A stretch of DNA of 64,000 bases, taken from positions 11,430,466-11,494,465 of the forward strand of contig NC_092322.1 of NCBI RefSeq assembly GCF_036785885.1, written 5' to 3'. Numbering within the stretch: the stretch's first letter is position 1; every line of letters starts with the position of its first letter. The notes beneath the pieces were generated by a model. The model worked only from the letters and a program-made list of their open reading frames with translations. It did not search any database and was not told the DNA's origin. Positions 1 to 64,000 of this stretch are shown here, one piece after another. A program made the translations under genes and the position numbers. The stretch is from Coffea arabica. Lineage: Eukaryota; Streptophyta; Magnoliopsida; Gentianales; Rubiaceae.

Positions 1-205
1 CAATTCTTCGAGACTTCAATATTAAATGTTCACCCTTGGCTGATATCGTAAGTAGATTTGGGAAAAACGAAGGACACGAATTTTCAACACTAACCACCTT
101 AGTCCAAGATTTTCCATATTCCTTCGTGATCCACAGCTCACCAGCCTGTAGACAACCATTTAGGTCCGGAATTTTATAAAACCAAAGGTTCCCTCCGATT
201 TCTCC
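1..205 (-). pseudogene. Out-of-frame C-terminal remnant of the F-box gene
   Basis: Reading the minus strand from 205 to 1, one frame is open and encodes family-like sequence: GGNLWFYKIPDLNGCL, ELWITKEYGKSWTKVVSV, and then a hydrophobic-strand pattern ending LILKSRRI at the window edge. The 'W-x-x-KEYG-x-SWTKV' pattern is characteristic of the C-terminal half of FBA-type F-box proteins. It is one base out of frame with 231-980, and a TAA (206-208) also lies in this frame just before the remnant. The host gene has therefore suffered at least two lesions between about 205 and 233, or an assembly error is present. The gene continues beyond the window. Confidence 0.6.
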
Positions 206-230
206 TTACTTCCCCGAGAGATCATTCTCT

Positions 231-980
231 TTAATTAGGATTCGGTGCTTCCAACTCTCTGTACATCTCCGTGGCTAAATCAAGAGAAACAATATATGCT
301 CCACGCGCTGTTTCCTTGGCCAGGAAATGGAGCTTCCCCTCGACCAGCACACCAGGTCCAGAAGACAGATATGATGTATCGCCAGGCAAATCAGCAATCC
401 TTCTCCAAGCTCCAGCTTTGGAGCTGTAAACTAGAGTCCCATACCTCGAGTATTTGGCATTCATTACCAGTACCACTACTTTATAATCGTCACTAGAAGC
501 ATCAAACCCGAAGCCCGAGATCACAGATAAGGAAGCTGTCGATGGAAGAATTAACTCAGGCAAATTCTTGTATTTTCTTATTGATGGATTCCACAAGAAG
601 AAATACGATTGACGAGGTCGAAAGACGCAAATACATATCAATCCCTCACTACAGCCAACAATTTCAAAATACCTGCACAGGTGTCTATCGTTGGTAGTTG
701 TAAGGGCTCCTTCATCCTGTGGGATTAGGACATGGGGACTAGCCTGTCCGTACAATAAAGAGTTGAGAGAACAATATTTGAAGCTGCAATTGTTCTCCAA
801 CACAAGTAGGCTTTGGTTGTTTAGCGAAGTCTGGTAATTGAGATGAGCTTTGATGAATTGAGGGCTCGAAATTAACGCAAGCCATGATTTCGAAACACAC
901 TTGAATTTCAAGAGTGATTTCACTGGAAGCTTTGACAGAATTTCAGGTATGAGATGAAAAGGGATATATCTATCCATCAT
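231..980 (-). CDS. F-box protein (FBA/CPR1-like), prematurely ended
   Basis: The 249-residue frame starts with a typical N-terminal F-box (about residues 4-45: IPFHLIPEILSKLPVKSLL, then FKCVSKSWLALISSPQF). An F-box-associated beta-propeller-like region follows (FFLWNPSIRKYKNLP, SGFGFDASSDDYKVV, VSLDLATEMYRELE). Family members are the substrate-recognition subunit of SCF (SKP1-cullin-F-box) ubiquitin ligases; the F-box binds SKP1 and the C-terminal region binds the target. The family is usually 350-420 residues, so this frame is short. It stops just after the LDLATE motif, and the rest of the family's C-terminal region is visible further along the same strand in another frame (see the 1-205 entry). 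No GT-AG intron would join the two. It is either a truncated protein or a young pseudogene. The substrate is unknown. Confidence 0.75.
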   Translation of the reverse strand: MMDRYIPFHLIPEILSKLPVKSLLKFKCVSKSWLALISSPQFIKAHLNYQTSLNNQSLLVLENNCSFKYCSLNSLLYGQASPHVLIPQDEGALTTTNDRHLCRYFEIVGCSEGLICICVFRPRQSYFFLWNPSIRKYKNLPELILPSTASLSVISGFGFDASSDDYKVVVLVMNAKYSRYGTLVYSSKAGAWRRIADLPGDTSYLSSGPGVLVEGKLHFLAKETARGAYIVSLDLATEMYRELEAPNPN

Positions 981-1372
981 TGATGTTATTGTTCGATGAA
1001 ACTATATTGCTCTCAATACTCTGTTCTGATCTTCTTTATTTTTCGAAGATTTTGTGGTCTTTATGAAGTTCATCAATATCTATGCTTTCACTATATGTGC
1101 TGGATTCGGAAAAACAGAACGTGAAACTTTTTGGCAACTAATAATACTTCTACAATCTACATGAAACCTTTTTTGTCTGGAATATGTTTGTATCTCCTCG
1201 TCATGTACAAAACCTATTGGCATCTAGAGTTTATAACAGGAAAGGTAATACGGAGAACAAGTTACTTGGACTTTCCGAACTCTATTCTTAACCATATTCC
1301 GTTTCCATGGCAAGTGGCATAAACAAGGACTCTTTTGACGTAAAATCAGAGGTGGCAATTGAGATCAATGGG

Positions 1373-1552
1373 CCTCTTAGGATTGGCTCAGATGTTCTCG
1401 GGATAGCTTCGTTAGGTCCTGAAGTCATGTTAGGTCCTGAAGTCATGTGTTCGAGTCAACTCTCTATCACTTATATATTCTTGGAGGGTGGGGTGCACAG
1501 GTGCAAGGAAATTAGTCTGACAAAGTTGGGATACTCCCTATGTTGAAAAAAA
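1373..1552 (+). mobile_element. tRNA-derived SINE with poly(A) tail and target-site duplication
   Basis: The element has an internal RNA polymerase III promoter: an A box TGGCTCAGATG at 1384-1394 and a B box GTTCGAGTC at 1449-1457. It ends in a run of A at about 1546-1552. It is flanked by a 16-bp target-site duplication with one mismatch, AATTGAGATCAATGGG at 1357-1372 and AATTGAGCTCAATGGG at 1553-1568. Body about 180 bp. An 18-bp perfect tandem duplication (1411-1428 and 1429-1446) lies between the A and B boxes and stretches their spacing beyond the usual distance. I cannot assign a named family. Confidence 0.8.
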
Positions 1553-1924
1553 AATTGAGCTCAATGGGACTTTGTGCGGGATGAATTTAGAGCATTTAGC
1601 ATTGGGTATTAGATGGGATCAATCCCGTGCTCAACAAGTAATGGGAGTGCTTGTGTGTTAATTAGCGCCCATCACATAATACAACTACCTTACATAAAAA
1701 ATTAGTCCAACGTTTATAATAGTTAAAACTAGGGGAATTTTATGTAAATTACTCAATATCTTATGAGTCTAAATTTTTAAATTATTACTAAAATTTAAAA
1801 TTTTTATTAATTTTTATTTTTGTAACAAACAATTTGTTGCCAAAAAAAATCAACTACTGAAAGATAAAAAAAAAAAAAAAACTTGAGTAGTAAATCATAG
1901 TATACAAGGATTTAGTAGACGATG

Positions 1925-2190
1925 ATTTACAATGTAATATTTAGAGGGTGTGCCAAACGTTATTGATCTTAAAAAAGCTGCAACAATTGTGAAAGATAAT
2001 TGACAAGAGTTCAAACCTTGCCTCCCACCAAAATGCCACTCTTGTAGCTCTGCTTCAAATCCAGACGAGTGCGTAAGTGCACCCGTCTGGTTCGGTGGTG
2101 GTTCTATCTCCATCAATCCCCTGTAAGCTCAGTTGAGCCTCTCCATAGTTAGAGCAGGAGTAGGGATGACAATTGACAAAAAAAAAAAAT
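1925..2190 (+). mobile_element. Possible second, degraded SINE
   Basis: A B-box-like motif (GAGTTCAAACCTTGCC, about 2006-2021) is followed by roughly 160 bp of moderately GC-rich sequence ending in a 12-base A run at about 2178-2190. That layout suits a tRNA-derived SINE. I see no convincing A box and no target-site duplication, so this is only a candidate. Confidence 0.3.
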
Positions 2191-5100
2191 TTGTAAAAAA
2201 TAATTTCTTTAAATATCAAATAACTAAAGGTAAATAAATGCCCCTGCGGAATTGCGTTTGTAATTCGTCGAAGAACACACCCTCAAAAGAATAACACACA
2301 ACATGAAGAATATTAAGACCACGCACAGCTTGTAATCAGCGAATTGAACTCCCATGCGAATATGGCAGTAGCAAGCCCGGATCCATTTAGAATTGGAATG
2401 GTAGGACAGGCTACTATCAGTTTCCAAATTCAATTCTTAATTACGATAAGGATTGGTGTCCTAACAGGTAACAATTGGGCAAAAACAAGGATTTGATTAG
2501 AGGGCACTAGTTAATATAATACTCTAGCATCTAGATTCTAGTCAAATATCGGACATTTTAGTCCAAAAATATATATTAAAAAAAGTCCCATTTCATTTTG
2601 ATTAAGTGGGATTTTGTATTTGAGGGACTAAAGAAGTTTCGGAACCAAAAAATAATTTGGAAATAATTGAAGGGTGCAAAATAAAATTAACCCCATAAAT
2701 AAAGAAAAAAAAATTACCCAACAGTTGTACCTTACTAAATGAAGATTTTAGCCATCAAATTACTACACCGTCTTGGCTTCGTGTCCATAGGCAACGATAC
2801 CAGACACAATAGCTAAGGAAAGTGAAAGATGATGGTAAGCTTGACAAAGAAGCAAAACAATGGTGTTTTATTTGTATTTTTCAATCTAATGAACAATTTC
2901 GTGTACTTAATCAGGACAAATATCTAGTGACTGCTGCAAATCGATTTCAATTATCGCTTTTTAGGACTTATGATGACTTATAAAGAATTGCCATTAAACT
3001 CAGGATAAATCAGCAATAACTTCAAACATGCAACGATGCCCCAGTCAATCTACCTAGAATCCAGTTTACAAAACAAAAGCTACAAGTTTGTTCAAGAATG
3101 AGCAGATAAACAACCTGATGAAGATACAATGTCAAAAACTTGACTCTCTGATGTCTCAGCTGGTAATAAAGGCCCTTTAAACTGTTTGTTTTGGGCTTCA
3201 TGTTGTCATTGCAGTTTGCATCATTTGTGCTCAGCAAACCAAGGCTTTCAATGAAACAACTAGCATGATAAGGTAATTAAATTTTTTTTGTCTAGCAGAA
3301 TAAATTTCAGGTTTTTGAGAAATATTGCACAAAAGTTCGAGACAGTGTACTAAAATGCTTAGTTATGGCCCCATAAGGTGGTAAAATCTTATCCTAGTAA
3401 GGGTTTTCTTTGATCTAAGTTCATCAATAACTTCAATATCATCCATAAAGAACTGCAATCTTCAATTGAACTACCTGAACTCCAGTCAAAACTTCAACAT
3501 GCATCCATAAAGCACTGCTGATGTTTTACACCAAGCAAAAAATGTCTAGTCAAAACTTGCCCACATAATAGTGCAGCAGTAATGAGACCAGAAGATGAGA
3601 CCTAGCCGGGAGTTGCTAGGAAAACAATCCGATCATGTGCTCTGTTCTCAGCAAACTATTGCCTTCATGTCAAATCTATGTCTTGCTGTACAGGACGATA
3701 ATATCATGATGATTACTACTAATCCACATATTCTGACATCAAATTACTACTACAAAGCGGTTCACTTTATATGGAATCAAATTGACTAGGAAATAAATAG
3801 ATTAACAAACACTACAGAAACTAGGGTTCTCAGAAGATTGTCTATAAAGGAAAAAGTCACAAGGATGAGAAAATATCAGGCATAATAAGTTGTTTCAATG
3901 GATATGCCAGCTGATTTGTTGTGCTGTCAAGTCTTCAGTCCAAGGTATAGGTTAATGAGAACACAGACACAGATTCCCATTGCGAACCCAAACCTTTGAC
4001 TATCTTGCCATGGAAACTACTACAGCTTCATATCAAACATAGCCTCCTAAAATATTGTAATTGTGATAAGTTGAACAGCCAAAGTAGTCTTCTACTTCAC
4101 ATCTGTATGTCCGCATTAGCTCACAAATCAAGGATCTCAATGCCCATAATTTCAACAGGAAAAATATCTTATTAAGGATGGAAGTGTACAGATGGAATTT
4201 AGCAAAAAGAAAGTCATTCGATCAAAATGCTCAGGATGTTATCAAGATCAAAATGTTGGATGGTGCACTCCAGGTTTGAATGAGATTCTCAAGCCAACCA
4301 CAAATAAAAAATTTGAAAGATCGAGGCTTTTTCACTGCCTGCCACCAACTTTATGTAATGCTGCCAAAATTTTAGCATACACAAGATTGTTGATCAAAGA
4401 ACTAAACACCTTATACTCAACTGATGTCAAATAAACTTAATGTGAATTCGAGGTATATGTGAGTACACCTCAAAGAAGCAAGAAGCCCCGTGAGTTTCTT
4501 GGCCAAATAAATCCTACCAAAATATAGCCATCCCACAGGTCCTTTGACTCCATCCAACATTCCTGAATAGAAATTGTCCATGTGCCTTCCTCACAATCCC
4601 ACTTATCTACAGGCTACAGCTGTCTAAGACACCATTATCTCTCATCAACATTCGAAAGGTATTTTAATAAGCCATAAGCCCTTAATCATTAATGGGTGTA
4701 TTAGAAGAATCAAGTCTACCTGATAAAACTAAGGGGATCAAGTAAAAAGATTATGTTGTATGCAAGCTATATTTCTTCTCACCAAGAAGGATCGGGCAGC
4801 GGACAACCCACATGGCAAAATAACATGACAGGTTTATTCATTGAGAATATGCATTTTCATACATGACAGAAGTTTGAAGTGAACTATTCTTATTACAGAA
4901 TAACATGTTGACAGTTATCTCTGAAATTTTACAAGAACAGGACTAGCAATAGATCTGACTATAAGTATCTTTCTTCTGCGTTAGTTGCGAGAATGCTCGG
5001 CATCTGATATAGGCCGCTTAAAATAAGACGGAATATCCAATTTCACTATTTTGATGTTGAGATTACTTGTTTATATCAATCAATGTTGTCCAATTTAGCT

Positions 5101-5899
5101 TTCCATATTTCAGCAAATATACACACTAAACTGTTCAACATCTTAATGAGGGGAAAAGGTTATCTTAAAAAGAATCCTCAACTAAATCTATTAAAGATAG
5201 ATTCAAAGATACATTGAAGGTTGAGGGACCATATATACCTTTCAATATCTTCCTCGAGAAGAAACTTGCCCTACTGGCAAAAACAGCTACCATACAGTTA
5301 TAGATAGAATGCGGAAGTGAAGAGCCTTCTTTGGAGCACAGCATTTCTTTTCGTTGGATAAGGCAGTGAATATCATACTTTCACTCTTTAATAATGAGAC
5401 TAACTTTGATGACTTTCTGAACATGCAGTGAGAAGTGAATGAAACATTCAGTAAGGTTACTACTGATCATCAATCTCTTAATAACTCACAAACAGGTAAT
5501 TAGGAAAAAAATTACCATAACTAAGAAGTCAGAGATTGTTGTGTTTCTTAATCTTTAGATTAAGACATTACAACAACTAAAGCTCCTTACAGAGACAAGA
5601 TATCTGCTCAATGAAACAAACTTTCCGCGACCAATTGATAAACTTTCCAATCAACAGAATTGATAAAGTCATACTAACAAAAGCTGCACTCCATGCAAGA
5701 AGTAAATGTTTATCATAGAAACAAATTTGAATAAAATCAGATTCCAAGTCTACATTATGCAAGTGACCTCAAAAGGATAAATGCTAATAATTGAAATTGA
5801 CATTAGCTATGGTCAATCTCCATAAAAGTTACCTCCTTTACAAAATTATGAATTTCAAAGCACCAAGCCCCTGATTGCGAAATAAAACAGACTTCAGCA
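2191..5899. other. Intergenic; no supported gene
   Basis: About 3.7 kb without a convincing coding exon on either strand. Its base composition is more balanced than the transposon-rich DNA elsewhere, so part of it may be 3' untranslated sequence or a non-coding transcript downstream of the tubulin cofactor gene. Open stretches are short and show no recognisable domain. Confidence 0.5.
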
Positions 5900-7033
5900 T
5901 CATCCTCCGTTCTCATTCCTGTTAGAGATATCGACCATCTCAATGCGCTCATTTTCAGGCAAAACTGACCAATTTGGAGACTGCACTGCTCTCAGCCACC
6001 GAAAATCATCCACATTAGCCCAATTCCCAGTCTCTTCACTCAAATTCGCTTCCCCAAGATCCTTCTCAATCCCAGCATACTTCAAACAGTATGGTGCAAA
6101 CCTCACCTCACTACTATCCTCAATGATCGGCCTACTCCTCACTCTCAAGTAAAAATCACAACTTTTAGCATTATGAATCCTAATCTGATGTGACGCCAAC
6201 ACGAAAACACACTCCTCCACGTCCTCAATCAAAACCGACCCGAAAACCGGGCCAACATAAGCCCTGCAACCTCTCAACTTATTCACAAATAACGCCCTCA
6301 GACAACCCTTTAATCTCACCTCACAACCCTTCAAATTCGACACCGAAAATTCCCCAATTTCGCCCTCCCTATCAAATTCCTTCACTAAAACCTCATTCTC
6401 CTTACCCCTGAACCCTTGTGAAGATTGAAAAACCCCACTCAAACCCACAATTTCTATCCCCAATGTTGGCTTTTCTGACTCATTTACGATGCTGTTTTGA
6501 GCTGGGCTTGGACTAGGATCTGCGGATGGTTTCTTTTTGTTTCTGAAGGAGAATTTTTTCTTGGGGATGACATGGGAGGTGGCGTCATCGAGGGATAGCT
6601 TGAGATCGGATATAGTTTTGAGGCAGGTGCGGACTTCGTAAGAGGGTAAATAGTAGGAGCTCTCAGCGACGAGCTTCTCGACGGTGGAGATTGAGACGGA
6701 AACGTTCTGGAGCTCGGATTTTAACGAATCGGGGTCCGAGGAGGTCGTGTGAGAAATGCGAGCAAGGTTGGATTCGATGGACAGCTTTGATTCGCTGAAG
6801 CGAGCTAGGAAGGACTGAATGGACTCGGCGTTCGAGGTGAGGTCGGAGGTGGGTTTCTGCGAAATGCGGGAATGGTGGAGATTGTTGAGGCGCTCTACCA
6901 TTGCCGCGTGCTTCCGCTGGAGGGCTGCATCTTGCGATTCAGGTATTGTGGCGGCGGTGGTGGTGGAGCTGAAGGCGAACGCTGAGGCGGCGTTGGTGGT
7001 TGAATCTGCTGGTGGATGATTGTCCTCCGCCAT
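5900..7033 (-). CDS. TFCC: Tubulin-folding cofactor C (TBCC-domain protein)
   Basis: A single-exon 377-residue protein matching plant tubulin folding cofactor C (PORCINO in Arabidopsis, also intronless). An Ala/Thr-rich N-terminus is followed by a helical, spectrin-like region (about residues 35-160, starting AALQRKHAAMVERLNNLHH). The TBCC/C-CAP beta-helix is about residues 190-345 (GLSGVFQSSQGFRGKENEVLVKEF broken up by short linkers, VRLKGCLRALFVNKLRGC, GPVFGSVLIEDVEECVFV, ASHQIRIHNAKSCDFYLRVRSR), ending near DFRWLRAVQSPNWSVL. Cofactor C works with cofactors D and E in the cytosol to release native alpha/beta-tubulin and stimulates GTP hydrolysis by beta-tubulin; the RSRPIIE stretch lies where the family carries its catalytic arginine. 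The ATG at 7033 is the first in the frame and gives the family's normal length. The gene looks intact. Confidence 0.93.
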   Translation of the reverse strand: MAEDNHPPADSTTNAASAFAFSSTTTAATIPESQDAALQRKHAAMVERLNNLHHSRISQKPTSDLTSNAESIQSFLARFSESKLSIESNLARISHTTSSDPDSLKSELQNVSVSISTVEKLVAESSYYLPSYEVRTCLKTISDLKLSLDDATSHVIPKKKFSFRNKKKPSADPSPSPAQNSIVNESEKPTLGIEIVGLSGVFQSSQGFRGKENEVLVKEFDREGEIGEFSVSNLKGCEVRLKGCLRALFVNKLRGCRAYVGPVFGSVLIEDVEECVFVLASHQIRIHNAKSCDFYLRVRSRPIIEDSSEVRFAPYCLKYAGIEKDLGEANLSEETGNWANVDDFRWLRAVQSPNWSVLPENERIEMVDISNRNENGG

Positions 7034-7210
7034 TTCCGTTTCCGTCAGCTTCCAACTTGTTTTCGTCTACACTTCTTTCCTTTTACTCCCAGCAAAGATA
7101 CCCGTCAATTTCAATCCCCTCCCCTTTATATACCCTTTTTCACATTTTAATCTAGATTTGATTATTTAAATGAGTTTAATCAGGCTGAGTAGTAATCCAT
7201 CATATATTGA

Positions 7211-7394
7211 TTTATAACAGAGTAATAGTAATAATCTATATAACATGTTTGGATACGAGACTATTTGGAAAAATTATTTGAAAAAATTGGTTGAAAACAT
7301 TTTTTATAACAGAGTAATAGTAATAATCTATATAACATGTTTGGATACGAGACTATTTGGAAAAATTATTTGAAAAAATTGGTTGAAAACATTT
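7211..7394. repeat. Perfect 92-bp tandem duplication
   Basis: Two adjacent copies (7211-7302 and 7303-7394) match without difference along 92 bp. Each contains the phrase ATGTTTGGATACGAGACTA, which resembles the ends of the 'GTTTGGAT' MITEs elsewhere in the window. The identity points to a very recent duplication, or to an assembly artefact. Confidence 0.85.
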
Positions 7395-8380
7395 TTAAAA
7401 AATGTGTTTAAAAAACGTGTTTACAATGCGAGTAAAAAAAATTTTACAAATAAGATCAAATCACGTACAAGCTTAGAATAGTAGTCCACCAAATTCTCAC
7501 TCATAACAAGCTTGAAAAAATGCCTAAAAGAACTTGATGTGAGTTTTTTCTTTTTCCATTATTGTGATTTATATGTAATATTGGTTGACTGACCAGGCAC
7601 TGCAAATTAACTAGCAATACTACTGTAATTTCACTCGAAAGTTGTCGATTAATGGAAGTTTGTTCGACTGGACTTTAACAGGTTGATGAACTAATTTAAT
7701 ACGTGCACTAATTGAGCAAAACTAGAATCAGACATCTTGCTCGTGTTTGAGCCTTTAGTGTTACAGCCCATGATGATGAAATGCAAATTTTTTTTTTTTT
7801 CAGTAACGATAACATTTATATGACCTAATTTATCTTATTTTAGGAGGAGGGCGAACCTAATCTAGAGAAGGAAGCCCTGAAGTGGCAAGCCACAAATAGT
7901 AACTAGTGGGAGACACGGTCTGATCCATTGACCTCCCATCCACAACCAAGACTAAAATATCCGCCAAGCAATTGCTGTTACTAGAGGTCATCCCTGAATG
8001 GATTCACCATCTACTGATCTTAGAAATAGTCACAAGCTAATCTTCTTTCATTCTTTTTACCATTGTCCATACAGTAATATAATCCAACAGTTAAAGGAAG
8101 CAGACAGAGGTCAGCAGAGCACTGAAGCTACATCCAATATTAGCACTAAGTCGTACTAGCTAGTAGTAAAAGAGTATAAAGGCTTGCTGCCAATTACGTT
8201 AGACATCAGGTCAGCTGCTGCTCGCACTTAGTATAGGGACAAAAAATGATCTCATTGATAGATTACAAGAACCTGGTACGAGAAACTTGGGCAAGATAAA
8301 AGAGTTAAAAGAGGTTAACCATGGAATGACCCAAGGGAATAAGATACAACATGACCCAAATAATAATTTGGCTTGTTCCC
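7395..8380. other. Intergenic between TFCC and RPL29; nothing recognised
   Basis: AT-rich sequence without a supportable exon. It should contain the L29 3' untranslated region and the TFCC promoter side, but I see no diagnostic motif. A poly(T) run lies near 7789. Confidence 0.4.
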
Positions 8381-10293
8381 TCATGCTGATTCCTTGGCTT
8401 CCTTGGCTTCTGCAGCTGCCTCCTCCTCTTGTAGTTTCTTCAATGATGGAGGTGGTCTAGGAACAATGCTTTTCTTCCATTTTTTGTCGAGCTTCCTTGA
8501 CAATCTCTTGTTGATTCCCTCCTCAAGCTCTCTCTCCCGTTTGACAGTTAGCATACGGGCAATCTGTGAAATAGAAGCATGGTTATATTCTAGAAGATAA
8601 GTCCAACATGGGCATTCCAATTGTTGGAAGTTGCAAGCAATAGGCTGCGCACCACTAATTAGAAAACCATCGTCTTGTACAATTTGAACATCGAGGAAGA
8701 AATTTTTGCCTAGTATAGTCTGTAAGATGAAAAGAATTGGAAGTTTCCATACAAAGATCAGGTAAAAACTACCCAAGCACATATTCTGAAATCCTAAAGA
8801 TAAGAATGTTAAAGAACAGAAAGGCTGAAACTACCATTTAGAAAGGCAAACTTTAAAGGTGCATAGGAAACAGAACAGTCACTAATACTCCCTGTTGCCG
8901 CGAAACAAATCGCAAGTACCCAAGAAATACACTTTGTAAGTTTGAACGAAATGATCAGATAGGAAAAAATATCTTTTACTTCCTTTAGTTGCCCTTGATC
9001 CTTTTAACTCTCATAAGAAGTGCCATGTTTAGCTGCAATCAAATTGAAGTCTAAATATCTGAATCTTTTAACACCTATAAATTGTATCCTTTTGGACACA
9101 AGTCTCGTTTGTAACACTGCACAACTTTTGAACTGCCTAATTGCTTATTGAGGTAGTAGTGGTAAATTGCCTGCTCAATGTTGTTCAATGACTAACACGG
9201 AGCTTGCTAAGCTAATGCAAACTTCTAAAAGGCAAGGCTGATAAGCAGCCTTGCCATAGTTCCCCAATGATATGCTAGTGTTATCATACAAGACTGCTTC
9301 CATGTGAAACTGATACTTTGACTGTATTAAACTCAAAAAAAAAACTCTGTAGAGGACAGCCAATCTTCTTCAAGTGTCTTTCATGTCACCAAGAGAACTG
9401 CTTAATTCCAATTTTGTACTTTTCTACAGAAAGATCAAAAAATACGATCTAAAATCTATTTTCCCGCTATCTGCAGTTACAAAGTACAAATGTCCAGATA
9501 AGAATTCTTTGCCTCCAGTGTCGAACAATTCTGACTTGACAACATTTCGTTTTATTTAACTCCCTCATACAGACCATTGCACATTGTCTAACTAACAGCT
9601 CAATACCAGCAGATAATACACACTCAAACAATGCCTAAATTTCTAGACTATGAAGCTAATTCGGGATCAAGAGCATGGTGACAATTTTAGGCCTCACAAA
9701 TAACCACCCAAATTAGCCCACTTTTTTCCAAGACCAACTTTTTTTATGCCGTTAACAATCCGACAAAGTGAAAAGTAATTAGGCCAATAAAAAGTACCAA
9801 GAGAATGCTCATGAGTAAATAGTGCAGCAATCAAATCTCAGCTAAGCTTTTCACCGAACAACACATGCACATTCTCAAATTCACAAAATTCACGCAACAA
9901 AGACGCAAATTTACAGAAGGGAAACACAACAAAGATCACAATTTGAAGTACCCTTTTCCGCATGCGGCGAAACTCGCTGGACTTGAACTCATTACGAGCC
10001 GACCTCTGAAGCCGTAGCATAAAGAGCTCCCCTTTCAAGTCCACAATCTCCTCGCTCAACTCCTCCGTGGTTTTGGCTCTAATTTCTTTCAACTCCTCCT
10101 GCTTCTTTGCCATCATCACCACTCTAGAAGAAGCAGAAGAAGAAGACCCTGATGAAGTCCTCAGAGTAGACGCACTTGGAGCAAGCGCGGGACAAATATG
10201 GGCAATGCGAACCCCATGAAATGATGATTTTGAGAGACCCAATTTACCAGTGAAGCTCACGCTCGTTGGCGAAGCAATAGATAAGCTCATCAT
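8381..10293 (-). CDS. RPL29: 50S ribosomal protein L29, chloroplastic (2 exons)
   Basis: Exon 1 is 9952-10293 (114 codons), exon 2 is 8381-8563 (60 codons plus stop), and the GT-AG intron is 1388 bp (GTACTT donor, TTTCACAG acceptor, phase 0). Predicted protein 174 aa. Residues 1 to about 60 are a Ser/Ala-rich chloroplast transit peptide. The mature uL29 domain follows: KKQEELKEIRAKTTEELSEE, DLKGELFMLRLQRSARNEFK, then across the junction FRRMRKR-IARMLTVKRERE. The plant plastid extension KSIVPRPPPSLKKLQEEEAA closes the protein. uL29 sits at the peptide-exit tunnel of the large ribosomal subunit. The reading frame of the intron side (RKR-VLQIV) is not homologous, which supports the splice. Intact. 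Confidence 0.95.
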
Positions 10294-11899
10294 CGGTAGT
10301 TGTTTATCTTCTCCTCAGTTCTTCTTCCTTGTCTATGCTTCGCCAGCTTTCTCACTCTCTGGCTGCAGAAGCAAATGTTATGGATAAGGCTTGGAGACGC
10401 TAAACGGTCGAGAATTACCACGGTTGCTTGATTTTTACTTCTTCTTTGCAAATAGGAGTCCCACTCACTCAAATTAAGCAAGTGGGAAAATGATTTACAA
10501 CAATTGGAGTAAATTTTAAGGGGGTGAATCTCGGCTGTATGTCCTATTTCATAATCCCCAATTCGGCACTTAAATTAATGGATTGAAAATTTGAGATATT
10601 AATATATTAATGAATTCAGATATTATTATGTTTAGATGCGTTAATTCATTGACATTTAGTAGATGTTAACATATTTAAATGCGTTTGATTACAAAAATAA
10701 AATAAAATATTTGAATTAAGTAACATATTGAATTAAGTGATAAATTATTCATTTATCACTTATTTTTAGGAGTAAGTTTTGTCTAATCTATTAAATGTAA
10801 GTGTTGAATTGATTATCAAATAAGACCTAAATGATATATAGTCTCAAACATATCAGATAAATATTTAAAAATTCAACAACTTAATATATTCATATCTCAA
10901 TTTTCAGATTTTTCATTTTTTAGACTTTAGTTTTATCAAACGCATGTAAACAAATTATAGCTTAATAATATTACAAAGTAATTTATAAATTATAAGATTC
11001 TGCTTTATAATTAGTTGAAACTCTTATATATGATTTAAAATAGATATAATTTGATACTATGTGTTAGTTCGTTACTTACAAGAACTACCTCTAAACAATA
11101 AATTGTATTTAATGGCGGATGAGTATGAATGGTTACTAGCGCATACTTTTAACCTATTGTTTGCTTTGTCGTCGTGGATTGAATTAGATAAGATTTATTA
11201 TTTTCTCTATTGGTAAATTAAGATAAAATCTTCCTTTTCCATTTTTGTCTAATCAAGTCTTCATTCTCTAGAAATCGAAATGCTCTTTGTTTGTTGGATT
11301 ACACATCATTACAAGTTTATTTGCAACCTCTTTTTTTCTCCTTAACCCTATTTTGTGCTTTTATGATGGAATGTTGCTTCTCTTGTGTCTTTACCGTTAT
11401 GATTCAAGCTAAAAACGACCGGATATATACAAACAACTTTGAATCAATTAGAAAATTCTTTGTATCGGTGTAATAGTTTTTGATTGTACAGTAGGTCTTC
11501 TGATCCACGCATATAAGGTTGAGTTGAGGCTTTGAGATTGAGGTATTGATTCTTTTCACATTTGCGTTATACATTTATATTCAAAACCCTAAGCCACGAC
11601 TCAGTAATAAACACGAGTCCAACTATAAAAAGTTCTCTTAAATAATAGAAACAAACATGTAAATCTCTATAATGAATGAGGTGAACCATCTTTTAGTTTA
11701 TTTCTATCATTTGAATCGTATGTTGTTTAGCATAAAAATTTTCAATAAATATAACGACAAAAGTTTGTTTAAAGTTTCAGAGTTTCAATTCGAATTGTAT
11801 AACAACTTGTATTTCATCACCTCATACCATAAGATTATTCATGTTTCTATTGGTTTTAGTACCAAGATTTCATGATTTTTCTTACAGATGATATGACAA
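10294..11899. other. Intergenic, AT-rich
   Basis: No gene recognised. The left part should hold the divergent RPL29 promoter. From about 11500 to 11899 the sequence is the first copy of a repeated block that recurs upstream of the TolB-like gene (see the triplication entry). Confidence 0.4.
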
Positions 11900-12700
11900 T
11901 AGGCCTACAAACGAATCAAGTCACTCATGAGTGCTCGTGAGCCAATTCAATCAAGCCTCGATTCGAGCACAAAAGAACTCAGCTCATTAGTTAACGAATC
12001 ACTCGATTATATATATAATTTTTATTTTAATAATAAAATTACATATATATTTTTAATAGTTTATTATTTGTTAAAGAAAATTTACTATTTTATTCATTTT
12101 TTAAAAAATAGAATGATTTTTTTTTTACTCGAACTCGACCTCGACTCGCGTAGAATTTAAGATCTAGTTCGAGTTCAAACTTGGTAACATTGAGTTGAGA
12201 TTCGACTGGATTAGCCTAAAGATCAACTCGATTCGGATACGTCTGCAACTCTAGGTGACAACAATTAAGAAAACTCCTCATTCTAACATTAAAAAGAAAA
12301 TGGGGGGAAAATATAACGACAAAGTTTCTTCAAGGTTTCAGAGTTTCAATTCGAATTCTGTAACAACTTGTATTCCATCATCTTATTATACCAAAAGATA
12401 AGTCATGGGTTCTATTACCATGACTTCCATGTTTTTCCTCTTACAGATGACAACAATTAGAAAATTCGTCATTCTAACATTCCAAAAAACAGGCATTGAC
12501 AGATTGAAGTTTGGATTCTTTTCACATTTCGCCTTCACACACATTAATGTTAGAATTGATTCCTTTCACATTTCGCCAAAAAGACTGGTCACGACTCAGT
12601 AATAAATATCAGCACAATCAAACTTTCTTCGAAGTTTCAAGAGTTTCAATTTGAATTGCATAGCAACTTGTATTCCATTTATCCGAAAATCTTCAATCCA
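11500..12700. repeat. Degenerate triplicated block upstream of the TolB-like gene
   Basis: The phrase GTTTCAGAGTTTCAATTCGA followed by ATT..TAACAACTTGTATTCCAT occurs at about 11774-11815, 12334-12377 and (more diverged) 12632-12678. Accompanying phrases also repeat: CACGACTCAGTAATAAA at about 11596 and 12589, GATTCTTTTCACATTT at about 11548 and 12517 (GATTCCTTTCACATTT at about 12558), and ATATAACGACAAA at about 11751 and 12311. After removing the hAT insertion at 11900-12253 the copies are a few hundred bp long. The last copy ends about 170 bp before the long reading frame, so promoter sequence may have been duplicated. Confidence 0.7.
11900..12253. mobile_element. Old hAT-type MITE
   Basis: About 354 bp, starting TAGGCCTACAAACGAATCAAG-like and ending with the inverse-related GTCTGCAACTCTA. 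Subterminal regions are rich in CTCGA/TCGAG phrases and the centre is AT-rich. Flanks are TATGACAA on the left and GGTGACAA on the right, a decayed 8-bp duplication. The paralogous block at about 12440-12480 shows the uninterrupted sequence (CAGATGACAACAATTA), which confirms the insertion. It is related in layout to the element at 17275-17646 but more diverged. Confidence 0.65.
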
Positions 12701-12850
12701 AGAGAAAAGGAAAACATATTTTATTGTTGATCCCTTTGCGGCGAACGGACAAAGCAACATAAGATTGTTATTACTATTAATATAGCAATAAATCCGAGAC
12801 CGACGGTCCAGAAAGTAGATTGATGAGTGATGAAGACTTGAAGACCCAAA

Positions 12851-15010
12851 ATGCCAGGAAGCCTTCGTCAGCTATTCTCTTCTTCTCTGTGTATGTGGCC
12901 CTGCCCTCGAACTCAATTCCTCAACCACCATAAACGACGTCATCCCATACGCATGATCTATCCTTCCCATATAAATTCTCTCTTCACGATCGCAACCACC
13001 ACCTTTCCACTCCACTCCCCCTTAGTTTACCTCAAACCCTCCAACTTTTCCATGGACCCATCTGGAACCATCGTCTTCTCCACCGTCGGAGTAACCCAGT
13101 ACGGCTTCGATATCTTCTCTGTCAAGCTTCCGAACCTCACCCAGCGCCGCCTCACTGACGGTGTCTCCATTAACTTTAACGGCCAGTTCCTGGACGAAAA
13201 CGAGGAGAGCCTCGTTTTCGTCTCCGAAAGGTCCGGTTCTCCTAGGATCTACCTTTCCAAACCCGAGCTCTCGGAACCGGAGCTCCTCCCGTCTCCACCC
13301 GAAAGCCTGTTCCATGATCGTCCCGTTATCAAGAATCAACGGGCCTACTTCATTTCAGCTCATGAAGAGCCCGATAAGCTGTTTAAGAGCTGGTCGGCTT
13401 TGTACTCGACCCGGCTGGATGATAAGAAAGTACGCCGGTTGACGCCGCCTGGTGTGGCTGATTACAGCCCGTCCGTTTCTCAAAGCGGGAAGTTTATCGC
13501 CGTGGCTTCATATGGGTCTCGTGATTGGACCGGTGAGTTTCACGAGCTACAAACGGATATTGTTGTTTTTCCAGAATCAGACCAGAACGCCCGAGTTACG
13601 GTCTGCCAGCACGGTGGCTGGCCAACCTGGTCGGGTGACTCCACCATCTATTTCCACCGCCAATCAGACGATGGATGGTGGAGCATTTACCGGGTCGATC
13701 TACCCCAAAATTCTGACCTCTCCGATGCCCCGTATTTACCTGTCCGGGTCACCCCTGCTGGTGTCCACTGCTTCACGCCTGCAGCCATGCATAACGCCAA
13801 GAAACTCGCCGTGGCCACCCGTCGGAGGGAGAAAAGCTACCGCCAAATTGAAATCTTTGATGCTGAATCCAAATCATTTTACCCAGTGACTGAAACATTA
13901 AGCCCGAAATTCCATTGCTACAACCCGTTTTTCTCTCCGGACTCTACTTTTCTCGGATACCACCGATTCCGAGGCGAGTCAGCTCAACCCGGCGAGTCAA
14001 TCGTCCCTTTCCTCGAAAAAGTATCCTCTCCAATAAAAGGGCTGGAAATGTTGAGGTTAAATGGTAATTTCCCTACGTTTTCACCGTCGGGCGAATTCAT
14101 AGCCTACACTCCCGACTTCGAAGCTAATTCCGGCTTGAAAGTCATCAAATCGGACGGTTCAAAAAGATGGGTTCTATTCAGAAACCGTGTGACATTTTAC
14201 CTGTCATGGAGCCCTGTTGAAAAAAACGTGATCTTCACGTCAATCGGGCCAATTTTCCAGTCATCCAGGACGACGGTCCAGATTGCACGAGTCACATTTG
14301 ACCCAGCAAATCTAACCGCCGATCGCGACGCAGAAATTCCCGTTGACATCAAAATTCTGACCAATGAGGATACGGGGAATAATGCGTTTCCTTCCTGTTC
14401 GCCCGACGGAAAATTTATCGTCTTCCGTTCGGGCCGCTCCGGGCATAAGAATTTGTACATCGTTGATGCCGTTAACGGAGAATTTAACGGCGGGAGCATC
14501 CGTCGATTAACGGACGGACCGTGGATCGACACCATGCCTAGCTGGTCGCCCGATGGGAAATGGATTGCGTTCTCTTCAAATATGCATAATCCGGATGACG
14601 TGGAGCATTTTAGCATATATGTCATTGGGGCGGACGGGTCGGGTCTTCGGAGGATCCGCATAGCGGGTAACGAGGGTTCGGGGGGATTGGATCGGGAGAG
14701 ATTGAACCACGTTTGTTGGAGTGCGGATTGTGAGTGGTTGTTATTCACGGCCAACTTGGGTGGCGTTACGGCGGAGCCGGTGTCGTTGCCGAATCAATTT
14801 CAGCCGTACGGGGACTTGTACATGGTGAGAGTGGACGGAACCGGGCTGAGGAGGCTGACATGGAATGGATACGAGAATGGGACGCCAGCCTGGTATCCGA
14901 CGGGTGGTGACGTGGAATTGGACATGGGAAGATTGATGAATTTGAAGAGGAGTGAAACAGTTGGTGATAAGTTGAAGGGTGATTTTATTGAGCCTCTGTG
15001 GTTGCATTGA
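12851..15010 (+). CDS. TolB / DPP6 N-terminal-like WD40 beta-propeller protein
   Basis: A single-exon frame of 719 aa matching the plant TolB-related proteins of the Arabidopsis At1g21670/At1g21680 type. PD40/WD40-like beta-propeller repeats run through most of the protein; the repeated motif is seen as FPSCSPDGKFIVFRSGRSGH, MPSWSPDGKWIAFSSNMHN, FPTFSPSGEFIAYTPDF and PTWSGDSTIYFHRQSDDGWW. The C-terminus is PYGDLYMVRVDGTGLRRLTW followed by NGYENGTPAW and EPLWLH. No catalytic serine-hydrolase domain follows the propeller. The molecular role is not established; a protein-binding scaffold is an inference. Homologues begin at the equivalent of M68 (MDPSGTIVFSTVG, ATG at 13052), so the first 67 residues may be 5' leader that happens to be open, or a species-specific extension. 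GC content is clearly higher than in the flanks. Long antisense frames here are shadows of its codon bias. Confidence 0.9.
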   Translation: MPGSLRQLFSSSLCMWPCPRTQFLNHHKRRHPIRMIYPSHINSLFTIATTTFPLHSPLVYLKPSNFSMDPSGTIVFSTVGVTQYGFDIFSVKLPNLTQRRLTDGVSINFNGQFLDENEESLVFVSERSGSPRIYLSKPELSEPELLPSPPESLFHDRPVIKNQRAYFISAHEEPDKLFKSWSALYSTRLDDKKVRRLTPPGVADYSPSVSQSGKFIAVASYGSRDWTGEFHELQTDIVVFPESDQNARVTVCQHGGWPTWSGDSTIYFHRQSDDGWWSIYRVDLPQNSDLSDAPYLPVRVTPAGVHCFTPAAMHNAKKLAVATRRREKSYRQIEIFDAESKSFYPVTETLSPKFHCYNPFFSPDSTFLGYHRFRGESAQPGESIVPFLEKVSSPIKGLEMLRLNGNFPTFSPSGEFIAYTPDFEANSGLKVIKSDGSKRWVLFRNRVTFYLSWSPVEKNVIFTSIGPIFQSSRTTVQIARVTFDPANLTADRDAEIPVDIKILTNEDTGNNAFPSCSPDGKFIVFRSGRSGHKNLYIVDAVNGEFNGGSIRRLTDGPWIDTMPSWSPDGKWIAFSSNMHNPDDVEHFSIYVIGADGSGLRRIRIAGNEGSGGLDRERLNHVCWSADCEWLLFTANLGGVTAEPVSLPNQFQPYGDLYMVRVDGTGLRRLTWNGYENGTPAWYPTGGDVELDMGRLMNLKRSETVGDKLKGDFIEPLWLH

Positions 15011-15386
15011 GAGATGCTATTTAGCTTTCTTTTTACTGTTTATTTTAAACATGTACTAGTAATAATTGTTGTGGGGGTTTTTTTTTTTTCTTGACGAAAT
15101 AAGAGTTGTGTTACAGTGTCATTAATAATTAATAAAAATACGAGTGCAAATGCATAAGATTAAAAATAAAAAAAAAATAAGTAAATAACTGAAAGATTGG
15201 AATTGTAATACTAACTACAGTAGCATTTACTACTGCTAGTCGGTCACTGTCACTTTTTTATTTGGGGCCTTTTTGAGTTTTGAATGACTGACGTTGCCAA
15301 CTGGAGTGGAGTGGAGTGGTTGAATGACTGACGTGACTTAGATTTCAATAGAAGAAACTGCGGAAAGAAAAAGAAAAAAAAAAGTA
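15011..15386. other. 3' flank of TolB-like gene
   Basis: Contains the presumed 3' untranslated region, a T run near 15080 and a GAGTG(GA) microrepeat at about 15304-15320. No gene seen. Confidence 0.4.
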
Positions 15387-15520
15387 TGTTTCGATTGAGT
15401 ATTATTTAAAATATTATTTAAAATAATTATTAAAATATTTTTCGAGATGTTATGTATCTAAAATAAATAGATAATTAAAAATATAAAAAAAAATTTAAAA
15501 AATATATCTTTAATACAAAC
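15387..15520. mobile_element. Degenerate 'GTTTGGAT'-type MITE remnant
   Basis: Begins ATGTTTCGATTGAGTATTATT and ends TAATACAAACGAAATAT, a decayed version of the inverted ends of the element immediately to the right. The interior is AT-rich with TTTAAAATA phrases. No clear target-site duplication. Confidence 0.4.
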
Positions 15521-15526
15521 GAAATA

Positions 15527-15684
15527 TTTGTTTGGATTGCGTTTTATTTGAAATATTTTTACATTTTTTGTGCTGTGATGTGTGTGAAATAAAAAGGTAA
15601 TTGAAAAGATAAAAAGATGTATTGAAAATTGTAATGATGATTTAAGTAGATAAAATTGAAAAAATAAAATACAATCCAAACAAA
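15527..15684. mobile_element. 158-bp MITE with perfect 13-bp inverted ends
   Basis: The termini TTTGTTTGGATTG (15527-15539) and CAATCCAAACAAA (15672-15684) are perfect inverted repeats, and the arms stay partly complementary inward. It has no coding capacity. Related ends occur at 29518-29848 and as remnants at about 16925-17110 and 58460-58570, so this is a multicopy family here. I could not see a clear target-site duplication, so the superfamily is left open. Confidence 0.7.
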
Positions 15685-15956
15685 CATTATCTAAAAGTAT
15701 ATCAAGACTTAGATTTTATGTTCTTCTACGTGTTCTAGAAGAAAGATGCATATAGGAGTATCATATTTGACTCCATTGGTCGAGACTCATCAGTTGTTAA
15801 AGAAACAAGAAAAGGAACTCAGTCAAAAGTCAAAACCCCTTTTCTTAAATCAATCTTTTAGCACTCTTGATTCATCAGTTGTGTCATGATAACCACAAAA
15901 AAAAAGGAAAATTAAAAATGGGCAGTCAGTCGACTCATGATGAATATTTGAAACAA

Positions 15957-16745
15957 GGGTTAATTACATTTACCTCCCTGAGGTTTGACCATATTATCAA
16001 TCAATTCCTATAATTTGTCTAAATAACGGTCTTACCTTTTGAATGATCAAATATTTAACAAAAACCCCCTTAATACCGAAAATGCCCTTATTGAGGCTAT
16101 GTTGTATTAAAAAAAGAACATATTTTTATTTTATTAACCCTGTAGCAATCCAAAAAAATAGAAAAAGTTTTTGCTTATTATTTTATAAAAACCATATATT
16201 TGCTTCCATAAATAGTTTTGAATCAATAATTATTTTAAATCTTAAAAATGAATATTAAAAATTCGATAAATTGAAAGAAAAATAAAAAAGAAGCAATTAT
16301 TTTAAATCCTTAAGTATGGTTCGAATTTGTGGTTCAAGGCATGTTGAGGAGAGCACAATGCATGTTTTCCTCAATTTGAACCATACTCCAGGAATTAAAA
16401 TAATTTTTTATTTTTTATTTTTCTTTCAATTTATCTAATTTTTAATATTCATTTTTAAGATTTAAAATAATTATTGATTCAAAACTATTTATGGAAGCAA
16501 AGATATGGTTTTTATAAAATAATAAGCAAAAACTTTTTCTATTTTTTTGGATTGCTTCAAGGTTAATAAAATAAAAATATATTCTTTTTTTAATGCAATA
16601 TGACCTCAATAAAGGGCATTTTCGGTATTAAGGGGGTTTTTGTTAAATGTTTGATCATTCAAAAGGTGAGACCGTTATTTGGACAAATTACAGGGATTGA
16701 TTGGTAATATGATCAAACCTCAGGGGAGGTAAATGTAATTAACCC
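15957..16745. mobile_element. Mutator-like hairpin element with 9-bp target-site duplication
   Basis: A 789-bp inverted-repeat element. The left end reads GGGTTAATTACATTTACC and the right end is its complement, GGTAAATGTAATTAACCC. The two arms (each about 370-380 bp) pair along almost their whole length around a short centre near 16330-16390. It is flanked by a perfect 9-bp duplication, TTGAAACAA, at 15948-15956 and 16746-16754. Nine-bp duplications and long inverted ends are typical of Mutator-like elements. It has no transposase, so it is non-autonomous. The flawless duplication and well-paired arms argue for a fairly recent insertion. Confidence 0.85.
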
Positions 16746-16924
16746 TTGAAACAAAGGTGATGATTGATGATAACGACACATTAAATAAATGAGTGCAGAC
16801 AGCCAATACTGCTAGTGGTGGGTACAATGATATAGTGCTTTTTAAAATTTCTTTTTGTGTTGTTTCTTAGTATTGTAAATATTAAATTCAATTTTGGTTT
16901 TTTTTCCAAGCCTTTTAATATGTC

Positions 16925-17110
16925 TAATCTAATTATAAAGTCTCAACAATATATCAAGTGTATTTGTATAGTCGATTATTTAGAATAATTTTTTGAAAAC
17001 AAATATTATAATATTTTTTTAATGTAATGTATGTAAAATAAAAATATAATTAAAAATATATTGATCGTGCAAGTAAAAAAATTTCTCGAAATACCAAACA
17101 AACCCTCTAG
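16925..17110. mobile_element. Degenerate MITE remnant of the 'GTTTGGAT' family
   Basis: Ends near ATACCAAACAAACCC on the right and has an AT-rich interior with TGTAAAATAAAAATATAATTA-type phrases shared with 15527-15684. The left end is too decayed to place. Confidence 0.35.
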
Positions 17111-17274
17111 AGTTTTGATCTGCAGGTTCGTATTTGAGTGCCTTACTCAAGGCCCAAGGAAGAACAGGATTTCCAAGGTGTACAATTGATAACAAATTGT
17201 TCAAAGAAATTAAAGCATAAAGAGAAATGAGATATTCACGGAATGTTTCAAGTGCAGTGTTTGCCACTACAACA

Positions 17275-17646
17275 TAGGGATGCACATGAGTAAGAGAGCA
17301 GCTCGGTCGAGTCTTGAGTTACTCGAGTATACAGTCAAGTTGAGTTCGAATCCGGATTTTTGCAGCTCATGATTCGACGAGCTACTCGTCGAGTAGTACA
17401 ATTTAAATAATATATATGTATTATAATTATAAAATAATCGTTATGAATATAATTTATATTGAATATACAAAATTGATCAAAACGCTCGATTGATCTGTGT
17501 ATTCGACTTGACAAGGTCGAACCTTATCGAGTCGAGTCTCGAGCTTTTAAGGATTTCCTCGAGTCAAGCTCGAGTTGAGATTCTTCGACTCGATCAAGCT
17601 CGAGTATAATCAATTATAGACCGAGTCAAACTCGAGTACACCCCTA
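17275..17646. mobile_element. hAT-type MITE with perfect 8-bp target-site duplication
   Basis: 372 bp. The ends TAGGGATGCAC and GTACACCCCTA form an 11-bp inverted repeat with two differences. It is flanked by the perfect 8-bp duplication CTACAACA at 17267-17274 and 17647-17654, the hAT hallmark. Subterminal regions carry many TCGAG/CTCGA phrases. Non-coding and non-autonomous. Confidence 0.85.
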
Positions 17647-17899
17647 CTACAACATACTTTTTACTTCGAAGAACTTTTTTCCTTTTCTATTTCAATTTGT
17701 GAAGCCGCAATTTAGATGATTAAAATTTACTTTTCAATTTTTGAAAAGAATGAAATCGACCTTATTTTTTGTCTCAATTATCCACAATTAGCCAATTATG
17801 ATTTTTTCAACTATTCAAGGTATACGTTAAGCTATTTTATTTTTCTTCTGTTAAGTTTAGAAGTTGAATCATTGATCTGAATATATTAATAAGGGACAG

Positions 17900-19200
17900 T
17901 GCTACAGTGCCTATAGTTATGGTAACGATGTTAGGGAAACCTACTATCACAGGTTTCTATTACCTTTAGTGACAAATCGAATTTTTTAGCGACTTTTTAA
18001 ATATTATATTAAAATAATTAATATTAACTTTAGTAAGTTTTTAATTAAAACTAGTAAGTATATGCCTGAAAGATAAGTTTTAGTCAAAAATAAAAATTTA
18101 CCCTTTCAATAATTTAATTTACTTATTATTTGACAAATGTTACTTTTGTTTAATTTAAACTTACTAATACTAAAAGTAAAAAATTGACATATTAAAGTAA
18201 GAAAATAATCAATTTCTGAAAACGGTTTGGGTTTCCACAACTCTCTAAATTGCTTCCCTTCTTTTTATTATCTTCTAACCTAGCGGAAGATTGTAGAAAT
18301 TTTTTCCTGGAAAAGGAAGGAGTACGATCATCATCTTATGGAACGGGATTAGCTTTTGATAAAATTTAGAAAATTGATCAAGCGGGCTAAGCAATTCTAT
18401 CATATCTTCAGGCTGAACTCTTCTGGTAGGCTTCATGCCTCAGTCTCTGTTTCTACCTTCTACTAAGCATTGATTCTCATTTCGGTCAATCAATTGGCCT
18501 GCCTAGGCGTGGAGGAAAAGCTAAATATGCTTTATAGATAGCACAGGTTCAGGAGAAAGGGTTTCCCCCCATGCAATTATTGATGATACGGGTACACCTC
18601 TATCTAATACTATGTATCGATCGTACTTCAAATTAAGAAATTTAAAAATGCGGATTATATGCATTACTGCACATTTTTATGATAATTATTGTGTAGTGTT
18701 TTACTGAGTGATCTCATCTTTAAAGCACAATGATTTTGATGCCAGATTTCAATTTTACTGTTACAAGTAGCGTCTCCTGTTCTGCTCTATGATTTGGAGT
18801 GAACTAATTTGTCGTCTCCAATCATCCATTGCACTTATTGCAAATCATTAGTCACTGTTTAATTAGCAAAATTTTGGTTGTCAAATCGGTTTTTAAGAGC
18901 CAGGGGGCGCACATTAATTGGATCAATATGGAGATTTCTCGGCAGCAAGTTTTCATCACATGTTAGTATAGATTTTTCTATGTAGACTGTATGCCAGAGA
19001 GTGATTGTTTTAGTTTGAACTTTCCTCCTCTTGGTGAAATCCTTAGAATCTGTAGTTTGTTTGGCTACAATTACATGACTGGTCGATACAGCAGCACTTT
19101 TTTTGTTTTATGTATCCTATCAGACAACAAGGATTCTCCCTCCAATATAGAGTTGAATCTGTGAGCCAGCTTAATCTGCATCTGCTAACCGACGATTTTG
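17900..19200. other. Intergenic with a repeat fragment
   Basis: 17920-18200 contains ATAGTTATGGTAACGATGTTA and TAGTAAGTTTTTAAT phrases, a short piece of the AT-rich family best seen at 26.9-29.2 kb. From 18300 to 19200 the base composition becomes more balanced and resembles intron or flank of the Rab gene fragment that follows; no P-loop (GDSGVGKSS) exon is present. Confidence 0.4.
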
Positions 19201-19213
19201 TGCCTCATTCCAG

Positions 19214-19981
19214 GTGTGAATTTTAAGATCAAGCTGCTCACTGTTGGTGGGAAGAAGTTGAAGCTTACAATTTGGGATACCGATAAGCAGATCCTATCAT
19301 TTATAGTTTTGCTAACTGTTTATGGCAGCTTTCCGAATTCTCTTTATGAAGTTCTTTTGTGCAAATATGATGATACACCTTTACTTTTATTTGTTTTTTT
19401 TTTCTATCATAGGCTCAAGTGGTAAATCTCTTTGGACCTAGAACTAGCTGTAATTTCACAAAATACAGCAGGACATTTTGCGCTTTACCTAGTACAAGTC
19501 AAATGTTTGTACTTTCTCTACTGTTCTTAACATGCCGTGCCATCCTAATTAACATTTTCCCCAGAAGTTGTTATTATATGTAAATCTCCTTATCTGTCAG
19601 AAGGTTTTGTCTTGCCATCACAGCTGATCATGCAACTTCTTCCTCCTTAAGATTAGAAACTGACAATCAGTCCTACTTCACCATGATCAGACCCAATTTG
19701 GGTTTGTATTCCTCTTTTTCCTAGTGCTGCTAATGGAAATTTATTGTTGGGATCCTTGATTCATGACTTAAAATAAACTTAGCCTCCTTTTTCATAAATA
19801 ATCCAAGCTACTACTTTCTGATGATAGTGTGCCCCTCTTGCTATTTATTTCCACTGTCCTATTATTGCATTTTTTGTTCTCCGTGATCTGATGGGGCTCA
19901 TGACACCTTTTGCAGCTGGACAAGAGAGGTTCAGGACCTTGACAAGCTCATACTATAGAGGTGCTCAAGGGATCGTTCTTG
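19214..19981 (+). pseudogene. Fragment of a RABC-type (Rab18-like) GTPase gene
   Basis: Two consecutive exons of a plant RABC gene are recognisable. Exon 19214-19282 encodes GVNFKIKLLTVGGKKLKLTI then WDT, preceded by a CCAG acceptor. Exon 19916-19981 encodes (A)[21 protein letters not shown], with TTTTGCAG before it and GTATGT after it. These cover the effector/interswitch region and switch II with the WDTAGQE motif. The donor after the first exon reads ATAAGC where GTAAGC is expected, so it would not splice normally. The P-loop exon and the NKxD/SAK exons are absent on both sides, apart from a doubtful exon at about 20379-20421. Intron-like spacing shows this is a genomic duplicate fragment, not a retrocopy. 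Confidence 0.7.
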
Positions 19982-22394
19982 GTATGTCATGGATAGATCA
20001 CTATAGATTCTTTCATATTTATGAAGCCTTTTTGTCATCCTGCAAAATAAGTTATTCTTTTAAGACGTGATTGATAAGATGAGATTTTGTTTATTTAATT
20101 GCATTATCATCTGCCACAATATTCCTTCAGTAAGGATTTTGATACAGATACATCTTGAACAAAGCTTTAATTCTGGAAGCCTTTCATTCAGTGATGTAAT
20201 TTTCTCCGCCTTCTTCTATTTCCCATTGTTCTTGTTTAACTCCATTTTATAGCTTCATCTATCAGAATATATAGTGAGTACTACACTTTTTATCGTTTAC
20301 CTGCTCCTTCCTTCCTACTCGAATCCATGTTCTGAATACTGTGAGATCCAAGCTACTTTTCGTATTTGCTACTGCAGATGATGCCAAAGAATCTGTAAAG
20401 AAGGGAATTCGCTTGAGGTGAAAACCTTCTGAAGTTTTTTGACCATGGGCTTATTTTTTGCTTATCTCTGTTGCAGATTGCTGTTAGTTATCTTGATAAT
20501 TGATATTTTAACCTTTCTGGTCAAGTTGTGCATTTCTTAATGATTGAAGGCCTGCTTTTGTTTCTGCTTCCTCTCACTAATTTGTTCTATTGTGACTGGA
20601 GTGGGTTTGAATTCAGTTAGTTAAATCGAGTCCAAGTTGCTTCCTCTCACTAATTGAATTGAGGGTTGATATCAAAGTGGGTGGCATATGATTCTAGGTA
20701 GTCAATGAATTGTTTCTTGGTGGCATAATCAGGGTAATAATCAGGGAAGGGGAACTTATTAGCTATCCCGAATAACAAGACAGAAATGAAACCATATCCA
20801 TTTTATCTTTCATATCCATTTTTGTTCAGGTGGACTTGTTCTAGTTTTGTTTGGCTCATTTCTTGTCTTGTTCATCAGATGTCTAATGACAAAAGAAGTT
20901 CCTTTGCACCTGTTTCTCTGGCTCAGTATATCTGATGCTGTCTTCCATACAAACAAAAACTTGGTCCTTAAATTAATCCAGGATCAATAGAATCTTCCCT
21001 TGTACTACTATTATATATCATTTGTCTAAATTATACTACTGCTTCATATGGATTACTGGTGGTAGTATTTTATCTTCACTCTGATGGATTTTCTGAAAAA
21101 GTTTAAATGAATAAGAAATAAGAAATTTTTGGGTTCAATTCCACCAGAATTTGGTTTATTTCTTGGTCGGAATTCTGAATTTTTACTGGATTGTTACTGG
21201 AAATGATGGAATTGATGACCCACCCCACTAGTTACAATCATGGTTGTCAAAATCGCGATCCGGATCGTAGGATCGTACGATCCTACGATCCAGAGAAGCA
21301 AAATCGATCCGGATCGCACTTAGAATCGCAAATTACATGAATCGAGCATAGGATCGCGTAGGATCGATAGGATCGTATAGAATCGTACGATCCTACGATC
21401 CTACAACGATCCTACAAAATTTTGCTAATATGCGAAATATGATATTCCATTTTGCAAGTAAATGAAAATATTTGGGGTAGGGTTATAATTTATCAAAGAA
21501 TTGAGCCTTTAATTGCAATGTTTTAATAATTTTTGCCCAAAAAGTCAAAGAAAGCACCGAATTCTTTTCCTTTCCTCAGTCGGTCAATCGGTCAGCCCTT
21601 TGGGCTTTGTCTCCTTTCCTTTGTGATGTTTCTTTTAATCTTTTCTTCATTCTCCAGCCTGCACTTTTCTTTTCTTCTCTACAGCTGCCCAGAACCCTAG
21701 ATTTATCCATCAAACCACCATTGCTGCAACTCTTACGCCTACCAACAAGACTAAATCGCTGCAAGCCTGTGGCTTCTACCAAGGAGGCAAGGACTAACAA
21801 GCTATTGCTTCAAGCTTCAAGCTCCAGCACCTGTTGGCCGTTGCTTCAAGGCACCAAGCCATGAAATCCTCTGTTGCCGCCGGATTTTGCCCATTTAAAG
21901 CTTCAAAGCTTCAAGATCCAGCACCCATGTTCCTCCAGTTTCCGTGCTGCCACCACACTGAAGCTCCGCACCAGCACTTCAATTAAAGTCACATGTGAGT
22001 CTGTTATTTTCTTGCTTGAAAATTGATATTTGGTGGAGGTGGTGATTGATAAAGTTGTGATTTTTATTTGAATTTCTTGTATTTGAACATATATTGCCTT
22101 TGATTGAATTGAGTTGAAAGGAATTATACAAAATTCTCGGACTTCTGCACGTGCAAACAAGAACTTGAGAATCTGAGATACCCTTCTCTTTATTTGCATA
22201 GAAAATTGAGAAACAACGGGAAGAATTTGATTATGAAGTTGGTTCTGTGATTCAATGCTTTTGCTTAAAATTGCGCTTAACTGCAAGGTTTTGGATTTTC
22301 GGTTCTGTTTTGACAATTTCCGCAGTGCAATAAAAAAATCAAATTGTTATCACATAAAAGGGCACAATAGTAGTTGCGAGTATGTCAAATTGTA

Positions 22395-22500
22395 GCATAT
22401 GCTTATGCTAATCTTTGGGGCCATTCAGATTTTACTGCTTCTGTTATGTCCTTCACTTATGCTTTCATTGGATTGGCACTTGGCCTTGCAAAAACCATTG
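22395..22500 (+). pseudogene. Amino-acid-permease-like exon inside the hAT element
   Basis: One frame reads ...NLWGHSDFTASVMSFTYAF then IGLALGLAKTIG and ends at a GTAATA donor. The VMSFTY..IGLALG.AK..G pattern is that of a transmembrane segment of plant AAP-type amino acid permeases, and family genes also have an intron near this point. The neighbouring AAP exons are missing. The open frame begins after a TAG at 22371, so the exon's own start is uncertain. I read it as a captured host gene fragment; assignment is from memory of the motif. Confidence 0.5.
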
Positions 22501-22748
22501 GTAATAGGACTGAATTTCTTTATAGCTGAAGAGTTGATATTTCTGCATTAGTTTTCTGAGTTGAGTGTTTATTTGGCTTCTTGAATGTCTGAAAGTTCAA
22601 TTATTTTGTTGATTATAAGGGAATTTGGGATGAAAGTAAAGTAGCCTCCTTTGCTAGCTCACTGGTTTGGCTTTATTTTTTTCAAATCAAACTACCTGCT
22701 AGCTGACTGGTTTTTGGTAACTTTCATTGTTATTGTTTGTTTATTTAG

Positions 22749-23071
22749 ATGATCATCAAGATCGTGAAACCCATGTCCGTCGAAGACAAGTTAATAAAAT
22801 GAAAGAGATTCATGTTATTGAGGAGGATGATGGGCCTTCAACTGAATTCAACCGCCAAGATGATGATTATCTTGATATGATTCTCGAAAATGATGTTCAA
22901 ATGGGAACTAATGATTTGGATGATACTAATTTGGATGGTGATGAAGATAATGCCGAAGATGAATTCCAAGAGAATTGGGATGGTGAAGATGATTGGGAAA
23001 ATAATGATTTTGATAATGTGGATTATGGGAATAATGAATTTGATTCAAACGATGAAAATGATTGGTTATAA
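22749..23071 (+). CDS. Acidic C-terminal exon of unknown protein within the hAT element
   Basis: Following a TTTATTTAG acceptor, the frame encodes about 107 residues: a short basic start (DRETHVRRRQVNKMKE), then a long Asp/Glu/Asn-rich tail ending NDENDWL-stop. No fold is recognisable. It could be the acidic tail of a transposase-related protein or another captured exon. A preceding in-frame ATG at 22727 exists but lies in the putative intron. Confidence 0.3.
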
Positions 23072-23534
23072 ATTATTGTATTTCTGAATTATTATGATAC
23101 TTGAAAATGATGAATTGTTGCTATTTTATTTTTTATTTTTTTATGTTTGTTTAAACTTGACAGATGACATTCTAGTAGTTAATTTTGATCTTGAAAATCT
23201 TTTTGTATGTTTGGCTTTTTAGTATTTGTGAAGGTATTTGTAACTTTATATTTGAAATTATGATTATGTAAACTGTGAAGCATTTGGTTTTAAGACTTGA
23301 AATCATGACAGATAACAGGTTTATATTCTCTTCTTTATTACTTGTCAGATAACAGGTTTATATTCTCTTCTTTATAACAGGTTTATATCTTTTAGGATGT
23401 ACAAAATGGTATATGAATTTCAAATTTATTAATTTAGTAAATTTAGGAGTTTTTGGTGGGATCTTACGATCCTACGATCCGATTCTGTGAAACTAAAATC
23501 GATCCGACGTGGGATCCCGATTTTACAAACCTTG

Positions 23535-25774
23535 GTTACAATATGATGTAGTTTTGCAGCATGATATTTATACCAGTTTTCTTCATTGAAAGTGGTACTG
23601 AATTCAAGAGAACCAATAGTGCAGCAAACTTTGGCTACCGGACAATAACTTCGTACAACCATATAAAAATGTTGATAGTTTTCTAGAAACTAATTAAGTT
23701 TCAGCTTTTGTTGGTGGCTGGAAGATTTTCCACAGGCTTTTGCTGATGAAGGTGGAGTTCTCCACAGGCTGCAGGAAGACTTGGCTTTTGGTGAAGGTGG
23801 TAGCGCAGAAGTTGTCCCCAAGGTGCTTGCATCTCCATGTAGGAGGAGGAGAGGTCTGCCTGACAAATTGGCTGCAACATATCAAAAAGATTAGTAGAGA
23901 AAATATAATTTCTGCACGTAGTCCCATTGGATGATTATAGTTAAGTGGGGAACAATTTATAGCATTTCTTGGGATCTAATGCTTTTTTAAAATTGCTTTG
24001 CATTCTTTCTCAAAGTTAAGGAGCTTTTGTATAAGTGCTCTTCCTGTATTCTATTTAGCAAGTACTTGACTGTGTGTGAATTGGTCATCTGACAGTCTTA
24101 AGTTTTGTATTTTCCAACATCTCCTCCAAAGAAGCTGGTAAATATTAGTACAAAGGTTCGGTCGTGTATTTATCATATTGTGTTACAAAAACAAGAAGCC
24201 TCGGGACTTTGTCTTCATGATTGAGATCTATTCTACATTTTTTCATTTCGTGGTGCACAGTTCTTTATTCGGTAGAGTCATAAATTTTACCCTACTCGAT
24301 TATCACCAAAAAAGTCAATTTGTATATTGTCTTCTTTTTCACTATTTTCTTGGGTCAGGTAATTTGTGAGTAATTAACTGTCCGGTATTCTACCATGTTT
24401 TAAGAAATATGCTAGTGTCATTGGGGATTTACTTTTACGGGGTTGAGGTCCAGTTTTGGTTGGATGCCAATATCTATACCATACGTTGAACAAAAGAAGG
24501 CAGTCAGATTGACATGTCTCGCTAATGCTGTGCTTAGCACAACCTACGTCTGGAAATGTTCACCAAAGAAATTGATATAAGAGTGGAAAAAAATAAATTA
24601 TTAAAGGCACAAATTGGTTTTTACTTTTAAATCTTTAGTAAAAATTAGCTAAATGTAAAGAAAAAAATTATTATATAGAAAAAAGAAAAAAAAGAAAAAT
24701 TTTATGTAAGCAAATGTTTCATGAAAACAATTCTAATTCCTAATGAATTCTTCTCTCATGCAAACAAAGGATTTGGAATTCCAAATAAATTCCGTATCAA
24801 TTCTATGCATTTCCCAAACGAAAGAATTGGAATGACTTGGAATTCCAATTCATAGAATTCCAATTCTATAGAATTTCAATTCTAATTCTATAAAACCAAA
24901 CGCACCCTCAATGAATCCGGGAAAAAGCTATCAGCTTTAGGTACTATGAATTCTTTGGCATAAAGAAATCCAAGCGTTACTAGTGCATCAACCTTTCATA
25001 CTCTAACTAAAATTAATGGCTAATAAAAGTCACCTTAGTACTTATCTCTTGAATTCTTAACTGTTTCAAAATTTAATAAAGAATTTTATCACAACCACAA
25101 CACTTTTGAATTCAAAATTACAAAAAATCCTATCCTTTTTTTTTTAAATTTTGGGTTAAAGTTAGCAAAAGTTCTACTTATTTGCACCTTTCCTGTTAAA
25201 ATTATTTTTTGTTGCAATTTCCTATTTTAGTTATCCATTCGACACTAGTACGGGCATAGATACGGATTAAGCAACCAGTTTCAGGAATAATATTTTTTAT
25301 CTAAAAAATTAATTTGAATTGAATTAACAATTTGATATTTTCATGGTAAAGTGTCATTTTTTGGTCCTTTTTCAAGAAAATTTAAGAAAACTATATTTTA
25401 GCAATTGTTGTCATTGACACTTAATTGAAGTTCATTAAGAATAATTGAAGTTCCAATATCAATACTCTATTCAAATGTAAATATTCAACCTAAGTAACAA
25501 AATAAATGATAGCTAAACAAACGAAATATGCGTTCAATTGATCGTGTTCAAACTATATATTCTGTTCATAGTTAGTATATATGAAATTGTATTTTCCATT
25601 TGTAGAAAATTAATATGCATTTTATATCTACTAACGAATAAATTACCTATGTTTTGAACAAATCAAACCTAAACTTATGGTGTGATATGTATATAGTTGC
25701 TCACATTTACACGTATGCCATCATCCTTTCTTCCACTAGCTTTTTTAGTAGTGCAAATTTCTTTTGATTAAATT
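23535..25774. other. Intergenic; one palindromic repeat
   Basis: No supported gene. A 60-codon open stretch at about 23700-23900 has no family match I know. At about 24770-24905 a GAATTC/GGAATT-rich palindromic sequence ending ATAAAACCAAACGCACCC looks like a MITE remnant, without clear ends. Confidence 0.4.
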
Positions 25775-26447
25775 TAGGGGTGGCAATTTTCGATACGACT
25801 TGAAAACATGATATGAACCTAGAACGAAATTAATTAATTCGGATTGAGGTTTCGCAGGTTCGGGTCAGAATCGAGTCGAATCCGATGAACCCCAAAAGAA
25901 AACGGGTTGAATTCGGGTCAAATCGTGGGTGATCCGATACGACCCGATCACCTGTTTAGGAATTAAAAATTATTTTACCCAACTAAACTAAGTTATCTTT
26001 TTTTTTTTCAAAGGCATTAATCACTTAATCCTAAATGAATTTATTTAACTTATTTGAAGTTGAAATTATTATATTTGGACAAATAATGTATTATATTATT
26101 TTTTACTTTTATACTGCTTTTATTTATTTTATATTTGGTTTGGAACAAAACACTTTTACGATGTTTTAATTTATTTTAGATTTGGTTTGGGATTATTTAT
26201 TTAAATTTTTATTACTTGATTATGTAATTAGTCTTATGTGAATTAGAAATTACAGTGGTAAATTAATAAATTAAAATTAAGTTTTGGGTCATTCGGGTCG
26301 TCCCCGACAACCTGGAATTTTCAGATTCGGGTCAGATATCCTGACCCATTTCGGGTTGGGGGGTCAAGTTCGGGTCAACCAGTTTTCTATTATACCTGGA
26401 TCTCAACCCGACCCGTCACTCCGATTTGGACCCGATTGCCACCCCTA
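25775..26447. mobile_element. 673-bp hAT-type MITE
   Basis: Ends TAGGGGTGGCAAT and ATTGCCACCCCTA are perfect 13-bp inverted repeats. Flanking 8-mers ATTAAATT (25767-25774) and ATTATATT (26448-26455) differ at one base, a slightly decayed hAT duplication. Subterminal regions are dense in CGGGTC/GACCCG words; the middle (about 25960-26280) is AT-rich. Non-coding. Confidence 0.8.
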
Positions 26448-26899
26448 ATTATATTGTTAAAAAAATAACATATTTTACAAATTATTCCAATTTATTTAGA
26501 AAATGTTACTAATTTCATTAGAAATTATAAAATGTAATCATGGTTTATTTCTTTTTTACTAAATATAAATACAACATACAAAAGGAAAATATATTTGACT
26601 TTGTTTTACTTTGATCAGAAAAACTTGTGGTAGAAATAACGAAATAGTGACAAAGGTGCAAATTTCAAATCAACAACCAACGTACACTTAATTACGCTAA
26701 TTTTTTAGTTGACCAAACTAATAAATGCCATAAAGTAACTAGATTTGATCATTTATAAATTGACAATTTTAGCAGTTTATATACCATTCAACTATAAAAA
26801 TTATGATTATTATAAAATGACATTTTATAATAATTTACATACTATTTGCCAATTAAAAGTAAGTTTGATAAAAAAATGCATATAAATCCATATTGTAAA

Positions 26900-29240
26900 T
26901 GATACAAAATATATTTGAATCTCACGAAACTTAATATATGGGTAAATTTACTATAGTTTTCAAAGATTATGCCACATTAGTACAAATTTAACTTTTATAC
27001 TTGTGACCTAGAAAATAAATTTATTAGAACACATAACCTTTGTAAATGATACATACATTTATTAAAAATGCTTAAAACACATAACATTGATGAATGATAC
27101 ATACAATCATATATTATACATTTACGTTATCAACAATTACTAACTATAATATTAAGTTTCAATCATTGCTAAAAAAATCTTAGCATTATTTTAAATAAAC
27201 TTCCTAATACTTGTTTCATATAAGTTTCTTTAAGTAAAATAGTAAAATTATGCCACAAACTAGTAAGTCTTCATGATTAACCAAATTTACTATTCTATCA
27301 ACAGGATTTACTATTAATCTGTGAAAACTTACTATTACTTGAACTAAACTTACTCTCCAAAAAGTAAGTTTCGAATATAGAGTAGTAATTTATTTTTTTT
27401 AAAAAAGTAACTTTCATTTTTATTTCAATTTACTTTTGAAGACATAAATAGGATAACAGATTTCGTTACCATTTTTGATTTATTTTTTATTTGCTTTTAG
27501 CGACCATTTGATTATTTGATCGGTCTATCCACCTAAATAGGATAACACTTAAAAATAAGAAAGTAAGTTTTCTATCTAAAATAATAAGTTAACAGTAATA
27601 AATTAGTAACTTATACTTCAAAAGGTAAGTTGGAATAAATATTAAACTTACTTTTTAAATAAATAAATTACTACTTTATTTCCCAAACTTACTTTTTAGA
27701 GAGTAAGTTTAATTCAAGTGATAGTAAGTTTTTATACACATATAGTAACTCTTACTAATAACATGGTAAATTGATTAATAATCAAAACTTACTGATTTAT
27801 GGGACACATGTGCTATTTTATTTTAAAACATATTTCAAACTAGTATTAGGAAATTTATTTGAAATAACGATAAGATGTTTTATTAATGATTAATTCTTAG
27901 TACCTTAGTTAGTAAGTACTCATAATATACCTGTATAATACATGATTATAGGTATAATTTAAAAAAATTATTTATATATTTTAAAATACTATGAAAAATA
28001 GTTTGACTTTTCACATAATCTTGTAAAATATGTAATAAAATTTTGTCGTATTATAAGCTTTTAATCATTTTCAATTTTTGAAAGGTTTGAAAGTTCGAAT
28101 AACAATAACAACAAATCTTCCTAGTTATATATAGAATATTACTTGTTTATATATCAAAATTTTTATAATTTAACACCTATGAATATAATAAGATGATAAA
28201 GTTTTAATAAATTTACATCGGAGACACAAGAAATAATAAGAGTAAAAGCCTAAACAAAATGAGAAATAATATCATAATAAAAATGACAAAATTAGTATAA
28301 CAATTAATATAAGAAAATCAGTATGATCTTGATTTTTTTCCTTGGGAGATTGTTCATAAGAATAGGATCCAATAATTATAAATGAAAATCACATGCATGT
28401 ATAATCTATTGTATAATTTAAATTAAATTTAGTTCACCTATAAAATGGTCCTAAAATAATTAGTACACTATGATATATGTTATTTTAACAACAAAATTTT
28501 TTTTTTACTAAAAGTCTGAAATATCCATGACATATGTATGAGGGATATTTTACCATATTTGTATCTCACATCTAATCATGAAAGTTAATTTGAGAAAAAC
28601 TATTTTTGACAATAGAATTATTTTGAATTTAACCAACAAGTTGAGATTTTTTAAACAATAAAAGTGAAATATTTTGGGAACTTAGTTGTTTATTTTCCCA
28701 TAATTAAAATTTTAAATATGACAAATTATTCTTACATATTTTATAAGATAATATGCAAAAAAAAAAGTTTTCATAGTATATTTAAAATGCTTCAAACATA
28801 TAACATTTGTAAATGATACGTATAATTGTAAGTTTCTTTAAGTAAAATAGTAAATTTATGCCACAAACTATTAAGTTTTGATGATTAACCAAATTTACTA
28901 TTCTATCAACAATATTTAATATTAATCTATAAAAACTTACTATTACTTGAACTAAACTTACCCTCCAAAAACTAAGTTTCAGATATAGAGTAGTATTTTA
29001 CTTAAAAAAAAAAAGTTAGTTCCATATTTATTCAAGTTTACTTTTTGAGATATAAAAGTTACTAATATATCGAGTTAACTTACTATTTTTTATGCAAAAC
29101 TTACTAACCAAAATTTTAGGTACTATTTCATTTAGATGACCGGTACAACAGGTAATCAAATGGTCACTAAAAGTATTTTTACCTATTATATCAGATAAAA
29201 ATAATTTCGTTACCATAACTATCGTTACTTCAGACTTTTC
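26900..29240. repeat. AT-rich repeat family, several copies in alternating orientation
   Basis: A phrase set recurs: CTTACTATTACTTGAACTAA followed by ACTTACTCTCCAAAAAGTAAG, and GATTAACCAAATTTACTATT. It appears in plus orientation at about 27180-27400 and 28820-29010, and inverted at about 27580-27960. Copies end near TTTCGTTACCATAACTATCG (about 29205-29224). More copies lie at 48.76-49.62 kb and 50.69-51.23 kb, and a fragment at 17.92-18.2 kb. No coding capacity. The alternating orientation suggests foldback-type non-autonomous elements; no target-site duplication was found. Confidence 0.6.
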
Positions 29241-29517
29241 CATTAATAAGTATCTACGTCACACATACTCCCAGATTGTTTCAAGAGTAAAACACGCAAT
29301 TGTTTTCCGAATTTATAGTTTGATCCAAATTAGAATATACAAAATTGATGCGCATAAGAAATTTCATTTCCATGCCCAAAAAACAACATTAATATGATTG
29401 TAATGTCAATATACGTTAGGATAAGAATGACACAATCTCTTTTTCTTCTTATTCTTCAAAAAAAAAAAAAAAAGAATGACACAATCTATTCAAATCTATC
29501 TAGATGTGGAGATCAGG

Positions 29518-29848
29518 TTTGTTTGGATATCAAATTATTTCAAATAATATTTCGTTTGTATCACAAACACATTTTTCAACCCACCTTTTTATATTTTCAA
29601 CTATATTTTTATCTCACATATATCATATTACAAAAAGTGTTACAGTAATTATTTCAAATAATACTATTTCAATATCAAAACAAGTACGATGGATTGAGAT
29701 GATTTAAGAAAAAATAATTTACTTCACAAATTCCAATCATCTTTTTATTTTCCATATCACATTTTTTATTTCACATAGATTACATTACAAAAAGTGATAC
29801 AGTAATTATCTCAAATAAATCATCCAAATAAACTTCTATCCAAACAAA
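29518..29848. mobile_element. 331-bp MITE, same family as 15527-15684
   Basis: Perfect 12-bp inverted ends TTTGTTTGGATA (29518-29529) and TATCCAAACAAA (29837-29848). The interior holds CACATTTTTCAACC, TACAAAAAGTG(T)TACAGTAATTAT (present twice, at about 29630 and 29785) and TTTCAAATAAT phrases. The internal duplication suggests two nested or tandem copies. No target-site duplication seen. Confidence 0.65.
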
Positions 29849-30373
29849 TCAATTTGAAATTTCAATTTTCAAATGCTAAAAACAGTGAAAAGAAATTTGT
29901 TCCCCCACTCTTCCCCCAACCCCCACCAACACACACACAAAAAAAGGGAAAATTTTACCATTAGCAAGAATCCAAACTCGCCATCCTAGTTTTACTTATT
30001 TTCCCTTTTTTAGACCAACATCTTTATATTGTGCCCCAAAAAAAAAAAAAAAAATAAAATCATCGACTCATCAAAAACTGCTTCTTCATCATCTCATTTC
30101 CCCTATTTCTCCACCGCATCAAAAGAGAAGGAAAAGAGAGAGAGAGACAGCCCTCAATTTGTTGCCCATTAAATTTCTCTAGTTATCATCATCATCTTTC
30201 TCTAAAGTCTGCAAGGTTTCTGACCCAAACCCTAATCCCCGGAGCTAGCTAACAGAGACGAGGGGATAGAGCGGTGGAAGAAGATTGGAAAAGAAAAAAA
30301 TTTTGATCTAGTTATGGATTTGAGAAGAAAAGTTCTAATGGTGTGAAGAAAAGAAAATTCTGGAAGTTTTCAA

Positions 30374-32741
30374 ATGGGGGCGGCGGGTTCCAAGCTGGAG
30401 AAGGCTCTGGGTGACCAGTTTCCCGAAGGCGAACGATATTTTGGCTTAGAGAATTTTGGGAATACTTGCTATTGCAATAGCGTCCTTCAGGTTTTTTCCC
30501 CCTTTTTTTCTTTTTATTTTCTTTGGTTGATTTTGTAGTATGCTGTTGCAAATTTTGCAAAGTTTTGATTTTTTTTGGTGGCAGGCACTTTATTTTTGCG
30601 TTCCGTTTCGGGAACAGTTGATAGATTATTATTCGAATAACAAAACCCTGGCAGATGCAGAAGAAAATCTGTTGACATGCCTAGCTGACCTATTTATGCA
30701 GGTGCATAACTTAATGTTTTTCTTGAATCATAATTGTGGTGTTAGTTGACATGTAGCTTTAAGTGCAATGAGCTTGTAATAGACCTTCATGCTTATGTGG
30801 ATTACTACTCTGTGTTAGCTATAGTTTCTTGAACCAAAGATCGAGGGAAGCAACAGAGATTGTTGGATTTTTTAAGCTAATTTATTGTAAAAGAAACAGT
30901 AGACCTTATTTACGTTAGTTTGGAGGTTGTACTACTGTTTTGGTACTATAGCATAATCTTCTTTAGCAGTTTTTACTGAGGGCAATCTAATTTGGATAAT
31001 AAAGGCAATTTCATGGGAAGATAATTTGTGCTTACATTAGCACTGGGCATGTAGTTATCAAGGAAGTGAAAGAGGATTGGATAATTATGAAAGTTCTATT
31101 TGGTACATGTATGGTAATTGATAGTGGGTCCAAGTTTGGAAGCTATTGTGCTTGTGGTGTACAGTGATTCTTCTGATCATCTTTCTACCCATCCTCTGGT
31201 TTTCTAGTTTTAGTATGAATAAGTCCAAGTCCCTTTTTATCTGAAAGGACTATTCTGATCATCGTTGTGATATTCCCTGGTCAAGTTGCTTGGTTTTCCA
31301 GCCAATCAGAAGGGTTAATGTGGTCATGTGCAATACTGTTTTATATAGTTCGCTACTTCACTTTTATCTGCTGGTGTGATGTAAAATTGTTAAAATGTGT
31401 CTCTTTAAATTTTGGACTAATTTTAATACTAGTTTGCTGCACCAGTAATGAGATGATCATTTTGTATGGATGACAATGTCAACTTTCAAGATTTTTAATT
31501 GATATTTCTCTGTGTCATGAATTCCTCTGGCATGCATGGGGCACAGGATAGTTGATTATATGTTCTTGGACTGTCATTTTGACAATGCTGGTAAAATATA
31601 GATAATTAATGCTCAATCTTTTTTCTAGAGAAAGAGTGAGTATATGTTGCCTTAATCCTCTGAGAACAAAACATGCATCCATCTGGAGCACCCATTGTAT
31701 TGAAGAATATGCTAAAGCACATCTTCTCACTTTATTGCTTCTGATGTATTCCTGTTTCAATTTATAGATTAGCTCACAGAAGAAGAAAACTGGTGTGATT
31801 GCTCCAAAACGCTTTGTACAGAGACTCAAAAGGCAAAATGAGATCTTTCGCAGCTATATGCACCAGGTATGATGACTTGCAAGTAATTCATTATCTCTGA
31901 AAGGATAACTTTATCAAAGTTTCATTTATCATAAGTAATTCTAAGTTGACAACTTTATCTCTGAAAAGATTTTAGTAAACTACAGCAGCACCTTCAGTAG
32001 CAGTGGAATTGAGATGATGACATTATACAGCAATTCCAGAAATTGAATTGACAATCTTCGACTTTAAATGTAATGATAATTTTATTAATTTTTTTGTGTG
32101 GCCTTCAGTACTGACCATAGCAATGCTGGATTAACAAATTTTGAAGTAGATAAAAGTTGCAACCATGTCAAAATGTCTTACCATTCCTTGACATATTAAC
32201 CCTTGAATGCATGAATTTAATCAATGGTAATAATTTCCTTTAGAAAATGGATTTTATGGAAACATGTTCGTGTTCAGTGCTTGCATTAGTCCAGCGGGTA
32301 ATCTATCTGCTGCCATCACTTCCATTCTTTCTTTAATGATGCATAAGCTCATGACGGATAATGTCTCATGTTATTTAAATCTGATGAGAATACTATCTTT
32401 GAGGTGCGCAAACCACTGTTGCCTGTGTGAGAATTAATGGGTTCTCAAGTTTTTGTGGTTTTGATGGATTTGTGAGGGAAATTTAAAGTCTTAATTTATC
32501 TCAGTCTGTTTTCTTTTTTGCTCGTTCTGTTGGAGGATTTGTTGTTGACTTTTGGGAGAATAGATTGTTCTCAACGGTGCCAGCAAACCTTAAGTTTCTA
32601 GGTACAATTAGTATTTGGACAAAAAGTATTAATTGAGAATTGATTGGATACTTCTATTTTCATTGATTAATACTTAACATCTTCTTTCTTTTTTGCATTT
32701 TCAATTTTTTATTTTTGGAATCACGTGCTAAGATATATACA

Positions 32742-32774
<33 letters not shown>

Positions 32775-34946
32775 ATTCTTATGCACCTTAAAAGAATTTT
32801 ATTTTTGGATTTATGAGGTTGAGTTTATCTCCCAATTTAGGCTGCCTTTCGTAGTACTCCAATGTTCAATCAATTTGGTGGCTGGACTAAAATAACTGCC
32901 CCTGTATATTTGCATGAACATTTCTGGTGATTTTGAATCCCCTTTTTTAACTGACGCCTTGTATTTTAAACATGCCTAATCACTGTTCCTCATTTTTCGC
33001 CTTTTTCACTTCTGATGCTGTACATTTTTTTTTTAAATTTTTCCTAGGATGCCCATGAATTTCTGAACTATTTATTGAATGAATTGGTCGACATATTAGA
33101 GAAAGAGTCACGAGCTGCAAAAAGTGATGGTGAAACTTCATCACCATCTGAAAAGGGTGCAAATGGACCAATGAGTAATCATGCCAATGGCACACAAAAG
33201 GAGCCTCTTGTCACGTGGGTGCATAAGAATTTTCAGGTAATTTTGTTAGGCTTAAGCTCCTATAGTTCACTCTGTTCCTTTCCGTAGTATGTCAGTTTCC
33301 TATGAGGGGAAATTGGCTGCAATCATGCCTAGGGTATTTTCCATTTGATCACAACGTTTTATCTATCATACCGGCTAGACATTATTCTGGATATCATTCA
33401 AAGCTGGGGTCCTTTGGTGTTACTGCTGTGATTCTTAGGTTCTTGACACTAAATATGTACAGGAACAATGGATTGCTTTTGTGATTACTAGGTTGATTAA
33501 ATCTTTGTTCTGCTCTTGCTTGGCCTCTAATTGCCTTTCCTGGTTGCTTTGGACAGGGAATACTAACAAATGAAACACGATGCCTGCGTTGTGAGACAGT
33601 TACAGCAAGGGATGAAACCTTTTTAGACTTGAGCCTTGATATTGAACAGAACAGTTCAATTACAAGCTGCTTGAAGAATTTTAGTTCAACTGAGACATTG
33701 AATGCGGAGGACAAATTCTTTTGTGACAAGTGCTGCAGGCAAGCCATTTTTTCAGTTTTGTGTTGATGTCTTTTTGGCGAACATAACCTGACAAGTTGTC
33801 TTCCCTACCTCCCTCCATCTCAGTGTAGTTAGAATTGAGATTCATTTGAGCTAATTATGATGGCTGATTCAAGCTTGAGTAGCTTAAATTTTTAAACATG
33901 TAACAAAGTATCTGTTGTTTATATATAGCTAATCTTGTGAATTTTCATGCAAGTCTATTATCATCTCCGAGGTTGTTTTCATTATTCTAATTGCGGTCAG
34001 TAACTACCTTTGTAGAGCTGAGCTTCTTTTAGCTAGGTAAACACTCTTGCGCTTGCTTTGAGTCAGTGCGAAAGCCCTTTTATGCTAAAAACATGTAGTG
34101 TCCAACAAGCCAAGTTGATGTACTTGGCTCAGAAGTTGGAAGAGTGTGTATCACCTGGACTGTGACATATCCAGCCAAGGCTCCTGTTCTCGTTTAACCT
34201 GGCAGGCTGAACTTGGTTAAAAAGCTATGCTTAGTTGATCTTCCTATTAGGTGGCCCTTTTGAAGTCTGTTTGCTGGGATTAACAATTTTTAGTCCTTTT
34301 CGTAACAAGAACAAAGAAATGCAAGTGGTGGAGGTTATTTGTCTGTGAATGCATATGGTTATTGGCTGTCTACTTGACTTTTATGTTAGTATGTTTTGAT
34401 AGGAGCATCAGTACGCTCTGGTGTTTTAACAGTTTCGGCTGTGGGAAAAGGATGATGTTAGTTTTCAATGAACAAGTGAGTCTTTAATTTCTGGAATTTC
34501 TCATTGACCATCCAAGCAATGTGCCTTTCAACGTTTGCAGCTTGCAGGAGGCCCAGAAGAGAATGAAAATTAAGAAGCCACCTCACATATTGGTAATCCA
34601 TTTAAAGAGATTCAAGTATATTGAACAGTTGGGCCGGTACAAGAAATTATCATATCGCGTTGTCTTCCCACTTGAACTGAAGTTGAGTAATACAGTTGAG
34701 GATGCAGATGCTGAATATTCCCTGTTTGCTGTGGTAGTACATGTGGGGAGTGGGCCCAACCATGGACACTACGTCAGCCTTGTGAAAAGTCACAACCATT
34801 GGTTGTTCTTCGACGATGAAAATGTGGAAATGATTGATGAATCTGCTGTGCAGACATTCTTCGGATCTGCTCAGGAATACTCTAGTAACACAGATCATGG
34901 CTACATCTTGTTCTATGAAAGAATCACTGCTGCTGGCACAAGCTGA
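30374..34946 (+). CDS. UBP4: Ubiquitin carboxyl-terminal hydrolase 3/4 (UBP3/UBP4 type), 6 exons
   Basis: Exons: 30374-30490, 30585-30701, 31768-31866, 33048-33236, 33557-33738, 34541-34946; 369 aa with stop at 34944-34946. The product is a USP-family cysteine protease that removes ubiquitin from proteins. It matches Arabidopsis UBP3/UBP4 (about 370 aa) nearly throughout, starting [20 protein letters not shown]. The Cys box [13 protein letters not shown] carries the catalytic Cys at residue 32. Zinc-type CLRC and CDKC pairs are in exon 5. The His box [12 protein letters not shown] has the catalytic His at about residue 311, and FFDDENV follows. The N-terminal MGAAGSK suits myristoylation (inference). 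All introns are GT-AG except intron 5, which starts GCAAGC: AG|GC joins to C|TTG to give the conserved S-L-Q-E-A-Q. A GA-rich leader precedes the ATG. UBP3 versus UBP4 cannot be separated here. Intact. Confidence 0.95.
32748..32774 (+). repeat. (TG)n microsatellite in UBP intron 3
   Basis: About 13 TG dinucleotide units, preceded by ATATATACATGTATA. Confidence 0.9.
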
Positions 34947-36738
34947 GTGGAAGTGCGGTAATTTTCACCATATCTCCATTTTTTAACCGGATTCCTGTTT
35001 TAAACGGCTCTCAGTATTCTTTGCCTCTACCTTGCTATGTATTCTAGGAAAATTTTCGAAGTATGTCTAGTGAGTTAAGATGGGATGAGAGAGATGTACA
35101 CGTAGGTTGTTGCCATGTACAGTGGATGGTGTAGCTCGCTGTCCTTTATTTTGCCAAAAAAATAAAGGAAAATGACACAGTTTATATGGTGGTGAAATGT
35201 GATACCTTTATGCTTCACTGCATTTGAGCTTTTTTCAACCGACAAGAACCTTGTCATGATTTCGATGTTTCCCTTATTTCGCTGTGCTGCTTAAAAAACT
35301 TGGGTTCTGTTTTGGATTGTTATTTTTAGGGTTTTTGTGAAAAAAATGTACCGTAACGATTTAATATGCGCAAGTTAAGAAGGTGATTGGGAAATGTGCG
35401 TTAAAAAATGTAATTTCAGTCACTTTTGACCAAACAGTTTTCAATTAATACTCCCTAAATTACTTAACTGCCCCTAAATTTGAATTCAACATTTGTTAGT
35501 TGCTTTCGAATTTTTAGTTTGTAAAAGGGTTTCTTTAAGTATTTAATGAATTGTTAGTTGAAACATGACTTTAATTCTCTTTGAGGGGATTGAATGAATG
35601 GTTAAAGCGTGGATCCTGGTCTTTTCATTTGTCAAAGGATATTATTGTCACAGTACAAATTTTAGTTCTACAGTAGATTTCTTTTGAAATATTGACCATT
35701 CGCTTCACTGATCAAAAGGGTACAATTATCATATCATGTCACTAATATTTTGCTGTGGAATTAATTGGTAGCGTGGGCCTGTGGCACCATCGCTAGCATT
35801 TTTCATTTCTCATTTTTTTGTAGACTATGAAAAATAATTTTTGAGACAAACTAAAATGAAAATCATGACGAATAAAATGGGAGAGTGGAAGTATAACGTG
35901 TTTGATTGATTTTTATATTTCCATCAATATCCCTCAATTAGTCAAAAGTGATTGGAAATGATATTTTAGATGGCTCAAAAAAAAAATTTGGAGAACTGAA
36001 AATTGCACCAACTGAAGCTTCAGGACTAAACGACTAAGTACATTTTAGTTACAACACGGGGGTATTATTTGCCCTTAAACCTTTTTTTTGTTTTTGTATA
36101 GCTGAACCTGATAAATTCGGCTCGTAAACAAAAGATAGGTACTTTGTGCCAAACTTCAAGAACTATTTGCGCCATTTGCCCTTAAAACAGAACGCACCCA
36201 TTAGACCATTAGTTAACACCTTTTGTTGTCCATGGACCAAAAAGTGTCCCAACAGTGTCCATTTGGCCAGGCAAATTCTTGCGCCCGGATTTGTGCCACT
36301 GTAAAAAGGTTTACAGTCATCAATCAGAGTTATAGGACTAATTTCTTTACCTGCGTCCTTGAGTAAACTACCCACAAATTCAGAACACTAGAGGACCGAC
36401 CACCAGGGAGTCATTCCAATATATTAATCAGATCAAATTTTGTTTCACGGATTTTGCATTTGAATGCAAAAGTGAATAGTGAGTTTGTGTAATGTCTGAC
36501 CCAAGGCTAGTGCATAACTCAATCAAAGTCAAAATTCTTCAAGTAATCTCCACAGTATCACCACCTCTTTCTTACCCATCAGCAACTGCCAGAATGCATT
36601 GATTAGTATGTAGTTTCTGTGAATTTACACAAGCAATTATGCAAATCTATAATACAAATCTACCTGTTAACGGAGGATTACCAATCTAACCAGATTTACA
36701 TCATCGCCAACCTAATGAGAAAGGGGTTAAGATACTGT
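34947..36738. other. Convergent intergenic region between UBP and CAMTA
   Basis: Holds the 3' ends of two convergent genes. At about 35310-35460 and 35820-35990 there are decayed 'GGATTG..TATTTTT' MITE-like stretches. 36040-36420 is repeat-like, without delimitable ends. No gene seen. Confidence 0.4.
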
Positions 36739-39700
36739 TCACATTAAAGGATCATCGTCTAACAAAGCATCAAGGTCAATTAGGTCTTCATCGAAATCAG
36801 CAGCTTCATCTGAATTATCTAGGGCCCTATCATACACAGCCTGCAAAATGAGAGAATCACCCTGGTTACCCCACTTGCTTCATATGGCAATGTATTGACA
36901 AAATCCAAATTTTCTTTGGAATATATTTTGCTAGAAGCTGCACAGCTTAATAGCTTATCTCCTGAAGACTATGAATCATGTTTGAGTTTTGCCTCAGATT
37001 TATGCAAATAATGTCTTTGACTCCCATGATTCAATTTCAAACTTAAAGCACATAACGAACTAAAATTTCTAGCATCCTTCAATGCCAAAAAAAAAAAAAT
37101 TAATGCCAATATCAAACTATGGCAATCGCTAATAGATCACTTCACTGACAAAAAATGACCAATTTCGAATTGCACAATCATCATCGTACAAAATTCCTTT
37201 TTTGGTTTGGTCATCACACCCTTGTTTGTATGAAGTCAAGTGGCCCACTTCACAACTTTCTATAAGTATCAAATATCAGATAATTCTTGGGCCAATAAGC
37301 ACACAGAAGAAGTAATTTAAAAACTAATGAACTCATTGCAAATTTAGAATCCCATTCTGCTTTTAACCACTAATTTTACCAAGGTCAGACAACATCAAAC
37401 TTATGTTTGTCTACTAAAAAAGTCAAACAAAAAGCATTATGTTTTACTCTATACATCTGGATTGCAAATATACCTTAGGTCCAAAATAATAAGCCTTGTT
37501 TACATATGGTTACTTTGTTAAATAACTCTAAAATTACTTTGAAGCATTCAAAAGATATGCATAATCTTTCTCAGCAACACGCACACATTGTGCAAGACAA
37601 CCAGATGAACTTACTGAAAAGAAGCATATACCTCAAGTGGTTTGACATGTTAAGGAAAGTGTACCTTGGTTTCCTGCATGTCTGAGACAACATTCAGGAG
37701 CCTCCTGTATTGATCTCTTGCCTCTGGATACTGGACCATTGATTTAACCCGAGCAAGAGCCTTCTGCAATCTGTTCTCAGTTTGCTTTCTACCTTCTTTC
37801 AGGAAATCGTAATCATCCTCTTTCGATGAGCTACCTTGTATGCTAGTTTCCACAGGAGGTGCTTCTGGTTTGAATCCACGCAATCCACTTCCTTTCCTTC
37901 TCCAGCGCAGAATTACCTTCTCTAGAATTCCAACTGACCAGATTATACTCCTGTAATTCTTCCTAACTTGGTGTCCTCTTACATGGGCCTTTTTACCAAA
38001 GAAAAGAAAGCCAACCATTAAAACAAAGACCAGATTTTCATAACAAAGACATCTTACCGTCATGTTGATTGAAAAAAATCACATGACAGAAAGAAAAAGA
38101 TTTGATTCTGCAGGAGGCAAGCAAAAACACCTGGATTTTAATAATTTGCTGTCGCTTTTGAAGAAATTCTTTTCTACCCTTCCAACTACGAAATTTCTTC
38201 TGTATTTGTGTTGCAGCAGCATGCACTGGCTCATCACGTTGTCCTGCCCGCTTTGTTTTCGCAGAAAGAAGTGAAAGAGCACGTTCATCTGAAATCCCAA
38301 GCCCGCTACTACCATATTCATTTTGCTGCTTTCTTTGGAATGACTGCACCCTAAAAACTTGATGTATGCGGGCATGAGCTTGAGTTGCATTGCGGACAGC
38401 AGCCAACGAGTCCTTCAAAGACAGCACAGGCAAGTCACCATCTGCAATAGGAGTTGCAGTTCGCTCTGAAGCTGTTTGTACAACATTTGCCCCGGAACCT
38501 TCTCCATTATAATCCTCCTTATCATCCTTATAACCCTCCTTATCATCCTTTACTTTAAGTGATGAGAGATGGGAGCTCAATGTAGATTCGGCAAGATAAC
38601 CAGCAATCCCCTTATGGCCATTGTTCGATGCAAGTTCAGCAGGAGGTATTCCTGAAGGATATTTAGGAGTAGGATCTGTTAATGCTCCTGGGCTTGCACC
38701 TAACGAGATAAGTGAAGCCACCGTCCGCTCCCTGAAATTGAGAAGCAAATAATATAACCAAGAAAGAAGTTCACCCATATAATTTCAATCTCACTGAGTT
38801 AGGTCAAGAGGATACGAAACAAGAACAATTCACAAATTGTGTCAAACTAGTAGCTAAAATTACAAAGAATGAGACGTAAAGAACTATAATGTGTCAAAAC
38901 ATCCATAACCAAAGCCCAAAAGCATACCTTCCAAAAGATGCTGCCCAATGAAGTGCAGTCCATCCATTTAAATCTCGGAAGTTGACGCTAACTCCTGCTG
39001 CTATTGTAGGGGATAAAGCCCAATCATAACCTAGGGCAGCAGCAAGATGCAGCACCCCTTGACCACCCTCATCCAACATGCTAGGGCCTTTACCACCTTC
39101 AGCAACTTTCTGGCGGAGCCAAAGATAGAGGCGGTCTTTAAGAAGCTTTACCAGAAGCTGATCCTTTACTTTGTCCACAGAGAATTCCTCCGGAGTAAGA
39201 TTAAGCATCCCTTCCCATTCATTGTTGTCATTAATCACCAATGACTCAATTTTACTTCTCAAGGTGGATAGTTGATCCATAATGCCGGGTATAGTATCTT
39301 GGTAATTATGAGATCCAGTGGTTAACAACTTTCCAAATCTCGTAAGAAGTTGACATTCATCAATAATTCCACTAGTCAACAAAGCAACATCATCATCTTT
39401 AACATTGCTAACCCGAAATTCAAATTCTCGCACTTCACTGCATGCTAACCTATTGGAGCATGTCACATAAAATGGCACCCTCCCAGCTTCATGCAAAGGG
39501 GTAAGGCAACGTAAAGCACCATTTGCAATAACCTCGGCTTGAACTTCTACTTCACCAAACATACATGCCCATTTGTACTTTCCCAACTCTTCTTGGCTCT
39601 TTAAGAACCTTCCCATAATTAATACCTGGGATATGTCACAGAAAATGCAAAATTGATAATTTATCTTTACTTAAAGATGTATATGTGCACCACAAAATAA

Positions 39701-42700
39701 AAATTCCTAAAAAGAACACAGAAAGTATCAAGCTATCAAGAAAAGTTTTAAAAAAATAGAAAAGAACAAGAAAAAGTCCATAAATCAGAGATCTTCAAAA
39801 CCTAATTTGACATCTCGGCTGGCCCATGAAATATTTATAGTGTAGAATGTACCTTCATTTCTGAACCAGAATATGCCCAGTTTGGTGAAAAATCAATGAT
39901 GCTAAATAATTGGTCCTGCGCAATAGAGGGGCTCATCATGTATGAATCTATGTGTACTTGGGGAGCTATATTAGAATCACCCAATCCATCATCATTTCCA
40001 ACAGTCTCCCAATAGGTTCCAGAGCTAGATTGTATATGTGATTCATTCACATCCCCAAGTTCTCTGCTCATCCAACGGTCAAAGCTGTCTAGCTTCTTAA
40101 GACCTTCTTTGAGAACACCATCTAATAAAGGTTGTCTCAAGGTTGGATACTCAGCTTTTCCTTCAATGCCAAGATTCCCATTGAATGCAGATTTAGCAGA
40201 AATTCCACTCTCTGCCCTGATAAGATCTACTTGAACATCAGTCTCTATGGGAGATTTAAGCATACTGAATGTCTCGGAGGAATTTGGCAACTCCGCGTTG
40301 TTAACTTCATTAAAGCTAGTACTGAGATTACGGCCTGACGGCAGGTTCAACTTCTGATCCATGTGCCACTTGGACAAGCTTGAGGCATCAACTTCAGAAG
40401 TCTGTTGGCATTTAAAAATAAACAAAAATAGTACATCAATGGCAAAGTTGGCTCATTACAGACTATTAAAGTACACAAACTCACATAGGAATATAAGAAA
40501 AGATCTTTGCAAACATAACTCTCTGAACAAGTGTGTTGTGGATATCTAATATAAGAAGCAAGATACATGAGAGAGCCCAAACATCAGTATAGGGAGTTTC
40601 TCCTTTTACAGTATACCATGGAAATATTTTGCTATCACAGTGATGCATTCGAGTTTCTTCATTTTCCATATTTTGACTTCTTTTTATTTTAATCCTTTTA
40701 AGTTTGTACCACCAAAGAAATGTTATGGCATGCCTAACAACAACATATATAGACCATTCTTACTCATCAGATAACAGTTTTGTTTACCTGCCACTGTTCC
40801 AAGCCACCCACATGGGCATCAGAGTCCTGCCTCTTGCCTAAGCCATCAGTTAAAGCTTGCCCAAGAATGTCATTCATACCTCCAGGCATTACATTTATGG
40901 TACCATGTTGAGTTGCAGAAACTGATGGCTGAAAATTGACAGACTGATATCCTCCATTCCTGCTGTCCAAGACATTGCCCCAAGATGGGAAGTCAAGGTG
41001 TCCTTCCGGCATATATGACAACCCAGCACCTGTAGTGCTCTGATCTTTTTCTCCTTGCGGAATGGAGGCAAAATTAACATCAGGAACACCTGAAAATTGT
41101 CCTTGATATCCATCTGTATAATTTTGATATATTAACCATAAGGACATTCAATTTCCAACTACTAGTATAAGTTGTAAAAAAAAAATGCTGAAGCTAGTAA
41201 CAAATGAGCCAAAAGATAGGATCATATTACTCAAGGTAGAGCCTGCATAATAGGGCACGGGCCTACCTTCTGCCTTTTGCAACACAGGCGGTTGTATCTC
41301 AAGAAAAGTGTGGAACCCAGAAGTTGATTGTTGAGTGTATGCTGCAGTAATTCAGTTACATATAAATCATTAAAAAACTCGAGTATCATATACTTCTATT
41401 TTTTTTTTCCTGTCAACAATCAATATTTAGGTACAACAGAAAACTAAACCGGGTTACACTTGCACAATCTAAATGTGACAGATTTGTGAGGCACCTGATT
41501 CAGCATCCTCATACTCCGAGGCCTGGGCGCTGTTAAGGCTAACCGTATCTGTAATTTGTGAAGTGACTTGATAACCGTAGGAATGGAATTTTGAGGTTGA
41601 ATTACTGTTAAATTCAGAATTGGGGGCATCATCTTCACTTTCTTGGGTATTAGGAATGGCTTCTCCAATCTCTCTAACGCGGTTATAATTAGTTCTGTTC
41701 CCCTAATGAAATGGCAGCATAAGAGAAGTGTTTTGTCAATCTCCCAAGCATAAACAAAACTTCCTTTTAATCAAGAGGGATACAGACAAGTGCATTAGAG
41801 GAAAATCCTTGATAAGCAGTCGGTGTTGGTTTTGCATGTAAAAGCCATAAATGGAAAAAGCAAATTTGACCAGGTTCAAAGGCAGAAGAATTTGCAATCG
41901 AGAAATGCGATTACAAAGTTTGGAAGTCCAGCAGTAAGTTAATCATATTTAACCAAACAAGTTCTATTATGCTACCATATTTCTAATTCAGGTCCATCAA
42001 TAGTTAAATCTTGAAAAGTTAATCAAGATCACTCATTTTCGTAAAAAAAAGGTATTTACACAGAAGAAGATTTTGTATTGAGATTTCAAATGTATTACTA
42101 GTAGCAGTGATCAAGATTCAAGAATAAAAACACAACCAGTTGAAACAATCTGATTAATAGAAGTAAATTCTACCTTTACTTCTCGGTAGTGGACAAGAAC
42201 TATGTGTGAGAGCTCCCTGCAGCATGTACAATCAACAAATTACTAGAAGATGGAATGCATAATTATTGCAGCTAAATTATTTATATACATCACGGTAGGA
42301 AGCTCAAAAAGATACAGATACTAAAAAAGTATGCACACAGTGGATGTAGGAAAGACAAGCACTCTGCACAAGATAACCATTGATGTGGATTTGGAAAGGC
42401 TAGATCTATATAACCTATCTTTGTAAGTAGGGATTGGTAGGCACATACTGAGGGGGAAAAAATCTTAAACTAATTGAGTAGTTTTGCTTGGGGTACTTTC
42501 ACATAATTATATTCCAATAACAAAGCAAGCCTTGGCGTAAAGGTAACACACTCTTTTGTTGAATCGCAGCTCACTAGCTCAATGGTCTATGACACAATTT
42601 CTGTCCAACCCAGTACATTTTGCAGATTCAAACCTTGCAGTACAAGAATTGAGCAACAGATCTGGCACCTGATATTAGTTCCAGAAAGTTATTATGAAAA

Positions 42701-45700
42701 CACTTATCACATTATCCAATCACTACATCTCACAAAGTAATAATGCCAACTTAAATGTTAAGTCTCATAATTTTAGAAACTTTGACAGCGAAGAATCAAT
42801 AGAACAACCTGGATATTTCATTCAATGTTGAGATGGATGTAATTTCAAGTCTTTTTAGCATTGAATTAAACTTTATTAAACAATGACTGAACTTCAATTG
42901 CTAAATTTTCTGAAGATGTTGTCCATATGGAAGCATTTTTTCTATAATTGCTGCATGAAAATTACTTATGTAACTTTGGGATGCCAAATAAAAACCTAAG
43001 AAGAAGAAGTTAAATGATTGATCCTATTTGTTGACTGCAGAAAAAATGTATTAGCTTTTAGCAAAGACAAATGGTCTTCTAGATGCAAATTCACTTTCAT
43101 GCTATCTTCATCTCATGTGAAGGGTACTACAAGTATCCACAGCATGGCAAAATGCACCAATATATGCTTAAGACAGCATTCTTTACTTACTCTTCAAGCA
43201 TCCAATAGCTGCGTCTCTGAAAATTTTCATCATCCTCTCCATGGGCATAGTAACAATGTAAAACATCAATACTTCCTGCCTGAAAAGGAGCTTTGCTTTA
43301 GATGTTATTCTAGCATGAACAGATAATAGTAGTAAAGAATGTCATCCCAAAAGATAGTAAGATCTATAACACCAAAAACAAGCACCAGAATCTGGGGGCA
43401 GCAGGAGGGAAGGGGAAACTAACTTCATTCTATATGGTCCACTAAGCTTTTGCAAAATCACTAAGCAAAGAAAAGTTGCCAATAAACCTTAAGCCTTTCA
43501 TGAGCTTCCTTCACAGTTTTCCCATCCTTCTTTTTCCTCCAATTATGGCCATCTTTTCGAAAATAACGTAAAACCTTCCGATCAAAGAGAAAGAGCGAAC
43601 CACCTGATAAAGACATAACATGAAAAATGTCATCAAAAGGACCTAAACCATGCGAAAATAGCCAGCAAAAAATGTCATGAATAAGAAAACTACAACTTTG
43701 GATGATTATAAATGAATGAGCCAGCATGATAAAGAAAACCTTAAGCAGTTAGCTCCTAACTCTCTCTGGTAATCAGTAGGATAACTGTCACACAGAATAT
43801 AAACTCTTACTCTCATAGTCTCGCAGCAATGCAAAGGTCTTAAACCTACATAATCTCCTCTTTCTTCGCAAGTAACACGTTGCTTCACTGACAAGGCTTT
43901 TTGATAAAGGCCTTTCCCTTTCAGTGAAATTGGCCTGGCTAATTTGTAAATTTTGAGAAGCTTTCACTTTGTTGATTCTAAATGAAGTAAATTTTTAGAG
44001 TACTTGGTATCCGTCTTTGCCTATTTTATACCATGATAAGTCAGATTCTGAAGACACCTTAAAAGTTTGTTTGCTGAGAACTATGCCATTACCAATCAAT
44101 CCAGCAGAGCAGGATTAAAAATGAGACATAAGGAACCAATGAAGTAAAAGACAACAGATGGAGATTTGTTAAAGCAACCAGTTCCAAGAACACGACGATG
44201 TGACATGCGCAATACCAAAAAAAATAAGCGAGAAAGGGTCTCTGGATAACTCAATATGACAATTAGTTTCCAAACTCAGTTAACAAAAGATCTTTTTTTT
44301 TTCATTCAGCTGAACACTGGGCCACGCCAAACGTTACTTTGCAATAGATGCCAACCTTGGCTCTTTTTCTTCTTTTTTCAGTTTCATTATCTAATTATAG
44401 CTATGTTATTTCTATTCATCTTTTCCTCCAGAAGTAACCTAGATATTATCCTGACTTGCAAACTGTTATTTTACAGGAAAAGCCAGAATGAGACTTCTCT
44501 TCTCCTAACTTTCTATATTGAGGATCTTTATTTATCAAACAACATGCTGTAGATTTTTCTTCTATTTTTTTTTTAAAGAACATTATCACTATCATCTTGT
44601 CACTCTCTTCCTCTAGTCCAAAATTCAGTCTAGCTTGTCCTCACTGGTGCAGCCAATGGTCTTTATAGCAGTTATCCCAGTTCTTAAACAACAGTCTAAT
44701 TCTATAATCTCGACCACTACTTAGCCAAAACTACTTATATTACATCTCCTGTAGATACGTAGTAGTATTAAGTTAATTTCTACAGAGTAACTTTTTGCAA
44801 AAAAAAAAAAAAAGAGAAAATCCTAAGAGTTATGTTTCCAATTTTCACAACTTCCATATAAGACAAAATATGCGGCCCAGGCTGGTTCTACCATTAAAAT
44901 TTTAAACTGTTCCCAACAGTGCAAAACAATTTCAGATTAGATCCATCTCTTTTGTTGGGTCATGACATATAAGAGATGAATATTGAAATGAGCAAGAGTT
45001 GTCAACAGCATGATATTCTACCATCTAATTGAACACCAAGAAGCATAATAGAGCACAATAAATGAGAGATGAGATGTAAATGTTGATAATCCAAAGACAC
45101 ATGCTATAAAAATGCTCTAAGAACATTAGCTGACTCTCTAATGCTAGATTCTCTCCGTGCAAAATGTCAATTGACCTTGTAGCAGCTTGTAACAGCTGTC
45201 AAACCTATTTTTTCTGTTATAAATGTGGCTTCAAGTTCACATGTCGTCTGATTAAAAGTTATACTAGAAGATCCCGAACATTTCATTAGCAACATGGGAT
45301 TTTCACAAACTGCTAGAACTAAGTAAGTATAATCATACTTGGAGGCCTATTTGGAGGCTCTGGAGCAATTCGAAACTTTTGGTAGTTTCGCAGGATTTCA
45401 CAAATTTCAGCAGGACGTAACCATCGATGTTGTGCTTCTACCAGTATCTGCTCAATATCTGCAGTCAAACAATAAAAAATCTCAGACAAGAGACATATCT
45501 ATAAGTTTGGTAGTCTTCTTCCATCAGGAAACTGACATTTTATGTTTTGATGCACGCCCAAAAAGTCAGTGACAAATTTAATGGCATGACTGCGATTAAA
45601 AGATGATCAATCAATTACTCGAGTGACAAATATTAGAACCCAAAAACTTTAGCAGTTGTACATGCAGCAAGACAGAAAAGGATGGCCAAGGAGGTGAAGA

Positions 45701-47690
45701 AGCTTCATGTTGTCTAACTAAGCCCAACAGCAGATAGTTTCATTTCCATAACTGAGCCTCGCTGCTCCTAAACCAATTAAACTGCCTTGTTCAGTGTACC
45801 TAAACTCATCCCAACGACAATAACTGGACATTTTATTACAAGGGTCTTGTAGTAAAGGGGCATTTTAAAGCAAGTTTGGTCATAGCTCACAAGAAAGGAA
45901 GGCAACAGTTGGAAAATCTTACTTTCTCCAAAAGAGAAGTTTGCCAAAAAATAAGCACAGGAGGAGAATTCCAAACTAATTTATCATGAGAAACTAGAAA
46001 ATAGAAAGTTATTCTTGCCCTTGACAAGGAAAAAAGCATCATCATACCTCACCAAAATCCTATGACAGAGAGTGCAATCAACTAAGACTCTCCAAAAAGA
46101 AAATAACAGCAGCAACACACAACTATAGAGGTGACCCCCCCCCCAACAAATGCATATGATCCAAAGAAGTACCAATTAAATAGCATATGATCTTCTTCTC
46201 CATCTCTTCCCAATGATAGCGGTCCCACAAAACCGTTTCGAAAGTCTTCTTTGCCAGCTTGCATCTAAGCAAACCCCAAGTTAAAAATAACACTTGGAAC
46301 CTACTGAATGTCAAATTAGTATGACAATGCTAATTTGGTTGCACAGAAGTGACCTGGATTCCTAAATTCTACAAGCCGAACTCTGACTTGCTTAATGCTT
46401 TTAAAGATAATTATCTACACATAGTAACCTTAACCTTGTTTTTGGAGTAATATTTTACAACAATTACCCTCCAGAATATATGTTACAAGCAGTTGGTGGA
46501 CCCAAAAAACATGAATAAAAAATTTAGAGACAATCACAGATTCTAGTTTTCCAAAAGTATAGCATATTAGCTGTCTAAAGTAGCCTAACCCCTGCATAAT
46601 TTGACACCGGGTTGTAAAGCAACCTAACATGCTACATTTTACACCAGGTAGCAATGCACCATCCTGGACCTAGTCTACAAATCATAGTTATCCATGTTCT
46701 AGGAAATACAAAGGAGAACTCCTGGCATTTGATGATCACATATCTGATTAAATCAAAAGAGACTTCCCCGATACAAACCCTTGCCATGCCGCAATCCACC
46801 TTCAATTAACATCCGGTAGCAGTGATACCCTTGTAATGACAAAGTATAACGTTTATTCTACTTTCCGTTGCAACCAGACATGAACTCCAGCACTGTTAAA
46901 TACCTACAACTTCCAATTTTTGGTATATCAATTCACCCATTTACAGCTGAATGCTTCAGAGCTTATCAAAAGTTTGGATATTTACACCAAAACCACAAAA
47001 CTAACGCACAAAAAATCGTGCTTTTCCCAACTTCGGTCCATGTCGTTACTGCCATTACCAAATTCAGGAACAAGCGGCTTTCCAACATTGCTGGCCTACT
47101 TCTCCCCAAACTACTTCTAGTACACCCTATATATCCATGTAAAATCAAATTTTGAAATGAACTGATGGCCCCTATGAATAAACTTCACATAAAAAATTCC
47201 CCTTTTGCTGCTTCTCTTGTTTTTATCCCTTCTTTTTCTCATTGGATGTGACGAGAAAAAAAGTTCACAAATACCTTCACACTTAATCTTGAGCACCCAA
47301 AAATGGTTCTAATTATATCTAAACTTTCCAAGATCATTCATACTGGTCAAATATTGGTCATGCAACAATTACTTACATCACTTACATACTCAATTACATT
47401 CAACCAAGAGTTCTAAATCAAACAAAATCAACCACAAAAATTCTAAAACATCTAAAATCTATCACTACCCGCCAAAATTAAGTGCCAGGATAGGCTAATT
47501 CAGTCCATAAAACACCCAATCACAAATCAAAATCAGACAACTTTTTTTTTTTTTGAAAAAAAAAACACAACTCCTAACAAAATCAAGATAAATAAACAAA
47601 TTCCAGAAAAAATAGCCACTAGAAAAGAGAAAAGACCAGAAAAAACTAACCTAATTGAGCACCAAGCGCGTATCGTCGACTCTCCGCCAT
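36739..47690 (-). CDS. CAMTA3: Calmodulin-binding transcription activator (CAMTA2/3 clade), 13 exons
   Basis: Exons 1-13 (minus strand): 47651-47690, 45339-45458, 43488-43603, 43191-43279, 42174-42216, 41495-41702, 41231-41341, 40788-41113, 39853-40401, 38928-39625, 38131-38731, 37665-37988, 36739-36840. All junctions are GT-AG and keep frame; 1108 aa. The CG-1 DNA-binding domain is about residues 14-136 (HRWLRPAEICEILRNYQKF, LFLFDRKVLRYFRKDGHNW, RRSYWMLEEELSHIVLVHYR). Next are a divergent acidic middle, a TIG/IPT domain (about 520-610), ankyrin repeats (about 718-800, GWTALHWAASFGR), two IQ motifs (about 938-981) and the calmodulin-binding helix (IIWSVGILEKVILRWRR). The acidic C-terminus is DLIDLDALLDDDPLM. 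CAMTAs bind CGCG/CGTG promoter elements in the nucleus under Ca2+/calmodulin control; the Arabidopsis CAMTA3 clade represses salicylate immunity and activates cold genes. The TIG domain places it with CAMTA1-3; the exact orthologue is uncertain. Intron 1 is 2.2 kb. Intact. Confidence 0.95.
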
Positions 47691-48060
47691 CTCCAAGTTC
47701 GCACCTTTTTCAACCTCAAGTCCACTAAAAAGACTATCTACTAAGATCACTAGTTCCAAAAACTTGAGAGATTGAGATTCGAGGTAAACACAAAAAAAAA
47801 TGGAAAACAGGAAAAAAAGAAAAAGTAAATTGAGAAAAGTAGAAGTATATGTAACGGAGGAAAGCGAGAACTGAGAAGTGAAGAGGTGGAGGAGGAAAGA
47901 GAGAGGAAAGGGATGAATAGCCGCCAAATTGGAATACAGTTAACGTTCACACCTGGGAAGAAGACCGCGAGTCAACTAAAGACTGGGAAGTGTGGGAGTG
48001 TGTGACCCCACTGTGTGTGTGCGTGAGAGAGAAAGAAAGAAAGGGAAGATACTTTTCCCC
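47691..48060 (-). promoter_or_regulatory. CAMTA 5' leader and promoter-proximal region
   Basis: Upstream of the CAMTA start on the minus strand lies a pyrimidine-rich leader (TCTTTCTTTCTTTCTCTCTC type, about 48015-48045, and CTTTCCTCTCTCTTTCCTCC at about 47895-47915), common in plant 5' untranslated regions. No TATA box was placed with confidence. Confidence 0.4.
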
Positions 48061-48473
48061 TCAGCACTTTGTAGAGTAATTATTAGTATAAAAAATGGAT
48101 AAAAGCCTCTGCCACCCTGCCAGATCATTCTCTTATGTTTCTTAAGTTTCAAAAATGGATAACCTTTTTATATTATGGATGTTGCTGCGGTATGTTTACT
48201 AATCAGAGAAGAGGTATGGAAAGTAAAACATATGGTAAATAAGGCAGCACGTTGCAACCTGACATGTACGGATTAAGAAGAGAATATTTCTAAAAAAGCA
48301 AGTGGTGAGTCTGGTGACCTATAACCGGGGTTTGGAAATGTTGCGTATTGCAGAAGCTAAAAATGTGTTGGGATGTCACGAAATTAATATAAAAATAAAG
48401 GGGCTAAGAATAAAACATTTGTGAGGAAGCGTAAGCAGTACTAATTACTAAACAAAGCCATCCTGGGACCACT

Positions 48474-48660
48474 GATTATGGGCATTACATCAACAAAATA
48501 CTATCTATTTATGGGCATTTTATTCTGAATCATTGCATTTATGTAAAATACATAAATATTTTGGATAGCACGGATATTCACACTAGTTGTCCTTGTACTA
48601 AGTTTTATGGGCATTTTACCCTGAATCATTACATTTTGGATACTACTTTGATTAGAATTT
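48474..48660 (-). repeat. Left terminal copy of the 215-bp repeat
   Basis: The phrases ATGGGCATTTTATTCTGAATC, ATTGCATTTATGTAAAATAC and CAACAAAATACTATCTATTT are the reverse complement of units in the 56.3-57.1 kb array. A second partial unit (ATGGGCATTTTACCCTGAAT) lies at about 48608-48640. An ACGGATATTCACACTAG phrase at about 48571-48587 interrupts the pair. Confidence 0.7.
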
Positions 48661-48759
48661 AGTTTAAAGACATTCACTGGAGTTTGGACGTATCCAGAGA
48701 GCACCGATCGATGTATGTTCAAGCGTAAATTGAAATAAATATGCAACTTAAAATTTTTA

Positions 48760-51230
48760 AAAATAAATTACTACTGCATATCCGAAATTTACTTTTTGGA
48801 GAGTAGGTTTAGTTCATACTATTTTTCATAGTATTTTAAAATATATAAGTACAAAAAATTTTAAATTATACCTATAATCATGTATTATACGAGTATATTA
48901 TGAGTACTTACTAACTAAGGTACTAAACTTTAATCATTAATAAAACATCTTATCGTTAATTCAAATAAACTTTCTAATACTAGTTTGAGATAAGTTTTAA
49001 AGTAAAATAGTGCATGCGTCCCATAAATCAATAAATCTTGATTATTAATCAAATTTGCCATGTTATTAGTAATAATTACTATTTATGTATAAAAACTTAC
49101 TATTACTTGAATTAAACTTACTAAGGTATATTATGAGTGCTTACTAACTAAGGTACTAAGTTTTAATCATTAATAAAAACATCTTATCATTATTTCAAAT
49201 AAACTTCCTAATACTACTTTGAGATAAGGTTTTAATGTAAAAATTGTACATGCATTCCAAAAAATGGTAAATTTTGATCCTTAATCATTTTTATTGCCAT
49301 GTTATTAGTAAGAATTACTATTTATGTATCTTACTATTATTTGAACTAAACTTACTCTTTTAAAAGTAAGTTTGGGATATCAAGTAGTAATCTATTTATT
49401 TAAAATTTAAGTTTAATATTTATTCCAATTTACCTTTGAGGTATAAAAGTTACTAATCTATTACACTTAACTTACTATTTTAGATAGGAAACTTACTTCC
49501 ATAATTTTAGGTGTTATTTTATTTAGGTGAATAGGTCCAACAATAAATCAAATGATCGTTAAAAGTACAACAATATGTTATATCAGGTAAAAACTATTTC
49601 GCTATCATAACTATCGTTTAGTATCTATATCTATATGTATTGCTGATGGGGTTTTGGATAAGGAGCTTCCAAAATTATCAAAAGTCTGAATGCTATTTTA
49701 ATAGAATTTTACATTTTTATAATTAAAAAATATTTATCTCTTAACTAATCATGTAACCGGCCCTACAAATCCTATAATCATACTTATATTTTTTCCACAT
49801 TTCCCTCATGTTTTTTCCACTATCCCATAAAATTCAAACTCCTAAACTTTAACTAACGAATAATAACCACCCCTGTAAAATGATATCTGCAAATTCCAAT
49901 TCACATCTCACATTTATTACTGACACTTATCATATCACTTAGAGTAATAACTAACCGTTAATTTAAGAAATTCGTAACTACGAAAGTCAAATATCCAAAA
50001 TTTAGGAGTATGTTTAAATTACAATTTTCACAATTCAACGTATCTTATTGTCATAATATATTTTACTCTCACAATCATTCACAAATTATAAAGTCATTAA
50101 AAATAAATAATTTTTTTAATAAAAATTAATTCAAAGGTAGTTAATTCACACACACACACACATATACATATATATATATATATATATTCTCATAATGCAC
50201 ATATATATAAGATTATCAAATCGAATGCATAATATTGGTAAGTATTTCATTTTAAAATAAAAAACATGCAATTACATTTATTTCTATCCATATATCATTC
50301 ATTTTATAATATAAATTATTATTATTATTTTAAGATCCATCTTTTGCAAAAACACAATTCTTGAATGATTTACAGTTTTTTTTCATATTTTGAACTATTG
50401 TTAGATAAATCTTAAATTTTAATTATGTTGGTATAATTTTTTTAACTTTTTTCAAATTAAAATGGTATAATCTTTTGATTAATTTTAATAATGTAAGCAC
50501 CGTGTGTAGTACGGATATTCACACTAGCTGTCCTTGTATGACCGAACCTGAGAGTTTGAGCATGTTTTGGTTGAATGTTATAATTCAAAATTTGGGGTTT
50601 GGAGGGAATAGCTTATATCCATTGTAATCAAAACTCAAACAAATGTAGGGATAAACCTGATTGTCACAACAAACTATACAAATGTGGGGATAAATCTTAG
50701 TTAGTAAGTACTCATAATATACCTGTATAATAAATGATTATAGGTATAATTTAATATTTTTGTATTTATATATTTTAAAATACTATGAAAAGTAACCTTG
50801 TAAAATCTATAATAAAATTTTGTCTTATCATAAGTTTGTATTTATTTTCAATTTTTGAAAAGTTTGAAAGTTTGGATAACAATAACAACAAATCTTCCTA
50901 GTTACACGTAGAATATCACTTGTTTCTATATCACAATTTTTATAATTTAACATCTATGAATATAATAAAATAAATGTATTATTTTATAATACGATAAAAT
51001 TTTATTATTTTCGAAGGTTATGTGAAAGGTCAAAATATTTTTCACAGAATATTTTAAAATATATAAGTACAAAAGAATATTAAATTATACATATAATCAT
51101 GCATTATACAAGTATGTTACGAGTACTTACTAACTAATGTACTAAGTTTTAATCATTTATAAAATATTTTATTGTTATTTCAAATAAGCTTTCTAGTATT
51201 AATTTGGTATAAGTCATAAAGGATTGAGTG
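48760..51230. repeat. AT-rich repeat copies and microsatellite DNA
   Basis: Copies of the 26.9-29.2 kb family occur at about 48790-49620 (ending near TATCATAACTATCGTTTAG) and 50690-51230, partly in opposite orientations. Between them are AT-rich DNA and a compound (CA)n-(TA)n microsatellite at about 50150-50188. ACGGATATTCACACTAG occurs twice (about 48571-48587 and 50512-50528), both times followed by TGTCCTTGTA. No gene. Confidence 0.55.
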
Positions 51231-51339
51231 ATTTGAGTCAGTTGCTTCTGTGTTAATTTTGACTGTAGTTAACGAATTCAATGATTTAGTCCGTCTACCT
51301 TAGGTTAGTGGGAAAATGGGTCACAGTTGGCTGGAATAA

Positions 51340-51840
51340 AATTGTAATAAACCCGTTTTCTAATAAAAAATCAATTCTTTATCGCTTTCCTCCATTATAA
51401 GAACAAAGTACCCCTTTTCCTAAAAAAAAAATTATTTATCGGATAAAATAAAAATAAACCTGTTTTTCAATAAAATTCTAACTCTTTATGCCTTTCCTCT
51501 ATTATAAGAATTGTGCACCCATTTTGCCATAAACAAATTTATTTATCAAATAAAAAAATTTATTTATCGAAAAAATAAAAATAAACCCGTTTCTCAATAA
51601 AACATCAGCTCTTTATGGCTTTCTTCCCTTATAAGAAAAGAGTATTCATTTTGCCATAAACAAATTTGTTTATCAAATAAAATAAAAATAAACTCTTTTT
51701 TCAATAAAAAAACTAGTTCTTTATGACTTTCCTCCATTATAAGAATATAGTACCCATTTTTCTAAAAAAATATTATTTATCGAATAAAATAAAAATGAAC
51801 CCGTTTTTTCAATAAAACACCAACTCTTTATGAAATAATT
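51340..51840 (-). repeat. ~107-bp tandem array, left (inverted) copy
   Basis: About four to five units. The anchor CTCTTTATGNCTTTCCTCCAT recurs at about 51376, 51483, 51611, 51718 and 51825 (spacings near 107, one of 128). Each unit carries TTATAAGAA, a run around ACCCATTTT, AATTTATTTATC and AATAAAAATAAACCCGTTTT. It is the reverse complement of the 54960-55575 array. Confidence 0.8.
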
Positions 51841-52202
51841 TAAAAAATCACGTAATTCTTTCACATCCTTTCTAAAAAAACTCTGGAGATACACTTAAAA
51901 TTATATTAAAATTGTACAAGTACTATAGGAATTTAAGGGGGGCCCCACTATCCCCACCTTAAATCCACCTCTGTAATGCCAAAAGAAGTGCGGGAAAGCT
52001 TCCCTCCAACTCTACTGAATAATATAAGTACAGTCCAAGCCTCCAAATTTGTCTGAAACCCGTTGCTGATTTTTCCTCCTCTCAAAACTCCTCCAACCAC
52101 CAAACTTTATTGTCCTTTTTCCCCTTCTTGATTCTTCCATCTCCAACGGAATCAAGCTTCATAATAAGAGGGGCTTTGTCTTAAAATCATACATTTTTTT
52201 GA

Positions 52203-53181
52203 TTAGCTATTTAGCACGCCAGTTGACGGAGTAAGCGGAGGCAGTGGAGGACTCGATGACGACGTCCTCGTCGTCGTCGTCTGAGCCTGGACCTTCAACG
52301 TTCCCTCCTCATTAGTTATAGCCAAAGTTTGGGTTTGGGACCGCGCGCTCTCTTGCGCCAAGGCATCACAAAACGCCCGATGCGTGATAAAGCTATCCTG
52401 CCTTCATTTCATAAAAAAGAAAACAAACAAGGAAAAAGAAGGGGGAAAATGTTCATTAAGAAACGAATGAGAAAACTCGTTGAGTTTAGCTTCGTTCTAG
52501 TGGCATGACCTGGAAAATAGGGTGCCGCAGTCGCAGGGGTATTCTCTGGTGCCGCAAGTTTTCGTGTGCGCTTTCCAATCAGAGATGACGGCATACTTCT
52601 TAGAGCAGCGTTCACACTTCCATTTCTTCTCGCCGTGTTTTCTGCAGAAGTGTTTTTTTATGCCAGTTAGGTCCCCAAGTGCTCTGGAGGGGTCGTGATG
52701 AATGCAGGTTGCTTCAGGGCAGACGTATACGCGCTTTTTAACTTCTTTCCCGTTTCTCTGCCGGAGTTTCCATGGCAAGTTATGGCCTCTTCTGTGTAGT
52801 TGCAAATTCTGGTCTCTTTGGAAACCCTTGTTGCAGATCTCACATACAAATCGGTTTGTTGCTAAGAGAGTCTTTGGTGATAAGGCTATCACTTCTGCAT
52901 CTGGATCTACATACAAACTACCGGATAAATGCCCCAAAAAGAAACAAAGGAAAAGAGAAAAATATAGCACTAGTTTTTTAAGATAAAAAATTAGGAAGGT
53001 ACAAGTACGATTTGAGGAGCTATATAGTGATGATTCATGAGCAGCTACCTGGCATTCCAGGAAGGTTACGCTTTTTCTTGACGGGTCCAACTTGAGCAGC
53101 TATCATTGGATTGCCAGCTGAGGAAACACTAGCTTCTTCAGAAGCCGAAGGGACTGTTGCCATTGCTGATGAATTATTCAT
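52203..53181 (-). CDS. INDETERMINATE-domain (IDD) C2H2 zinc-finger protein, C-terminally truncated
   Basis: Exons (minus): 53049-53181, 52510-52906, 52203-52401; 242 aa. Introns: 142 bp (GTAGCTGC donor, TATGTAG acceptor) and 108 bp (GTCATGCC donor, ATGAAG acceptor), in the positions typical of the family. The NLS-like KKKRNLPGMP leads into DPDAEVIALSPKTLLATNRF. The four-finger ID domain covers residues about 64-195: CEICNKGFQRDQNLQLHRRGH, CPEATCIHHDPSRALGDL, CERCSKKYAVISDWKAHTKTC, CDCGTLFSRQDSFITHRAFC. ID proteins are nuclear DNA-binding regulators of root patterning, gravitropism and sugar or flowering responses. The usual FSRRDSF reads FSRQDSF here. After SSSSPPLPPLTPSTGVLNS it stops, where relatives continue for 150-300 residues with conserved C-terminal motifs. 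It is either a shortened functional protein or a captured/decaying copy. Confidence 0.8.
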
Positions 53182-54959
53182 ATCCACCTACTCTCTACAA
53201 TCCGTTTTCCCTTTCTTTTCCCAGGAAAAATCAGCGGGATTCACTTTGTAGCAAACTTTCAAGACTTTGAGAATAAAAACGCTTTAAGCTGAGGTGGTGA
53301 ATTGGTCCAAAAATCTTTCAGCAAAAATTCAAATCCTGGACAGGAAATTGTTGAGCTTCAGCCTGCATTAGAAGGGAGTCCACTATTAGGTATAATTTTT
53401 CAAAATGGACTATGCTAAGATGGAGTTTTGTGAAAATTTATATTCGCAGTTTACTTGCTTAATTAATTTAGATGTCCCTATCCATAAACAGACCCAGTAA
53501 ATTGTTTGGTTTTAATTGCTGGGACCTACAATAATTTGCTTGAGAACTAAGAAATTTTTGGGTAGCTACATGAAAATTAAATCACTCATCAAGATTTGAT
53601 TTTCTTTTGAATGTTTTCCTGATGGTGGGAAAGCAGAAAGTTTGGTTGACTGTAATTGTGCTTGCCTGCATCGAAGTCTGATAACAAATTTCTTATTGTA
53701 GTTCCTAGACAAAAATATTGTGAGTCTGTGCACAAAACTATCAGGAGAAAAACTCGCACAGTGATGGTTGGCAACTGGCTCTCTGTAGTGAGCATCCTAT
53801 ATGAGTTCAAACCATGACTACAACAGACACTAAAGATGTTGCTGGAACAGTTGAACAGGTGCTATTTATTTCTGCTTCCATGATGGTTTTCTGTAATACA
53901 TTTTTATTCAGTGATACGACTTGATATGGAGAGCAAGCTGTATATATTTGGCGTATTTAAAAGTTCATTCATCTTATGGGCCCATTCCCCCCCTCAGCCA
54001 AACAAACAAAATGGGAATGAAGAAGACGAAGAAGAATCTGGTTGATGCCTGTGTATAGATGGCCATGTTCCATTTTGGATTTGCTTTGATTGAGTCTTGA
54101 CTTGCATTGCTTACTAGGTGTGATTGGGGGTACTTAAACTTATAGGGGTTTTTATAGGGTTTATCAAGCAATAAAACTTTGCGGGAGAAAAAAGAAAACT
54201 TGCTGGATGTTAACAACTTTTCTCTGCTCTCGACAATGGGATTTGGAAAGGAAACCAGATGGCAGAACTAATCTGAATTAAGAACACATCTTTTTCTTAA
54301 AGTAGAGGCAATCTGCAAAATGAAGCATGAGTGTAATCACCTATTGTACTTTTCGCATCTCCTCTAAAAGTTTGTGTGCATCTAAGCTTAACATTTCTAG
54401 AATGAAGAATGCTGCAGTTTGAATTGCAATTGATTTTTTGAACTGTTTATATAAGCTGAAACTTTTTAGAACATAAATTTGGCCATAAACTAGGAGTGAC
54501 AAACAATTCAAGCAGTTAACTTGTTTTTGATAGTTTGGAAGCAATGGCATGCTTGTCATCCTTTAATGATGTCCACTGAAGCACTTATCCTCAGGTTAAG
54601 TGTTACTTGTTGTAGGTGATGGGGATAGCTGATAAAGAAGCAGACTTAGTTCGAATAACAGTTCAAGGGAAGAGAGAGGCAGATGCATGTTATGATTTGA
54701 TTTGAGTATTTTTGTGCTTTGTACCGTTGATAATATTGGTTGTAATATATTGTTGCTCGTTTTGTATTTGTAATGACAAATTGATTTGTTATTTCATATA
54801 AAATTTTTGCTATATCTCAATATTGACATTAATGATACCTCTTGCTAAAAAAAGTAGCAACTACAGTCACAAAGTTGCTTTTGGCAACTTTCTTGCAAAA
54901 AAATCATCTTGCTGCATTTGATCGTCTTTGGTAAGGGGTCGATGGTTTCTAATTAAAGA
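53182..54959. other. 5' flank of the IDD gene
   Basis: About 1.8 kb without another supported exon; moderately balanced composition, so it may be the gene's own promoter carried inside the repeat-bounded unit. 54596-54690 has an open stretch without a recognisable domain. Confidence 0.4.
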
Positions 54960-55575
54960 AGTTACTTGTTTATGACAAAATGGACACTCTTTTCTTATAA
55001 TGCAGAAAAGTCATAAAGAATTGATGTTTTATTGAAAAATGAGTTTATTTTTATTTTATCCGATAAACAAATTTCTTTTTGCCTTCAAAATGGATACTCT
55101 GTTCTTATAATGGAGGAAAGTCATAAAGAGCTGGTGTTTTATTGAAAAAATGGGTTTATTTTTATTTTATCTGATAAATAAATTTGTTTATGAAAAAATG
55201 GGTACTCTGTTCTTATAATATAGGAAAGCCATAAAGAGCTGATTTTTTATTAGAAAATGGATTTATTTTTATTTTATTCGATAAATAAATTTAGTTATGA
55301 AAAAATGGGTACTCTGTTCTTATAATGGAGGAAAATCATAAAGAGCTGGCCTTTTATTAGAAAATGAATTTATTTTTATTTTATTCGATAAATAAATTTA
55401 TTTATGAGAAAATGGGTACTCTGTTCTTATAATGGAGGAAAACCATAAAGAGCTGGTCTTTTATTAGAAAATGAATTTATTTTTATTTTATTCGATAAAT
55501 AAATTTAGTTATAAAAAAATGGGTACCCTATTCTAATAATGGAGGAAAATCATAAAGAACTGGTCTTTTATGGGA
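54960..55575 (+). repeat. ~107-bp tandem array, right copy
   Basis: About six units. The anchor GGAGGAAANTCATAAAGAGCTGG recurs with CATAAAGA at about 55011, 55121, 55228, 55337, 55443 and 55551 (spacings 106-110). Each unit continues TTTTATTAGAAAATGAATTT, ATTTTTATTTTATTCGATAAA and ATGGGTACTCTGTTCTTATA. The middle units are nearly identical, suggesting recent homogenisation. Confidence 0.85.
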
Positions 55576-56309
55576 AAGTGATACTTTACACAAAGTGACC
55601 GCGATTTGGTTTATGAAATAATCCCAAATAAAAATTTAGAATGAATTTATTTGTTTTAAAAGTTGTATAACGGTCGTTAAAACTCCAGAGATTGGCAAAC
55701 AAATTTTGGGGTTGCATAAAGGCAGAGCGAAGATGGAGAAGAATTGAGTTTTTTGTCCGTTGTAATTGTTCCGTTAAAAATGGCTCTATTCGATTTTACC
55801 CATTTTTTGTTGGGTAAAATCGTTGGTTCTAACGATCAATTCTTCATTTCCCGTCAATTGTCCTTAATTGGCCAAAATTACGAAACTTTGAGGATGAAAA
55901 GTGCATTTTTTCCTATAAAATATTTAATCAAATGTTATTTCTTGTCTTAATTTTTGTTATGACTATATTACATATTTATTAAATAGACATACCTTTATAA
56001 TTAAAGTTAATATTTGATATTTTAGGATGCCATATATTTAAATAGATGAAAATTATTTTGAATATAACATATTAAAATAATTTTATTTGTCAATCATTTT
56101 GCCCCCCCTCCAAGGAAAAAATCTTGATTTCGTCACTGCTTAGGAAGAAATTGGGGTCTATTGCTAATAAAAGATTGTGAAAATTTACCTTTATATCCTA
56201 ATTATTTGAAAAAAATCTAATGAACAAATTTTGCGAAAAAAAAACCTTGTTTCTTACCAACAAATTAAGTAACTAATAAAATCACCTGTAATGTTGTTTT
56301 AACATATTT

Positions 56310-57119
56310 AATTTATGTTAAATACAAATTTTACCAGTTTCTCTTTCGTAAAAATATAAGTATAACACCTTTTCAATTTTAGTTACAAACATTTATTTAT
56401 TTTACATAAATGTAGTGATTCAGAATAAAATACCCGTAAATAGCTAGTATTTTGTTAATGTAATGCAAAAAATCCTTAAAGAGCTGGTATGTTATGGGCG
56501 CAATCTTTTTTACTTTCACATATTTAAATTTTGTTAAATACAAAATCTACCAGTTTCCCTTTCGTAAAAATATAAGTATAATACTTTTTCAATTTTAGTT
56601 ACAAACATTTATGTATTTTACATAAATATAATGATTCAGAGTAAAATACCCATAAATAGTTAGTATTTTGTTGATGTAATGCAAAAAACTCATAAAGAGC
56701 TGGTATGTTATGGGCAAAAACTTTTTTACTTTCACATATTTAAAAATTGTTAAATACAAAATTTATTAGTTTCCTTTTTGTAAAAATATTAGTGTAACAC
56801 TTTTTCAATTTTAGTTACAAACATTTATGTATTTTACATAAATGTAATGATTCAGAGTTAAATGTCCATAAATAGCTAGTATTTTGTTGATATAATGCAA
56901 AAAAATTATAAAGAGCAAGTATGTTATGGGCAATTTATTTTTTACTTTCAAAATCAGTTTATGCTAAATACAGGACAATCAGTTTACCTTTCACAAAAAT
57001 ATTAGTGTAACGGTTTTTCAATTTTAGTTATAAACATTTATTTATTTTACATAATTGTAATTATTCAGAGTAAAATGCCCATAAATAGATAGTATTTTGT
57101 TGATGTAATACCCATAATC
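56310..57119 (+). repeat. ~215-bp tandem array, right terminus
   Basis: About four units. The anchor AAAATAT(A/T)AGT(A/G)TAAC recurs at about 56356, 56572, 56788 and 57001 (spacings 216, 216, 213). Units share TTTTCAATTTTAGTTACAAAC, TATTTTACATAAATGTAATG and CATAAATAGCTAGTATTTTG. They also contain CATAAAGAGCTGGTATGTTAT, close to the anchor of the 107-bp array, and 215 is about twice 107. Confidence 0.8.
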
Positions 57120-59020
57120 GGGAGAATCAATTGGAATTCACTATTCCTCAGTCTTGGACGCTTTATGTAAAGTAGAGATATTTGTATTCAATTAAATATG
57201 AAACATGCAACAATCTGTCTTCTCATGAACCCAGTTTCCACAAATGTTAATATTTTATTAATATAACAATTAAAATCAATTTCAATAATTTAAATTTAGT
57301 AGGTTAGATAAAAGTTGTTAGAAAAGTGAGAAACCAAAAGAAAAATAACTCAAATTTATTAAAAGTCCAAAAAGAATTTAGTACTTCAGCTCTAGAAATC
57401 CTCCAAATGACTATATATTAGAATAGCGATAATCAAAATAGATTACATAATTAAAAAACTTAATATTTCAAACATTTATTTTCTTAAGTTTCACTTTTTA
57501 AAGGCTCTCAACTCGTTATTCAATAATGTCCATATGTTGCTTCAAAACCAAGCATGACTGTGTTTAGTACTGCTTACGCTTCCTCTTCGGTGTTTTATTT
57601 CTAGACCCATTATATATATGTTAATTCCTTGACACCCCAATACATTTTCAACTTTTGCCATACACAACATTTCCAAACCGGCCCGTGCCTGTTATAGGTC
57701 ACCATTTACTTTTGTAAACATATTCCTTTCATCATTCGTATATGTCAGTTTCTTTGACATATTCTTTACCTTTCCACGTGCCTGCTTCTTTGCCATATAA
57801 TTTACTTTCCACACCTGTCTTTGAAATATGTGAATACACTACAGAATTTACCTTTATTATTATAAGTTGATAATTTTTTTTACGCTGGTAAGTTTAGATC
57901 ATGGTAATATATAATATATATTCAAAATTATTAATATAAAAAAATTATTATACTATTGATGCATCAAAATTTAATCCTTTGTATCATTTATTGCTTATGG
58001 CATTTTTTTCTCCCGCATATGATTCATGTTACAAAATTATTCTTATTTTCTAACCAAAATCATTATTTGTTCTTCGTCGACTTAAGTCTTCTACCTGAGT
58101 TTTTTCTCCAAATAATCCTATTTTTTAAAAATATTTATTCAAATTTTATCCTCATAATATTTTTTTTGTGCCACATAATACTAATTTGCCATGTTGAATC
58201 GCAAGAAAAATGAGAGTTCAATCTAGTAATTCCTGGAGAAGTAAATTTATAAATTTTAATTCTATTTTTGAACGAAGAGTAAGATATGCTAGCTTTTATT
58301 ATTCCTATATAATTTATTGAAAGTAGAAAGTTTTTGGTTGAGCAAGTGATATTATATTCTCTCTCCCAAAATGAGTTTTTTAATATCATATTTTGAAATA
58401 GGTTATAAATATTAGAAAAAGTTTAAAGTATGAGAAGCCAGTAAGATTTTTTAAAATTCAAAAGTGCCAAATGATATAGTTTGAAATTATCCCAAAAGGT
58501 ATTTCAAAATGTGTTTGTGATATAAGTAAAATACTATTAGAGAAAAAATTATATCCAAACAGAACCTAGGTATTCTGTACTTTATAATTTATTGCCATGC
58601 TCATATTAGAATGTTAACCAACAAAAACAAAAACATTATTAGTATTCACACCATGATTAGCAACAGATAAATTTTCACAAGAAGACTGTATAAAGAAGAA
58701 ATATGAAAAAAAAGAAGAAGAAGAAGAAGAAGGAAATTAGAAAGGCATTTTTTTGTACCAATTGCCAAGGTTGTTGCGAGGCAAAATATAATAGCTAAAA
58801 AATGAAGGATCCATATGAATTAGGTATTTCTGAAGGTATTTTTAAAAAACTACATTGTAGCATTGTATTTCAAAAATTTTCTATTCGCTTCGTATGAATT
58901 AGGTATTTTTAAAAATGTATTTCAAGATGTTTTTAAAATTTTGTTGAAATATGTTTAGAAATTTACTAATTTTCCACTACCACACAAAAGCTACTTAAAA
59001 GTCACAAGTTGCATTTTAAG
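57120..59020. other. Intergenic, AT-rich
   Basis: No gene recognised. A (GAA)n microsatellite lies at about 58710-58733. A remnant of the 'GTTTGGAT' MITE family (ATATCCAAACAGAACC on the right) lies at about 58460-58570. The phrase GTATGAATTAGGTATTT(T/C)T occurs twice at about 58815 and 58897. Confidence 0.4.
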
Positions 59021-59027
59021 TTGATAA

Positions 59028-59110
59028 CCAAGTTAGCTCACTTGGCAATCACAGAGGGTCAAAAAATGCCGCCTCGAGTGTAGGTAAGGAGCTCGCAACC
59101 TATCAGGCTA
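59028..59110 (+). mobile_element. Possible SINE head (tRNA-like A and B boxes)
   Basis: TTAGCTCACTTGG (about 59033-59045) fits a polymerase III A box, and GAGCTCGCAACC (about 59090-59101) is a weaker B-box match at tRNA-like distance. It stops shortly before the LTR at about 59127, so it may be the head of a SINE cut by that insertion, or chance. Confidence 0.3.
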
Positions 59111-59126
59111 GGGCTCCTGAACTAGA

Positions 59127-61854
59127 TGCAGGGAATAGCGGAGCTGGGGAAAGAATTTGGAGAAGGAGAAGGAATTGAGAGAAGAGGAAGGAGACAAGAG
59201 AGAGAGAGAGTAACCGAGAAGAGAGAAAAAGTAATCTTTGTATTATTCCAGATATTTTTGTAATCTCCAAGTAATGGAATCTTTATACAATTCTGTTATT
59301 CTGTTATCTTCTCCAACGAACTAATAATACTCCTAACTAACTGAATTAGTGCAACTGCGTCGTTTAAGCCATCCTGCCCACAAGTCTCCAAAACGCACAG
59401 CAACTGTCACCAAACGACACCCTTAATTCCTTAAGGGCCTGACATTCCCTCCCTGATAAGAATTAAGCTTGTCCTCAAGCTGAAAAATCAGGAAACTGCT
59501 TATCACTAAACGTCTTGTCCTCCTAAGATGCTTCAGTTTCTGGCAAATAAGTCCACTTAACCAAGTACTGAACAACGGGTTGAGAGTTGCGCAGAACGGC
59601 CCTCCTTCTCAACACCTTCTCGGGCTGCAAAATGCACTGGTCAGAAGCATCAAACTCAGGCCGGGTGGACTCAATGTTTTGGCCTACACCCACCCTCCTT
59701 TTGAACAGAGAAACATGAAAAACTGGGTGAACTCTAGCTCTTTCCGGAAGCTGCAGCTTGTAAGCTACGGCTCCAATTTGCTCAATAATCTGGAAAGGAC
59801 AATAGTACTTAGGGGACAATTTTAAACTTTTTATGATTGCCACAGTTTCGGCAGCAACTTCAGAAAGATCCAATCACCTATTTAGAAAGACCTCTCTGTC
59901 CTATTTTGATCCGCAAAGTGTTTCATTCGATTCTGGGCTTTGGCCAGGTTTTCTTTGATGTTTGCTATAACCTGGACTCTCTCCTGTATCATATCAGTAG
60001 CTGCAGGAATAACACTGTCATGGAAGGGTCCTAGTGGTAGGTGTAATGGTCTATACCCATAGAGAGCTTCAAAAGGTGTCAGTTGCAAACTCGTGTGAAA
60101 ATTGGTGTTATACCATAGCTCAGCTGTAGATAGCCAAGTACTCCAGTGGGATGGATGTTCACCACACATCCACCGTAAGTAACTTTTAAAGCACTGGTTG
60201 ACCCTCTCGGTTTGCCCATCTGTTTGAGAGTGATAAGATGAACTATAATGTAACTCCATTCCCATGGCACGAAACAGCTCTTGCCAGAATTTGCTAAGGA
60301 AGACTTTGTCCCTGTCTGAGGTGAGGGACTCAGGGAGACCGTGCAATTTATACACGCGATCAAGAACCAACTGAGCTACCTAGTGGGCAGAATAAGGATG
60401 GGACAGCTTCATGAAGTGACTGTACTTAGTGAAGTGATCCACCACGACGAGAATGGTATCATACCCATTAGAGAGAGGCAGCTGCTCAATAAAGTCCATA
60501 GTCAGGTGTGTCCACGCCTGCTGAGGGATTGGAAGTGGTTGCAAAAGTCCGGGGTACGAGACATTTTCATGTTTATTCCACTGGCAAGTGTCGCAAGCTT
60601 GAACAAACTGTATAACATCCCTTTTGATGCCTGGCCAATAGAATAAAGCTTGCATCCGTTGTAAACATACCCTTTGTCCAGAATGACCCCCCACAGCTGA
60701 ATCGTGTAAAGCCTTGATTAAGCTGTGTCTAATACCATTAGCTGTTCCTACATACAGCTTTCCCTTGAATTTGAGCAATCCGTTCTCCAGTTGGTACTCT
60801 GAGCACGCACTTGGATCCAGCAGCAACTGAGACATGATATCCTGAGCCACGCTATCACCATTATAACTTTTGACTAGCTCCTTTATCCACACTGGTTGCA
60901 CAGCTGAGAGGGCACAAAGGTGCTTCAGTCCTTCTGGTTCCACCATTTCTCCATCCATCCTTCTCCTAGATAAGGCATCGGCGACTCCATTTTCAGTCCC
61001 TTTCTTGTATTGGATCTCATAGTCGAGGCCAAGTAACTTGGTAAGCCACTTGTGCTGCAAAGGGTGGGTAAATCTTTGTTCGAGTAGGTACTTAAGAGCC
61101 TGATGATCAGTTTCGATGATAAAGTGGTGCCCAACTAGGTAATGCTTCCATTTAGTCACTGCCAGCACCAAGGCCATCAGCTCTTTCTCGTACACAGACA
61201 TCCCTCAATTCTGCGGAGAGAGAGCTCTACTAAAAGTTATAGGGTATCCCTGTTGCATTAATATAGCCCCAATGCCCACACCACATGCATCAGTTTCTAT
61301 CACAAAGGGAAGCTCAAAATTTGGCATTTTAAGGACTGGTGCAGTAGTCATGGCCCTTTTGAGGTCTTCAAATGCTATTTGGGCATTATGATTCCACACA
61401 AAGCTGTCTTTTTTTAACAACTGAGTTAATGGTTTACAAATGATCCCATATCATTTAATGAACCTTCTATGGTATCCAATCAACCCCCAAAACCCCCTCA
61501 AGTCCTTGACTGTGCCAGGGGTAGGCCATGACTGGATGCATTCCACCTTGCTCTTGTCCATGCTCACTCCTTTCTCCGAAATAATGTGTCCTAGATACTC
61601 CACCGAGGTTTGAGCAAAAGAACATTTAAACCTTTTGCAATAAAACTGATTGTCAGCTAATATCCCCAACACGATCTTCAAATGCTGCGCATGTGCTTCC
61701 AACGTGGGGCTGTAAACCAGAATGTCGTCAAAGAAAATCAACACGAACTTCCTCATATAAGGTTGGAATATCCTGTTCATCAAGGCTTGAAAGGTAGCCG
61801 GTGCATTGGTGAGGCCAAATGGCATCACTAAAAACTCAAAATGGCCATGATGCG
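59127..61854 (-). mobile_element. Fossil Ty3/gypsy chromovirus (3' half, broken)
   Basis: An LTR retrotransposon fossil read on the minus strand in the gypsy order: reverse transcriptase (about 61451-61854), RNase H (about 60950-61420), integrase with its zinc-binding and catalytic core regions (about 59880-60950), then a chromodomain-like C-terminus (about 59523-59640), which marks it as a chromovirus. A polypurine tract (about 59445-59456) is followed by a probable 3' LTR starting TGTCAGGCCC, about 318 bp (59127-59444; the far end is uncertain). Gag, protease and the 5' LTR are not in the window. It is broken, with about four interruptions, and its reverse transcriptase is cut by a second LTR element. 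Age cannot be set without the other LTR; the decay suggests an old copy. Confidence 0.85.
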
Positions 61855-64000
61855 TGTGACGACCCCACTTCCCCCTAAGGCGTACCAAAGGGTTCGGCGG
61901 ATCGCCTGCCCAACTCTCGTCAGGACTCACTCACTATGGAACTCGAATCATGTACACACATTCATGAACCATAAATAACATCCAATTCTCCAAAAATTAC
62001 ATATCATAAGCGCAGCGGAAACTAGTTCTAAGCGTAGAATGTAGATATACATCCGATTCAAGTCCAAATATTTATACAGGCCCAAAAGTACATAAACCAA
62101 AACCAAATCTAAACTATACAAGATGTACGCCATCCAGCCACACAGAGATCCAAATACAAGATTTCCTTTACTTCGATCCCTGTGGGGAGAAGAAGATAAT
62201 AGGGGGTGAGTTAGAAGCTCAGCGAGTGACCAGTAAAATCAGTAAGCAAATATATTTCACAATAGTGTATTTCAATGATGTCATGATTCAGAGATCAAAT
62301 ATACATTTATTGCTCACGAGAGCCAGTGAAGTTCTTGTACTTAAATATCTAATGCTCGTTTAGATCAGGTAACCGTGAAATAAAAGTAAGGAGCCATCGT
62401 GCTCCAAAGAATGTGTAAACAGTAGTGGAGACATTGGTTCTAAGCACAAGACTTTCCAGGAACTCATTGGAACCAAATTATGTCATGACACACACCCGAA
62501 CCCCAAATGATATGCAATGGAGTAATAAATGCAAGAATTAGTTCAAAAGCAACTTTGGAAACAGTCGAGGGATCACTCACCCAAAATATAGTGCTTCAAG
62601 TATTCACGTTCAATTATACTCCAGGTTTGGAGTCCAGATCTGCAATAAAAATCCAATTTGAGAACTTTGAAACACGAGTAAGATTCAAAACTTAAACGTT
62701 CCGTTCATTAAAAATCAACCAATTGAAATTCATTTAAGACATTCGTGAAAAACTTGCTCGCTTTTCAAATCGTAAGATTTTTGTAGCATATATATTTGGA
62801 AACAACACTTGAGTTGAAAGTACAAGGAAATATAAGTTTACATTGGCCATTATATCTTTTCCTCAAGGGTACAAGTTCGTTTAGGTTTTTAAAGTATAAC
62901 CCTCGATAACAAAGCAGCAAAGGTGCTCGCTAGTTCAAGTGATAATCACTTAACCTTTACACAAGTTACAAGTCTCGTTTCCTAGTCCTCGAGTGTAAAT
63001 TGGGGCAGCATACCCTTTGTGTTTACCTAATTTTCCAGCCATTTATGGCTTCATTCTTACTCAATCCAATCCAACATTGTACACTAAACAAATCCATAAC
63101 ACAAATTCAGTTCAATAGCCATTTCATAGGCTCACAACAACACACGAACAAAGATTAAGTTAATTTCAAGTGCGGAAATTCAATTACAAAAGACAGACTT
63201 GACGGGCTTTGCGGAAATAATATATCTGAGGCTACGCTTATCGGATTGATACGCAGATTATACCATTTCAAAGCTAAGATGAAGGCCTACAACTTTCATG
63301 AAGGTCACTTAGTCAAATTTTCAATGTAACCTGATCAAATTCCCAACTCACATAACCTGGTTTCAACTATTCGGCTAATCGACCGCACTGCATTCAGGTG
63401 ACCATATCTCAGTCTACCAAGGTCCGTTTAAGGCGTTCTTGGTGGCGTTACAAAGCTAAGACAGGGCACTGAAACTTTCATGTTTTGGTGAAAGGCTAAA
63501 TCCAAACGGATTATAATGACTAAACGCAATCAAATAGACTAAACTGTCCACGCGGAACTCTAAAATGTAACCTAAATTAGCAGGGGTATTTTCATCTTTT
63601 TACAAGCTACGATGCTCTGATTTAGTTGAAATTTTGTAAGTAACTATAAAATACCATTCTCTATAACTTTCATGTTTTGACCTAAGGCCAATTCGGCCTC
63701 TAACATGAGGCTACAAAACCGGACAGAAAAAGGGGAAATTTTCCAGAAATCTGGAATTTGTTGATTTCAATCCAACCTTCCTTGATTTCTTACTTCCAAC
63801 ACTACCAAAGCCCCTTATATAACCTTATATACAACATATATTAACTATACAACAAGTTTGGGTAGCACTTAGTCAAGCCCTAACTTACATATTTCATCCA
63901 AAATCACCACAACAACTTGCATAACTTGTAATCAAACCCAAAACATGAACTATTTAACATATTAAACAAGAATAAAATGATCAAAGCCATAGATAAGATT
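61855..64000. mobile_element. Second LTR element inserted in the chromovirus, continues past the window
   Basis: The chromovirus homology stops abruptly at 61854 and unrelated sequence starts TGTGACGACCCCACTTCCCC, a typical LTR terminus beginning with TG. At least 2.1 kb follows without resumption of the chromovirus. It is non-coding as far as seen, with phrases such as TACAACTTTCATGAAGG and GAAACTTTCATGTTTTGG. It is therefore either a long LTR or an LTR plus leader. Orientation and family are not determinable here. It must be younger than its host element. Confidence 0.6.

Follow-up and report, generated by a model that had tools for sequence, protein, structure and literature searches.

Nested HDS and IDD Gene Fragments in a Probable Non-Autonomous Pack-MULE with Foldback-Type Ends in the Coffea arabica Genome

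A truncated gene for an IDD transcription factor lies between inverted arrays of tandem repeats in the genome of Coffea arabica, and raises the question of whether gene and repeats together form a mobile element and, if so, how the gene came to be inside it. The window analysed was a stretch of 64,000 nt (contig NC_092322.1, positions 11,430,466 to 11,494,465), to which all coordinates refer unless a chromosome is named. The preferred reading, given a probability of about 0.87, is a non-autonomous Pack-MULE with foldback-type composite ends that was mobilised in trans, captured first an HDS and then an IDD gene fragment by template switching, and is present at a minimum of four sites.

Extent and Terminal Repeats of the Element

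The whole element occupies 48177..57852 (9,676 bp), with ends placed by other genomic copies and by the pairing of ends. It is larger than the 8.6 kb of the initial annotation, which had taken an inverted pair of about 85 bp and 90% identity as the termini. That inverted GATTATGGG pair is real, being 88 bp long and 92% identical (48474-48561 and 57032-57119; E 1.7e-29 in self-comparison), but it is subterminal: in other copies the left end falls some 300 bp beyond it, and a further inverted pair, previously overlooked, is located outside it. The left outer terminal inverted repeat (48177..48445, + strand; self-comparison and copy matches) begins GGATGTTGCTGCGGTATG, and the right one (57564..57852, − strand) reads GGTAAATTCTGTAGTG from the end inwards. 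Each is about 270-290 bp long by self-comparison, and they share about 75% identity, their aligned portions (48256-48444 and 57564-57751) matching at 75% with E 4e-31. Position 48177 is the start of 19 of the 42 genomic matches to the left end, the remainder mostly starting a few bases further out, while 31 of 42 matches to the right end (57852) start at query position 4 or 5. Patterns made from the left and right termini occur genome-wide at 97 and 49 sites, respectively. The element is bordered by a possible target-site duplication, TTTATATTAT at 48167..48176 and TTTATTATTAT at 57853..57863, the two differing by one base in length.

Inside the outer repeats, arrays of ~107-bp units lie in opposite orientations on either side of the gene, as first described (51335-51833 and 54969-55571). 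Tandem-repeat analysis placed the left array at about 51334..51833 (+ strand) and counted 5.6 copies in the right array (54969..55571, − strand), and the two align with E 2e-123. The second repeat, reported as ~215 bp and inverted, does have inverted copies on both sides; it is tandem only on the right, where a 216-bp unit is present in 3.8 copies (56298..57109, − strand), the left side carrying one unit and a fragment at 48604-48636. The 88-bp subterminal sequence has a single left copy (48474..48561, + strand by self-comparison), and a genome search with it gave 1050 first-look candidates, 40 of which were scored. A 444-bp segment (57120..57563) is missing from the one copy compared for this feature, L083 (C9:42216576-42227091), in which the array adjoins the outer repeat directly. 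In self-comparison at E 1e-4, the outer repeat did not match the inner arrays. Long, composite inverted ends that include tandem repeats are the hallmark of the foldback structural class.

Nested Fragments of Two Host Genes

The IDD sequence had been regarded as the sole cargo, but it is nested within a fragment of a plant ispG/HDS gene. The first part of the HDS fragment (52007..52217, + strand) is 98% identical to C1:52616010-52616220 and 97% to C2:46978820-46979030, and the second (53323..54695, + strand), which includes coding pieces separated by non-coding sequence, is 98% identical to both C1:52614215-52615588 and C2:46977038-46978411. The HDS assignment is supported by a GcpE domain in a sister copy of the element (L039). 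The source loci bear further GcpE pieces, some with stops in a translation that runs through introns. The IDD fragment (52213..53326, − strand) is 98% identical to C19:2361752-2362866 and C20:3880074-3881187, and both of these matches stop at identical query positions. Compared with an uninterrupted HDS fragment, 421 bp of the stretch now at 52007-54695 have been swapped for 1.1 kb of IDD sequence (52213-53326) in antisense orientation. The sources of both fragments are still in place on paired chromosomes at about 98% identity, which bears out the earlier proposal that a zinc-finger gene piece was captured with its introns. A Pack-MULE is defined by carrying pieces of host genes whose parents can be located elsewhere, as is the case for both fragments here.

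The four joins can be read to the base because a single genome contains copies without either capture, with the first, and with both, as well as the source loci. At the core-to-HDS junction (52007..52009; HDS-less comparison copy L044) three bases, CAA, are shared, and at the HDS-to-core junction (54694..54695; HDS-less comparison copy at C8:26.95 Mb) two, GA. The HDS-to-IDD (52214..52217) and IDD-to-HDS (53323..53326) junctions each share four bases, GCAC and AAAA. The overlaps of 3, 4, 4 and 2 bp amount to 13 bp (P 9e-4 by a model, 5e-4 by simulation) and suggest template switching at the joins. The 421-bp HDS stretch is uninterrupted in five other copies, HDS and IDD occur together in four, and 18 of the 30 copies sampled have neither within the 1.5 kb examined per copy. 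These states are consistent with a series in which an ancestor without either gene would have copied in part of an HDS gene, and a later descendant would have exchanged 421 bp of that piece for 1.1 kb of the IDD gene. Both joins would most likely have formed when repair or replication running across the element switched template, guided by microhomology.

The same element could also have acquired its fragments by end joining of broken DNA or when elements nearby were excised aberrantly, the latter being the transduplication model put forward for Pack-CACTA (in the relevant part of a 2026 review, PMC13317346). Microhomology end joining, too, typically leaves overlaps of 2-4 bp, and the junctions also fit it. 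Against it, the IDD piece replaces 421 bp of HDS sequence in antisense, the source loci persist on chromosomes other than that of the element, and no terminal remnants were visible by eye in 51-base stretches at the junctions. This route is considered possible but rather unlikely.

Dispersal of the Element and Target-Site Duplications

An inward-facing left terminus is found 8.4-18.2 kb from 29 of the 49 right termini (genome-wide, within 25 kb), where about 0.05 would be expected, and reversed-pattern controls gave 0. Seventeen copies were checked for target-site duplications: seven have exact duplications of 9-10 bp, three have one mismatch and three have none; of the others, two lie in AT repeats, one has no located left end, and the window copy has the imperfect duplication given above. 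Duplications of 9-10 bp, seen in these seven exact and three near-exact cases, and long terminal inverted repeats, here the outer pair, are features of the Mutator superfamily. Paired ends and duplications support the initial annotation in its view of a mobile, foldback-type element, and its expectation of relatives with other cargo agrees with the several kinds of cargo among the 30 sampled copies. The cargo of copies L049 and L060 is left unnamed because their Tmemb_161AB matches, with scores of 16.7 and 20.2, fall below the curated cut-off of 27 bits.

The four copies with IDD differ by 0.31-1.22% over 1,954-1,999 aligned bases, and their left flanks (1.47 kb) show no mutual match at E 1e-10. 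Once formed, the HDS/IDD composite would have moved to four or more sites whose flanks are unrelated. Segmental duplication, or the spread of a gene family through recombination between repeats without transposition, might be entertained given the proneness of foldback ends to ectopic recombination (noted in a passage of PMC3169594) and the 3 of 17 copies that lack a duplication; however, the copies have sharp common ends, and the exact duplications in 7 of 17 largely refute it, as do the flanks of the four IDD copies, which are unrelated to one another; it is highly improbable. From its retained introns, splice sites and open frame, the IDD locus might be taken for a host gene in its original place, around which repeats built up. 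This is hardly credible, and within this genome it is refuted by four copies that have identical junctions at unrelated sites, by matches on C19 and C20 to the IDD piece alone, and by the truncation in exon 3.

Association with MULE Transposases

A match to the MULE transposase domain PF10551 lies 2.5-3.0 kb inside at least 12 of the 49 right termini, always in the same orientation, where about 0.025 would be expected; the genome search yielded 2147 candidates, and the 150 that were scored were all used for this association. Of the 12 transposase-bearing right ends, five match the right end of the element over its first 76 bp with up to three mismatches and seven do not; the left-terminus pattern was found within 25 kb of none of the 12. 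The occurrence of MULE transposases in elements with common termini, a further Mutator trait, was shown here for the right terminus. The element itself has no PF10551 match among the 150 scored of 2147 candidates, and the IDD frame alone was listed within it among frames of at least 110 aa beginning with ATG, GTG or TTG. Since the termini are paired, duplications are present and MULE transposases occur near right termini, the element is classified as a Mutator-like element, probably a non-autonomous Pack-MULE, with foldback-type ends. Mobilisation would have been provided in trans by the MULE transposases of elements with the common right terminus, and the element thereby points to a probable transposase source.

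Relation to Known Elements

The layout had been thought to match no described plant family, but the FARE foldback family and plant tandem-TIR MULEs have been described (in portions of PMC3169594 and PMC3310237). FARE of Arabidopsis (Windsor and Waddell 2000, as cited in parts of PMC3169594 and PMC4486113) is a family of plant foldback elements in which, according to PMC3169594, a MULE transposase occurs, and is likened to the coffee element by description. Tandem-TIR MULEs, including the tomato Pack-MULE PM-ZIBP, are likewise plant MULEs that carry additional inverted repeats at each end, and PM-ZIBP carries a fragment of a zinc-ion-binding-protein gene in several copies, with 9-10-bp duplications and lengths of 944-1372 bp among the rows listed (excerpts of PMC3310237). 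In such elements, however, the same TIR is repeated, whereas the outer TIR of the coffee element is not itself duplicated in tandem and the arrays inside it are of different sequences.

Among animals, the Tm1 Mutator/foldback family of root-knot nematodes also has composite foldback-type TIRs with tandem repeats, 9-bp duplications and a Mutator-type transposase, but its units are of 13-15 bp. Galileo, a foldback element of Drosophila, uses a P-type transposase (both from sections of PMC3169594); that beside the common terminus in coffee is of the MULE type. Ssk-FB4 of Drosophila (Pack-TIRs, FoSTeST model) is a foldback element that amplifies a host gene piece and has junction microhomology, but it represents one capture, whereas the coffee element has two nested captures with surviving intermediates. 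The same source calls the applicability of its models to plant Pack-MULEs worth exploring (text excerpts of PMC8277862).

How plant Pack-MULEs pick up genes has been described as not understood or open (in passages of PMC3310237, 2012, and PMC8277862, 2021), and relatives that preserve the steps of capture help to show how transposons acquire genes. For coffee, expressed MuDR- and Jittery-like sequences and MuDRA probes are reported in PMC3823963, in the excerpted text of which the word MULE does not appear, and the main text of PMC11018527 contains none of the terms MULE, Mutator, Pack-MULE, foldback or TIR. No paper title on this element family in Coffea was present among the matches listed. 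Foldback MULEs, tandem-TIR MULEs and Pack-MULEs are already known, and the notable part is the staged, base-resolved series of captures. We know of no nested host-gene captures in FARE.

The IDD Reading Frame

Splice prediction on the − strand gives exon 1 at 53181-53049, exon 2 at 52906-52510 and the start of exon 3 from 52401, with the open frame extending to 52206 and its final three codons lying beyond the junction. The gene is truncated, as had been noted, but in exon 3 and not after exon 2, the predicted frame continuing into exon 3. Among the four copies, 7 of 12 differences in the frame are synonymous, compared with 23-27% expected (P 0.009-0.022, one test). In the C20 copy a histidine of finger 1, a putative zinc ligand, is altered; because of this change, and because intact frames are expected at such divergence, no claim of selection is made. 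On a reading considered possible but less likely than not, the latest product of the element would encode the IDD protein's zinc-finger region alone and might compete with IDD factors. The reading frame for this region has been spread in multiple copies. The predicted spliced frame has GT/AG splice sites and encodes 242 aa that span the whole four-finger zinc-finger region; when the unspliced frame was compared with Pfam BIRD-IDD, fingers 2 and 3 scored above cut-off and finger 4 was partial.

Ends and inverted layers of the element

The element on chromosome C13 most probably acts as a Pack-MULE with foldback ends, and this reading, to which we give a probability of roughly 0.87, is the main explanation for its structure, gene capture and spread. 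Self-comparison of the window (C13:11430466-11494465) revealed three inverted layers within it: an outermost pair (48256-48444 and 57564-57751), a middle pair (48474-48561 and 57032-57119) and innermost arrays of 107-bp units. The initial annotation had described nested inverted tandem repeats, and the 107-bp arrays and the middle pair bear this out, but the middle layer is tandem on the right side only (unit 216 bp, 3.8 copies). Its 88-bp pair had also been taken as the termini, a placement that has to be moved outwards, since the outermost pair lies beyond it and the matches of other copies begin at 48177 and 57852-57853. When the assembly (1,197,963,845 bases, 131 contigs) was searched with the outer sequences, at least 42 matches were found for the left (best 40 of 285 candidates scored) and at least 42 for the right (best 40 of 233). 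Nineteen of the 42 listed left matches start at query position 27 (48177), most others no more than 14 bases outside, and 31 of the 42 listed right matches start at positions 4-5 (57852-57853).

Family copies, transposase association and target sites

When the genome was scanned with terminus patterns, allowing 2 mismatches at most, left termini numbered 97 and right termini 49; the reversed control patterns gave 0 matches. An inward-facing left terminus lies within 25 kb of 29 of the 49 right termini, at distances of 8.4-18.2 kb, the longest belonging to a compound site on C19. Among the transposase matches listed (best 150 of 2147 candidates scored), 12 of the remaining right termini have a MULE transposase inside and 8 have neither partner; by chance alone, some 0.05 pairs would be expected, and 0.025 associations with a transposase. 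These matches lie 2.5-3.0 kb inside the 12 termini in one common orientation, with an open frame of 823 aa in eight and of 438-777 aa in the others. Because of these matches, the right end is seen to be common to the element and transposase-bearing elements, and 5 of the 12 match 76 bp of it with no more than 3 mismatches. No left terminus of the scanned pattern occurs within 25 kb of any of the 12, nor within 15 kb of any scored transposase match (best 150 of 2147). Family ends stand back to back at C9:42.227 Mb (copy L083), a right terminus being followed by a left one after 12 bases, and at C19:16.703 Mb two right termini about 24 bp apart face away from each other.

Target-site duplications of 9-10 bp are typical of the Mutator superfamily. 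Of 17 copies inspected, including that in the window, seven have exact duplications of 9-10 bp (C20:46.07, C8:8.75, C10:32.07, C3:31.4, C2:7.65, C10:15.3 and C12:15.85 Mb) and three have one mismatch (C3:14.8, C7:22.7 and C10:3.36 Mb). Two copies are surrounded by AT repeats (C3:34.4 and C10:41.75 Mb), three lack a duplication (C4:21.6, C4:65.2 and C15:33.4 Mb), and at C8:16.2 Mb the left end was looked for and not found. The window copy is flanked by TTTATATTAT versus TTTATTATTAT.

Captured gene fragments

The cargo consists of an ispG/HDS fragment (52007-54695; source loci C1:52614215-52616220 and C2:46977038-46979030) enclosing an IDD fragment (52213-53326) that is 98% identical to C19:2361752-2362866 and C20:3880074-3881187, where nothing else of the 1,567-base query matches. 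The GcpE/ispG identity comes from this analysis; HDS is the plant gene's name. The C1 and C2 loci hold further GcpE pieces (profile positions 1 to 333, with gaps on C1), and four of the eight over or near the cut-off contain stops, the reading running through introns. Copies with other cargo had been anticipated and do occur: clustering 30 sampled copies at one chosen threshold, over 1.5 kb after the left array, gave clusters of 12, 1 (copy L042) and 17. In the cluster of 12, IDD is present in 4 and HDS sequence is common to 8; the other 18 copies have no HDS or IDD match beyond the core in the 1.5 kb examined.

According to spacings calculated from match tables, the HDS stretch is uninterrupted in five copies (C21:36.8, C8:8.75, C4:21.6, C14:44.4 and C10:41.75 Mb), where the matches on either side stand 421 bp apart just as they do on C1 (for C2 the distance is 408 bp), and IDD replaces this 421-bp stretch in four (C13, C3:14.8, C7:22.7 and C20:46.07 Mb). 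The simplest history given these two states would be core, then HDS, then IDD. Copies at C3:34.4, C3:31.4 and C8:16.2 Mb have an HDS match on one side and again further along. That an antisense piece of a different chromosome took the place of 421 bp fits two jumps of a polymerase. Source and product have CAA, GCAC, AAAA and GA in common at the four joins, a total overlap of 13 bp (P 9e-4 under a composition model; P 5e-4 when pieces of the window were joined at random 200,000 times), which supports microhomology as the guide in joining the captured pieces; end joining would be a less likely origin of these joins.

The left flanks of the four IDD copies have no match to one another, and the copies are therefore separate insertions. 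They diverge by 0.31% (C13 versus C3) to 1.22%, with 2-93 gapped columns, and the C3 copy shows 100% identity with the window along 1,686 bp, most of it HDS. A predicted frame of 242 aa, bounded at its introns by GT/AG splice sites, is intact in each of the four, as expected at such low divergence; synonymous changes are mildly in excess (7 of 12), which is not taken to prove use.

Relationship to known elements

The initial annotation knew of no described plant family with this exact layout, yet FARE (cited in PMC3169594 and PMC4486113) and tandem-TIR MULEs (PMC3310237) come close. Also among the closest published relatives are Tm1 (PMC3169594) and the elements of animal Pack-TIR/FoSTeST work (PMC8277862). 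This kind of element is already known; what makes this variant useful is that its layered ends are combined with a nested capture, apparently in steps, of which intermediates survive.

Surroundings in the window

A gene at 37650-47690 (minus strand), which we take to be CAMTA-like, has ankyrin/IQ-like frames, with MAESRRYALGAQLG as its first exon and a second one that is CG-1-like; it starts about 487 bp from the left end of the element (48177), so that the insertion lies in its upstream region. Repeats of the element's left half (48811-51221) recur 20 kb away at 27093-29226, some inverted, suggesting that another repeat family may be nested in the element. At 15954-16748 lies a palindrome of about 795 bp, near-perfect (90.7% identity to its own reverse complement) and beginning CAAGGGTTAATTACA, which may be a foldback or MITE-like element in its own right. 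Frames at 59523-61930 (minus strand) resemble, as judged by eye, polyprotein pieces of a Gypsy-type retrotransposon, and a two-copy tandem repeat of 92 bp with 100% matches (7211-7396) is apparently a recent duplication.
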